In this document: positions 1 to 64,000 of the stretch, piece after piece
Position numbering within the stretch: position 1 is the stretch's first letter
How the letters are laid out: each line of letters starts with the position of its first letter
The notes under the pieces: model-generated
What the model saw: only the letters and a program-made list of their open reading frames with translations
Told to the model about the DNA's origin: nothing
Database searches by the model: none
Position numbers and translations under genes: made by a program
From: Apostichopus japonicus
Taxonomy: Eukaryota > Echinodermata > Holothuroidea > Aspidochirotida > Stichopodidae
Direction of reading: 5' to 3'
Assembly: GCF_037975245.1 (NCBI RefSeq)
Contig: NC_092569.1
Span: 18,719,001-18,783,000 of the forward strand
Length of the DNA: 64,000 nucleotides

Positions 1-345
1 ATAAGAAGGTACTTGGCAATGCTAAGAATGAGTAAACTGTTCTTCAAGTAAAACATTTGATAACAATCACATCACATTTTAGGTAACGTGACCATTACAG
101 GCATATATTTTCTTCATTACCACATTAACTAAATTTCATTTACTCGACTTCTAAGGTAAACTATTGATGTTTAGTTGCAAGAGTCTGATTCCAACTTTTT
201 CGTTTTATATGCAATATAAACAAATTTTAGAAACCCAAAATTCCTTAAGGAATTCAGTTGTTTATTAACAGTAAACACCGTTTAAATATCTACTTTCATA
301 ATTATTAAATCGTTTTAAGCTCACTTTTCCCTTCTTTTATTGCAG

Positions 346-3300
346 AATGCCAGACAACCTCCCCTCGAGGATATAGACAGCACAATTCCACGTACGTATT
401 ATTTTATTTTGCTTTTAATACCCTAACAACTGTTGTTACACTTTATAGCAAAACTCTGATCGATTGCTTCAAAACATATTTTTTTTTGTAAAACAAATGT
501 ACATTTTTATGATATATTCATACCCCAATCAATTCTTTTTTATCTACATTGACATATTTGTTTGTTAACTAAAAGCTCGACGAGCTTTATCAACCTTTAT
601 GGAGATTATCCTAAAAAACCTCAGTTTATCGTTCAGGATAGAAGCAAATATTTTCGCTATTTAGCTTGGTGTTTTTTTTTTCATCTATTGATATTAATTA
701 CGAAAATACAATTTTTGTCAAATTCTGGGCTTAATGAATCTAAGCAGCTCGAAAATTGTTAACACACAACAATTTCGTATCGTGTGGACCCACAGCGTTT
801 GTATACATATTTATAATGTTATCCGTTAATAATGTTGATTCAAATACTGTAATGGACATAATAACTATTATTACACCACGAAATCAATCATGCACCTCGC
901 TGATGAGAGTTTACTACAAAAATTAACATTTCATTGAAAAATGTAAACGTTGTTGTTAATGGTAGGACCAATAGGAATTAGTCATATTGTCGCAATTTCC
1001 ATTCTTGTCCATTTTTTGAGCTTTTATATGCTGAAATTGGTTTCCTTTTCTTTAAATCGCGTAAAACATTTGTCATTCTTCGCCAATAGTATTGAAGGCA
1101 ATATCAGCATCAAAAATGAAAACACTTGCACTTTGTAAATTTCTTGTTTCAATTACTTTTATTCATGTACAGTCATGTGAAAACATATCCCTTGATAAAT
1201 TACTCATTATTAATTAAGAGCTATATGAATGATTTGTTTTACAGAGTCCTATTTCTTTTACCGTCAATCCGAGTTTGCCGTAGACTGTTACGATGCTATG
1301 CATCAATGTTCCTCCTCTGTCGACAGCGGCGTCTACCCCATAAAACCCGCTGGTTATCCGGAACCATTTGAAGTTTACTGCGATAATAGCTTAGAAAATG
1401 GTGGATGGACGGTATGCGATCTAATATTTCTTATTTCCAAGTTAGCATGACCATTTTTTCTACGTTTTTTTTTTTCTGGGGGATGTCACGATAATGATAT
1501 ATTAATAACGAAATATTAAAACTGAACTGTTGTTTTGATTTTCTTTCATGTGTGAAAAGCGCTTACATATAATGAAGTGTGAATGGGCAACGAATCGTTT
1601 ATATTCGAATGAATGATTTAAACCCAAATTCATTATCTTTATTAAGGGAAAAACTGCGTAAGTCTGATTGCCTGCAAGTGTCTTCTTTTGAGCAACGTAT
1701 GGTCAGTTTAACTCATCATAAAAGCTAGCTCCAAAACTATAAAAGAAAAAACATTTTTTTAAATAGTTATATATGGTTTGTCAACAGGTACTGCAACGTA
1801 GACTGGACGGATCAATTGACTTTAATAGGAAATGGGAGGAATATGAGGCTGGATTTGGATTTCTCTTAAATGAGTTTTGGCTTGGAAATGATAGAATTGC
1901 ATATCTAACAAACCAGAGAACTTACCAACTTCGAATTGAAATGACAAAAGCAGATGGCTCCATGTTTAATTTGTCATACGACGACTTTCGCATCAGTGAC
2001 GGCTACAGTAACTATAAACTCGTCAGTGTCGGACAGGCTAATTTAACGTCAGGTACGTTGTAGTTCTATACCCATTATAGTACTGCAGTGAAAAGCAACA
2101 GAGGTCGTTTCATATGTTCTTTGACCATCACATGTACATAATCACCTGAATAGAAACTATCATTTGTTAGTTTGATGCAGTATTTAATATGACAACATAT
2201 CAAATCTTCCTACGAAACTAATCAATGACTTAATATATTAAACTTAAACACATAGTACAAAAACTACAATTTTATCAGACGTACCATGCTCAATATACCT
2301 TCTTCTGAAAATCGGGACTAAAGTTATTCATAAACAATGATTTGATTGGAAAATAACTGTTATAATTCATCTTATTTAAGATCAGACAATTGTGATCCAA
2401 CTGTTGCAATCCAAACTATTGTGATGTAGACTATTATGATCCAACCAAACAGTATTTGGGCTAGTAATTTTTGTTATTGGTTTGGGAAGTTATAAATTAT
2501 TTTTAAATATACCAACCGCAGACAAGAATGTCAAAACAAACCATGTTAGTCTCGTATGATTCCACAGCAAACAAGATGGAGTTGTATATCTTCATTTACC
2601 GTTATTGCAAATTATTTTGTCAGCCTCCTTTGTATTTGTATTCTTTCCTCTTTGCTTACCATAATTTACTACATGGACTGTTGTATATTTTGATTTCTCT
2701 TAAATGCAATGCTCAGTGGACAATATTTTCATGCTATGTTTTCTTTGCAGACGTCCCTATAACTTTTTGTCCAACCAACAAAGTGTTTGGCAACTGTGAG
2801 GGCTCTTGTGCTGACCCGGACGGTTGCATTATTTCTAGCAGTAGTGAATCAACTACATGTGTTTGCCCTTCTGGTTACCTGATGGACGGTGATACTTGTC
2901 AACCCATACAAGAGTGTGGATGTTACCTCTCTGGGGCCAATGATGGCAGGGGAAAAGTTTTGCCGGTAATGTTCACCCTCGATTGTTAATAACAATTGTC
3001 TAAAATATCATCAAAACTGATATTAACTTCAATAGTTGTGTTCTGTCGAACAAATTCATTTAATCATTCCCAATCGTAAACATCGAATGCTAACTATTTT
3101 TGATAAAGCACATGATTGCATGTAAATTATACGCAAGATTTGCTTTGTTCTTGTTTCATGAGATATCTTTAACTCAAAAAGGTGTGTAATTATCCTCTTT
3201 GAGCTAGCAGGCAGTGTGTATTAGATTTTTTGTGAGTTTGGGGCATTGCTTCATTCTAATGGTGATTTAACTTTATGTAGGCCTACATGTAACTTACAAA

Positions 3301-5861
3301 TGTTGTTTGAAGTTAATTCATCAAAGTTCTGTTTATCAATTGCAGGAGGGAGAGGAATACATTGCTCCCAATTGTCAGAGCAGATGTTCCTGCAGTAATG
3401 GTCAGTTAGATTGCGATGACAGCTATCAGTGCCACCCTAACGCAATCTGTGAAGAAAGAGACGATCTCTTGCAGTGTTACTGTAATGCAGGGTACACGGG
3501 AAACGGTTTGTTATGTACAAGGCTAGTACTACCGTCAGACTGCCAAGAAATATACGAAAGTGGAGAGAGAGATAATGGTATTTACCAAATCAAGCCAACG
3601 TCTTGGACTGGTTTGCCTTTCAACGTTTACTGTAACATGACAGATGGAGGAGGTTGGACGGTAAGGTGCAGCCCATTGTATTCAATTTGAGTGGTAAATA
3701 ACGCATAACCAATTGGTGTGCCTCTATTTCTAACTTGTAATATGTTACCTGAATCATGATCGGCGGCGAGGAAATAAGAATAATTTAAAGATGAGTCAGT
3801 TGCTGAATGAACATGAAAGGAACAGAAAGAATAGATATGTGATCCTTTTTATGTATGGAGTTAATTAGAGTTTTACTTTTTGTCAAGTATTCTTTGGGGT
3901 CTAGTAACCGGTAGATCACGACAATAAAGAAAGAGTGGTTGTAATGTTTTGCCACATTTCTGTCCAAGCTTTTATTTCGATTACGTTTCTTTCGTATTAC
4001 AGGTTTTCCAGCGTCATATTGACGGATCTCAAGATTTCTTCCTATACTGGGATAATTACAAGTAAGGTTTCGGTAGTCTTACCAACAACTTCTGGTTAGG
4101 CAATGACAAGATATACAGCTTTACGAACCAACGAAGTTATCAACTGAGAGTAGATTTAGTCAATAACAACGGAGTGCCTTATTTTGCTAAATACGACTTT
4201 TTTCGTATCAACGACGAAAATGACAACTACAGACTCCAACTGGGTAGTTATCGGTCCGAAAGCAATGCAGGTAAGTCTGAAAGATACGCAATGTTATTGA
4301 AAGATATTAATGTAACTAAAAATGTAAATGTTAAAAATAAAACAGAGGTTTTAACAATTGCTAGTTGTAAACATCAACTTAGTATTATGTTGTTGAAGCT
4401 GACTTAATTGTTTCAGATGAACCGTTCTCCTGGAAATATATTGTAGTCCATAACAAGCTGAATCAGTACTCTATTGTCATCATGACATATGTTATTCAAA
4501 AGGTTTCCGTTTCATTTTTAAGTTGTTGTTTACTTGACTTGACTTGGCATGAAATGTGATACATTTGAACCTGCTCTTAGCTCTCTTTATTTTTGATAAA
4601 CGATGTCCTAACCAAATACCAACCTGCATTTAACGATGGATTCATCGGTTTTGGAAAAGACCAAAGACATTTTACAAATTATCAAGCATGGTTACATTAG
4701 CCATGAAACTGCTAACGATGGTTTCTATGGCTAACAATTTTCCGCTGATTTAAGAAACTTAATGCGTCTTTCCCCTATTAGACAATACAATGCATTTTAT
4801 GATAAACAGTCAAGACCGCTATACGTTTACATACCTTTATACTCGGAAAAAAATCTGATCACACCTAATTCAGAAAGATGACCAAAAGGAAACAACAAAA
4901 TGTGTGACTGCGACAAATGCAACATTTTTTTGAACAGAGATCAACATTCACGCTGAGGAAGCTAGTCAAAATAACCACAAAAATAACATATTGTTTACAG
5001 TTTAATGCAATTCTATAGCAAATGGCATGTTTACACTCTCCACTTCTAAAGGCATTTATAAATTTACATGTCAAAGAAAAACGTTACTACCGAAAGCAAT
5101 ACTAGGACATATACGTTTGATGGAACACAGTGCATTTATGGAGGGACAATTAAAAAGTAGATATGACAACACCATACCCTTAGCCCGAATATCATCATTC
5201 AACTGGAAACAAATATTTATGATATTATAATTTAAACGATTTTTTTTATAAAATAAAATGTTTATAGATGGAAGCAGCGAAAGGTCGACAACTAGTTCAA
5301 ATGTTCACCATTTCGAACTATTTTAAATGCTAACCGACGGTTTTAGTTAGCACTCTTGTTCCTCGTTGCACACATTCTCACCAATAGACACATACACACT
5401 GCAGATGCAATTCAATTATACTCTAAGAAAGATTCATCTGTACCTTGGTTGTAAAACAACTAAATCAGACAGTGTTACTAATATGCCGAATTTAATCTCA
5501 CCGGGGTTCTTGATATTCACATAATGTATTATATTGTCAAAGGTCAAATTTCTTACGTACGTATAAAAAGTAAGCTAACTTCATTTTATTACCTCTGTTT
5601 GCTACAGGAGACAGTCTTACGTATCACAACAACGTTCCATTCACCACACGTGACCGTGACAACGATGCTTCGGGTAGCAACTGTGCAAAGGATTATTTTA
5701 GTCATCATCATATTCATTATTATAACGGTGCATGGTGGTACCGTTATTGTGCTTAATCGTCTCTCAACTCTCCATATGGCCAGAACAGTTTCGATTGGCA
5801 CCATCTTCCTTCTGGTGACAAAAACATCAAATTTTCCGAGATGAAACTTCTTCCGGTATGA
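346..5861 (+). CDS. FReD gene A: FBG(partial)-TIL-VWC/EGF-FBG protein, 5' end outside window, two in-frame stops
   Basis: Exons read as 346-391, 1245-1411, 1788-2052, 2751-2965, 3346-3660, 4003-4270 and 5608-5861; phases join without a shift and every junction is AG/GT. The signal-peptide exon must lie left of the window, as in paralog B. The order is a linker, an FBG N-terminal exon (ending NGGWT), an FBG middle exon ([19 protein letters not shown]), a TIL exon rich in Cys ([14 protein letters not shown]), one exon holding a VWC/TILa-like piece, an EGF-like repeat ([11 protein letters not shown]) and the start of FBG2, then the FBG2 middle and C-terminal exons with DRDND and AWWY. The first FBG lacks its C-terminal exon. 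In-frame TAA codons at 4063-4065 and 5754-5756 interrupt FBG2. The family is secreted and often lectin-like; ligand unknown. The introns hold no other supported gene. Confidence 0.8.
4063..4065 (+). other. In-frame TAA in FBG2 middle exon of gene A
   Basis: The paralog B codon at this place is CAA (Gln, in NDYKQGFG-like context), so one C-to-T change explains the stop. The frame is open on both sides of it. Confidence 0.85.
5754..5756 (+). other. In-frame TAA in FBG2 C-terminal exon of gene A
   Basis: Gene B reads TAC (Tyr) here, after the shared residues YCA. The exon then stays open to its natural TGA at 5859-5861. Confidence 0.85.
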
Positions 5862-6560
5862 TGACTAGTGTGCTTATACGTCACAGAAAATAATCGTATA
5901 AAGTAATAAAGCTCTTAAACGATACTAATGTGTGTTTGTCAATAAGCAGCTGACATCTGATTCATAGAGAAGTAATCTAATGGATCGCTTTCCTTTTGGT
6001 CGAAAGAAGACACGATAATTGATTTTGTGGATGAGCTTAAATGTAAAAGAATAAAAATTAATATTAAAGGCACAAAAAACTTAACGGTATTTAGTAACAT
6101 ACTTAAATTTCAATTAAACAAAACATGAAAAGTAGTTGTACATTAAAATATAATTTAAGATTCTTTGTTGTAAGTCATGGACTAGTTTTATTAAGTTTTT
6201 TTGACAAAAAAAAACATTATTGCTTCAATTTAAATGACATTGAAAGGCATTTCGATTACATTGGTTGATTATCAACAAGTTACATTAGAAAATGTTTTAG
6301 ATGCCTGCTTTAATGCGTAGTAGATTTTACGTATCAGTAATAAAGAATAATATACACTGTTTGATTTATTATTATTTTTATTATTATTATTATTACACTT
6401 TTTATGTTAACGTCTTCATGATGGGTTTGACCAAACGGTTACTGTCATTCCGATATGTCTTCATACCTGTTTGTATCTTTGTACTACTGTGTTCATACCC
6501 TTTTTCCTCTTTGTATTGATTTATGTTGGACCGTAAGAGTGACCTAAAGATAAACTTACG

Positions 6561-6566
6561 AATAAA
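6561..6566 (+). promoter_or_regulatory. Probable poly(A) signal of gene A
   Basis: AATAAA lies about 700 bases after the gene A stop. The surrounding sequence is conserved at the same distance behind gene B (21441), which supports its use. The stretch 5862-6560 is therefore best read as 3' UTR. Confidence 0.55.
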
Positions 6567-6812
6567 GAGAAAATTTCGTAATCAAACTTGGTGTTTTAGT
6601 TTTATTTTGATAAATATGTGGAGCTTCACACTGAAGTGATGCGAGCATCTCAAAATCAATAGAATAGAAATGAACCAAAGATGGCAGGCAAATCTTGATC
6701 GGCTTATTAAAGCCGTAAGCTGACCGAAGTCAGTCTCTTACATTCATATTTAACGTCCATGATTATGAATTGTTAATTGTCAACAACTCTGTAACTGGAC
6801 GACACACATTAA

Positions 6813-6896
6813 TCTGGGAGTGACTCGAACCGGGGACCTTATGATTGAAAGGCACCGGCGTTAACCACTGAGCTAACACTCCACGATATCGCTTAA
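6813..6896 (-). mobile_element. tRNA-derived SINE piece or tRNA pseudogene
   Basis: On the minus strand it has an A-box-like TAGCTCAGTGG and a B-box-like GGTTCGAGTCA, and the ends GGAGTG and CACTCC can pair. The 3' half of the T stem is missing, so it is not a working tRNA. A more degraded relative stands at the matching place behind gene B near 21680-21725. Confidence 0.45.
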
Positions 6897-7140
6897 GTCT
6901 AATATCGATTAGGTCTGTGGAAATAAGCTCAATAGAGACGATTGTTTTTACTACAAGGACATTCAAAGACATAATCATACTGAAAACAGCTCAAGAGAAT
7001 ATCTTTTGGATTCAAGCTGATTAAGACAATTAAACTGTCCTAGTTCCTTACGTTGAAATATTTATATCTTCACGGTACCCTTAAAAGAATTGTCTGGTAT
7101 CCCCTAGAAGTTACCTTAAAGAACTATAAAAAATAGTTAT

Positions 7141-7987
7141 GAGAACGCTAATGTTGCGTTTGACAGAGAAACGATTTTTCAATCGAGTTCAGATGATTAT
7201 TTCAAATATACTTTGAACAGTACAGAACGTGACGTCAGCTTCGCAAATGCTGACTTCATGCGACATAACCCACTCTCCATACAGTTTCTACAGTAATCCA
7301 AACATAAGCCGCATTTGAATACAGATAAATTTCTGCCTTAATTGTTGGTGAAATTTCTTATAAATCATATATGTTTTAATAAAATCGTTACTGGACGTCA
7401 TAAATGTAGTGCATCTGGACCTTTTGTGTAACACAAGATAAGTTTCAACAGCAAACTCTTCGTTGTTTATACATCGCGCTGTCCAGCTCCAACGCGAAGA
7501 ATGTTCGCATGTAGTCTACTCTACTAACGTAAACAATCGGACCGTTCTGCGAATTTTTTTAAAACATGCTTCTAAAATATGAGAACGCTAATGTTGCGTT
7601 ATAAAGAGAAACGATTTTTTAATCGTGTGGGATGGATATTTCGAATATACTTTGAACATTACAGAACGTGACGTCAGCTTCGCAAATGCAGATTGCTACA
7701 TAACCCACGCTCTATACAGTTCCTAAAGTAATCACAACAAACACCGCGTTTGAATACAGATTAATTTCTTCCTTAATTTTCGGTGAAATTTCTTATAAGT
7801 AATATATGTTTAAAAAAAAAATCGTTACTGGGCGTCATAAATGTAGTGCATCTGGAACTGTTTTTGTAACACAAGATAAGTTTTAACAGCAAAATCTTCG
7901 TTGTTTATGCATCGCACTGTCCAGCTCCAACGCGAAGAATGTTCGCACGTAGTCTACTCTAACGTAAACAATCGGACCGTTCTGCGA
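7141..7987. repeat. Direct tandem repeat, about 440-bp unit, two copies
   Basis: Copy 1 starts at 7141 and copy 2 at 7581, both with GAGAACGCTAATGTTGCG; they run in register to the CGGACCGTTCTGCGAA region. Each copy holds a palindromic TGACGTCA (7230-7237 and 7669-7676). No coding frame is shared by the two. Confidence 0.85.
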
Positions 7988-8454
7988 AGCCTAACTTCTC
8001 GGTACTACATTCTACTCTGACATCGATTCCGCCAAGTTTTAGCTTTCGGTGTTCCAAATACTTTTCAAGTTTCCTTTTACTGTCAAGTGTATCCGTGAAT
8101 TTTATTTCAGCGATTTTTGAAGAAGAGTTATGAACTGTGGTTTGAGTATGAGAGAGTATTATGTACAACGCTATATGTACGTATAACAACTGGGCATGGT
8201 AGGCTGTATACGTTCGTGATGTGTACATATTATATAATGGGCAATGACTTGTGCGTGTACACGCCAGGGTGTATTTGCTGCGGATCACCAAATCGATGCG
8301 TTCGAACAAACGGTGCTTTTGGTGAGAAACTGGGGAATTTGAAAACCAGATTTCTACAAGAAGAAAACGTCGAATGGGACAATCTTCACATGGTTAAAAA
8401 GAGAAAAATAAAAACTACGAGAACAATGTATCAAAATCTTCCACCAGACAATTC

Positions 8455-8741
8455 TTTTAACAACAAGTTACCCAAGATGGAGTCTAGGTACGGAATCAAC
8501 GCATATTGACTACATTGACACTCTCAGCTCCTGCAGTACTAGCCCCCTTCCACGGAAACTAAATTGTACATTGTGAGGCATAATTACACCGTTGCCATTT
8601 TTTGGTCTCTGTTTTGGTAAAAATACATGGTAAAGTTGCTAACTAATTTTCCAATTCCGGTGCCGTTAAAAACATTACAGTAGTCTACACCCTCGCATCT
8701 TCTGAATTTTGACCTGTATTTGGAAGACACTTTTTCATGAC
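8455..8741 (+). repeat. Dispersed repeat of about 290 bp (copy 1)
   Basis: It starts near TTACCCAAGATGGAG and ends near GACACTTTTTCATGA. A partial copy in the same direction lies at about 21945-22200, and an inverted copy at about 33536-33822. All three lie in flanks between FReD genes. Confidence 0.75.
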
Positions 8742-8907
8742 GGTGAATCCGTTTAGAATATGTCATGTGATAATCCAAAATAAGCTCCATTCCTAGAACC
8801 TCCAACCCAACAACAGTCTTCTTCTCTCAATGCAGCTCTGTGGTTTTACATAGAATGCAACTGGTGTTTGATGCCAGGTTAAGTTAAATATAGGGATCTA
8901 CCCCCAT

Positions 8908-8985
8908 CTAAGGAATATATAGCGCAGTTGGTAGAGCACATGCATGTCTTGGAGACCAAAGATTGAGTCATGTTCTAGCCAATAA
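8908..8985 (+). mobile_element. tRNA-derived SINE-like piece
   Basis: It has an A-box-like TAGCGCAGTTGG starting at 8920 and a weaker B-box about 40 bases later. A related piece with a better B box (AAGTTTGAATCCT) is at 34112-34190, and the sequence before and after is shared too, so this is a dispersed element rather than a tRNA gene. Confidence 0.45.
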
Positions 8986-9729
8986 CTCATGTACTCTTTG
9001 TGAGTATATACTTTTGTTTTATGAAATGAAGCAGAAGCTACAGGTTTCAAAGTTTTATTTGTTGTCACAAGGCACACCACTGGACAGAGCTTCATGTTGT
9101 CAACAATAGGAGATGATTCCTAATAATTGTATAAGTTTATTGTTCTTTGAAGTGGACCATGCTGTTTAAGTGTGCTGATTTCCCTTCCTTTACTGATATT
9201 TGTTTCTATACAACCAGCTTCACACATTAAATGTTACCTTGAAAGACTGTAAGAAACGTATGAAATAGTCAGAGTAAACCCGTATCGCATCCAGTAAACC
9301 AAAATGAAGCAAACTAAACATGGCAAAGCTGTATACATAAAAGAATACGAAACATTGCAATTGTGCATGGCATATCACATTACAAATAATTTATGCTACA
9401 AGAATTAGAAAAATATATAGGCTATATATAAATAATATAGTTCGTATCAGTGTTATAAAAACGTTTATCATAGATGCATGCTTATCATGTCCAATAGTGA
9501 CAGTAAAGCAAAGAAAATTTAGTAAAGATTCACTACATTTCTGTACCTATCAATCGAACGGAATATTCAGTTTGAAAAAAAAAAACATATGATCGCGGTT
9601 TACATAGCTTGTAACAATAATCAACTTTAAAGGAGAAATGCAATAAATTCATGACTATTCGAATCCAATACACAACATGCATAATTCTTTATGTCATGCA
9701 CTATGATTCTTTATGTATTCTTTATGTAT

Positions 9730-9841
9730 CAAGCTGTAATATATTAATACATTTCAACATTACAAGCTGTAATATATTACAAGCTGCAACATTACAAGCT
9801 GCAACATTACAAGCTGTAATATATTAATACATTTCAACATG
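9730..9841. repeat. Short tandem repeat of CAAGCTG(T/C)AA.. units
   Basis: ACATTACAAGCTG is repeated several times, and the block AAGCTGTAATATATTAATAC occurs at both ends. Confidence 0.7.
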
Positions 9842-11846
9842 AAAACTTAGCATAAAAGCCAATTTTCTTGTTAATGTCAAGTTAAAATATAATGCAATGT
9901 TAAACAGTAACATATGTACCATTGTACTTTTATTTCTTGCATTGATCATGCGTTCCTGACTAGCGTTCCATTTTAAAACATGAGTATGCTTTGATACGTG
10001 AAAAGAGCATCTGTTTACTGACATCACAGCAGTTTATTAAAGCGCCATCTTACGTTTCGGTGCTTACAGTGTAACATTACTCCATAGTGATGTTGCTTTG
10101 GCAATGACATTACCGCTTGCCAGATTCATAAACTTAAGGATGCCCTACAGGGTAGCTGAGAGTCGGGTTGGGCTTTGGGACAATGATATCACCGGGAAAA
10201 CTTTTAACACTTTATTTAGTATATATGACGTAAATGAAAACGAATTATTCTTACGGTGATATTTCGCAGAATCCGCTGATTGAATATGGCCCTACCCCCA
10301 CCCCCCTGATGCACCTATTATAGGAACTGAAGGTCTTCAGCCAAGAGAAAACGATGTAGCCGTAAACTATAATTTCTTTAGAGAAGTCTTGCGGTCAATA
10401 AGAAATATCGGTGAACGCAACACCGTGAATGCAGTACTTATTCATCACGGACATAGCTACTATATATAGTAACTGTATTCATTACAGTTTGTAACCCAAA
10501 TATGAAACGTCTGTATTAAATATGTTCAAAGAAACACAAATAACATGTACAATATTGTTGCCTTATTTGCACAATCATAAGTTGAGATATCAATGTAACG
10601 TCCCAATGTCAAATTCGTATGTAGCTTCTTCGAACTAGCCTTGCATTATTCCAGGCATCCACATCTAAAACATTACTTATGTTCTTTGTACTATTTGTGT
10701 TTCAATACACCGATCACGATTATACTGGGATCGAAACATCTGGACCTTTAGTTTATATATGTTTTAAAATTCATTTTATTTTCGTCTCTCTTCAAACCAA
10801 TCCCGATGATAGAGTAGGGGAAGTCAAAACACAATGAACTTAATAACTGACGTCAAAAACGCTCCAAATGTCTATCAAATTACTGCAAATAATTCCCTCT
10901 GAAGAAATCGCCGATTTTAAATGTGTCTCCAAAGAGTGCAGTGTTTGCTCGTCGACTGAAGTGCAACACAACAGCATTTACTGCTAGAATCATAATCGAT
11001 TCGCAATAGACTATACCGGGAAATTCTAACAACAACTTCCTTTCCCAACGTTGGCATCAGTGCCGGAGGTCGTTGATAAATCATCGCATATGCGTTATGA
11101 TCATTTATACATATAGCAGTGTAGAGTCTTGTTCCATATTATAACTAGTGTAACGCTAGTATTAGTCTTCATGTTGCTGAAGTATAATATTTAGTATTAA
11201 ATAGATTGAGCAAAAGATAGATCACCTTGAAGGTAACATTGAAAACCGCTTGATACCCCGGTAGCGTGTTAATATCGAGCTGTGATATACAGCTCACAAA
11301 TGCCATCTTTACTCTGATTGACACATATTTAATTAAGTTTAGGCAGAAGATAACCTGGGCATGAATGCTAATACAAGATCTTTCACTGATATATAAACTC
11401 TCTTCCTCATTCCCATTACCTTTCACAAGTTTAAACGATGAAGTTAAACAGTGGGAAACCTCAGTTAACATATTGCATTAAAACATAATGTATGGTTAAA
11501 TGTGCTGTACCACACTCAGGTCTGTGCAGTGTCAATGGGGCGTTGACCACATGGTCATGACTGACAAGCGGAGACTAGTTTGGCTGCTATCAAGACACAA
11601 TTTACGGTAAAGAAACATGTCTTCTCTTTTAAAGGTATTCCGTCCTAAGATTTGTATTACCAATACTTTCCCTTGGAGTAAAGAGGTATGTGAGGTATTA
11701 CAATATGTAACAACCAGTTACAAACGAGTTCTTCTGATAGTCAAATTAAGTGGCTTACGTTAAGTTCAAAGTACACAATGTTTAGGTGCTGCTGAAGGGA
11801 ATAACGTTGACCTCTGTAGCTGTGTATATGCACAGGGGTGCTAAAC

Positions 11847-11849
<3 letters not shown>

Positions 11850-11881
<32 letters not shown>
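11850..11881. repeat. (TA)n microsatellite
   Basis: About fifteen TA dinucleotides without interruption. Confidence 0.95.
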
Positions 11882-12360
11882 CATTGCTATCCTTATTATA
11901 CTTTTATTTTAAATATATAAACTATTTCATTGCTATTATGATTAATTTAATGATCATGTTTTGCTTTGTTTGGTTATGTAACTCTGTAGATGTACTCTAT
12001 GGCTGCGATTTATTTTACAAAAACACCCAAGATCTTCGGTCGTATTACGATTATGCCCTTGCTATTATTTAATATATTGACGCCATGGTCTTGGCATTCA
12101 TCCAAATAGTCACGCGATCTATAGCCTACGGTGGCTCTAAGATCAAACTTGGATATGGCACGGTATCTATGTTACCCTTAACTAACCTTAAAACAACTTC
12201 TGATTACGTTACTTTTTTAAAAAGCCAAACACGTTGTGGCATCAGCTTTTTACCGTACTCTCCTACTTCCTTGTAACTCCTAGCCACCGTCAGAACAAAA
12301 ATACCTAAAATACTTCATTAAGACCTCAGACGAGCAGCAAACGTAACCTCTTCCACCACG

Positions 12361-15300
12361 ATGCTGTGTATTGTTCGTTTTACGGCCTATGCCGTAATTT
12401 TACTTATTTCGTTGACAACGAAGAACGCTGTCTCACAAGAACTGGTGAGTTGAGTTTTAAGTATACATTTCTTTCAAAATGTTTTACATTTCTGGTACAG
12501 TACTTCCAGAAATCTTGATTTGGTAAAATTGATAAAAGGTGATAGCTTAGTCTGGATGACTGGTCTATTCGTATACATCTCTGTATTAAGGAGAACGCAT
12601 TAGACTGCATAGATTCGAAATTTAATTATGAATTCACATTTTTTTTGTGCAAAAAAACAGTACTTACGAATCAAACATTTGCTTTGTCACAAACATTTGC
12701 TTTAAATGTCGCATACAGTATATTGTTGTCTTCATCACATAGTGGCAACTGTCACGTGGACCATAGGCCTAGTTCCATCACTTAAACAATATGATAATCG
12801 TTTATTGTTATATGGAGCATCCTTTTGGAACCTTCCTTTTATGCAATAGTGTTTCAATGTGGTTTAATTTAAGCAACTTTTACTACCTTCCAAAATTAAA
12901 CTACACAGAATCGTTACAAATTTGATCAAAAAGGGGTTTTCTTTCAATATGAAAGTGGTGCAATCTATCTGATAATTAAACTTTGCCAGTTTTATTTAAA
13001 TATGTATATAAAAATCAAATTCTCTAAATAATTTGCTTATTATTGGATTCATAGCAGAGCTGTGCCGATTTAATATGAACTTAAATCATGTTTGGTTATT
13101 AGTGTTAGCTGCACTGCATCAAACAACCTTGAGCAGATCATATATTAGTTTAAGTCGTTATTATTATTATTTACTTTGGACATTAATGAAATTGATCAGG
13201 TACAACAATTTAAAAATTGTCAATGAACATTGCTAGTTATTATCTTTGACAGAGCAACTGGAAGATAATGCATCGTTCTCAAGAAGCTACTTGTAGCTTA
13301 AAGCAAAAAAAAAAAAAGGGTTTACATGTATCCCCTACTTAACTATATTATAAAAACAGACTCTTGTATATTCATTTAATTAATGTTGTTTGGTTATATC
13401 TTTTCTGGAACACATTTTCTTCTAAAATTTCCATTGTCATAAACATTTTGATCACGCTTATTTTGTAGTTTCTCCGTTACTTGAGACTGATTGAGATATT
13501 TTTTTAGTTTTAATTTTTACATTCGTTTTCAATTTTTATTGAGATATTTAGTCCCTTAGTTGTCAAATTGGTTTCCATTGAAAGACTACTTAAATTAACT
13601 ATGTGAAATTTTTTGGCAAAAGTATTGGTCATTTTCATTGGTCACAAATTGATATCGTTTTCATTAACATAATCATATTTACATTGCAAATACGTTATTA
13701 TTATACTTATAACTATATATGTATGCGTTAATTGAAAATGGTTGGTTAGATACTTCAGGTAGGTTAAAATAAAGAAACTGTGGTACATAATTGAAAAAAA
13801 TGTAAGATATCTTTTCTTTTCCAAACAATAACGTGTAATTGATTTGATCATTTCAAAATGTGTATACAAATTTTAATATCCGAATTTCCTTCACAAGGTA
13901 CCAGGTATGTAAGTTACCAACTCGGAGAAGTATATCCCAGTTAGTAGGGCAATGGATTTAACATCCTAGAAAATATCTTTTCTGTATCATTCCTAGCACA
14001 ACTTTAAATTCCTCTACAAACAAACGAAAGTTATTCTCCCATCCATTGTACACAACGTTTGATATCATAGGTGAAATTTAACCCTATAATACTATAGCAA
14101 CAGTTACAGCTAATATTTTCTTGTGGCAGATTGCACTGATAGTATTGATTATAGATATGTCGTACATCATATAACACTCCGTAACGAATGATATCGTGTA
14201 CTTCTTCTTATTACTGTCTGACTTAAATTCAGGTTAAACATTTCATATTATTCTTTGTCGACGCAAGTAGCTGTTGCAACGATTTAAGATATAGTAAATG
14301 CACAATTTTTACCCTTTAAGTTTGAATAAACAATTTTTAACAAGTACTTTTTCCAAATGTTGTTGCAATTCTTAAATTGTGTGAAAACAAATATATTGCA
14401 GTGTTTATATGAAATGAACACCAATTACTTCAATCTACTTGATAAACTTTCTTATTTAACGGAACGTATATTTACTAGAACTACGGTACGTGTTTGAGAG
14501 GTTTACGATCTTCTAATGGATTTCAACAAGTCGATACTTGGCTATGCTGAGAATGAGTAAACTTTTCTTAAAGTAAAACATTTGATAACAATGTTCTGAA
14601 TTTATATTATTAACATCATTTCTGATAATGGTATTACAGCTGTATATTGGCATTTTCTACGTAGTAATCCAGTTTGTGTGAATTTTATTCATCACATGTT
14701 TAGGTTACGTGATCATTAAAGGCATATATTTTCGTCAATACCACCTTAACTAAATTTCACTTCGTCGACTTCTACGATAAACTATCGATGTCTATTAGCA
14801 AGATTCTGATTCCAACTTTTCCGTCTTTTTATACAATATATACTAATTTCAGAAACCAAAATTCCTTAAGGGAGTTCAGTTGTTTATGAACAGTAAACAC
14901 TGTTTAAATATCTAGTTTCATAATTTTAAAATAGTTTTAAACTCACTTTTGACAGAATACCCAACAAACTCTCCTCGAGGATAAATACAGCAAAATTCCA
15001 CGTATGTATTATTTTGCCATTTATACCTTAACAACTATTGTTTCACTTTATAGTTAAATCTTATCGATTGCTTCAAACATATTTTCTTTTGTCAAATGAA
15101 TGTTCATGTTTATGATATATTCTTACCCCAATCACATTGTTTCATCTTCTTTTGTCATATTTGCTTGTTAACTAAAAGCTCGACGAGGTTTATCAGCCCC
15201 TATGGAGATTATTTTACAAAACATCAGTTCATTGTTCAGGTAAAGAAGCAAACATTTCCATTGTTTAGCCTGGTGACTTTGTGTTTTGTTTTGTTTTCAT

Positions 15301-18300
15301 TTGGTGCTATTAATTATGAATCTACATTTTTTGTAAAAGTATGCGTTAAGCTCGTAAACATGTACAAATACAATGATGTCATATCGTGTCACAGAATTTG
15401 TGCGTATGTATAATGTTGATTCTTTCCCAATACCTTTATTAACATAATAACTCTTATTGCAGCAAGAAATCAATATACACAACGCTTATAAGAATTTTAG
15501 TACAACAATTAACATTGCATTAATAAATGGAAGCGTTGTTTTTAAAGTTAAGACCGATAGGACTGATAGGAATTACCCATGCTCGCTGCAACCTCTTTTC
15601 AACATATAACTCTCCTACATTGTTCTCAGTTTGTTTGTGCTTTAGATGCTCAAGTCGATTCCATTTTCTTAAATCGCTTAAAACATTTTTCATACTGTGC
15701 CAATAGTATTGAATGCAATGTCAGCATCAAAAATGAAAACAGTTACATTTTGTAAATGTCTTGTTTATATTTCTGTTTATTCATGTATTGTGATGTGAAA
15801 ACATCTCCCTTGGTAAATAACTCCTTATTCATTAAGCTCTATATGAATTGTTTTACAGAGTCATATTTCTTTTACCGTCAATCCGAGTTTCCCGTAGACT
15901 GTTACGATGCTATGCACCAATGTTCTTCCTCTGTCGACAGCGGCGTCTACCTCATCAAACCCGCTGGTTATCCGGAACCATTTGAAGTTTACTGCGATAA
16001 CAGCTTAGAAAATGGTGGATGGACGGTATGCGATTTAATATTCCTATTTCCAAGTTGACATGACAACTCTTTCTACTTCTTTTTATTAACAAAATAACTT
16101 ACTTTCATCATTTTAAAAATAACGTGAAATAGATGCCTTTGTATCTGCCGTAGTTTTAATAATTGTATCTAGATTGAGAGTGTATTATGTGATTTTACAG
16201 TTTATCGTGTCTTTTCAATTAACGAGAAGGTAATTATTTTCTTTACTCAACCGATGAAGTAAGATGAAATTGGCCGGTTTGGGTGATAAAAGCATTTCAT
16301 CTTAATAATTTTAATTTTCGATTCTATTAGATACGATAACAATAGTTGAAATATTAAGAGTGATGTTCGTTATAGCCAGGCATATCTTTTGTTCGAAATA
16401 TTGAACTGTAGATTTCGTTTTCTTTTATGTGTGAACAGCACTTATATAATGAAATATGAAGAAGCGACGAATCGTTTATATTCAAATGAATGATTATATT
16501 TATAACCAAAATTAACTATTTTCATTAAGGTCAGAATTGCTTTAGACTGATAGCATTAAGTAATATATGATGAGTTTAAACTCATCATAAAAGCTGGCTC
16601 CAAAACTAAAAAAAATCATTTCTTGGAAACCCTTTACATCTGGTTTGTCAACAGGTACTGCAACGTCGACTGGATGGATCAATTGACTTTAATCGAAAAT
16701 GGGAGGAATATGAGGCTGGATTTGGATTTCTCTCAAATGAGTTTTGGCTTGGAAATGATAGAATTGCATATCTAACAAACCAGAGAACTTACCAACTTCG
16801 AATTGAAATGACAAAAGCAGATGGCTCCATGTTTAACTTGTCATACGACGACCTTCGCATCAGTGACGGCTACAGTAACTATAAACTCGTCAGTGTCGGA
16901 CAGGCTAATCTAACGTCAGGTTCGTTGTTGTTTTATACCCTTTATAGTAGTACCGTAAAAAGCAACATAGGTCGTTTGCTATTTTCTTTGTCAATCAAGT
17001 GTACACGATCATTGAATAGAAACTATGATTTTGTAGTTTGATGCAGTATTTAATATGACAACATATCAAACTTTCTTACGAAAGTAATCAATGACTTAAT
17101 ATATCAAAATAGTACAATAAATACAATATTAATCAGTGTACTTTCCAATGAGAATTTGGGACTGTTAACTAAGGTTGGAAAATGACTGTTATAATTCATC
17201 TCATTCAAGAGCAGACAATTGCGATGCAACTAATGTAATCCAAACTATTGTGATATGATCCAACCAAACAGTATTTGGACTAGTAAGTTTTGTTATAGGT
17301 TTTAGAAGTTATAAATGATTTTTAAATATACAAACAGCAGACAACAATTTCAAAACAAACCATGTTAGTCTCTTAAGATTCCACAGCAAACAAAATGGAG
17401 TTGTATCCCTTCATTAACCGTTATTAAATATTATTTTGTCAACCTCCATAGTAAATGTAATCGTTCCTCTTTGTTTACCATAATTGACTACATGGACTGT
17501 TGTATACGCACTCATTTATTTGTGATTTCTCTCAAATGCATTGTTCGGTGAAACAATATTTTCATGCTATGTTTTCTTTGCAGACGTCCCTATCACTTTG
17601 TGTCCAACCAACAAAGTGTTTGGCAACTGTGAGGGCTCTTGTGCTGACCCGGACGGTTGCACTAATAACAGTAGTAGTGGCTCAACAACATGTGTTTGCG
17701 CCTCTGGTTACCTGATGGACGGTGATACTTGCCAACCCGTACAAGAGTGTGGATGTTACCTCTCTGGGGCCAATGGTGGCAGGGGAAAAGTTTTGCCGGT
17801 AATGTTTACCCTCGTTAATTAATAACAAATGTCTAAAATATCATCAAAACTGATATTAACTTCAATCGTGGTGTTCCGTCGAACATAGTCATTGAATCAT
17901 TCCCAACCGTTAACACCAAATGCTTAATATTTTTGATAAAGCACATGTTTGCATGTAAATTATACGCAAGATTTGCCTTGTTCTTGTGTCATTAGATATC
18001 TTTAGTTTAAAAGCAACTATTCTAATGATATTTTAACTCTTTTGTACATTTAACTTACAAATGTAGTTTGAAGTCAATTCAAAGTTCTGTGTATCAATTG
18101 CAGGAGGGAGAGGAATACATTGCTCCCAATTGTCAGAGCAGATGTTCCTGTAGTAATGGTCAGTTAGATTGCGATGACAGCTATCAGTGCCACCCTAACG
18201 CAATCTGTGAAGAAAGAGATGATCTCTTGCAGTGTTACTGTAATGCAGGTTACACGGGAAACGGTTTGTTATGTACAAGCCTAGTACCACCGTCAGACTG

Positions 18301-20734
18301 CTAAGAAATATACGAAAATAACGAGAGAGATAATGGTATTTACCGAATCAAGCCAACCACTTGGACTGGTTCGCCTTTCGACGTTTACTGTAACATGACA
18401 GATGAAGGAGGTTGGACAGTAAGGGGCAGCCTGTTGTTTTTAATTTGAGTTGTAAATAACGCATAATCATTGCCTGAAGATTGGTTACAGCTTTACTGTG
18501 GTATTCAAGAATTCATGGGAGGTCTAGTAACTTGTAGTTCACGTTCGGCAATGAGGAGAGAGAGCCTGTCAGGTGTTGTCACAATTCTGACCAAGCTTGG
18601 AAATCTCAATTACGTTTTGTTCGTATTACAGGTTTTCAAACGTCATATTGACGGATCTCAAGATTTCTTCCTATACTGGGATGATTACAAGCAAGGTTTC
18701 GGTAATCTTACCAACAACTTCTGGTTAGGCAATGACAAGATACACAGCTTCACGAACCAACGACGTTATCAACTGAGAGTAGATTTAGTAAATAGCAACG
18801 GGGTGCCTTATTTTGCTAAATACGACTTTTTTTCGCATCAACGACGAAAATGACAACTACAGACTCCAACTTGGTAGTTATCGGTCCGAAAGCAATGCAG
18901 GTAAGTCTGAAAGATACGCAGTGCTATTCAGGGATATTAAAGTAGCACATGAGGTAAATGTTCAAAGGGCAACAGTGACAATTGCTAGTTGTAAACATCA
19001 AATTTGTATATAGTTGTTGAAGCTGACATAATTGTTTCAGATGAACCTTTCTCCTGGAAATATAGTGTAGTCAATAATTAACTGCATCTGTACTCTATTG
19101 TCATAATGACGATGTTATTCAATAGGTTTCTTTTCATTTTTATGTAGTTGTCGACTTGACTTGACATTAAAATGTGATACATTTAAATGAACCAGTAGCT
19201 CTCTTTATATTTAAATACAGTGATTTAACCATATGCAAACTTTCCTGTACGTTTTCGCAATTCCATGAACCAAACAAATTATGCAAATCAGTTTACCATG
19301 AATGCTTTAGCCATGAAACAGTTAACGGTGTTTACTATGGCTAACATTTCTCCGTGGTTTTCAGAAATGTTAAGAATACAAAGTTAATGCGTCTTGCCCC
19401 TATTAGATAAATACAAAGCATTTTATGATAAACTGTCAATACCGTTACACCTTCATACTCGGAACAAATCTGAACACGTCTGATCCAGAAAGAGAGAGTT
19501 TAGGCAAACTTGGAAGTATAAGTTTATTAAGCTTGTTTACATAGTAGCTAATGGTTATGTTCTTGTTTAGGAAAAATAAGTCATAATACGGAAGGAAGTT
19601 ATTATGATAAAGATTGTTATACGACCAAACGGAAACGACAGGATTTGTAAGTGCGCCAAATGCAGCATTTGTTTGAACAGAGATCAAGTGTATTCACAAG
19701 ATATATTTGCCAAATCAACAACATATCTATTCACGCTGGGAAAATTATTCCAAAAGGAACAAAGATTAACGTCTTTATTACAGTTTAATGCAATTCTAAA
19801 GCGAATTATATATTTACACTTTCCACTTCCAAAGGCTTTTATAAATGTACATGTTAAAGAAAGACGTTACTTTTCCGCAAACAATACTAGAACATATATG
19901 TTTGATGGAGCACAATGCATTTAGAAAGGGACCATTACAAATTAGATATCACAACACCGGCCCATACCGTAAGCCCGCATATCATCACTCAACAGAAAAT
20001 AAATATTAATGATATTATAATATAGAATTATTGTGTATAAAATCAAATGATTATATATGGAAGGAACGGAACATCGACAAGTAGTTCAAACATTCACCAT
20101 TTGAAAATATTTCAAATGCTAACTGACGGCTTGTGATAGCAAAACTTAGCTGACTTTGTTTCCGGTACTCACCCACCCACCCCCTGTCTCACAATTACAC
20201 ACACTGCAAATGGAATTCAATTATACTCTAGGAGAAATCAATCCGCAACGTGTTTGTATAACAACCGCCCGAACAAACCCCCTCCCCCCACACACCCCTC
20301 CTACTCCCTAAGTCAGAAAAGGTTACTAATATTCCGTTTCTAACAAATTTAACCACTCCGCTGTTCTTGGTTTTCACATTACGGATTTTACTGTCAAAAA
20401 GTCCAAATTTCCCTAACATCTAACATAAGGTACGTATAAAATGTGAGCTAACGTTATTGTATCACCTCTATTTGCTACAGGAGACAGTCTCACGTATCAT
20501 CACAACCAACAATTCACCACACGTGACCGTGACAACGATGCTTGGTCTAGCAACTGTGCAAAGGATTATGGTTGTTATTATTATTATTACTATTGTAACG
20601 GTGCATGGTGGTACAATTATTGTGCTTACTCCTCTCTCAACTCACCATATGGACAGAACAGTTTCTATTGGTATCATCTTCCTTCCGGTAATAATAACAT
20701 CAAATTTTCCGAGATGAAACTACTTCCGGTATGA
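12361..20734 (+). CDS. FReD gene B: secreted FBG(partial)-TIL-VWC/EGF-FBG protein, with one stop and one frameshift
   Basis: Exons: 12361-12444 (ATG plus signal peptide with hydrophobic AYAVILLIS, then GTGAGT donor), 14956-15001, 15859-16025, 16655-16919, 17584-17798, 18104-18418, 18632-18900 and 20481-20734. Lengths 84, 46, 167, 265, 215, 315, 269 and 254; exons 2 to 8 match gene A except for one extra base in exon 7. Without the lesions the frame would be 538 codons including stop. Domain order is as in gene A: signal peptide, linker, first two FBG exons, TIL, VWC/EGF, complete FBG ending EMKLLPV. A TAA at 18302-18304 and a seventh T at 18827-18833 break FBG2. As written, the product would stop after about 325 residues, just past the EGF-like repeat. 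Intron 4 starts with GTTCGT, weaker than GTACGT in gene A. Introns hold no other supported gene. Confidence 0.82.
18302..18304 (+). other. In-frame TAA at the start of FBG2 in gene B
   Basis: Gene A reads CAA (Gln) here, directly after the first FBG2 cysteine codon TGC. One C-to-T change explains it. Confidence 0.85.
18827..18833 (+). other. Single-T expansion causing a frameshift in gene B exon 7
   Basis: Gene B has seven T where gene A has six (4198-4203) between the Asp and Arg codons of the motif YDFFRI. The exon is 269 instead of 268 bases, so the frame is lost. A homopolymer sequencing error is a real alternative. Confidence 0.8.
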
Positions 20735-21440
20735 TGGCTAACCTGCTTATATTTCACAGAACATAACCGTATAACTTAATAACGATCGTCGACGAAACAC
20801 TTTTTCTTTGCTGCTAATGTTTGACAAAAGCAGCAAGAATTTGCTATAATAAGATTAACATAGTATTTATCTGAAGGATGACTGTTCTACTGGTCGTAAG
20901 AAGATACAAATAATTCATTTTGAAGATGAGCTTTAAGGTAAAGAATCAAATTAATATTGTAGGCATATTTAACTTAACGGTATTTAGTTACATACTGAAA
21001 TTTCAATTAAACTAGATAATAAATGTAGTTGTACGTGCAAGTATAATTTAAGATTCTCTGTTTTAAATTAACTAATTTTATTCTGTTTGTCGGTAAGAAA
21101 CTATGATTGCTTTATGCAGCTTAAATGACATTGAGAGGCATTACGGCTACATTAGTTGATTATCAACAAATTACCATACTATATGCCTAGTCTTCTGCGT
21201 AGTGAATTTTACGCATTAGTAATAAAGAATACAATACTCTGTTTGAATTATTGTTAACACTTTTTAAGTTAACTTCTTCACGGAATACTTCAATATGGCA
21301 CTTTATGGTTTTGACCAATCGGTAACTGCTTTCCAATTTGTTTTTATACGTGCCTGTTTGTTTATACTACTGTTTTTATCATTTTTATCCTTGTGTTGCT
21401 TTATGATGGACCGTAAGAGTGACCTAAACATAAAACTATG

Positions 21441-21446
21441 AATAAA
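21441..21446 (+). promoter_or_regulatory. Probable poly(A) signal of gene B
   Basis: AATAAA stands about 707 bases after the stop, within sequence conserved behind gene A (6561). Confidence 0.55.
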
Positions 21447-22485
21447 GAAGAAATTTCTTAATCAAACTTTGTGTTTTCGTTTCATTTTAATAAATTTGTG
21501 GAGTTTCACACTGCAGTAATGCGAGCAGTTAAAACTCAATGGAATAGAAATAAACCACAGAATCTGGCAAAAATGGCAAATCTTGACCAGCTTATTAATA
21601 ATTAGTATTATAGTAAAATATAAGTAATCGGTAGTAAGTATTTAATGTTTAACCAAATTTCGTATAGAATAGTTTGAACGGGATGGGAGTGTCGGCACCT
21701 CTAACTCAACTATCTCACCATAGATCACATATTAATCAAAATATCACTTAAGCGTGTTGAAGCGATCTGAACAGAGGCGATTGTTGTTGACACAAAGACA
21801 TCCAAAGACATAATCATACTGAAAACATCCCAATGTGAAGTGAGATTATCGTCGATATTCAAACTGATTAAGACAATTAAACTGTCCCAGCCCCGTACGT
21901 TGAACTATCTACATTGCCACGATACCCTTTACAACATATTACCCAAGATGGAGCCTAGGCACAGAATCAACGCAGTTGAATGAATCAATACTCTCAGTTC
22001 CAGCAGTACCCCCCCCCCCCCAATTTCGGAAACAAAATGGTACATTCTGAGGCATAACTAGACCGCTGTTATAAACAGGTCTCTAATTTGGTAAAAACAC
22101 ACGGTTAAGTCGCTAACTAATTTTGAAATTTCGTCGCCGTTGAAAAAGTAGTCTACACCCTCGCATCCTGACATGTATTTGGAACACACTTTTTCATGAT
22201 CATGAGAATCTTTTTAGACGGTAACTGGTAATGTATTGTGACATCTTTTATAGAGACGACATGTCTGCTGATAACACATTGTGACATTCTCGATTTCAGC
22301 TCTACAACTTTCCTTTTTGCTCTCCTACCTTAAGCTTTAATGAGTTTTGTGTCGGTCCTTAATGCTCAACTGATGGCCCGTAGTGGGTCTATTTTATTAT
22401 GACACTCAAACTATATACTATATATCAACATTCTTTAACTTGCAGACGAGCATGGGGAAGAAGAAAGACAGATACTTGCTGTAGT

Positions 22486-22918
22486 CAGGGACGTGGCTAG
22501 AGGGGTGGGGGGGGGGGTGTCTCAACCCAAACTTGGTAATACTGACGATAGATGGAAAATTGGGGTGCGATAGCCGGAATTTCCGACTGTCGCACTCTAA
22601 TTTACCTAGGCCTATTCATATATTCCTGTGATTGTGAATGACCTAAAAATTGAAAAATTCCGGTCAAAATTGACTTTTAATCAGTTATATAAACATCGTA
22701 TGATTTCGAATACGCTCAAGAAAATGCCTAATAGAACTACCGTACAGCGTTCGACAGCTTCAATTCGGTTTATTTATGTACTCATTTTGCGCAGGGGGGG
22801 GGGGGTTCAGGGCAGCAGTCGGAATTTTCTGGCTTCAAAACCCATCCAGTTGGAATTTCAGCCACTACCCACCCCTCCCCCCCTCCCTCCCAATCATCAG
22901 GCCTTAGCTACGTCCCTG
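22486..22918. mobile_element. Nonautonomous hAT-like DNA element (433 bp)
   Basis: The ends are inverted repeats: CAGGGACGTGGCTAG on the left and, on the other strand, CAGGGACGTAGCTAAG from the right end. It is flanked by the 8-bp direct repeat GCTGTAGT (22478-22485 and 22919-22926). An 8-bp target duplication and ends starting with CAGGG fit the hAT superfamily. G runs near the left end and C runs near the right make the element snap-back like. No transposase frame is present. Confidence 0.8.
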
Positions 22919-23280
22919 GCTGTAGTACAAATCCATTTAGAACACGAAAGAGCAGAACATTGGCCAAACTAGATTCGAACCAGTGAACTCATGAATATGT
23001 ATATGTCATATGCATATGTACAAAAAAGTTCAATTTCCTTTAACCTCCAACCAAACAACAATGTGCTTCTCTTAATGCAGCTAAGATATTTTTGACAGTA
23101 TAGCTGTTGCTCTTATCAAACTAATAGACCGTTTTATGCTTTTTGTACAAATTTTTTGCTCTTTGAAGTGGAACATATTGTTTTAGTCTGCTGATTTGCG
23201 GTTCCTTTGCTGATATTTGTAACAAAACAACCAGCTTCACACATTAAATGTTTATTTGAAATACTGTAAGAAGCTATACA

Positions 23281-23332
23281 TGGGCAGCTATAGGGGTAGC
23301 TATACGGGGGCAGCTATACGGGGGCAGCTATG
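23281..23332. repeat. GGGGCAGCTATAC tandem repeat
   Basis: Four units of about 13-15 bases containing GCAGCTATA or GTAGCTATA. A related shorter array is at 34591-34638, at the same place next to gene D. Confidence 0.75.
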
Positions 23333-23596
23333 CACTAGTTGTCACGTGGGGCCTCTGCAGCTATACTTTCGTGTAACTCGATACCAACCGAAAGCTTTCA
23401 TCTCCAGACAAAAGAAAAAAAGATGTTATGATATATTTAACGTTTTGTCTACTTTTATCCTTTTGAGGGGAGGGGGGGTTAAGTAGCACATTCTACTGCG
23501 ATACGTCACTCTCTAAGAGAATTAAATTTAAGCTTTAAGCAATACAAGTAAAAAAAGAAAGAAACAACAAGTCAAATAAATTTAATTACTTGAATC

Positions 23597-23602
23597 TTTA
23601 TT
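23597..23602 (-). promoter_or_regulatory. Probable poly(A) signal of gene C
   Basis: AATAAA on the minus strand about 225 bases after the stop. The same signal occurs at matching places behind gene D (34915) and gene E (48634). Confidence 0.6.
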
Positions 23603-23826
23603 TCAACTAAATGTATGTCAATCACCATTATAATAAAATCAATAGTTTTTTTCAGCGTTGCATTTACCATGATATTTTATGTTGATTCATATTTTTTGAG
23701 GTAAGTGTTTTTGTTTTCAGGCGTTGCTGCTTCAATTCGAGGTTTTCCGCCTCATTAAAGCAGTATGATTATGAAATGTACTTTAACGTTCTTGATATGA
23801 TATTACGGCAAGACTCACTGTACACA

Positions 23827-26800
23827 TCAGATAGGTCGAATTTTCATTTCTGTGAACATCAAGTTGTAGTGACCTCCAGGTAAATTATCCCACTCAATAC
23901 TATTATCATTTCCACTGGCGGCAAAGTAGTTCGAGTTAAGGTCAGAAGCATCGCAACCATTGTACCACCAAGCACTACGATGATTAACTGCACAGTTATA
24001 ACTACTATGACGGTCATTGTCACTGTTGTATGTAGTGAAGGACATATTCCTGTGATAAGCCATGGAATTATGGTCTGTAGAAAGAACAACATATACACAA
24101 ATGTGTAACAACATGCACAGTTGGAACGAGTTCTTTTTCACATGGGACTGTACACTGAATATCTATATGAGAATATAGCTAAACATAATTTCTTAAAACT
24201 AACTGATATGTGTTTTTTTTTTTTTTTTTTTTGTATTCAACCATATCAGGTTCTGAATTTTCTTTAAACGAGGGTTAGTATTCATGTTTTGTATATTTTG
24301 TTTCTCAAAACAGTCAATTTTGTTTAATTGTGAATAACTGTTTGAGTTCGCAAGGCGAGTTAATTGATTTCCATTCTTTTTTAGTATTTCACAAGAAATT
24401 ATAACCAGTGGTTTATTGGTGTAGTGTGCTTGCCTCTGTGTATTAATCTAATTCTCATAGGCAATTATGATGGTATGTAGTCATAAATGGCATTATCAAG
24501 CCTTTTGACGTTTGCCTATATTTCTCTCAAATAATATTGAAGGTAATGCATTTCATATTTGGTTACTTTAATGTTATCGGTCCTCATTTTGACATCTTTA
24601 TTTGTTATAAATATATAATTAATTATATTAATTAATTTATATATATATAATTACTATATTCGTATTTATTAAACATTACACTGAACTCGTTTTATGTCAT
24701 TTTTAATTCTCTCAACGTGTGTTCTTTATTCATTCAAGTGGTAACAAGGCAATTGGCTTCAAATATAGGTAATCACATTTATTTCTTCTAAACAAACCTA
24801 GCGGAGGAACGTATCAAAGTTTCAACACAGCCAAAAGTGACAGAAGTATAAATCAATTAGGCTATATATTTTAGTTCATAATTTTTAAGAACACTAAACC
24901 AAACTTTCAGTGAATTCACCATAACTACTCATATCGAGGTACCAATAATGATTATTAGTATTATTTATCAAAGTATCCAATTTATACTTTATAGTAACGT
25001 ATGTTAGCCGATTTTCTTTCTTTTTTTGCGTTTGACGTGAGTCTGTAGAGGTAGACGCACTCAATCCGAGAGATCAGGAATCGCACTTTTGTTGCCATGG
25101 TTTTCATTATTTGAGGCAAACAAAGGGATATCAATTTCGAGTCAGTTCCCTTTACAAATAAAGTATTTCTATGTATTTTAGATTTAATGTTAGAAAGTCA
25201 AACTACAGTTCGCTTTATTCTGCTGACGAATGGGAGGGACTTTTTCTGCTGTTATAGGCTTTAAATACATTCAGAGAGACTGATTTTCGTTCTGTAGTAT
25301 GTTTTCTTGTTCCTTAAACTCGCTACGTAGGAACAAGAAATATCTAAAAGATGATGCTCACAGGGGTTCTGAGACATAGAGTACTGTCATATATATATAT
25401 TTTTTTGTCGTACACTTTGCCGATCCCCTTCTTGTATTCCTTCGAAAAGTTACTCGGCAAATAACTAAAGTCTTTCTCAAAAAGGCTAGTCGGCCTTTTA
25501 AAAATGGTGAATGAACGCCTTTGACGACTAGCTAACATCTCTAAATAAATACTTCTGTTCAATAGGATAGCAATTTTATTGGGTTTCTTAACTAATGTAT
25601 AGGTTCCACGTAAGTTGCTATCATATTTAAACCTTGGAAAATTATAGTATCGTAATAGAAACATTAACCTTTGTGAGAGCAAAAGCAGAAAAACATGCAC
25701 TTAAACTTTGAAATAAACATTTTGAAAAAAAAACTGTTTCGATGATAAAGTCTATTTAAAAAAATTAAAAGGACAGAGAATGTAGAGGTTTTAGAAGATA
25801 GATACGTATATAGATGTATGTACTTACTTGCTGTACTTTCTGACAGATACCCTCCTAGATCTACCATTCTGTATTTACGCCACTCATCACTAATACGATG
25901 TAGAGGTAATGTAGAGGTAATGTAGAGGTAATGTAGAGGTAATGTAGATGTAATGTAGAGGTTCAAGAAGATAAAAATGTATGTACTTACTTGCTGTACT
26001 TTCTGGCAGATACCTTCCTAGATCTACCATTCTGTATTTACTCCACTCATCACTGATCCTAAATAGATCGTACTTGGCGAAGTAAGGAACGCCGTTCGCA
26101 TTATTCATGTCAATACGAAGTTCATAATCTTTCTGGTTTGTCAAGTCAGATATTTGATCGTTTCCAAGCCAGAACTCTCTCATTAGAAAGCCAAAACCTT
26201 GTTTGTACTCATTCCATGTCCGGTAGAAGTCAACAGATCCATCTACTCGTCGTTGGATTACCTGACATGAATGATAGAGGATACGCTATAGGTTTGCAAT
26301 AATTATGTGAAGTGCCTGTTACATAATATAACTATTAAAGTGACGTCAAAGGCGAGAGGATCTGTTAAATACTGAAGTATACAACAGTGTCTGGATATTT
26401 TTATACATTACTCATGATGACGGTTGCCAAAGTGACATTTATTTCCGGTGGTCAAAGAGGACACAAAATGTTGTTACACAAGTTGGTGAAACCCTCATTC
26501 CTACAGTCTGTTTTAAAGATAGGATTTTCTTAAGTTTGATGATACTTATCAATTATATTTTATTAATTATTTAAATTGTTTGATTCATTCATGCATTATT
26601 AATGTTATATATTATATACCTGAAAGATGCACAGCAAGTATAACGAAGTAATCATGAAAGCAATTAGCCAAACAGTTTGTTTACTTTTGACAGGAATAAA
26701 TATTATTTTGGAGCGAATACAATCAACATTAAGATTGTATCACACATCATGTTACAGGAATATGATTTGTTGATTTCAAGAACATACGTCATGGTTTAAT

Positions 26801-29800
26801 GTACCCACCACGCTATCAATACCATCATATAGATTGTATTGATTTTGTTTAATAGAGATGACATTATCATCTTGTAAGAACCATTTCACTTTTTGTACAT
26901 AAAGTAGCCGAACTGTTATATAAAGGAATCGAAATTGGGAATGTTTACAGGAATATATAATGAACATTTGATGAAGATGATAATGCAGTTACAAAGATCG
27001 TTTAATAGTTGACAAATGACAACACCCCATATCTCCGACTGAATATCTGCACTCGTTCTACTAGCTACATTCGTTTATTATTTAAATCCTCCAGTCAAAA
27101 CTTCATGAAGAATGCCCCTCCTCCCCCCTACCCCATCCCTTTCCCTTCAAACTCTATTTTGTTTTGAAAAATACACAATACTTACAGTCCAACCGCCACC
27201 ATCAATCGAGTTGTTACAAAAGACCATAAAAGGTTCAGGAGTATTATCTGGTTGAATCATAAAAACACCGGATTCTGTATTTTGATCGTCACATTGCTCG
27301 TAAACTTCTTGACAATCTCTGGGATACTGTGGTTCCTGGTAGTAGAAGTAGGATGAACCTGAAGATAAAGAAACATCTTAGCTTCAAGTTAAGTATGTAA
27401 GTGTTCAAACGTGACCTTGCGGAACTAATATTCAAAGCATTTAACAACATATTACAACTTTAAATTTCTAGTTGTGAAGAAGTAGCAGTCAAATGTAAGA
27501 TTTAAATCTTTAAAATAGAATTTATACTTTAAGATTGAAAGGGATGGTCTAGTTTAGACATTAAACAAGGTCAAAATAATCACAGTTAATTTCAAACTTG
27601 AAATGTTTTCCGTCATCACATGAAAATGGATGATATATACTCACTGCTTGTGTCTCTCCTTTGTCTCAATCGGGAATTATATTCTGTTTTCTCCGAACCG
27701 CCCTGAAAGAACATTTTTACGCTTGTATTACGCATTAATATTTCAAAGATTCCAAATATGAGTTAAAGTTTTAAATTGGAAGCCACCCGACCTGTTAATT
27801 GTAATCCATAAGCCCTTGTTTAGGTGTCGTAAAACAACTGCTGATTATTTTTATTATATTATTATAATTGACACTCTTAAAGTTATCAATGAAAATGACA
27901 TGACATTATTCATGTAGAGGAATTCACTTGTGGAATATTACTTTGCTTTGATCTATAGATAAAAATTTTATGGTAACCAAGTAAAAATAGAACAAAACGT
28001 AAGAATATTTCACAGTCTTTAATTGAATTAATGTGCCGTACAATATTTTTCGTCTAAAACTTGGTATTTTAGAAATCCTTAGATTGTATATTATTATACT
28101 ACTAGTAACAAGTTTTAATGGAGTCGCATTACTTTGGATTTTACCAAGTAAAAATAGAACAAAACGTAAGAATATTTCACAGTTTTTAATTGAATTAATG
28201 TGCCGTACAATATTTTTCGTCTAAAACTTGGTATTTTAGAAATCCTTAGATTGTATATTATTATACTACTAGTAACAAGTTTTAATGGAGTCGCATTACT
28301 TTGGACTTTACCTTTGTCAAAGGAAACATTACAAAACGTTTAAGGTTTTTTTTATTTTTTTATTTTTTTATTAATACTTTAAGCGGCCATTAAGTCTCGA
28401 TCAGAGTAGATATTTGATGATTTCTTTTTAGTTTAATTATTCTACGTTTTGGTTAATCTTTGATGTTTAGATTTAATAAACACGCCAGAAACTGACAAAC
28501 AAAATACTTTATTGCCCCTCTCTATGTGTCGTAACCAACTTCAAATTCAGCAGAAAACAAGAGACAAAAAAAAACTGCATTCAATGTAAATTGTGCAATT
28601 GGTAATATCTCTATGAATCGAACGATACATTTGCCACTGAAGTTTTATCAACTCGGTAACCTGATTGTAAGACACATCCGATGTCTAAAATATCCTCAAA
28701 CTTTAATTACACCACTCAAATTTTACTTAAAACAATACGTGCGTTCAATTATTTATGCAAAATGTTGACATTTTTTAGATTTAAGTTACCATTTCTGTAT
28801 GAGCTATTTTACGGTAGGCATGTAGTGCTTTACAATTACATTAACATTGATCAAATTACATAGTTTTGAGAAGTAATCACAAGTTTGTGATTAGCAAAAG
28901 AGTAATTGTAAATTACATCAGAATTACTGCGATGTGGTTATCAAAGTGTGTCAACACTGTTTAAATATTTTTGTTCACATCATATTTCATGGATTTGCTG
29001 AATCGTTTCAAGTTATATATTTCCAAAAGTATTCAATTTTTAATTTGTTGCAAAATATTTATTTTCGAGAATGCTCTAATTTGAAGGCGTTACTGCCTTA
29101 ATACTACTTTTATACCTTTTTATTTATTTATAGGCTGTAAAAAACCACCAACATTAGATAAAGGCGGGACTTATAACTGCACAGAACCACTCTGTGGTTT
29201 ATTGAGTGAAGGATGTTACAAATATTGAAGTTTTGTTTATGTCAATATGGACATAGATAAGTGGTTTACTATATATATAATATAACAAAATGTTATTTCA
29301 ACACAATTGTTAACTGATGCAATCACATATTAAATTTATTCTGTATTTGCAGTGTCTGAACTTGAAGTAATATGTTCATAAATGTAACAGAAAGTTACAT
29401 TCTCTTCTGAAACAAAATATGCAATGGGGTTTACGGTTTATGATGATAGCCTTTCCCGCAATAAAACGGTGGCATAATAAAACATTATTAAGAGTTATTG
29501 CTTGTGTCATCCAATTATCACAGTTTGGCTTAATTGTAAGGATGAATATTATGAAATGTACATTTTAACTAACGAACGACCATATTTTCAACACATATAC
29601 TCTCCACAAAGCAGAACATTCACTATGAAAAGAGATGGTTTGGATATGTGGGTAATCCTGTAAATGTTTTATTAGAGAGCGTTTATTTGTCTAATAACAA
29701 ATATTTTACAAACTGCTATTCGAGAGATGGTTGGTCATGATAAGTCATTTTCCAAAACTATCTTTAAATATTGTTTGAAAAGTTGAATGGTTTACACCAA

Positions 29801-30283
29801 CACTATAGGTTATATATGATTGAGTAATGCACAGTTACTGGGTTTCTTTCCAACATTAATGAACATGAATTGTCTTTGACAGAGAGCGAGACAAGTATTC
29901 TTGAGTTAAGAATTATGAAGTATTAAATTATATCGACGCTTGTCCTGATGGAATAAAGCCGCAGCAAGTTATGAATAGCCTAACTTAAAGATTGTGTGAT
30001 TATTATGAAACAAAAGCTAACGAAAGAAAAAAACATTCTTTTTTTAATTCAATGCATTCGATCATTTCAACATTTTAAAAGTTTGGAATAAGTTTTGGGT
30101 TTCAGTTCTGATATCATTTGTGTTAAAATGGTTGAACTCTGATAAAATAAAAGAAAGTAGTGTCTACTGTAATAACTGACCAGAAATGAAAATAAGGCTA
30201 CAACTCACCGATTTCAAAGAAGACAGAGAGCTGCCGAATTCAGACAGAAATCCAAAAACCAACAAAATAATCTTGATCTTCAT
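23827..30283 (-). CDS. FReD gene C: secreted fibrinogen-like protein, 274 aa, intact
   Basis: Minus-strand exons in order: 30209-30283 (ATG, hydrophobic signal IILLVFGFLS, GTGAGT donor), 27645-27702, 27186-27358, 25991-26261 and 23827-24074. Lengths 75, 58, 173, 271 and 248 add to 275 codons including the stop. Exon 2 encodes a basic stretch with RQRR, a furin-type consensus. Exon 3 starts FBG (DCQEVYEQC, ending GGGWT), exon 4 holds FWLGNDQISDLTNQKDYELR, and exon 5 ends the domain with SDND, SAWWYNGC and TEMKIRPI. Size and layout match the sea-cucumber fibrinogen-like proteins. Such FBG domains usually bind Ca2+ and sugar or acetyl groups; the ligand here is unknown. Intron 4 holds a truncated copy of exon 4, and intron 1 a recent 167-bp tandem duplication. 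Confidence 0.88.
25828..25965 (-). repeat. Truncated exon-4 copy plus 11-bp minisatellite in gene C intron 4
   Basis: 25828-25898 repeats the last 71 bases of exon 4, codes for RISDEWRKYRMVDLGGYL and a little more, and keeps the phase-1 GTAAGT donor. It has no upstream exon sequence and is fused to about six units of an 11-bp repeat (TGTAGAGGTAA on the plus strand). Confidence 0.85.
26775..26850 (-). mobile_element. Possible tRNA-derived SINE piece in gene C intron 3
   Basis: On the minus strand it has an A-box-like TAGCGTGGTGGG and later GTTCTTGAAATC, which resembles a B box. Gene D has two copies of this block at 38379-38668, and gene E lacks it. Confidence 0.3.
27976..28309. repeat. Two-copy 167-bp tandem duplication in gene C intron 2
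   Basis: Copies at 27976-28142 and 28143-28309 are almost identical, starting ACCAAGTAAAAATAGAAC. They lie between exon 1 (30209) and exon 2 (27702). Genes D and E carry one copy at the matching place, so the event is recent and specific to C. Strictly, this is the first intron of the coding region. Confidence 0.88.
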
Positions 30284-30500
30284 GTTGAGCAATACAGGTG
30301 AACAAATCGTCGAGATTAAGACTGATAGCACTTCACAGCAGGAGAACGAACGCAAGAATGAATTCAAAGCCAATCTGACATTCTCGATATCACTAAATTG
30401 TCTTACTTGAAACAAAGGAGATTGATGACGTAGTCGTTCTATTCAATTGTAAGGATGCTGTGACGCATCTGTTTCAATTTTAAGGAAGTATTGCAAAAAT
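30284..30500 (-). promoter_or_regulatory. Conserved upstream block of gene C
   Basis: The 200 or so bases ahead of the ATG are nearly identical upstream of D (45438-45650) and E (55365-55575), far more so than intron sequence. The block contains TGACGTAG on the plus strand (30426-30433), like an ATF/CREB half-site motif, and TGACGCAT further out. No TATA box is obvious. Promoter function is inferred from position and conservation. Confidence 0.4.
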
Positions 30501-32656
30501 AGTTCAATACCATTGAAAGAACTTATCTTGATGTTTTGACTAATCGAAATTACAGTTGCAAAATTTATTAGCGTCTCATATTGAACGCCATACAAGGATA
30601 TACAATATTTATGTTTAGATCATAGTAAATGTGTAATATTCAGTTAAGTGATCAGATAATGAGATCAGATTATGAAGACCGATAAGCGAAAGTAATTAAT
30701 ATGCTACTGCTGTTTCAAACAATAACTGGCAGATATATAATTTAAAAAATTAACGTTGAACATAACACAAGAAGTTACTTTTAAAACAAGTAAATCTAGA
30801 CTCGGGCAACAATATATTTTAAAGAAGATTAATGTAATCAAGCAGATCAGAATGATTTTATTTGTTTCATGTTAAAAAATTTCTTTTACAGGAATCATTT
30901 TATCACTTACAGGAATCTGCCAAACTAATAAAACCACATTGATGACTCGTTTGACTCGTTTTGACTCTTTGACAAGAATCTGACATGAAGGTTAAATATA
31001 GAAAATGTCAAACCAGATAAAATAATTAATTATATGCTTATTCAACTCGATCAAATGATGGTCGAGCGTTAATGTTATTAATATGAACCTTAAAAAATCT
31101 CTAGGATTGTCAATTTACCCAATCTTTGAGCCACAGTTAGACAAACATAGTTAGCAAAGATCTTTACCTTACGGATGATTCAACCAGAAATGTAACATTT
31201 GGGATATTTTTGTATAGCCATAGACGATTGTGTTGCTTCATATAGGCTACCTCAGAATTGCAATGTACACGCGTGCATCGCATTGCTTTAGTGTTATACC
31301 AATGAATATATGAATGGAACAATCAGGTCACTTGATGCGGTTTTAGAAGGGCAAAGTAGCTCAACGCCTGCAGACTATAGTTGTCTGATTTGTGGATGAA
31401 CGTTACATTAGAATTGTGACATTTGCCCAAAATATATATATTACTTACACCACCTCATTAGTTGAATTAGCTTAATGTCCATGGATAAATTAAGCAAGTT
31501 TTTTTTGCTTCGTATATATCTAATAGATGTCACGTGACAATACATTTTATAGCCCTGCTGCAAGAATGCGCCGAAAGTTGTTTGTATTGTTATATGACGT
31601 AGGCCTACACTTGAAAAGAATGGCACAGCAATCCTTTCTTAGTGAGATAAAGGTATCGAAGTATTTCGAAGAAACATGTTTCCCAATGGTGTGTAAATGT
31701 ACAGGTCATATCTAATAACTGAATAACTCAACCAGAACTGTAACATTTATGATCGTTTTACCGCCATGGACAATTGTGTTGCTTCATGTATCTCAGATTT
31801 CAAGGTACACGCGTGCATCGCATTGCTTCAGTGTTACGTCAGTGAATATATGAATCAGCCAGTTTACTAGGTTACTAGGTTACTACATGCGGTTTAAGAA
31901 GTAGCTCAACTGCTGTAGACTGTCTGATTTGAGAATGAACGTTGAATTGTAACATTTGTTCTAAATGTTGTAAGTGACCTTTGCAAGTAGTGAAAGTTAT
32001 ATAATTGCTGAGTGTCTTCCTACATAAGTTATTTTTGTGTGTCAAAATAGTGAAAGTTGTCACGTGACAACATAGGGTGAGATGTTTCAATTGGTCGGTC
32101 GATCTGTTTAACTGTTGTTCCATCTTTATCGACACAGTATACGGCACACGATACACAGCTGTTTCTTGCAATCTAGGCAAGGGCTTAGTCATTGGTACAA
32201 TTCGCCACGAATGTTCGGCTCCTACGTATCGATTCCGTGTGTATTAATCAGAACGCTATGAATGATACATGACCATAAAATATCGGAACATATAGTTACA
32301 GTACACGGTAAAATCATTTAGGAGAGAAGTGGTGTACTAAGCCATTGCAAAGTCTTTTATACACAATCGCAGAAATTCTTTCCTGCAAGTGTAAAATAAG
32401 TCTCTTCTTAAAATCTTTCCAAGTGCATAATATATTACACATCATGCGACACTAGGTCAAATTATTAACAAATTGTAAACGCAATAACTGTGGAGCTTGG
32501 ACGAACTTCATTTCTTGAATATAGTTCTACCTTAAGTATTGCTGCGCAACATCGTACACATAAATCATGTCACTTGCTGCTATTGTCTGCTGTTAGTGGT
32601 TGTGACAAGTGTCTGCTCTTCATGGCTGCTAGCTTCAAACCAATTTGAAGTTTACA
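30501..32656. other. Spacer between gene C and the orphan TRNAU1AP exon
   Basis: No supported gene. The sequence is shared, with indels, with the spacers upstream of D and E. Two related blocks within it (about 31250-31440 and 31790-31950, each with ACACGCGTGCATCGCATTGCTT) are themselves diverged duplicates. Confidence 0.5.
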
Positions 32657-32734
32657 ATGGAAGAGTCAAGCTTAAGTTTAGTAAATTCATACTCAATGCA
32701 AGCTATCGGTAAAAGATCCTTATGGATGGGAAGT
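32657..32734 (+). pseudogene. Orphan copy of TRNAU1AP exon 1 (intact)
   Basis: It has 78 bases, ATG to GTAAGA donor, and codes for the same 26 residues as TRNAU1AP exon 1 at 59785-59862 apart from two Ser-to-Leu changes, including QAIGKRSLWMGS. Homology with the true gene continues into intron 1 and stops at about 33534 (matching about 60776), before exon 2. No RRM exon follows, so it cannot make the protein. If its promoter was copied too, it may still be transcribed and spliced to some downstream acceptor. Confidence 0.85.
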
Positions 32735-33535
32735 GTAAGAACTTTTTTTTTCTTTTTGCGCTGCTGTTATAGTTACGTACGCTTCGTACTCTGATCTGTA
32801 CGGCCGGTTGAACCTGGCATATGGTTGGTTTAAATGTATTAGACTAAGTTATATACAACATCGAGTATGCATGAAATTACATTGGGACCATTTCCGCGAC
32901 AAAGAAATGTACATGCCTAGTTTACAAAATTGTAGTCTGGCATCCATTTACCGGAATTAAAACCATGCAACAAGTTGGCAAAATGGTGCATTTTGACGTT
33001 TTCTTGGTTTTGAACATACAACTATGCAATCATTGTTAGTCTAGCGGAATTTGACCATAGCAACGGTTAAATCATGCCATTGAAAGATAATAAAAGAGAA
33101 AAATCAAAGGGATTGGTAAGGATACCAATTATCACTGAAGTTTAAGAGCTAACATAAATCTCCTAATGACTTCATCATGTTTTTGGTATTTACTGATGAA
33201 TGCAGAATGGTAATTATAAACACGACAGTTATACTGTATTTTGGTGTCAGTCTCTACAGACAGTGGTATTTGTCGTTGGCCAGTATGTCTAGATAGTTGC
33301 TACTGCCCCTAGTGTATCCAATATGTAACTGTTTGAGTGTCGCCCTTGTATATCTAGGGATATGCTAGTGATAGCAGCTGATGTATACGTAGAACATTGT
33401 ATCTCAAACTCTAGTATTGATACATACTGTACTGTTGGCCTAGAGCATTGTTTTAATCATACGAGATCAATAAATTTGCATAAAGTAACCCTCATGACTA
33501 CTGTTAATGAATGACTAATGAGACAAGATTCACCT

Positions 33536-33822
33536 TAATGAAAAAGTGTCTTCCAAATACAGGTCAAGATCCAGAAGATGCGAGGGTGTACACTACTTTT
33601 TCAACTACACCGTAATTTCTAATAAAAGTAGCAACTTCACCATGGTTTTTACCAAAACAGGAACCGAATAATAGCAAGGGTATAATTGTGCCTCACAATG
33701 TACAATTAAGTTCTGGGGAGGGGGCTAGTACTGCAGGAGCTGAAAGTGTCAATGTAGTGAAGATGCGTTGATTCCGTGCCAAGATTTCATCTTGGGTAAT
33801 TTGTTGTTGTTAAGGGAACCGT
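33536..33822 (-). repeat. Dispersed repeat of about 290 bp, inverted copy
   Basis: This is the reverse complement of 8455-8741, including the ends AAAAAGTGTCTTCCAAATAC and CATCTTGGGTAA. Confidence 0.75.
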
Positions 33823-34111
33823 TACGATGTTAGGAACTAGGACAGTTTAAGTTTGTTGATTGAGAGGTGCGAGGACGTTCGCTTTCTCGTTCAAACCATT
33901 GTTAGACTAAAAGAAATTTGGTTTAACAATAAATACTAATCACCAATCACTTATATTTTATCATCATAATTAACGTAATAATTTCTGATATTGCCGATCT
34001 TCACTTTTTGCGTGCCTGCCTGCTTAGCTTTATTTGCTACGTACACGGTATGTAAGGTATTGTGGTACTTCCACCGTAGAATTCTTAGAGCTAAATGTAG
34101 GGATCGACTCC

Positions 34112-34190
34112 GTCTAAGGGTTGTATAGCACAATTGATAGAGTACATGCAAGACTTGGAGGCCCAAGTTTGAATCCTGTTTGAGCTAATA
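34112..34190 (+). mobile_element. tRNA-derived SINE-like piece
   Basis: A-box-like TAGCACAATTGA from about 34126 and B-box-like AAGTTTGAATCCT at 34165-34177. It is related to 8908-8985 together with its flanks. Confidence 0.5.
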
Positions 34191-34590
34191 ATTTATGTGC
34201 TCTCTGTGTGTTTATACATTCTAGTCCAAAGACTTTTCCATCTACAAATGAAGTGAAGCAGAAGCTATAGCTTTTAATTCACTGTTTTGTTTTTTACCAT
34301 TCCAAATTTTGCTATTTCCTTTTCATCTTATTTTTGTTTATTTCAAAATGATAGTGGTATATAGATACATGGGAAAGACACAACCGTATTTACTTTCTTG
34401 TCGCTAAGATGTTTTTAGCAGTTCCTTTCGCTCTTATTAAATTAATAAAACGTTTTATGCTTTCTGTACAAGTTCATTGTTCTTTGAAGTGGAACATATT
34501 GTTTTAGTCTGCTGATTTGCCTTCCTTTACTGATATTTGTTACAAAACAACCAGCTTCACACATTAAATGTTAACTTGAGGGACTGTAAG

Positions 34591-34638
34591 AAGCTATACA
34601 GGGGCAGCTATAGGGGCAGCTATACGGGGACAGCTATG
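34591..34638. repeat. GGGGCAGCTATA tandem repeat
   Basis: Three to four units, the counterpart of 23281-23332. Confidence 0.75.
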
Positions 34639-34914
34639 AACTAGTTGTCACGTGGGGCCTCTGCAGCTATATTTTCGTGTCACTCGATACCAACCGGAGC
34701 TTTCATCTCCCAACAAAAGAAAAAAATGATATGTTATGATATATATTACGTTTTGTCTACTTTCCTCTTTGTTTTTTGTTTTTTTGGAGGGTGTTAAGTA
34801 GCACATTCCACTGCGATGCGTCACTCTCTGAGAGAAATTAAATTTAAGCTTTAAGCAATACAAGTAAACAACAAGAAAGAAACAACAAGTCGAATAATGT
34901 TAATCACATGAATC

Positions 34915-34920
34915 TTTATT
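34915..34920 (-). promoter_or_regulatory. Probable poly(A) signal of gene D
   Basis: AATAAA on the minus strand about 223 bases after the stop, matching genes C and E. Confidence 0.6.
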
Positions 34921-35142
34921 TCAACTGAATGTATATCAATCACCATTATAATACAATCACTAGTTTCTTTTCAGCGTTGCATTTATCATGATATTTCATG
35001 TTAATTCATATTTTTTTGAGGTAAGTGTTTTTGTTTTCAGGCGTTGCTGCTTCACCTCTATGTTTTCTGCCTCATAAAAACAGTATGTTTAATGTACTTT
35101 GACGTTCTTGATATGATATTACGGCAAGACTCACTATAGATA

Positions 35143-38100
35143 TCAGATAGGTCGAATTTTCATTTCTGTGAACTTCAAGGTGAAAGAACCTCCAGGTAAA
35201 TTATCCCACTCAATACTAGCATCATTTCCACTTGCGGCATAGTAGTTCGAGTTAAGGTCAGAATGATCGCAACCGTTGTACCACCAAGCACTATGATTAG
35301 TAACGGCACAGTTGCTACTATAACGGTCATTGTCACTGTTGTATGTAGTAAAGGACATATTCCTGTGATAAGCCAGGGAATCATGGTCTGTGGAAAGGAT
35401 AGCATACATACATAAATGTGTAACAACATGCACAGTTGAAACGAGTTTCTTTTTCACATGGGACTGTACACTGAATATCTATAGGAGAGTATATCTAAAC
35501 ATTTTTTTAAACTAACTGATATGTGTTTTTTTGTTTTTTTAACAGCCATATCAGGTTCTGAATTTTCTTTGAACGAGGATTATTATACATGCTATGTATA
35601 TTTTTACTTCAAAACAGTCAATTTTGTTTTATTGTGAATAACTGTTTGAGTTCACAAGGCGAGACAAGATACGTCCAAAGTTAATTGATTTTCTTTTTTT
35701 TTTAGTATTTCACAAGAAATTATAACTAGTGCTTATTGGTGTAATGTGCTTGCATCTGTTTATCAATCTAATTCCCATAGGCAATTATGATGGTATGTAG
35801 TTATAAACGGCATTTATCAAGCCTTTTGACGTTTGCCTATTTTTATCTCAAATAATATTGAAGGTATCGCATTTCATATTTGGTTACTTTAATGTTATCG
35901 GTCCTCATTTTGAAATCTTTATTTGTTATTAATATATAATTAATTATATTAATTACTTTATATATAATTACTATATTCGTATTTATTAAACATTACACTG
36001 AACTCGTTTTATGTCATTGTTAATTCTCTCAACGTGTGTTCTTTATTCTTTAAAGTGGTAACGAAGCAAATGGCTTTCAAATATACGTAAACACATTTAT
36101 TTCTTCTAAAAAAAACTTGTGGAGGAGTGTATCAAATTTTCAACACAGCCAAAAGTGACAGCAGCATAAATCAATTAGGCTCTATATTTTAATTCATAAT
36201 TGTTAAGAACACTAACCAAACTTTCAGTCAATTCACCATATCTATAACCTTATTTCGAAGCACCTATAATTCATTATTAGTTTTATTAATCATAGTATCC
36301 AGTTTATACTTAATAGTAACGTATATTAGCCGATTCTGGGGGTATTTGATGTGTGTTTTTAGAGGTACACGCAATCAACCCGAGAGATCAGGAATCGCAC
36401 TTTGGTTGCCATGGTTTTCATCATTTGAAGCAAACAACGTGACTTAAACTTCGAGTCAGTTCCCTTTACAAATAAAGTTTGTCTATTTTGTTTTTTTAGA
36501 TTTAATGTTAGAAAGTCAAACTACAGTCCGTTGTATTCTGCTGACGAATGGGAGGGACGTCTCCTGTTGTTATAGGGCTTTTAAATACATTCAGAGAAAC
36601 TGAATCCCGCTCTATCGTATGTCTTCTTGTACCTTAAACTCGCTACTTAAGAACAAGAATTATCTAAAAGATGCTGCTCACATGGGCTTTGAGATATAGA
36701 GTAAATAAACTTACTGTCATGCATATTTTTTACTGTACACTTTGCCAATCCCCTTCTTGTATTCCTTCAAAAAGTTACTCGGCAAATAACTAACTGTCTC
36801 GAGAAAGCTAGTCGGTCTTTTAAATATGGTGAATGAACGTCTTTGACGACGGCCCACACGTTAAGATTACATTTTATACGAGAATGAATGCACTAGCTTA
36901 CGTCTCTGAATAAACACTTCTGTTCAATAGGATAGCAATTTTATTAGGTTTCTTGACTAATGTATACGTTCCATGTAAGTTGTTATCATATTTAAACCAT
37001 GGAGAATTATAGTATCTTAATAAAAGCAACAACCTTTGTGAGAGCAAAAGCAGAAAAGAGCATGCTATTTAACTTTGAAGTAAAAATTTGGAGGAAAAAA
37101 TGTTTCGATGATAAAGTCTGTTTTAAAGAATTGCAAATGTAATAGGACAGAGAAAGTAGAGGTTCTAGAAGGTAGATATGTTTGTACTTACTTCCTGTAC
37201 TTTCTGGCAGATACCCTCGTAGATCTACCATTCCGTATTTACGCCACTCATCACTAATACGGTGTAGAAGTAATGTGGAGGTAATGTACAGTTAAAGTAG
37301 ATGTAATGTAGAGGTTCTAGAAGATAGAAATGTATGTACTTACTTTCTGTACTTTCTGGCAGATACCCTCCTAGATCAACCATACCGTATTTACTCCACT
37401 CATCACTTATACGATGTAGAAGTAATGTAGAGGTAACGTAGAGGTAATGTAGAGGTATTGTAGAGGTATTGTAGAGGTAATGTAGAGGTTCAGGAAGATA
37501 GAAATGTATGTACTTATACTTGCTGTATTTCTGGCAGTTACCCTCCTAGATCTATGATTCCGTATTTACGGTAGAGGTAATGTAGAGGTAATGTAGAGGC
37601 AATGTAGATGTAATGTAGAGGTTCTAGAAGATAAAAAGTATGTACTTACGTGCTGTACTTTCTGGCAGATACCTTCCTAGATCTACCATTCTGTATTTAC
37701 TCCACTCATCACTGATACGAAATAGATCGTACTTGGCAAAGTAAGGAACGCCGTTAACATTATTCATGTCAATACGAAGTTCGTAATCTTTCTGGTTTGT
37801 CAAGTCAGATATTTGATCATTTCCAAGCCAGAACTCTCTCTTTAGAAAGCCAAAGCCTTGTTTGTACTCATTCCATGTCCGGTAGAAGTCAACAGATCCA
37901 TCTACTCGTCGTTGGATTACCTGACATGAATTATAGAGGAGAACGTTATAGGTAGTCTGCAATAATTATGTGAAGTGGCTAATATCAGTAACATAATATA
38001 ACTATTAAAGTGATGTCACAAGCGAGAGGATTTGTTAAATACTGAGGTATACAACAGTGTCTAGATATTTAAATACATGATAACGGTTGCCAAAGTGAAA

Positions 38101-41100
38101 TTTATATTTGGTGGTCAAAGAGGACACAAAATGTTGTCACACAAGTTGGTGAGACCCTCATTCATACAGTATATTTTAAAGATAAGATTTTCTTAAGTTT
38201 GATGATACTTATGAATTATATATTAGTCATTATTATTAATTATTTAATTAATTAATTAGTAATTAATTATTAATTACAAACCTGAAAGACGTACAGCAAG
38301 TATAACGAAGTAATCATGAAAGCAATTAGCCAAACAAATCAGTTTCTTTACTTTTAATAGTAATAAATAATATTTTAGAGCGATTACAATCAACATTAAG
38401 ATTGTATCACACATCGTGTTACAGGAATGTGATTTGTTGTTTATTTCAAGAACATATGTCTTGGTGTCCTGTACCCACCGCGCTACCAATACCAACATAC
38501 AGATTTTATTGATTTTGTTTTGGAGCGAATACAATCAACATTAAGATGGTATCACACATCGTGTTACAGGAATATGATTTGTTGATGATTTCAAGAACAT
38601 ATGTCTTGGTGTCCTGTACCCACCGCGCTACCAATACCAACATATAGATATTATTGATTTTGTTTAATAGAGATGACATTGCCATCATGTAAAAACCGTT
38701 TCATTTTTTTACATAAAGTAGCCTACATGTTATGAAATTTAAAAGGATCGAAATTGGGAAAGATTACAGGAATATATAATGAAAATTTGATGACGATGAT
38801 AATGCAGTTACAACGATCGTTTAATAGTTGACGAATGACAACACCCCAGATTTCCGACTGCATCTCTGCACTCGTTCTACTAGCTACATTCGTTATTATT
38901 TAAATCCTCTAGTCAAAACTTCATGTAAAATGCCCCTCCTCTCCCCTATCTTATCCCTTTCCCTTCAAACTCTATTTCGCTTTGATAAATACAAAATACT
39001 TACAGTCCAACCGCCTCCATCAATCGAGTTGTTACAAAAGACCATAAAAGGTTCAGGAGAATTATCTGGTTGAATCATAAACACACTGGATTCTGTATCT
39101 TGGTCGCCGCATTGTTCGTAAACTTCTTGACAATCTCTGGGATACTGTGGTTCTTGGTAGTAGAAGTAAGATGAACCTGAAGATAAAAAGTAAGCGTCTT
39201 AGTATCAAGTAAAGTTTGTCATTCTTCAAACGTGACCTTGCGGAACTAATATTCAAAACATTAAACCGCATAATACAACTATAAATCACTAGTTGTGAAA
39301 AAGTAGCAAGCAAATGTAAGATTTCAATCTCTTAAATATACTTTTCGCTTTAAAATTGGAAGGGATGGTCTAGATGAGACATTATAACACGTACAAGGTC
39401 AAAATAATCAGTTAATTTCAAACTTTAAAAGGTTTTCCGTCACCACACGAAAAGGGATGATATATACTCACTGCTTGTGTCTCTCCTTTGTCTCAATCGG
39501 GAATTATATTCTGTTTTCTCCGAACCGCCCTGAAAGAACAGTATTACGCTTGTTTTACGCATTAATATTTCAAAAGATTCCAAATTTGAGTTAAACTGTT
39601 AAATTGGAAGCTACCCGACCTGTAAGTTGTAATCCATAAGCCCTTGCGAGTTTCTCCCACATTTGTGATCGCTAAGGCGTCGTAAAAATAACTGCTGATT
39701 ATTATTATTATATTATTATAAATGAAACTTTTAAAATTATTAATCAAAATGACATGACATTATTCATGTAGGGCAATTCACTTGTGGAATAGTACTTTGC
39801 TTTGCTATAGATAAAAATGTTATGGTAACCAAGTTAAAATAATAACAAAATGTAAGATTATTTCACAGTTTTCAAATGAATTAATGTCCCGGACAATAAT
39901 TTTGGTGTAAAAGTTGGTATTTTAGAAATCGTTAGATTGTTTATTATACAACTACTAACAATTTATAATTACTCCCATGGAGTCGCATTACTTTGGACTC
40001 TACTTTTCACAAAGGAAACATTACAAAACGTTAAAGGTTTTGTTCATAAATAATACTTTTAAGCTGCCATTAAGTCTCGAACGGAATAGATATATTTGAT
40101 GATTTCTTAGTTTGATTATTCTATGTTTTGGTCAATCTTCGATGTATAGATTTACTAAACACGTCAGAAACTGACAAACAAAAATACTTTATTGCACCGC
40201 TCTGTGTATCGTAACCAACTTTAAATTCAGCGGGAAACAAGAGACAATAAAAGTCTGCATTCAGTGTAAATTGTACAATTGGTAATATCTTTATGCATAG
40301 AACGTTACATTTGACAAGTTATCAACTCCGTAACCTGATTGTAAGACACGTCCGATGTCTGACATATTCTCGAAATTTAATTAGACCACTCAAATTTTAC
40401 TTTTAACAACACGTTTGTTCAATACTTTATGCAAAATGTTGACATTTTTTTAGAATTAAGTATACCATTCTGATTATTCTGTATGAGCTATTTTACGGTA
40501 GACTTATAGTGCTTTGCAATTCCCTGGTGGAAATTCCAGTTGAAATTTTGAACTGGGTTCAACTGGAATTTTCTATACGGAAATTGGCCCAAATTTGAAC
40601 TAGGTTGAAATGGGTAAACTGGGTCCAACTGGTTCAACTATGTTTTACTGGGTCCAACTGGTTCAAGTTCAACTATGTTTTACTGGGTCCAACTGGTTCA
40701 ACTATGTTTTACTGGGTCCAACTGGTTCAACTATGTTTTACTGGGTCCAACTGGTTCAACTATGTTTTACTGGGTCAACTATGTTTTACTGGGTCCAACT
40801 GGTTCAACTTTATTTTACTGGGTCAACTATGTTTTACTGGGTTCAACTGGGTCAACTATGTTTTGCTGGGTTAAACTGGGTGAACTATGTTTTACTGCTT
40901 TTATTTTTAAATAGTTTAAACTGGGATTCTCAACTGGTGTTATCTACACAATATAACACCACACTATAAGAAGTTTTCATTATTTTTACAGTAGATCTAT
41001 ACTGTATGTGTTAGGGTGTTAGCCACTGAAAATAAATGTTTGTTCTTGATCAGAGAACTCTGGATTTGGTGTGATGACCAAATACAGAGCAAGACACATA

Positions 41101-44100
41101 AAAAAATGGAGAACTCAACTGGATTGGATCAAAAGAAATTATAATTATGAAAAACAAACAAAGTACAGTTGATCTTGGATCAGTCAAAGAATTAAATGAA
41201 ATAACTTACAGTGGTGAGGTGCGCACCCAAAATATAAAGAAATACACTTAATTTAAAAGTATGTTCTGGTGATTTGGCCTGCTGGTGATATCAAGTATTC
41301 TACGACCTCAGATCTTCCACGACATCAGATCTACAACCTCAGTATAGTTGATCCCCAATAAATGGTATGTCCGATCCCAACAAAATACAGTAGTATCCTT
41401 TAATTTATATGAAATATTGTCCAGGGTATCCTTTCAGTAAAATAATGTCAATATCCTTTGTACATAGTAAAATAATGTCCTTTATAAGTGATGGTGTCCC
41501 AGAATATCCTTTATGTAAAATAATATCCTTTATAGTAAAAAGTATCCTTTAAAATAAATAGTGTCCCAGACTATCATTGAGTATCACAAATTCCATAAAA
41601 TAATAAGGTCTACAGTAACTTGAACTATGTAAATTAAGGTTTAAAACAAACTATCTAGATATTAAACTATCTTTCTCTTCTTTTACAACTGCCTTGCTCA
41701 GATACTCATAGCCAACTGCCTAACTACCTATACCCTCACAAAACTCCTTTGTTCCTAAAATATATACACACAGACCCCATTTCCTGTGAGGGAATTATTT
41801 CGAGGAAGAACAAGATAGTTGCCTAGCAACCCAGAAGAGAGAAAATTGTTAATCAACCCCTTTGCTGACACACGACAACATACAAATATACTGTACAAAT
41901 GTTTAACCCTCTGTACAGTGAACACTGCACTAATAAACAAGTAAAACTATGGTACCAAACAAAACTTTATGTAAGAGCTGACCATCTTACACTGCACTAA
42001 TGAAGCCTCACTTAAAATTAGATTGATATTTTAATCATATGTTCATAATGTTCAGTGTAGGGCATCCTCACATTTGTAGCATATACGTGTATGCTGTATA
42101 CTTCACTAATGACTTTTGCAAAGTATGTTATTATGCCAATAGGACACTTCATGTTTGAAACAACAATCAAGGCAATTGCGTTAATTTTGAAATATCTGTG
42201 AGCTTCTTTTGTTTGTGACACCTTAAGAAGTTGCCATTATGTTCGCTAGTTGACAATAGCTTTCCTAAAATCATGCGGCTAAATATAGTGTTAACTTGAG
42301 TATAACTACTGTAGGTTAGGCCCTTATAAAGTATAAGCTAGTCAACTAAAACGTTAGAATATGTCTAACGTTAGTAAATGTACCATGTAGTATACCTAGT
42401 AGGGAACCGGTTTGTTAGGCCTAGCCTATACTATAGTCCTAGGCCACTATATACAAAGTTTCTGTTCAATTCAAATATTTATGATAAAGAGCACGTTTAT
42501 AATCAATTATAACGTTACAAGTATGTAACAATAATATAAAGATACTGCAAGATCACAAAGGAGGGAACTTAGCCGCGGTAATTATTTGAAATTGTTGGCA
42601 AAATCGGTTACAAATGCAATTCTGCGAAGCTTCTGTTGGCGTTTGTGGTTTGCGGATTCGGAATTTATAAATTTAGCCCAACGCAAGACAAATGTCAAAG
42701 TTCAAATTTAGTCGGATCATACTATTTAGCACTAGGAAGGCATTTTGCCTACCAATTGTTCAAATCGCCGAACAAAGTATAAACATAATTTTTTCAAATT
42801 TATTATATAGTAAATATTTCATATCTTTAATCATTGCGGTACAAAAGTTTAATCGTTTAATCATAACTGTGATAAATATGACAAAGATTTATTTTACACC
42901 CCTCATAAGTTGGCTAGTTTAGCATTTTCAATATATTACGATACGGTTACTGCTTACGAACTTACATTTGATTATTACGCCAAAAATAAAAGCAGTCAAC
43001 ATAGTCCAGACCCAGTTGAGCCAGTGTGAAACCTAGTTCAACCCCAACAGGGAAAGTTCACCAGTAAACATAGTTCAAACCCAGTTGGGCTTGTGCAAAC
43101 CAGTGAAACCTAGTTAAATCCCAGCTGGGTCAGTTCACCAGCCAACAGTCCAAACCTAGTTGGGCCAGTGCAAAACCAATGAAACCTAGTTCAACCCCAA
43201 CAGGGCAAGTTCACCAGTCAACATAGTTCAAACCCAGTTGGGCTAGTGCAAAAACCAGTGAAACCTAGTTGAAGCCCAACTGGATCAGTTCAAACATAGT
43301 TCAAATTCAGTTTGGCCTGAACAAACCCAGTTGAACATTGTGTAAACCCAGCTGAACCTAGCTCATGTACAGCATAGCCCAGTTGGAACCCAGTTAAACA
43401 CAGTTAAAAACCAGTTAAACATAGTAGGCCCTAGTAGAACCTAGTTGATTTTTTTAACTGGGTTCTACTGGAATTTCTACCAGGGTTACATTAAGATTGA
43501 TCAAATAACAGAGTTTTGAGAAGTATTTACAAGTTTGTATTAACAAAAGAGTGTTTTTAAGTTACTTTAGAATTACTGCGATGTGGTTATCAAAGTGTGT
43601 CAATACTGTTAAAATTGTTTATTTAACATCATATTTCATGGATTTGTTGAATCGTTTCAAGAAATATATTTCCAAAATTATTCAAAATTTAATTTGTTGC
43701 AAAATATTTTCTTTCAAGAATGCCCTAATTTAGAGGGGCAAATGTCTAAATACTTCTTTTATCTTTTGATTTATTTTGTATATTTTCCTTACACAATTAT
43801 TTGGCCTGTAAAACACCACCAACAATAGATAAACGCATGACTTTTAACTGTACGGAAGGACGATTTATTTAGGTCGACATGGACATAGATAAGTGGTTTA
43901 CCATATATATTGTGTATAATGTTATTATGAAAATGTTATTTCAACACAATTGTAAACTATGGTAATCACATATTAAACTTATTATGTGTTTGCAGTGTCT
44001 GAACTTGAATTAATATGTTCATAAAGGTAACAGAAAGTTACATTCTCTTCTGAAACAAAATATGCAATTGTGTTTACGGTTTATGATGATAGCCTGCTAT

Positions 44101-45437
44101 TCGAGAGATGGTTGGTTCTGATTAAAAAAAATCCAAACTATCTTTGAATATTGTTTGAAAAGTTGAATGGTTTACATAAACACTATAGGTTTTATATGAT
44201 TGAGTAATACACAGTTACTTGGTGTCTTTCTAACATTAATAAACATGAATTGTTTTAGACAGAGAGCGAGACAAGTATGCTTGAATTAAAAATTCTGAAG
44301 TATTAAAGTAACTTGTCCTGGTGAAATAAAGCCGCAGTAAGTTATGAATAGCTTCACTTAAAGATTGTGTGATTATTATTAAACGAAAGCAAACGAAAGA
44401 AATAAAACATTGTTTGGTTATTTCAATGCATTCAATCATTTCAACATTTAAAAAGTTTCTTTTATCTTTTCATTTATTAAACTTATTCTGTATTTGCAGT
44501 GTCTGAACTTGAATTAATATGTTCATAAAGGTAACAGAAAGTTACATTCTCTTCTAAAACAAAATATGCGATGGAATTTACGGTTTATGATGATAGCCTT
44601 TCCCGCAATAAAATGGTGGCATAATAATACATTATTAAGAGTTTTTGCTTAAAATATATAGCATAAAAGCTCTCTTATGTCATCAAATTATCACAATTTG
44701 GCTTAATTGTAAGGATACATATTATAGAATGTACATTTTAATGAACAAACGATCACATTTGCTACACATATACCATTCACAAAGCAGAACATTCACTATG
44801 GAAATTTTCCAGCGATGGTTTGGATGTTTGGGTAATTGTGTATATGTTTTATTAGAGAGAGTTGATTTGTCGAACCGTACAAATATTTCAAAAACTGCTA
44901 TTCGAGAAGATAGGTTTTTTCAAACTATCTTTGAATATTGTTTGAAAAGTTGAATGGTTTACACAAACACTATAGGTTTTATATGATTGAGTAATGCACA
45001 GTTACTGGGTTTCTTTCCAACATTAATAAACATGAATTGTTTTAGACAGAGAGCGAGACAAGTATGCTTGAATTACAAATTATGTAGTATTAAAGTAACT
45101 TGTCCAGGTGAAATAAAGCCGCAGTGAGTTTTTAATAGCTTCACGTAAAGATTGTGTGATTATTATCAAACGAAAGCAAACGAAAGAAAAAAACATTGTT
45201 TTGTTAATTCAATGCATTTGATCATTTCAACATTTAAAAAGTTTGAAGTAAATTTGGGGTTTCAATTCTGATTTGTGTTAAATGGTTGAACTCTGATAAA
45301 ATAAAAGAAAGTAGTGTCTACTGTTATAACTGACCAGAAATGAAAAGAATGGTAAAACTCACCGATTTCAAAGAAGACAGAGAGCTGCCGAATTCAGACA
45401 GAAATCCAAAAGCGAACAAAATAATCTTGATCTTCAT
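35143..45437 (-). CDS. FReD gene D: secreted fibrinogen-like protein, 273 aa, intact
   Basis: Exons in order: 45363-45437 (ATG, signal peptide), 39472-39529, 39004-39176, 37650-37920 and 35143-35387. Lengths 75, 58, 173, 271 and 245 give 274 codons including the stop; all joins are in phase. It is a close paralog of C: the same RQRR exon, the same FBG layout, C-terminal SDND, SAWWYNGC and EMKIRPI. Differences: the conserved Gly in ESGVF is Ser (ESSVF); exon 4 ends GCA C instead of GCA A, so the junction codon is His rather than Asn; exon 5 is one codon shorter. Intron 4 carries three truncated exon-4 copies, and intron 1 holds a 3-kb inserted element and a tandem duplication, which explains why this gene is the longest of the three. 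Confidence 0.88.
37192..37649 (-). repeat. Array of three truncated exon-4 copies with minisatellite, gene D intron 4
   Basis: Copies at about 37192-37263, 37344-37415 and 37519-37570 repeat the exon end (ISDEW..YLPEST) with its donor; the third is shortened and shifted. Short runs of the 11-bp unit GTAGAGGTAAT separate them. Confidence 0.85.
38379..38668. repeat. Two-copy 145-bp tandem duplication in gene D intron 3
   Basis: AGCGA(A/T)TACAATCAACATTA starts each copy, at about 38379 and 38524. Gene C has a single copy near 26713. The unit contains the tRNA-like piece described at 26775. Confidence 0.8.
40545..40915. repeat. 29-bp minisatellite, left arm
   Basis: The unit ACTGGGTCCAACTGGTTCAA followed by CTATGTTTT repeats with a period of 29, for example at 40682, 40711 and 40740, with shortened units later. 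Because 29 is not a multiple of 3, all three frames stay open; these frames are not genes. Confidence 0.92.
43005..43470. repeat. Degenerate minisatellite, right arm
   Basis: Units such as AACCTAGTTCAACCCCA and CACCAGTAAACATAGTTCAA resemble the reverse complement of the left arm. Units are more diverged than on the left. Confidence 0.8.
43984..45266. repeat. Large tandem duplication in gene D intron 1
   Basis: GTGTCTGAACTTGAATTAAT occurs at about 43996 and 44499, and the following blocks, up to AACATTTAAAAAGTTT, recur in order. The first copy lacks an internal stretch of roughly 280 bases. Genes C and E have one copy (from about 29352 and 54331). Confidence 0.75.
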
Positions 45438-47174
45438 GTTGAGCAATACAGGTGAACAAATCGTCGAGATTAAGACTGATAGCACTTCACAGCAGGAGAA
45501 CTAACGCAAGAATGAATTCAAAGCCAATCTGACATTCTCGATATCACTAAATTGTCTTACTTGAAACAAAGGAGATTGATGACGTAGTCGTTCTATTCAA
45601 TTGTAAGGATGCTGTGACGCATCTGTTTCAATTTTAAGGAATTATTGCAAAAATAGTTCAATACCATTAAAAGAACTTATCTTGATGTTTTGACTAATCG
45701 AAATTACAGTTGCAAAGTATTTACGTCTCATATTGAACTCCATCCATCGTATTGCTTTAGTGTTATACCAATGAATATATAAATCAAACAATCAGGTCAC
45801 TTGATGCGGTTTCAGAATGCCAAGTAGCTAAACGCCAGCAGAGTAGTTGTCTGATTTGTGGATGAACGTTACATTAGAATTGTAACATTTGCCAAAAATA
45901 TGTATTACTTGTTTCAACTCATTAGTTGGGATTACCTTAGTTGCTCATGGTTTAAATAAGCAAGTTTTTTTGATGCTTCGTAATATCTGATAGATGCCAC
46001 GTGACAATACAATTTATAGCCCTGCTGCAAGAATGCGCCGAAAGTTGTTTGTATTGTTATATGACGTAGGCGTACACTTGAAAGGAATGCAAAGTAATCC
46101 TTTCTTAGTGAGATAAACGTATCGAAGTATTTCAAAGAAACATGTTTCCCAATGGTGTGTAAATGTTCAGGTTATATCTAATAACTGAATGACTCAACCA
46201 GATGTGTAACAATTATGATCGTTTTACCGCAATAGACGGTTGTTTTGCTTCATGTATCTCAGATTAACAAGGTACACGCGTTCATCGCATTGCTTCAGTG
46301 TTACGTCAGTGAATATATGAATCAACCAATCAGGTTACTACATGCCGTTTTAAAAGTAGCTCAACTCCTGTAGACTGTCTGATTTGTGAATGAACGTTGA
46401 ATTGCAATATTTCTTCTAACTGTTGTAAGTGACCATTGAAAGTAGTGAAAGATAAATAAGTGCTGAAGGTCTTCCTTCATAAGTGTTTTTTTTTTTTTTT
46501 TTGTCAAAATAGTGAAAGTTGTCACGTAACAACATAGGATGTTCCGACGTATGGTACATATTTAGGTCATTATTTCTTCTCAGTTAGATGTTTCAATTGG
46601 TCGGTCGGTCTGTTTAACTGATTTCGTTCCATCCTTGTCGACACAGTACACGGCACACGGTACACAGCTGTTTTCTGAAATCTAGCTATAGGCTTAATCA
46701 TTGGTACAATTCGCCACAAATGTTCGGCTCCTACGTATCGATTCCGTGTGTATTCAAATTAACGCTTTGAATGATACATGACCATACAATATCGGAACAT
46801 ATAGTGACAGTACACGGTGAGATCATTTAGGAGAGAAATGGTGTACTAAGCCATTGCAAAGTCTTTTATACACAATCGCAGAAATTCTTTCCTGCAAGTC
46901 TAAAATATGTTTCTTATTGAAATCTTTCCAAGTGCATAATATATTACACATCATGCGACTCGAGTAAGGTTGGCGGTCCAACTAAAAAAAAAAATTGTAA
47001 ACGAAATAACTCTGAAAGTTGAGCTTGGATGAACTTCATTTCTTGAATATAGTTCCACCTTATTTATTGCTGCACAACAGCGTACAAATAAATGCTGTTA
47101 TTGTCTGTTGTAAGAGGCTGTTGCAAGTGTCTGCTCTTCATGGCTGTTATCTTCAAACCAATTCGAAGTTTACA
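45438..47174. other. Spacer upstream of gene D
   Basis: No supported gene. The proximal 200 bases match the conserved upstream block of C and E, with TGACGTAG at 45580-45587. Relative to C, about 650 bases are missing at about 45740, where sequence matching 30590 joins sequence matching 31275. Confidence 0.5.
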
Positions 47175-47236
47175 ATAAAAGAGTCAACCTCAGGTTCAGT
47201 AACTTCATCCTCAATGCAAGCTATCGGTAAAAGATA
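47175..47236 (+). pseudogene. Orphan copy of TRNAU1AP exon 1 (broken)
   Basis: It is homologous to 59785-59862, but the start codon is ATA and a deletion of about 18 bases removes the LWMG codons and the splice donor. MQAIGKR is still readable. Confidence 0.8.
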
Positions 47237-48633
47237 CAAGAACTTCTTTTCTTTTGCGCTGCTGTTATAGTTATGTACGCTTCGTACTCTGATCTGTGCG
47301 GCTGGTTGAATCTTGGCATATGGATGGTTTGAATGTTTTGGACTAAGTTATATACAACATTGTGTATGCAAGAAATGAATTGGGACCATTTCCGCGACAA
47401 AACGCCTAGTTTACAACATTGCAGTCTGGCATCCATTTTACCGGAATTAAAAACATGCAACAAGTTGACGACATTTTGGGTTTTTTTTTATACGTTTCCT
47501 TGCTTTTGAACTTCAATCATTGTAATCATTGTAAGTCTAGCGGAATTTGACCATAGCAACGGTTAAATCATGCCATTGAAAGATGATAAAAGAGAAAATC
47601 AAAGGGATTGATAAGGATACCAATAACCACTGAAGTGTAAGAGCTAACATAAATCTCCTCAGAACTTCATCATGTTTTTGGTATTTACCGATGAATGCAA
47701 AATTGATATTAATTTAAAACGACAATAATACTGTATTCTATATATGTGTCAGTCTCTACAAACAGTAGCATTTGTCGTTGTCCAGTATGTCCAGATAGTT
47801 ACTACTGCCCCTGGTGTGTCCATTGTGTAACTGTTTGAGTATAACCCTTGTACCTCTAGGGATTTGCTAGCGCTATCAGCTGGTAGTAGACGTAGAACAT
47901 TGTACCTCAAACTCTAGTATTGATACATGCTCTACTGTAGGCGTTGAGCATTTCAATGTTTAAATCATGAGATATTAATAATTTTGCATAAAGTAACCCT
48001 CATGGTTGAAAGAGAGTGTGCACCTCCACAACCGGGGGATCCACGCCTGAGAGTTTCGCGGGTCCGGAGGGGTGATGTTACTCTTCTCCGACTAAATGTA
48101 AGGAAAATCAACAGCTGAACGCCCACAGACCCTACCAACATACCCCACTCCCTTCCCTCCTTCCCCCTCCCTTGCGCAAATCATTGAACTGCCAGATATA
48201 TTACCAGAAATAATCCAAGTCCTTACTGAAAGGAAATTTATGGACGCCACTGGAAGGAGGCTGTTGACGGAGGGTTCCGTAGCCATCCTAAACTACCTTC
48301 CCAATGCTTCAACAGATGCGAACATCAAACATTTAAACACTTCAAACTTCTTCTTTATTAGTTTCAGAAAACTTAATGTTTACATGAGAGACTGTAGGAA
48401 ACGTTGAAATAGTTGTCATGAGGGACTTCTGCAGTTAAACTTTCGTGTCACTCGAAACCAACTAAAGGTTCAATCTCCAGAAACAAACGATGTGGAATGA
48501 TATGTAATCAGGCTTTTTACTTGTTAAGTAGCACATGCCAATGCGATACTTCACTATCTGGGAGAAATTAAGTTTCAGCTATACAAATAAGACAAGAAAA
48601 CAGCAAGGCCAATAGTTTCAATAACATTAAATC
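47237..48633. other. Region between the broken orphan exon and gene E
   Basis: Copied TRNAU1AP intron 1 sequence runs to about 48003. A more GC-rich insertion of unknown nature follows (about 48003-48300), then flank sequence like that before C and D. One plus-strand frame in the insertion (about 48177 on) codes for LPEIIQVLTERKFMDATGRR and onward, with no family recognised. Confidence 0.45.
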
Positions 48634-48639
48634 TTTATT
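48634..48639 (-). promoter_or_regulatory. Probable poly(A) signal of gene E
   Basis: AATAAA on the minus strand about 222 bases after the stop, matching C and D. Confidence 0.6.
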
Positions 48640-48860
48640 GATTTCTACTAAATGTATATCAATCAACCATTATTATACAATCACTAGACTCTTTTCAGCG
48701 TCTGCATTTATCATGATGTTTTATATTGATTTACATTTTGTTGACAGTGTGTGCTTTTTCTTCAGGCTTTGTAGCTTCAACTCTGAGAATTTCCGCCTCA
48801 TTGAAGCAATTATATTTTGATGTTCTTGACATGATATTACGGCAAGATTCACTGTAGACA

Positions 48861-49927
48861 TCAGATAGGTCGAATTTTCATTTCTGTGAACTTCAAGTTG
48901 TAATCACCTCCAGGTAACTGGGTCCACTCAATATTAGCTTGATGTCCACTGGTGCCAAAGTAGTTTGAGTTAAGGTCAGACTGATCGCAATTATAGTACC
49001 ACCAAGCGCCATGGTGACTAGCGGCACAGTTATTACTATAAATGTCATTGTCCCTGTCGTATGTAGAGAAGGACATATTCCTGTGATTAGCCAGGGAATC
49101 ACGGTCTGTAGAAGGAACAACATATACACAAATTTGTAACAAAATTCAAAGATCATACGAGTTCTATTTCACATCTGAGAATCAGCATCTGTAGAAAGAA
49201 TATCCAACATATAAACAAGTATTTTTTCACATGGAACTGGATATTTAATATCTATTTGAGAGTACATCTTAACATAATTTATTAATTGAATTTAATTGAG
49301 ATGTTTTATTTATGTTCTGAATTTCTGTTAGAGAGTGGAAATTCAAAATTTGTATGTTGTTGTGGATGAAAATAGTTGTAATTAATATAACCGTTATGTA
49401 TATATTGTTTTCCAAACAATCAAATTTTTTATACATACGCCTTTATACATATGTATTTGTGATGGACTGTTTGAGTTCAAATGGATGAGGCAAGGTACTA
49501 ATAAAACTTGGTTTTCCTTTTTTTCATAGTATTTCACAAGAACAACTTTCAACCGGTGTATATCTGTTTATAAGTAATATTATCACTAGCAATCATCATG
49601 GTGTGAAGTCATTTATTGTATGATAAAGCCATTAGGGTATGTCTTTTTCTTCTCTTAGTAACACTGAAGGTATTATATTTCTTACTCAAATTTAAAGTAT
49701 GTGTTATTCATTCATTCTAATTTCTGTATTCGTATTTATTTAACATCACACTGTTAATTATCTCAATATCTGTACTTTATTCTGTCAAGCGGTTATGAAT
49801 CAAATGGATTTTAAATGCAGATCATCACGATACTTTCTGCTAAAAAAAACCGTTGTGAAGGAACGTAAGAAATTTTCAGCAATAATTAACAGCATACGAA
49901 ATAAATTTGGCTAGGAAAATTTAACCG

Positions 49928-49988
<61 letters not shown>

Positions 49989-52900
49989 CAAGTTTTGGAA
50001 ATTAAATAAACGAAACGAAACGATAAGAACACACGATATCAGGAAATCGGAACTCGTAAATTTGTTGCCATGGTATTAATAATTTGAACGAATAACGGGA
50101 TATTAAGTTCCAGAGTCAGTTCCCTTAACAAATAAAATATGTATTTTAGATTATTGTATGATATATTCTTAATAAAGCTGTGAATGCACTCTTCTACAAC
50201 AAATCCAAACGTGTAACAAAAAGTGTGTACCGAGTGAGACGTGTTGAAAGAATGTGGTAATATGAAAATTTAACAAGTCAACTATTATTTTTAAGCGTTC
50301 GGATCATAAACGGCGGTAGGTAATATATAGTACGAATTCGAACTATTGTTTGCTTCAGTCTGCAGACGAAATAGAATACATAACATTTAGACAAACTTAA
50401 TTACCCTTATGTTTGTTTGCTTGTACTTCAATCTTGCTACGAGAGAACACGAATTATCTAAACGATGCAGCTCACATGAGATACAATCCTTAAACTAGAT
50501 CCTCCTTATGTCACGCACTTTTTTTAAATGCTGTAGCTTCCGGTACACTTTGCCAAATTCCTCCCCGTTCTCCTTACAAATACGGTGTGCAGTTGTTTTG
50601 TTCGCTTTTCGATACAATGCTCGGCAAGTCACAGAAGTCAGTCTCAAATATGCTAGTTGACCTCAAAAAGTGGTCAACGTACGCCCTTGACGACGGCCCA
50701 GAAGTTAAGATGAAGTCCTATACAAGAATATGTGCACTTGCCAACGTCTCTAAATATAAACTTCTGTACAATTTGATGGCAATTTTATTCGGTTTTTGGC
50801 TACTGTTTATGTTTCACGTTAGTTGCTATCATATTTAAACCATAGAGAATTATCGTATCTTAATAGAAGATTAACAAGTTTGAAAGAACGAAAGCAGGAA
50901 TGAGTATACAATGCAAATTTGAAGTATACATTTTGAAAAACTGTTTCGATGTAAAGTCTGTTTAAAAAAAAATCAAATGATATAGGACAGAGAATCTAGA
51001 GGTTCTAGAAGATGAATGAACTTACTTGCTGTACTATCTGACAGATACCCTCCTAGATCTACTATTCCGTATTTACGCCACTCATCACTTATACGATGTA
51101 GAGGTAATGTAGAGGTAATGCAGATTTAATGTAGAGGTTCAGGAAGATAGAAATGTATGTACGTACTTGCTGTACTTTCTGGCAGATACCCTCCTAGATC
51201 TACCATTCAGTATTTACGCCACTCATCACTTATACGATGTAGAGGTAATGTAGAGGTAATGTAGAGGTAATGTAGAGGAAATGTAGATGTAATGTAGAGG
51301 ATATGTAGATGTAATGTAGATGTTCTAGGAGATAAACAAGTATGTACTTACTTGCTGTACTTTCTGGCAGATACCCTCCTAGATCTACCATTCTGTATTT
51401 ACTCCACTCATCACTGATACGAAATAGATCGTACTTGGCAAAGTAAGGAACGCCGTTAATATTATTCATGTCAATACGAAGTTCGTAATCTTTCTGGTTT
51501 GTCAAGTCAGATATTTGATCGTTTCCAAGCCAGAACTCTCTCTTTAGAAAGCCAAAGCCTTGTTTGTACTCATTCCATGTCCGGTAGAAGTCAACAGATC
51601 CATCTACTCGTCGTTGGATCACCTGACATGAATGATAGAGGAGAACGTTATAGGTAGTCTGCAATAATTATGTGAAGTGGCTAATTTCAGTAACATAATA
51701 TAAGTATTAAAGTGACGTCACAAACGAGAGGATTTGTTAAATACTGAAGTATACAACAGTGTCTGGATATTTTAATACATTACTCATGGTGACGGTTGCT
51801 AAAGTGACATTTATTTTCGGTGGTCAATTAGGACACAAAATTTTGTCACACAAGTTGGTGAGACCCACATTCATACAGTATATTTTAAAGATAAGATTTT
51901 CTTAAGTTTGATGTTACTTATTAATTAAATAAGTAATGACCATTAATTATTTAATTAATTAATTAATTAATTATTAATTATATACCTGGAAGACGCACAC
52001 CAAGTATAAAGAAGTAATCATGAAAGCAATTAGCAAATAAAATCAGTTTGGTTTAAAAGGATTAAAAGGATCGAAATTGGGAATGTTTACAGGAATATAT
52101 AATGAACATTTGATGAAGATGATAATGCAGTTACAACGATCGTTTAATAGTTGACAAATGACAACACCCCAGATTTCCGACTGCATCTCTGCAGTCGTTT
52201 TACTTTCGTTTATTATTAAAATCCTCTAGTCCAAACTCAAAAATGCCCCTCCTCTGCCTTATCTCGCCGACAATCATCCTTTTCCTTTCAGAATTAACAA
52301 ACTCTATTTCGATTTGAAAAATACAAAATACTTACAGTCCAACCGCCTCCATCAATTGAGTTGTTACAAAAGACCCTGAAGGGTTCAGGAGCATTATCTG
52401 GTTGAATCATAAAAACACCGGATTCTGTATCTTGTTCGTCACATTGTTCGTAAACTTCTTGACAATCTCTGGGATACTGTGGTTCCTGGTAGTAGAAGTA
52501 GGATGAACCTGAAGATAAAGAAAGCATCTTAGCTTCAAGTTGAGTATGTCATTCTTCAAAATTGACCTTACGGAACTTATATTCAAACATTTAACACATA
52601 TCAAACCTTTAAATTTCTAGTTGTGAAGAAATAGCAAGCAAATGAAAGATTTCAATCTCTAAAAAAAGACTTTTATGCTTTAAGATTAAAAGGGATTGTC
52701 TAGTTTAGACATTAAACAAGGTCAAAATAATCACAGTTAATTTAAAACTTAAAAATGTTTCCGTCGTCACATGAAAAGGATGATATATACTCACTGCTTG
52801 TGTCTCTCCTTTGTCTCAATCGGGAATTATATTCTGTTTTCTCCGAACCGCCCTGAAAGAACAATTTTACGCTTGTATTTGGCATTAATATTTCAAAGAT

Positions 52901-55364
52901 TCCAATTTAAGTTAAACTGTAAAATTGGAATCCACCCGAGTTGTAATCCAGAAGCCATTGCGGGTTTTTCCAACATTTGTGGTCGCTTAGGCGTCGTAAA
53001 AAATAACTGTTGATTATTATTATATTATTATAATTGGAACTTTTAAAATTATTAATCAAAATGACATGATATTATTCATGTGGGGGAATTCACTTGTGGA
53101 ATATTACTTTGCTTTGATCTACATATATATAAATGTTATGGTAACCAAGTAAATATAGAACAAAACGTAAGAACATTTTACAGTTTTTGATTGAGCTAAT
53201 GTGCCGTACAATATTTTTGGTGTAAAACTTGGTATTTTAGAAATCGTTAGATTGTATATTCTACTACTAACAATTTCAAATTATTTCCATGCAGTCACAT
53301 TACTTTGGAATTTACTTTGGACAAAGGAAACATTACAAAACGTTTAAGGTTTTTTCTTTAAATAATACTTTAAGCTGCCATTAAGTCTCGATCAGAGTAG
53401 ATATATATTTCATAGTATCTTAATTTGATTATTCTATGTTTTAGGGGAATCTTCGATGTATAAATTTAATAAACACGTCAGAAACTGACAAACAAATATA
53501 CTTTATTACCCCGCTCTCTGTGTTGTAACCAAAATCAAATTCAGCAGAAAACAAGAGACAAAGCAAATCTGCGTTCAATGTAAAGTGTAAATTTGGTAAT
53601 ATCTCTATGAATCGAACGTTATACATTTGACAAGTTATCACCTCGGTAACCTGATTGTAACATCCGATGTCTAAAATATTCTCGAAATTTAACTAGACCA
53701 CTCAAATTTTACTTGAAACAACACGTATGTTCAATACTTTATGCAAAATGTTGACCTTTTTAAGGTTTAAGTATACCATATTGATAATTCTGTATGAGCT
53801 ATTTTACGGTAGGCTTATAGTGCTTTGCAATTGCATTAACATTGATCAAATAACAGAGTTTTGAGAAGTATTCACAAGTTTGTGATTAACAAAAGATTGT
53901 TTGTAAGTTACTTTAGAATTACTGCAATGTGGTTATCAAAGTGTGTCGATATATACTGTTAAAATTGTTTATTTCATGGATTTGTTGAATCGTTTCAAGA
54001 AATATATTTCCAAAATTATTCAACTTTAATTTGTTGCAAAATATTTGATTTCAAGAATGCCCTAATATGAAGGCGCAACTGTCGAAATACTTCTTTTATC
54101 TTATTATTTATTTTGTATCTTTTCCTTAAACAATTATTTAGCCTGTAAAACACCACCAACATTAGATAAAGGCATGACTTTTAACTGTATGGAAGGGCGT
54201 TTTGCTTATGTCAATATGGACATAGATCAGTGGTTTACCGTATATATTATGTATCATGTAATTATGAAAATGTTATTTCAGCACAATTATAAACTAAGGT
54301 AATCACATATAAAACTTATTTTGTAGTTGCAGTGTCTGAACTTGAAGTAATATGTTCATAAAGGTAACAGAAAGTTACATTCTCTTCTGATAAAATATGC
54401 AATTGTGTTTACGGTTTATGATGATAGCCTTTCCCGCAATAAAATGGTGGCATATTAATACATTATTAAGTTTATGATGATAGCCTTTCCCGCAATAAAA
54501 TGGTGGCACATTAATACATTATTAGGAGTTGTTGCTTAAAATACATAACATAATAGCTGCCTTGTGTCATCAAATTATAACAGGTTGGCTTAATTGTAAG
54601 GATAAATCATATGGAATTTTCATATCAATAGACAAACGATCACATTTGCTACACACATATATATACCCTTCACAAAGCAGAATATTCACTATTGAAATTT
54701 CCTAACGATGGTTTGGATATTTGGGGTACTTGTGAACATGTTTTATAACAGAGCGTTTATTGGTCGAATTACAAATATTTCACAGACTGTTATTGGAGAG
54801 ATGGTTGGTTCTGATAAGTTTTTTTTCTCCAAAACTATCTTTGAATATTGTTTGAAAAGTTGAATGGTTTACACACACACTATAGGTTTTATACGATTGA
54901 GTAATGCACAGTTACTGGGTTTCTTTCCAACATTAATAAACATGAATTGTTTTAGACAGAGAGCGAGACAAGTATTCTTGAATTAAAAATTCTGAAGTAT
55001 TAAAGTAACTTGTCCTGTTGAAATAAAGCTGCAGTAAGTTATGAATAGCTTCACTTAAAGATTGTGTGATTATTATGAAACAAAAGCTAACGATAGAAAA
55101 CTTTTTCTTGGTGGGGGGGGGGTGTGTTAACGCAATGCATTTGATCGGTTTAACATTTAAAAAGTTTGAAGTAAGTTTGGGTTTCAATTTTTATATCATT
55201 TGTGTTAAAATGGTTGAACACTGATAAAATAAAAGAAAATAGTGTCTACTGTAATAACTGACTGAAATTAAAAGAAAGGTACAACTCAAAGATTTCAAAG
55301 TAGACAGAGAGCTGCCGAATTCAGACAGAAATCCAAAAACGAACAAAATAATCTTGATCTTCAT
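48861..55364 (-). CDS. FReD gene E: fibrinogen-like protein, 273 aa frame, signal exon donor lost
   Basis: Exons by homology: 55290-55364 (ATG, signal peptide IILFVFGFLS), 52795-52852, 52336-52508, 51352-51622 and 48861-49105. All five are open and in phase, 274 codons including the stop. Exon 2 with RQRR is identical in bases to C and D. FBG motifs: DCQEVYEQC, GGGWT, FWLGND, then DRDND, GAWWYYNC and TEMKIRPI. The Ca2+-type motif DRDND is closer to the family standard than NSDND in C and D. The oddity is exon 1: where C and D have TCG then GTGAGT, E has TCT then TTGAGT, so the donor GT is gone. The nearest GT (GTACCT, 7 bases further) would shift the frame. E may be dying, or use another first exon. 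Confidence 0.8.
49930..49986. repeat. (TA)n microsatellite in gene E intron 4
   Basis: Roughly 28 uninterrupted TA units. Genes C and D have different AT-rich tracts nearby (24607-24660, 35930-35970). Confidence 0.95.
51026..51351 (-). repeat. Array of two truncated exon-4 copies with minisatellite, gene E intron 4
   Basis: Copies at about 51026-51098 and 51167-51238 repeat the end of exon 4 with donors GTAAGT and GTACGT. Runs of the 11-bp unit with TAGAGGTAATG separate them from each other and from the true exon at 51352. Confidence 0.85.
54415..54526. repeat. Two-copy 56-bp tandem duplication in gene E intron 1
   Basis: TTTATGATGATAGCCTTTCC starts each copy, at 54415 and 54471; they differ at two or three bases. 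Confidence 0.88.
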
Positions 55365-56492
55365 GTTGAGCAATACAGGTGAACAAATCGTCGAGATTAA
55401 GACTGATAGCACTTCACAGCAGAAGAACGAAAGCAAGAATGAATTCACAGTCAATCTGACATTCTCAATATCACTAAATGGTCTTACTTGAAACAAAGGA
55501 GATTGATGACGTAGTCGTTCTATTAAAATGAAAGGATGCTGTGACGCATCTGTTTCAATTTTAAGGAAGTATTTGCACATCAGTTCAAAACCATTGAAAT
55601 AACTTAGCTTGATGTTTTGACTGATCGAAATTACAGTTGCAAAATATATTAGCGTCTCATATTGAACTCCATACAAGGATATACAATATTTATGTTTAGA
55701 TCATAGCAAATGTGTAATATTCAGTTAAGTGATCAGATAATGAGATCAGATTATGAAGACCGATAAGTGAAAGTAATTAATATACTACTGCTGTTTCAAA
55801 ACAATAATTGGCAGATATATAATTTAAAAAATGTACGTAGAACATAACACAAGACGTTACTTTTAAAACAAGTCAATCTTGACTCGGGGAACAATATATT
55901 GAAAGAAAATTAATGTAATCAAGCAGATCAGAATGATTTTATTTGTTTCATGTTAAACATTTTCTTTTACAGGAATCATTTTATCACTTACAGGAATCTG
56001 CCAAACTAATTAAATTACATTGAGGACTCGTTTTGACTCTTTGAACAGAATCTGACATGAAGGTTAAATATAGAAAATTCAATCTGATAATTTAATCTAG
56101 ATTTCAAATACGAATTACTTCTAGATTTATGACATTGAATGAGTATGCTTGTCCGGGTTAAATCGGATCACTTTCGAACTTTTCTCATGGCACAAAGCTG
56201 ATCGGGTGAACAGTATACATTGTAACAGTACTTATATCATGAAAATGGGCAAAATTTACAATGGATTATATGCTGTACATTTTCCTGGCTTCTTTCCTCT
56301 GTGTAATCCTTCTCCCTTATCGCTATCGCTCCTCCCTGTTTCCCTTCTTTCATCTTCATATCTACCTCCACCCCACCCAGATCTTCTCTTTCGAAGCTAC
56401 GCGCTGTCCTCACAAACGTACACTTTCTTTTATAAAGAGACATAGTCCAACTCCAAATCTCAATAGATTATCTTGAATGTGTAAAAGTAAGT

Positions 56493-56535
56493 TGGCCTGA
56501 CGTTTCGATCCTAGCAGGATCTTCTTCAAAGGCTA
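56493..56535 (-). other. Hammerhead-ribozyme-like motif
   Basis: The minus strand reads TTGAAGA, then a hairpin GATCC-TGCTA-GGATC, then GAAAC and GTC, closed by a GCCT/AGGC stem. This is the order of the hammerhead core (CUGANGA, stem II, GAAA), but the first core base C3 is U. Degenerate hammerheads of this kind occur in Penelope-like elements. Activity is doubtful because of the C3 change. Confidence 0.35.
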
Positions 56536-57029
56536 AATGACAAGTAACAGTAACAGAAGGGACAAAAACACGCACAGAATACAGACAGGTTAATGAGCAT
56601 GTTGAACACAAAGAGATATATGTAAGGGGATTAGTAGACAATGGATGGAGAGAAGAAAGAAAGAACCAACAGGGGAAGAGGAGAGGTGGGAGACAAACAG
56701 TGGAGGGACAAAGAGAGGATTAAGGGAAGGGGTATGGAATAAACTGGAGAAGGACAAAGACAGATAGATTAACTTGATATTACAACAGGTCAACAGTGAG
56801 GCGTTCATTATAAGATCATTTTAAAATTTAGACATTCAGAAGTGCTTAATTGGTGAAGTATCTGCATCAAATTTGCAAAGATTTCCCTTCAGATCAAGAA
56901 ATATTGATACAGCTTGAACAACTTTCCCCCAAAATCAATACGCCTTTAAACTTTTATACTTTAATTCTGTGAACTCTTATGTTTGCCATTCTTATGTCTT
57001 TTTACCCTTTATCATCTTGTATTTGTCTT

Positions 57030-57110
57030 ATATGTATACATATGCGAGCTTGTAATTTCCCTTTTGGGATGAAATAAAGTTTTACTTACTTACTTCCTTA
57101 CTTATATATA
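57030..57110 (+). mobile_element. LINE-like 3' tail
   Basis: A hairpin-forming TTCCCTTTTGGGA is followed by AATAAAG and then (TTAC)n. This combination is typical of 3' ends of several non-LTR retrotransposon families. No reverse transcriptase frame is visible upstream. Confidence 0.45.
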
Positions 57111-57713
57111 GGACTATTCGTCCAAATTCTTTCCAGCTTCAAATACTAAAGGTGTTGTCCAAATGGATATGTAAATATGTCTTCAGTTGTTTAATTGCAG
57201 AGGATTAGGGCAATAAGCTGATAAACATGTTTCAAGCCAAACAGATTTTATGGTGATTTTAATAACATTCATGACGTGATTCCGTTCTAGTACTAATCAC
57301 ATATGTAGTTCATTTCAATTCTAATTGAGACAAATGTCTACAACATTTTTCTATTTTTTCTTACCTGTGAATGAGACAAATTTGAAATAAAAAAATGTTT
57401 GTTTTGCGTCGAAATGATGAGAACTGGATAAAAAAATAATAATTAATTATATGCTTATTCAACTCGATCAAATGATGGTCGAGGGGTAATGTATATTAAT
57501 ATGAACCCTAAAAAATCTCCAGGATTGTCAATTTACCCAATCTTTGAGCCACAGTTAGACAAACATAGTTAGCAAAGATCTTTACCTTACGGATGATTCA
57601 ACCAGAAATGTAACATTTGGGATATTTTTTTATAGCCATAGACGATTGTGTTGCTTCATATAGGCTACCTCAGAATTACAATGTACACGCGTGCATCGCA
57701 TTGCTTTAGTGTT

Positions 57714-57894
57714 CTTCTTCTTACGTTGCAGAAACCCATAGGGCATAAGCGCAACGAGGCAATGGAGATAAAGTGCCTTGCCCAATGACACAACGCAGTG
57801 ATCTGGACAGGGCTCGAACTTGTAATCCTTAGATCACAAGTCCACTGCCTTAACCACTTGCCCACAACGCCCAACCCCCCACCCCCCCCCCCCC
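57714..57894 (-). mobile_element. tRNA-derived SINE with 5-bp target duplication
   Basis: On the minus strand the head reads GGGCAAGTGGTTAAGGCAG (A box, tRNA-Ser/Leu like), then AAGTTCGAGCCC (B box), then a body with TTGGGCAAGGCACTTTA, a core phrase seen in widespread metazoan SINEs, and an AAG-repeat tail. GTGTT flanks both sides (57709-57713, 57895-57899). The empty site is present upstream of gene C near 31298. A C run of more than ten bases borders the head. Confidence 0.75.
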
Positions 57895-57992
57895 GTGTTA
57901 TATCAATGAATATATGAATCAAACAATCAGGTCACTAGTTGATGCGGTTCTAGAAGACCAAGTAGCTCAACGCCAACAGACTATAGTTGTCT

Positions 57993-58361
57993 CAAGGGCG
58001 TAGGAACCGGGGACTGGGGGCGCCAGCCCCCCCCCCCAGTGAAAAATATGGAGGGGCGGAAGTATCATTCCGCCCCCGCTTCGCAAGTCAGAAAACCCCT
58101 TTTTCATTTCCAAATGAGAAAAAAATCTCATTTGGAGCACCAAATTGCATCTAAGGCCAGGTGAAAATGCAAAATTATATACAAAATGGAGTGGGTGGGT
58201 TGAAGTGAGCTATATTGCACCAAATTGCATCTGAGGCCACCTGGAAATGCAAAAAATTACCAAAGGGGAGGGGGACACCCCCTCCCCTTAGACCCCTCCT
58301 CCAGGCCGGCCATCAGTCTTCAGCCCCCCCCCCCACTCAAAAGTACCTTCCTACGCCACTG
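57993..58361. mobile_element. Nonautonomous hAT-like DNA element (369 bp)
   Basis: Ends CAAGGGCGTAGGAA and, on the other strand, CAGTGGCGTAGGAA match at 12 of 14 bases and start like hAT ends. The 8-bp direct repeat AGTTGTCT flanks it (57985-57992, 58362-58369). The empty site is seen upstream of gene C near 31380. The interior has two diverged repeats starting CACCAAATTGCATCT. No transposase frame. Confidence 0.85.
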
Positions 58362-59784
58362 AGTTGTCTGATTTGTTGATGAACGTTACATTAGAATTGT
58401 AACATTTGCCTAAAATATATATTAGCTAAAGTATTTCGAAGAAACATGTTTCCCAATAGTGTGTCGTTCCATTTGTTTCGACACAGTATACGGCACACGA
58501 TACACAGCTGTTTCCTGAAATATAGCCAAGTGTTTGATCATTGTTACAATTCGCCATGAATGTTCGGCTCCTACGTATCGATTCCGTGTGTATTAATCTT
58601 AACGCTATGAATGCATGATACATGACCATAAAATATAGGAACGTATTGTGATAGAACACGGTGAAATAATTAAGAAGAGAAATGGTGTATTAATTAGCCA
58701 TGGCAAAGTCTTAACACACAATCGCAGAAGTTGTTTCCTGCGAGTGTAAAATATGTCTCTTTTTGAAATCTTGCCTAGTGCATAATTAATACACATCGCC
58801 GCGAATGTTCGGCTGCAGCGTATCGATTCATTGTATATTAACTTGAACGCTGTGAATAATACACGACAATCTAATATTAGAACATAGGCTATGGTCTCTA
58901 TAGGCTTTTCATTGTATTCTGGCCTGTTCACATGGATCCGCTGTGTTGGAAACTACACTGCCATATTAGAAACTATCGCTGCATAGACAATACACACGTT
59001 CGAAGTACATGTAGATCTTGAAAATAACACGGGGTACTTTAGCTTTAAAAATGATCTTTTATTGCATTGTCATCAAGACTTTGAGAGCAAGACTTAAGTA
59101 TTTGAGGTCAAATCTGAGCTCACTGAGTCTTTAAAGTCAAGCGGGTCATGCATGTGAAAGTCAAGTCCTCAGTCTCAAAATCATGCGACTCGAGTAAGGT
59201 TGGCGGTTCGAGTCGCCAACACTAGGTCAAACTATATTAAAAAAAAGTGTTAACGCAAAACTCTGAATCTCGAGCTAGGATGAACTTTATTTGTTGAGTA
59301 TAGTTTCAACTCAATTATTGCTGCCTAACAGCCTACACATAAAGTATGTTGCTGCTATTGTCTACAAGTTTATTCAATCTCTGTGCACCTCACTCGTGTG
59401 AGGAATGTAGAGTACAAATATGCCTACAAAGTTCATATGACAACAACGTTGACAAAAAGAATTTAAAAAAATGTTTACATGGAAAATGGTGGCGCCAGGC
59501 CCCAGACGTATAAGAAGAAATGTGGACGGAAATGCGAAATGGAAAAGAATAAATGCTTCACATGCATAAGTGGATGAAAAATAAAAAAATAAAAGAAAGA
59601 AATAAAAAACTACTTTACAATGCCTATGGCAAGAAACTATTGAAATTTGTAGTAAATTTCTCTGCAAAGCTTAACAAGGTTGGAAATGGTTGTCCTGCTA
59701 CTTGTTCTGCTATTATTGGCTGCTGTGTATTAGTTAGTGTCTGCTCTTCGTGGCTGCTAGCTTCAAACCAATTCGAAGTTTACA

Positions 59785-62700
59785 ATGGAAGAGTCAAGCT
59801 CAAGTTCAGTAAATTCATACTCAATGCAAGCTATCGGTAAAAGATCCTTATGGATGGGAAGTGTAAGAACTTTTTTTTTTTGCACTTCTTTTATAAGTTT
59901 GTACGCCTCGTACTCTGATATGTACGGCTGGTTGAACCTGGCATATGGTTGTTTTGAATGTCTTTCGCTTAGACAAGATATGTACAACACTGAGTACGCA
60001 TGAAAATGCATTGGGACCATTTCCGCGACAAACGAATTTACATGCTTAGTTTACAAAATTACAGTCTGGCATCCATATATACTGTACCGTAATCACACAA
60101 AAAAATCATCCCACAAGTTGGCGAAATAGTGCCTTTCTTTGAGTTTTTCTTTCTTTTGAACTTTAAACCTGTACAATCATTCTTATTCTAGCGGCATTTG
60201 ACGAAAGCATTGGTTAAATCATGCAGTTGAAAGATAATAAAAGAGAAAAATCAAAGGGATTGGTAAGGATACCACTGAAGTTTAAGAGCTAGTCCTTACA
60301 TAAATCTAGCATCGCAAAGTTACCTACTGTACAGTATAAGATTTTTTTGGGTAGCAGCTAAACTTACCCCTGTGACTTCATCATGTTTTGCTATTTACCA
60401 ATGAATGCAGAATTGGTGTTCATTAAATACAACAGTAATAAGTGTGTTTTGTGTGTCAGTCTCTAAATACAGTACAGTATTGATCATTGGCCAGTATTTT
60501 CGAGCAGCTGCTACTGGCCCTGGTGTATCTAATTCTGTAACTGTTTCAGTGTCACCCTTCTGATATCTCCAGGGAGTTGCTGCTACTGAAAGCAGAAGTA
60601 GGTTAGAAGAACATTGTATCTCAAACTGTAGTATTGATCAATACATACGGTACTATACTGTACTGTAGGCATATTAATAAAATAAAGCATTTCAACTTAC
60701 TGTATATAGAGAAATAAATAATTTGACATAAAGTAACCTTCGTGACTACTGTTCGTGATTGACTAATGAGACAAGTGTATTAGCACGACAAATATATATG
60801 TAGTTAGTTTTAAATTAATGTAGTACTGCAAGGATACTGGAAATACATTTCCAACACAAAACAAATTGATGGTACTGTACATACATTCCCTTTTTTGTAC
60901 TTAACAATCAACAGTTAGATTCCAGTATTGATGAAGTGGTGATCACTGCTGCATTTGAAAAGATGGGAGAGAGGCCGCAGCGAGTTAAATTCATCAGAGA
61001 CAAAGTCACTGGGTAAGTGACCACATAGTTGTGTTCATGAATACAGTATATACTGTACCTTCAATGTGTATTTCCAAAAGACAGATCTATGTTTCTTACT
61101 GTATATCAGCCATTTTCAGTATCTGGATCTTAATTAATTGTTTGATATATAAAACACATGACGATGTAGCCGGGCAATTCCTTCGTAACATACAGTATGT
61201 TACATTTTGATGTCATTGGGTTCCTTTGGGTATAGACAATTCCTTACAGGGTGTTTTGGTATCTTAGTTGTCATGTAAGTAGTTGGGTACAGTGTCCAGG
61301 CCTACCTGTACCAAAGCATGGAAAGAGGCTAAGAATTGTTGATCAAAGAGCTTTAAAAATGAATAAAAACTAAGATCTAATATGTTAGTTTTACACTAAG
61401 TGTAACTTTTACTATTTTTTTGGTATATACAGTAATGGGTGGTGGACTATGGCATGCCCCTGGAGGTGACAAAAGGTTGTGGACCTTCTATACAGTAATC
61501 AAAGTCATTCTAAGCTGGTTGATTTATCTTCATTTTGTTCAATAACAATTAACACAAATCTAGGAGGGTATCTGCAACTTTTTACAGTAGCACCTAACAA
61601 TTGAAGTATCCATTGTCTCAGTGGTTGGTTTACACTACTGTACCTTTATTCGGAATCGGCAATTTTAAGGTTGAACAGTAGAGTAAGATGTTTGCTTTTT
61701 GTCCGGTCTGTAGGCCTTTTTCACATTTGTTTAATAGAGTGTGCCCAGTGTAACCATGCCATCATTTTCCTTTGGATATTGCTGAATTTTATGATTCTGT
61801 ATTAAGTCATCACAGCGCAAACAAACAGTATAAGAGAATAACTTATTAGGTACTGTACCATACATCACATCACTGTGGGTCAGTTTATATATGTGTGGTC
61901 AACATGTGACCATACTGTATGTCCATCTTATATATGTGAATTAAGGTTTCATATAATTGATTGGTTCATTCATTTTGCCTTATTGGAGGTGAAATTTGTC
62001 GGGTTTATGTAAAATTGTTCTTGTATTTAAAATGGCACAAAATCACCAAGCTTCCTACATCTCTTTCTTTCAATACAAATTAAAACTTCACAAATTTCAT
62101 GTTTTTTGTGTGTTTTTTTTTTCATTTTTTTTTTGTTAGGTTCACAGAATGTTTCTTCCTTTCTTTTTTCTATTTCTTCAAATCCTTAGACTTCCCAACA
62201 CCAGTTTCTGTTTTGTGCAATTTAAAGATCAGGAAGCTGCTGAAAGTACCATGAAGAGAATCAATGGAAAGCCTATACCAAATGCACCACATGTGAGTGT
62301 GTACAATCTAACCTGTCACCACTGTGCACGGAACAGTCCCGGCTTTGGCACAAAAACAAAGCTGCTGAAGTTTCAAAGGGTGTATATAGCATTTCAAGAA
62401 GGTCTTTATTGCAAAGGATTTAAATTTTCAAAGTTCTTTAGTGCAGCGAGCTTAATAAGTACTGTGTTGGGACTTAGTTTAATACTCATAACAATCAACT
62501 TTAATGACAGAATGTACAGTAGGCTAGAGTGACAGTAGACCTAACCTCCACTGAGCTGAAATTGTACGTAGTCTATATTCTTGGTTATTGTCAGTCCAGT
62601 TCAGAGCTTTATAAGTACTGTGTTGGGACTTAGTTTAATACTGATAAAAATTAATACTCATAAAAATCAACTTAAATGACAGAATGTACAGTAGGCTAGA

Positions 62701-64000
62701 GTGACAGTACTCCACTGAGCTGAAATTGCTGTACGTAGATATTCTTGGTTATTGTAAGTACAATCTGGAAAGAAAAATTAAACCAGATAAAATCATAAAA
62801 CAAAATGAAGAAGATTTCTTTATTTTTCGTATAGTAATAAATACAGCAACATTGAAATGATGAGTTTGATTTGACTTTAGAAGATTTATTTTTTTCCTTC
62901 TAAAAAGTCCAGGTTTTGTGTTTTGGAAATTTCTAGGTTTGCACCATTTTGGGAGGGAGGGGGGTAAGGGGCATTCAGCAGGTCTGACCACAGACTGTAC
63001 TGTGTCGTTGGTATACCATTTCAAGTTCAGTACACTGGATAGCATGCATACATATTGGTATACTGACACACAGTTTTATCATGTTTTTTGCAGTTTGTTT
63101 CTATATTATTTACTTTTCTCTTTTCTTCTTTTATCAGCTCAAGTTCAATCTGGCACCTACAAGGAGTGGATCAGAACGAGAGTCGCCCCATCAGAGGTAT
63201 GTCATGAGGAGTCATGATTCTGGAGACACAGGAGAGTCCTCCCCCCTCCCCTTTCCCTTCCCCTCTGCCTCCCCTCCCCAGTTTGTGAAAATAAATGCCC
63301 CCTTTTAAAGTTAGAAAGTGTCCCTTTTTGTATAATCTTTCCAGTTTGTAAATTTATGATAAAGTTTTCTTTTGTTATTTGAACAGTAGCCTATCATGAA
63401 GAAGTTTTAAAAATAGCAGAATTTAATTACAATGTGGCCATTTGGGGAACAATTCACAACCCCCCAAAATGTTTTACTGAGAATTTGTGGTACACAATGC
63501 ACTTAGTGTCCATTTTGTAAGGAGGATTTTAGGTGACTTTGTGACGTGCTCTTGAAATAAAAGTCACACTACCCTTCAAAGTCTGTTCTCTCCTCCTCAC
63601 CCCCTCCCCCCTCACCCTCTCTGTAGTGTTAAACTTAAGGATGCCCATTGGTCACACTGCCCAAATAGAAACAGTAAAAATAGTTCCATCCTTTAACTGT
63701 TCTCAGGAAATCAGAGTTCTCTTTGTTTGTGGGGAATCTGACAGAAGATGTGACAGAGTCCGAGTTGCTTCATTTCTTCAGCTCCAGATACTCAACAGTT
63801 AAGGAAGCAACATGTAAGTGCTTTTCATCAACTTACATCATGTGTTGGTTTGACAATTTTTCCATAAAGAATCACAATTTTGAGGTCCAAATTAACAATG
63901 TAGTCACAGTATACACTAGAATACTGTAAGATAAACACAATGTTATGAATCACATTACTAGGGAATCAAACTTAAAGCCTCATCGTGCATTACATTATAA
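59785..64000 (+). CDS. TRNAU1AP: TRNAU1AP/SECp43-like two-RRM protein, 3' end outside window
   Basis: Exons: 59785-59862 (78 bases, ATG to GTAAGA), 60922-61012, 62190-62292, 63138-63196 and 63707-63813, all in phase; the gene runs past the right edge. RRM1 is split over exons 1-3: RNP2-like LWMGS, then LDSSIDEVVITAAFEKMGE, then RNP1-like CFVQF and INGKPIPNA. Exon 4 gives the linker LKFNLAPTRSGSERE. Exon 5 starts RRM2 with FSLFVGNLTEDVTE. The order, linker and spacing fit SECp43, which binds the tRNA-Sec complex and supports selenoprotein synthesis, better than other double-RRM proteins. The N terminus has about 20 extra, Ser-rich residues before LWMG. Its first exon has two orphan copies upstream (32657, 47175). 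Confidence 0.85.
62454..62757. repeat. Two-copy tandem duplication in TRNAU1AP intron 3
   Basis: ATAAGTACTGTGTTGGGACT begins copies at about 62454 and 62610; both end at ATTCTTGGTTATTGT. Confidence 0.85.

Follow-up and report, generated by a model that had tools for sequence, protein, structure and literature searches.

Within a window of 64,000 nucleotides of Apostichopus japonicus DNA lies what looks like an intact first exon of the selenium-related gene TRNAU1AP, stranded among immune-type FReD genes and far from the rest of the gene. Is this orphan a working alternative start, or a by-product of duplication in the surrounding FReD array? Its coding part occupies 32657..32734 on the plus strand (MEESSLSLVNSYSMQAIGKRSLWMGS) and is followed directly by GTAAGA. 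On re-reading, the coordinates given by an earlier, sequence-only reading proved exact, and its description of an intact exon was borne out: the ATG is kept, the frame is open and the GT donor is present. Over 84 aligned bases, made up of the exon and the first six bases of the intron, this copy (copy A) departs from the real exon 1 (59785..59862, plus strand; MEESSSSSVNSYSMQAIGKRSLWMGS) at two sites only, exon positions 17 and 23. In both cases T replaces C and TCA (Ser) becomes TTA (Leu), which confirms the two Ser-to-Leu changes reported earlier. The identification of the piece as a TRNAU1AP first exon detached from its gene is likewise supported.

The similarity extends to either side of the coding part. 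Immediately upstream, the presumed 5' UTR or start-region copy (32608..32656, plus strand) differs from the real copy at 2 of 49 bases; downstream, most of TRNAU1AP intron 1 has been copied (32735..33527, plus strand), with homology ending at 33527 (60775 in the real gene), before exon 2. The 144-base stretch 32608-32751, hereafter the core, is 97% identical to the real copy, far above the chance level, versus about 82% in the neighbourhood. From its last base, the orphan exon is 27,051 bases from the start of real exon 1 and 28,181 bases from the start of real exon 2. The earlier statement that the next TRNAU1AP exon is more than 27 kb away thus holds for the real exon 1; a broken exon-1 copy, the closest to the orphan, is just 14 kb off.

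The complete gene lies at the right-hand end of the window, on the plus strand. Exon 1 is followed by exon 2 (60915..61012), exon 3 (62190..62292), exon 4 (63138..63196) and exon 5 (63707..63813), and the gene runs on past the window end. We read the start of exon 2 as 60915 (AACAG|TTAGAT, phase 0), rather than at 60922 as had been proposed. Exons 2-5 each gave one match in the genome search. A Pfam scan matched RRM_1 in two stretches within exons 1-5; RRM 2 seems, on inspection by eye, to have its second half in the sequence beyond the window, and PF17654, the Pfam model for Trnau1ap, scored above its cut-off at a single place in the genome, about 4.6 kb beyond the window end. From order and strand, we infer that the RRM exons and the C-terminal Trnau1ap match belong to one TRNAU1AP (SECp43) transcript. 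Vertebrate TRNAU1AP exon 1 likewise ends directly after the motif SLWMG.

We searched the genome (671,581,487 bases in 35 contigs) for further copies of exon 1. The 144-base core occurs at three places (3 of 3 candidates scored), all inside the window, at 32657, 47175 and 59785, a count to which gaps in the assembly could conceal additions. The copy at 47175..47235 (plus strand; copy B) is broken: ATA replaces the ATG, and a 17-bp deletion takes the exon end and the donor. A longer query recovered the same three loci and two further, short matches, both 5' of the coding part: one on contig C11 (59 bases, 83% identity; window positions 32581-32639) and one on C5 (about 70 bases, 79% identity; 32560-32630). 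These weak matches to 32560-32639, just upstream of the orphan exon, perhaps mark an old repeat. A tRNA scan found no tRNA.

Self-comparison of the window placed each exon-1 copy at the right end of one of three tandem units, arranged head to tail and colinear. Each unit carries a minus-strand FReD gene with a signal-peptide-like start: gene C in unit 1 (23080..33527; start 30283), gene D in unit 2 (34403..48004; start 45437) and gene E in unit 3 (48405..60775; start 55364). The DNA upstream of the FReD gene comes next, and then an exon-1 copy (the orphan, the broken and the real one, respectively) and intron 1 sequence, of which units 1 and 2 contain a part and unit 3 most. The right ends of the units, at 33527, 48004 and 60775, all fall short of exon 2, which follows unit 3 only. 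Fibrinogen_C matches were found on minus-strand FReD exons of all three units, by a domain scan of selected exons with signal peptides judged by eye; the earlier placement of genes D and E on the opposite strand between the orphan and its gene was therefore correct. A genome-wide Fibrinogen_C search, in which 150 of 2729 candidates were scored, had no match within the window among those listed.

Because homology stops before exon 2, and because exon 2 occurs once, the orphan is best read as the stump of a duplication. We conclude, with a probability of roughly 0.87, that it is the 5' end of TRNAU1AP, copied in part when a FReD gene was duplicated in tandem with a breakpoint in TRNAU1AP intron 1, and that it is decaying without detectable constraint of its own. 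The ancestral layout would have been a FReD gene head to head with TRNAU1AP. Tandem duplication with its right-hand breakpoint within TRNAU1AP intron 1 would then have left each left-hand copy with exon 1 and an intron fragment fused to foreign DNA, as at 33527, the rightmost copy alone retaining the whole gene. Decay of the stumps would since have removed the ATG and donor from copy B, while copy A still has both. The orphan most likely yields no stable TRNAU1AP mRNA, and at most weak, unspliced or early-ending transcripts. That the stumps are the derived copies we infer from the existence of a single complete TRNAU1AP gene. Retroposition was considered and ruled out, since the intron and the upstream DNA were copied too.

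The junctions depart from those of a clean, textbook tandem duplication. Units 1 and 2 are separated by 33528-34402, which matches the 3' flanks of FReD genes in part only, and inverted: the DNA beyond 33527 is an inverted match to the sequence that comes after two other FReD genes of the window, A and B, and it recurs further upstream on contig C9, as far as 18616891. In unit terms, unit 1 and unit 2 end about 30 bases apart. The 400 bases between units 2 and 3 (48005-48404) had no other match in the genome search, a junction unlike that of unit 1.

Partial copying of genes at the DNA level is frequent in Caenorhabditis elegans and Drosophila, according to passages of a review (PMC3449122). 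The orphan resembles the partial gene duplicates described there in being a fragment of one ancestral gene copied as DNA: upstream and intron 1 sequence are included, the homology to the gene takes in exon 1 and most of intron 1 alone, and exons 2-5 and the C-terminal match were each found once. It differs from the duplicates in those passages in that the main duplicated gene here is the FReD gene, with the TRNAU1AP exon a passenger present in two extra copies.

The 97% identity of the core, set against about 82% around it, could be taken as a sign of selection on the orphan, an interpretation that was not upheld once the third copy was used to assign changes. In the two-way comparison, the orphan and the real copy differ at 4 of 141 core sites and at 210 of 1245 flank sites (p=9e-7). 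The three-way counts, which exclude columns gapped in any copy, place the difference on one side. Changes private to the real copy number 1 of 124 in the core versus 132 of 1210 in the flanks, the latter including changes common to A and B on their stem (p=3e-5), and none of 964 flank windows of 124 columns had as few as one. Changes private to copy A number 3 of 124 in the core versus 48 of 1210 in the flanks (Fisher p=0.62), and 256 of the 964 flank windows had three or fewer. Within the coding part alone the count is 2 of 61 (p=1), 61 of the 78 exon columns being used because 17 are deleted in copy B. For changes private to copy B, the counts are 11 of 124 and 72 of 1210 (p=0.24). The real copy is therefore strongly constrained in the core, and the assignment of changes among the three copies indicates that the similarity mostly reflects conservation of the real exon, viewed in comparison with a young stump. 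A match of 97% does not speak for selection on a copy if it is the live exon that is constrained.

Like an unprocessed pseudo-exon, copy A has accumulated substitutions at the rate of its flanks, though the stem and A branch taken together are weakly low. With a clock and tree assumed, and 3% of the flank divergence assigned to the common stem, these branches carry 3-4 core changes where 8.6 are expected (P 0.028-0.070). This shortfall, together with the observation that none of the 964 flank windows is as close to the real copy as the core is, may therefore reflect an earlier period in which the stump was constrained, or gene conversion with the real exon as donor. Gaps give no information on constraint either way: of 11 gap runs private to copy A, the core contains 1, roughly what its length would predict. 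Since the substitution pace resembles that of the surrounding DNA, the orphan is most likely an ordinary by-product and not a working alternative start.

An intact ATG, frame and donor might still seem surprising in a decaying stump. We simulated neutral decay of the real exon, counting a copy as intact if it kept the ATG, the frame and the donor GT and had no stop, with indels at 0 to 0.9% per site. The probability of remaining intact was 0.32-0.64 at 4% substitutions and 0.23-0.47 at 7%, and ranged from 0.17 to 0.72 over the whole grid of 3% to 10%. Both coding changes in the orphan are non-synonymous, a class to which 158 of the 225 point changes possible in codons 2-26 belong. For two such stumps, it is nothing unusual that one should be intact and the other broken.

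Gene conversion from real exon 1, which would keep the orphan intact by overwriting it, is improbable, and yet it survives better than the other alternatives to a decaying stump. The excess of similarity in the core described above is what conversion would produce, and the units are mosaics: across nine blocks spanning 23080-60775 the closest pair of units varies from block to block, with units 1 and 2 nearest to each other in the exon-1 region. These block-wise shifts suggest that gene conversion or unequal exchange may have operated within the FReD array. At the orphan itself, constraint on the real copy and the small number of copy-A-private changes are enough to explain the similarity, and the two changes of the orphan's own lie in the middle of the putative tract.

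Somewhat less probable is that the stump retains an active promoter that starts a plus-strand RNA, noncoding or chimeric, running antisense to FReD gene D or further. The DNA upstream of the orphan is homologous to that of the real gene, and genes D and E have their FReD exons on the opposite strand. Against this, the stump is without detectable constraint, and AATAAA strings, which resemble polyadenylation signals, occur from 355 bases past the exon (the first three at 33089, 33469 and 33621).

A far alternative first exon is a shade more doubtful again. Transcription would start at the orphan and splicing would join it to 60915, so that residues 6 and 8 of the resulting TRNAU1AP would be Leu; the real exon 1 would be skipped because, as a first exon, it presumably has no acceptor. 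The orphan offers the same ATG, frame, phase and donor as the real exon, its presumed 5' UTR is identical at 47 of 49 bases, its upstream DNA lacks the repeat that interrupts the upstream region of the real gene, and the weak deficit of changes on the stem and A branch points the same way. The intron needed would be 28,180 bases long, versus a published mean of 1,845 bp; passages of PMC10344927 give this value for the final A. japonicus gene set, with 1,286 in the text and 3,776 for the raw transcript set. By crude count, that stretch contains 48 AATAAA strings, where base composition predicts 35, and 19 acceptor-like sites in which 12 or more of 15 bases are pyrimidines; the acceptor of the real exon 2 has 7 of 15. 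These counts may nonetheless be compatible with rare splicing to exon 2. Neither role suggested for the orphan by the sequence-only reading, the far alternative first exon or the start of an antisense or chimeric RNA, found support: neutral decay often leaves such a copy intact (P 0.23-0.64 at 4-7%), changes on the A branch run at the flank rate, the sister copy is broken, and the intron would be 28 kb against a mean of 1.8 kb, the stem and A signal being weakly contrary.

A bolder version of this reading arises mainly because it is the live gene, and not the orphan, whose upstream region is rearranged. A dispersed 332-bp repeat (59364..59695) lies about 90 bases 5' of the real ATG and is absent from copies A and B. 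It has 40 matches on 16 contigs, itself included, of which 14 cover at least 95% of its length. Copies A and B are therefore natural empty sites, and the insertion, found at the real copy alone, assigns the rearrangement to the live gene. If transcribed and joined to exon 2 by splicing across 28 kb, past two antisense FReD genes, the orphan would be a duplicated start that supplements a gene with a repeat-invaded upstream region, as an early UGT1-like first-exon cluster built from a passenger exon; we regard this as highly unlikely. Two copies of the repeat elsewhere (C16:14944631 and C22:25072022) lie about 0.7 and 1.2 kb from FReD matches, which may be coincidence.

The first-exon clusters of UGT1 and the protocadherins, as described in passages of PMC3325998, provide the comparison for such an arrangement. 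The likeness lies in tandem first-exon copies placed before one shared set of downstream exons: here, same-strand copies at 32657, 47175 and 59785 precede a single exon 2. The extra first exons of this locus differ from usable, selected ones: copy B has neither ATG nor donor, and copy A, usable by sequence, is without detectable constraint. What sets this locus apart from the clusters in those passages is that one of the two extra copies is broken, that no constraint was detected on the extra exons, and that two antisense FReD genes intervene.

It is also highly unlikely that the conserved block belongs to a promoter that also serves FReD gene C and is kept as such: the arrangement is head to head in 3 of 3 units, but the distance between the FReD ATG and that of the exon-1 copy varies (2.4, 1.7 and 4.4 kb in units 1, 2 and 3), and the block is without detectable constraint on A or B.

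Tandem duplication of a FReD gene together with part of TRNAU1AP would explain why a near-perfect, coding-looking TRNAU1AP start recurs inside a FReD array, and its significance is mainly for annotation: neither a 28-kb intron nor a second TRNAU1AP locus should be built on the orphan. Expanded, tandemly duplicated fibrinogen-related genes (FREP/FReD) have been described in A. japonicus (PMC5638244), and the window's tandem genes with Fibrinogen_C exons resemble the arrays in passages of that account, which mention neither TRNAU1AP nor carried-along exons. Among FReD genes C, D and E, the signal-peptide exon of gene E (55280-55364, minus strand) lacks the donor GT, with AAATCTTTGAGT where genes C and D have AAATCGGTGAGT; gene E may therefore be damaged or use another donor.

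Follow-up and report, generated by a model that had tools for sequence, protein, structure and literature searches.

Minisatellites that duplicate an exon-intron boundary have been described in amphioxus, where they are known as mirages. In the globin gene BflGb9 the repeated boundary is the 3' one of exon 2, in units of 157 bp, and in BflGb6 a repeat with units of 150-160 bp has six and three of them in two haplotypes; on the basis of RT-PCR, regular splicing was judged to be undisturbed (PMC3087553). The lancelet genes PGBD5, Adh (Adh3) and TnC have also been named as mirage cases (PMC3902484). For paralogs within human segmental duplications, De Grassi and Ciccarelli (2009) listed 162 alignments before manual inspection and kept 27 intron modifications (PMC2812944).

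Fibrinogen-domain (FREP) genes are described as the most strongly expanded family in the sea cucumber Apostichopus japonicus and as forming tandem clusters, with 21 of them on a single scaffold (PMC5638244). Three neighbouring FREP genes, here called C, D and E, lie on the minus strand of the stretch of 64,000 nucleotides that was analysed (the window), and belong to this clustered, tandem-duplicated family; exon-end repeats are not part of its published description, in the portion of that paper considered here (PMC5638244). All three were modelled as five-exon genes from open reading frames and splice sites. The product of gene D, the one that was run, contains a fibrinogen C-terminal domain (Pfam, E = 1.2e-66), and its best-scoring solved structure is ficolin-2; the query was slightly off at the exon 4/5 joint, which leaves the domain call unaffected. 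The true fourth exons are the following.

25991..26261, minus strand: exon 4 of gene C (open reading frame and splice sites)
37650..37920, minus strand: exon 4 of gene D (open reading frame and splice sites)
51352..51622, minus strand: exon 4 of gene E (open reading frame and splice sites)

Compared between the three genes, true exon 4 has a dN of 0.009-0.025 and a dS of 0.038-0.119, while the introns diverge pairwise by 8.6-11.0% (intron 3) and 10.6-15.6% (intron 2). The two introns give conflicting answers as to the closest pair, and the order of the paralogs was not obtained.

Just downstream of true exon 4, intron 4 of each gene carries copies of the end of that exon in sense orientation (minus strand), one in C, three in D and two in E in the one haplotype represented. 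Like the amphioxus mirages, many of which contain splice signals, these are tandem copies of an exon-intron boundary with splice signals inside the repeat units, and as in BflGb9 it is the 3' boundary of an exon that is duplicated; units measure 150-160 or 157 bp in amphioxus versus 141-185 bp here (PMC3087553). Copy number varies by haplotype in amphioxus, whereas in C, D and E it varies between close paralogs of one haplotype, which serves as a proxy. The present case further differs in its sea cucumber host, in an array position that is kept across three paralogs and in a nested 11-bp minisatellite. The variable internal tandem repeats of human genes are similar in that recent paralogs have different numbers of repeat copies and that sites lie at exon-intron boundaries, but their units average 30 bp, as opposed to about 150 bp in C, D and E, and they alter annotated exons or introns with support from RNA (PMC2812944), while no change of gene model is known for C, D and E.

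Composition of the exon-end arrays

In the repeating unit, 70 nt from the end of exon 4 are followed by a donor, by 21-37 nt of intron sequence and by a minisatellite of 11-bp units. The exon part is 70 nt long (23 codons plus one base) in five of the six copies and 51 nt long in D3.

25828..25897, minus strand: copy C1, 70 nt without a stop, followed by GTAAGT
37520..37570, minus strand: copy D3, truncated to 51 nt, with a frameshift and a stop, donor GTATAA
37344..37413, minus strand: copy D2, 70 nt, donor GTAAGT
37192..37261, minus strand: copy D1, 70 nt, donor GTAAGT, at the far edge of the array
51167..51236, minus strand: copy E1, 70 nt, with an in-frame TGA, donor GTACGT
51026..51095, minus strand: copy E2, 70 nt, donor GTAAGT, at the far edge of the array

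With the end of exon 4 of gene E as query, a blastn search of the 64 kb window matched all six copies at E-values from 3e-45 (D2) to 8e-27 (D3), so that chance likeness can be excluded. Start-to-start distances are 163 nt in C, 149, 157 and 152 nt in D, and 185 and 141 nt in E. The preliminary description of this DNA had reported the same counts within intron 4, but had taken the C copy to be the truncated one, whereas C1 is complete and it is D3 that is truncated. It was right that nearly the same 23 codons recur, except that E1 and D3 contain stops and D3 a frameshift, and right that every copy keeps a donor (GT in six of six, GTAAGT in four of six). The interval it had assigned to the arrays, 37192-51351, misses that of gene C (25828-25990).

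The copies are separated from each other, and from the true exon, by spacers.

25898..25990, minus strand: C spacer, donor, intron start and six 11-mers
37571..37649, minus strand: D spacer 1, donor, intron start and five 11-mers, the last one incomplete
37414..37519, minus strand: D spacer 2, seven 11-mers
37262..37343, minus strand: D spacer 3, five 11-mers
51237..51351, minus strand: E spacer 1, eight 11-mers
51096..51166, minus strand: E spacer 2, four 11-mers

The unit of the minisatellite is TACCTCTACAT, with 4-8 units per between-unit spacer (6, 5, 7, 5, 8 and 4 in the order listed). Past the last unit of an array there is a single 11-mer and then ordinary intron, TCTCTGTCC, in all three genes. 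The duplicated piece of intron ends with the first 11-mer, AACCTCTACAT, from which the minisatellite would therefore most simply have arisen. Within the 64 kb window, the 11-mer run is restricted to the three arrays. The junction at which a copy begins, CTACAT|CGTAT, is identical in C1, D2, E1 and E2 (four of the five full copies); that of D1 is one base off, and the start of D3 is lost. A repeating unit of exon end plus minisatellite had been proposed at the outset, and a unit made of exon end, donor, intron start and minisatellite, with numbers that differ among paralogs, is supported.

Tandem repeats are often misassembled, and a single assembly was examined. It is nevertheless highly improbable that the arrays are an assembly artefact or a collapsed repeat, as the three loci have different counts and distinct private substitutions, and as related copies recur across genes.

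Decay of the codons and splice signals

In the 23 codons of the copies, 16 changes were inferred by hand count, silent in 4 cases, missense in 10 and nonsense in 2, and the frameshift of D3 comes in addition; codon 16 was excluded because the true exons differ there. Random mutation would be expected to yield a silent share of 21-26%, whereas four or fewer silent changes would have a probability of 0.002-0.010 under exon-like constraint (omega 0.2). Coding constraint on the copies was thus not supported, the pattern of silent, missense and nonsense changes looking neutral. Nor do the copies resemble functional coding micro-exons, since two stops and a frameshift are not what purifying selection on codons would leave.

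The survival of the donors likewise matches neutral decay. The probability that GT survives in all six copies is 0.43, and that GTAAGT survives in at least four is 0.66; the copies were treated as independent in these sums, and their shared history would make retention even likelier. Selective retention of codons or donors was therefore not supported, as neutral decay fits both. A fairly recent origin of the copies, raised in the preliminary description, is supported. Their mean distance from the exon state amounts to 6.7% (27 of 401 sites), the exon state being given a G at codon 16, a choice that favours a small distance. This value is similar to the neutral divergence among the paralogs, which per lineage comes to roughly half of the pairwise values for introns 2 and 3.

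Decoy donors that tune splicing were another early proposal, and computed U1 pairing energies bear on the reading that the copied donors, or whole pseudo-exons, might act as decoys which compete with the true exon-4 donor and lower or tune output. The donors of C1, D1 and D2 (-7.0 kcal/mol) equal those of true exon 4 (-7.0 to -7.1), but the other three are weakened (E2 -5.6, D3 -4.0, E1 -2.8) and, as described, donor retention agrees with neutrality. The minisatellite runs ahead of the copies are free of AG and contain 66-70% pyrimidine in all six spacers, and would thus provide an acceptor-like leader, the sole feature that sustains the decoy reading. When exon 4 is extended past its donor, an in-frame stop follows after 33 (C), 8 (D) and 40 (E) amino acids, ahead of the first copy donor, so that a protein made by way of a copy donor would be cut short. 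A search for proteins with the read-through tail of gene C yielded two candidates, neither of which reached E <= 1; this evidence is weak and concerns the gene C tail only. The amphioxus mirages were judged not to disturb regular splicing, in the portions of both reports considered (PMC3087553, PMC3902484). On balance, we consider decoy splicing very unlikely. The full unit comprises an AG-free pyrimidine-rich leader, an AG and the exon end, with a donor as strong as the true one in three of five cases; it might be seen as a ready-made decoy exon, and the differing number of units in these adjacent genes of immune type as a slippage-driven dial on the full-length FREP output of each gene, a very unlikely scheme.

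For amphioxus globins, there is a model and a precedent for the gain of introns or exons from mirage repeats (PMC3087553), of which the arrays in C, D and E might represent a first step. We regard this as most improbable, because a pseudo-exon that began at the first AG would measure 62 nt, lie out of frame and be interrupted by a stop in all five full copies, and no copy is both open and in phase. Read-through to a copy donor and inclusion of a copy would each cost the normal reading of exon 5. A truncated A. japonicus protein (P0041) was considered as a copy-derived product and discarded, its tail being, by eye, exon 4 in another frame.

History of the copies and their relation to exon 4

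A maximum likelihood tree was computed from nine pieces (three exon ends and six copies) on a short, hand-made alignment of 120 columns. All copies form one clade (support 86), within which D3 and E1 are grouped (88) and the far-edge copies C1, D1 and E2 are grouped weakly (48 and 35). When each exon was constrained to group with the copies of its own gene, the AU test rejected the arrangement in the three genes jointly (0.0003) and also in D (0.003) and E (0.004) taken singly, whereas in C it was not rejected (0.119); under the milder SH test it was not rejected in E either (0.079). Copies cluster with copies of the other genes and not with their own exon, which is most simply explained by one founding duplication before the genes separated, followed by drift.

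D3 and E1 look like orthologous copies, in which case the ancestor of D and E would have had at least two. An origin of the three D copies within D was not rejected (p = 0.159), so that gain and loss cannot be separated; on the best tree, copies would have been lost from C and E.

The tree also bears on the idea that the intronic copies serve as a pool of templates which rewrite exon 4 by gene conversion, for which a matching of copy variants and variants of the true exon had been suggested as the informative comparison. Two arguable sites are shared: at codon 16, exon E has the GGG of all copies and the exons of C and D have AGG; at codon 7, D2 has the AGT of the exons. The GGG may be ancestral, because another A. 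japonicus protein (P0001) also has G at this position. On the other hand, the exon-private changes of C (codon 1) and D (last base) are missing from their own copies, changes at codons 7 and 10, each present in five of the six copies, are found in no exon, and grouping within the gene is rejected for D and E, though not for C. The exons were thus not found to share the variants of their own gene's copies as expected of a donor cassette, and a conversion pool, one of the roles put forward in the preliminary description, appears extremely unlikely.

We favour, as very probable, an exon-boundary minisatellite of the mirage kind that goes back to one founding duplication, has gained and lost units and decays neutrally without a function; the publication of the same kind of structure for amphioxus (PMC3087553) backs this reading. 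The founding event would have been a single tandem duplication, in the common ancestor of the three genes, of a segment made up of 70 nt from the end of exon 4, the donor and ~38 nt from the start of intron 4; the copy would have been joined on at ...CTCTACAT|CGTAT... The final 11 nt of this unit, AACCTCTACAT, would then have multiplied between units to give the 11-bp minisatellite, and whole units would have been gained or lost through slippage or unequal exchange, leading to the present one, three and two copies. The intronic copies are probably passive and would have no role, decaying at an approximately neutral rate, and their donors would survive solely because the copies are young.

Exon-end arrays and other changes among FREP genes

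No partial copy of exon 4 was found within 1.5 kb on either side of 27 other FREP exon-4 loci. These were the next-best matches beyond C, D and E, 40 of 234 candidates having been scored and loci obtained for 30; in 26 of the 27 the query ended no more than 6 nt away from the end of the exon, and in the remaining one (L022) it fell ~44 nt short. As a positive control, exon 4 used alone recovers all copies in the three genes (one in C, three in D and two in E). In a comparison of 95 exon-like intervals from 264 kb (the window and 20 further stretches), exon-end arrays occurred only within the window; the intervals include some of the copies themselves, and the C copy is merged into an exon interval, so that the C array is not listed there.

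Two other exon-scale duplications were noted among the 95 intervals. In one FREP gene (L041:7135-7873) the whole of exon 3 is tandemly duplicated with 95-98% identity and splice sites that look intact by eye, and mutually exclusive or pseudo-exon use is possible, judging from the sequence. A 57-nt match in the same locus was discarded as an exon-end array, being intron by eye. In the other (L045, minus strand), an open exon 4 (1076-1192) is preceded, in the sense direction, by one that is partial and damaged (2340-2456), the two being 88% identical over 117 nt.

Introns of C, D and E contain further tandem duplications, at 27976-28312 (C, 167 bp), 38373-38665 (D, 145 bp) and 54414-54524 (E, 56 bp), each consisting of two copies with 94-98% matches; the region turns over tandem repeats generally. 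Intron 1 of gene D has an insertion of ~2.96 kb (40522-43485) that is missing at the matching site in C and E. It has near-identical inverted ends, CCCTGGTGGAAATTCCAGT and CCCTGGTAGAAATTCCAGT, with repeats of 29 and 76 bp close to the ends, and looks like a DNA transposon. At the end of exon 1 of gene E (55290-55364) the donor is lost, with TTTGAGT versus GGTGAGT in C and D (U1 pairing -2.7 vs -9.4), and this gene may use another exon 1 donor or may be impaired.

The last exons were located as follows.

24074-23827, minus strand: exon 5 of gene C
35387-35143, minus strand: exon 5 of gene D
49105-48861, minus strand: exon 5 of gene E

Unlike in exon 4, amino-acid changes in exon 5 proceed at close to the silent rate or above it (dN/dS 0.183/0.200 for D-E, 0.197/0.164 for C-E and 0.091/0.149 for C-D), and this exon may be diversifying or relaxed. 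Below ~50670, intron 4 of gene E has only scattered short matches to C and D; its exon 5 is more diverged while exons 3-4 are close, which suggests a mosaic gene.

The arrays of C, D and E belong to a known type of structure and are likely an echinoderm example of it. In a literature search of open-licence papers no echinoderm report of an exon-boundary minisatellite was found, and as far as this search shows the host group is new. The arrays thus add a likely echinoderm case to the exon-boundary minisatellites, which the papers considered here describe in lancelets, and with three paralogs that possess both shared and private units, the gain, loss and decay of such repeats become traceable.
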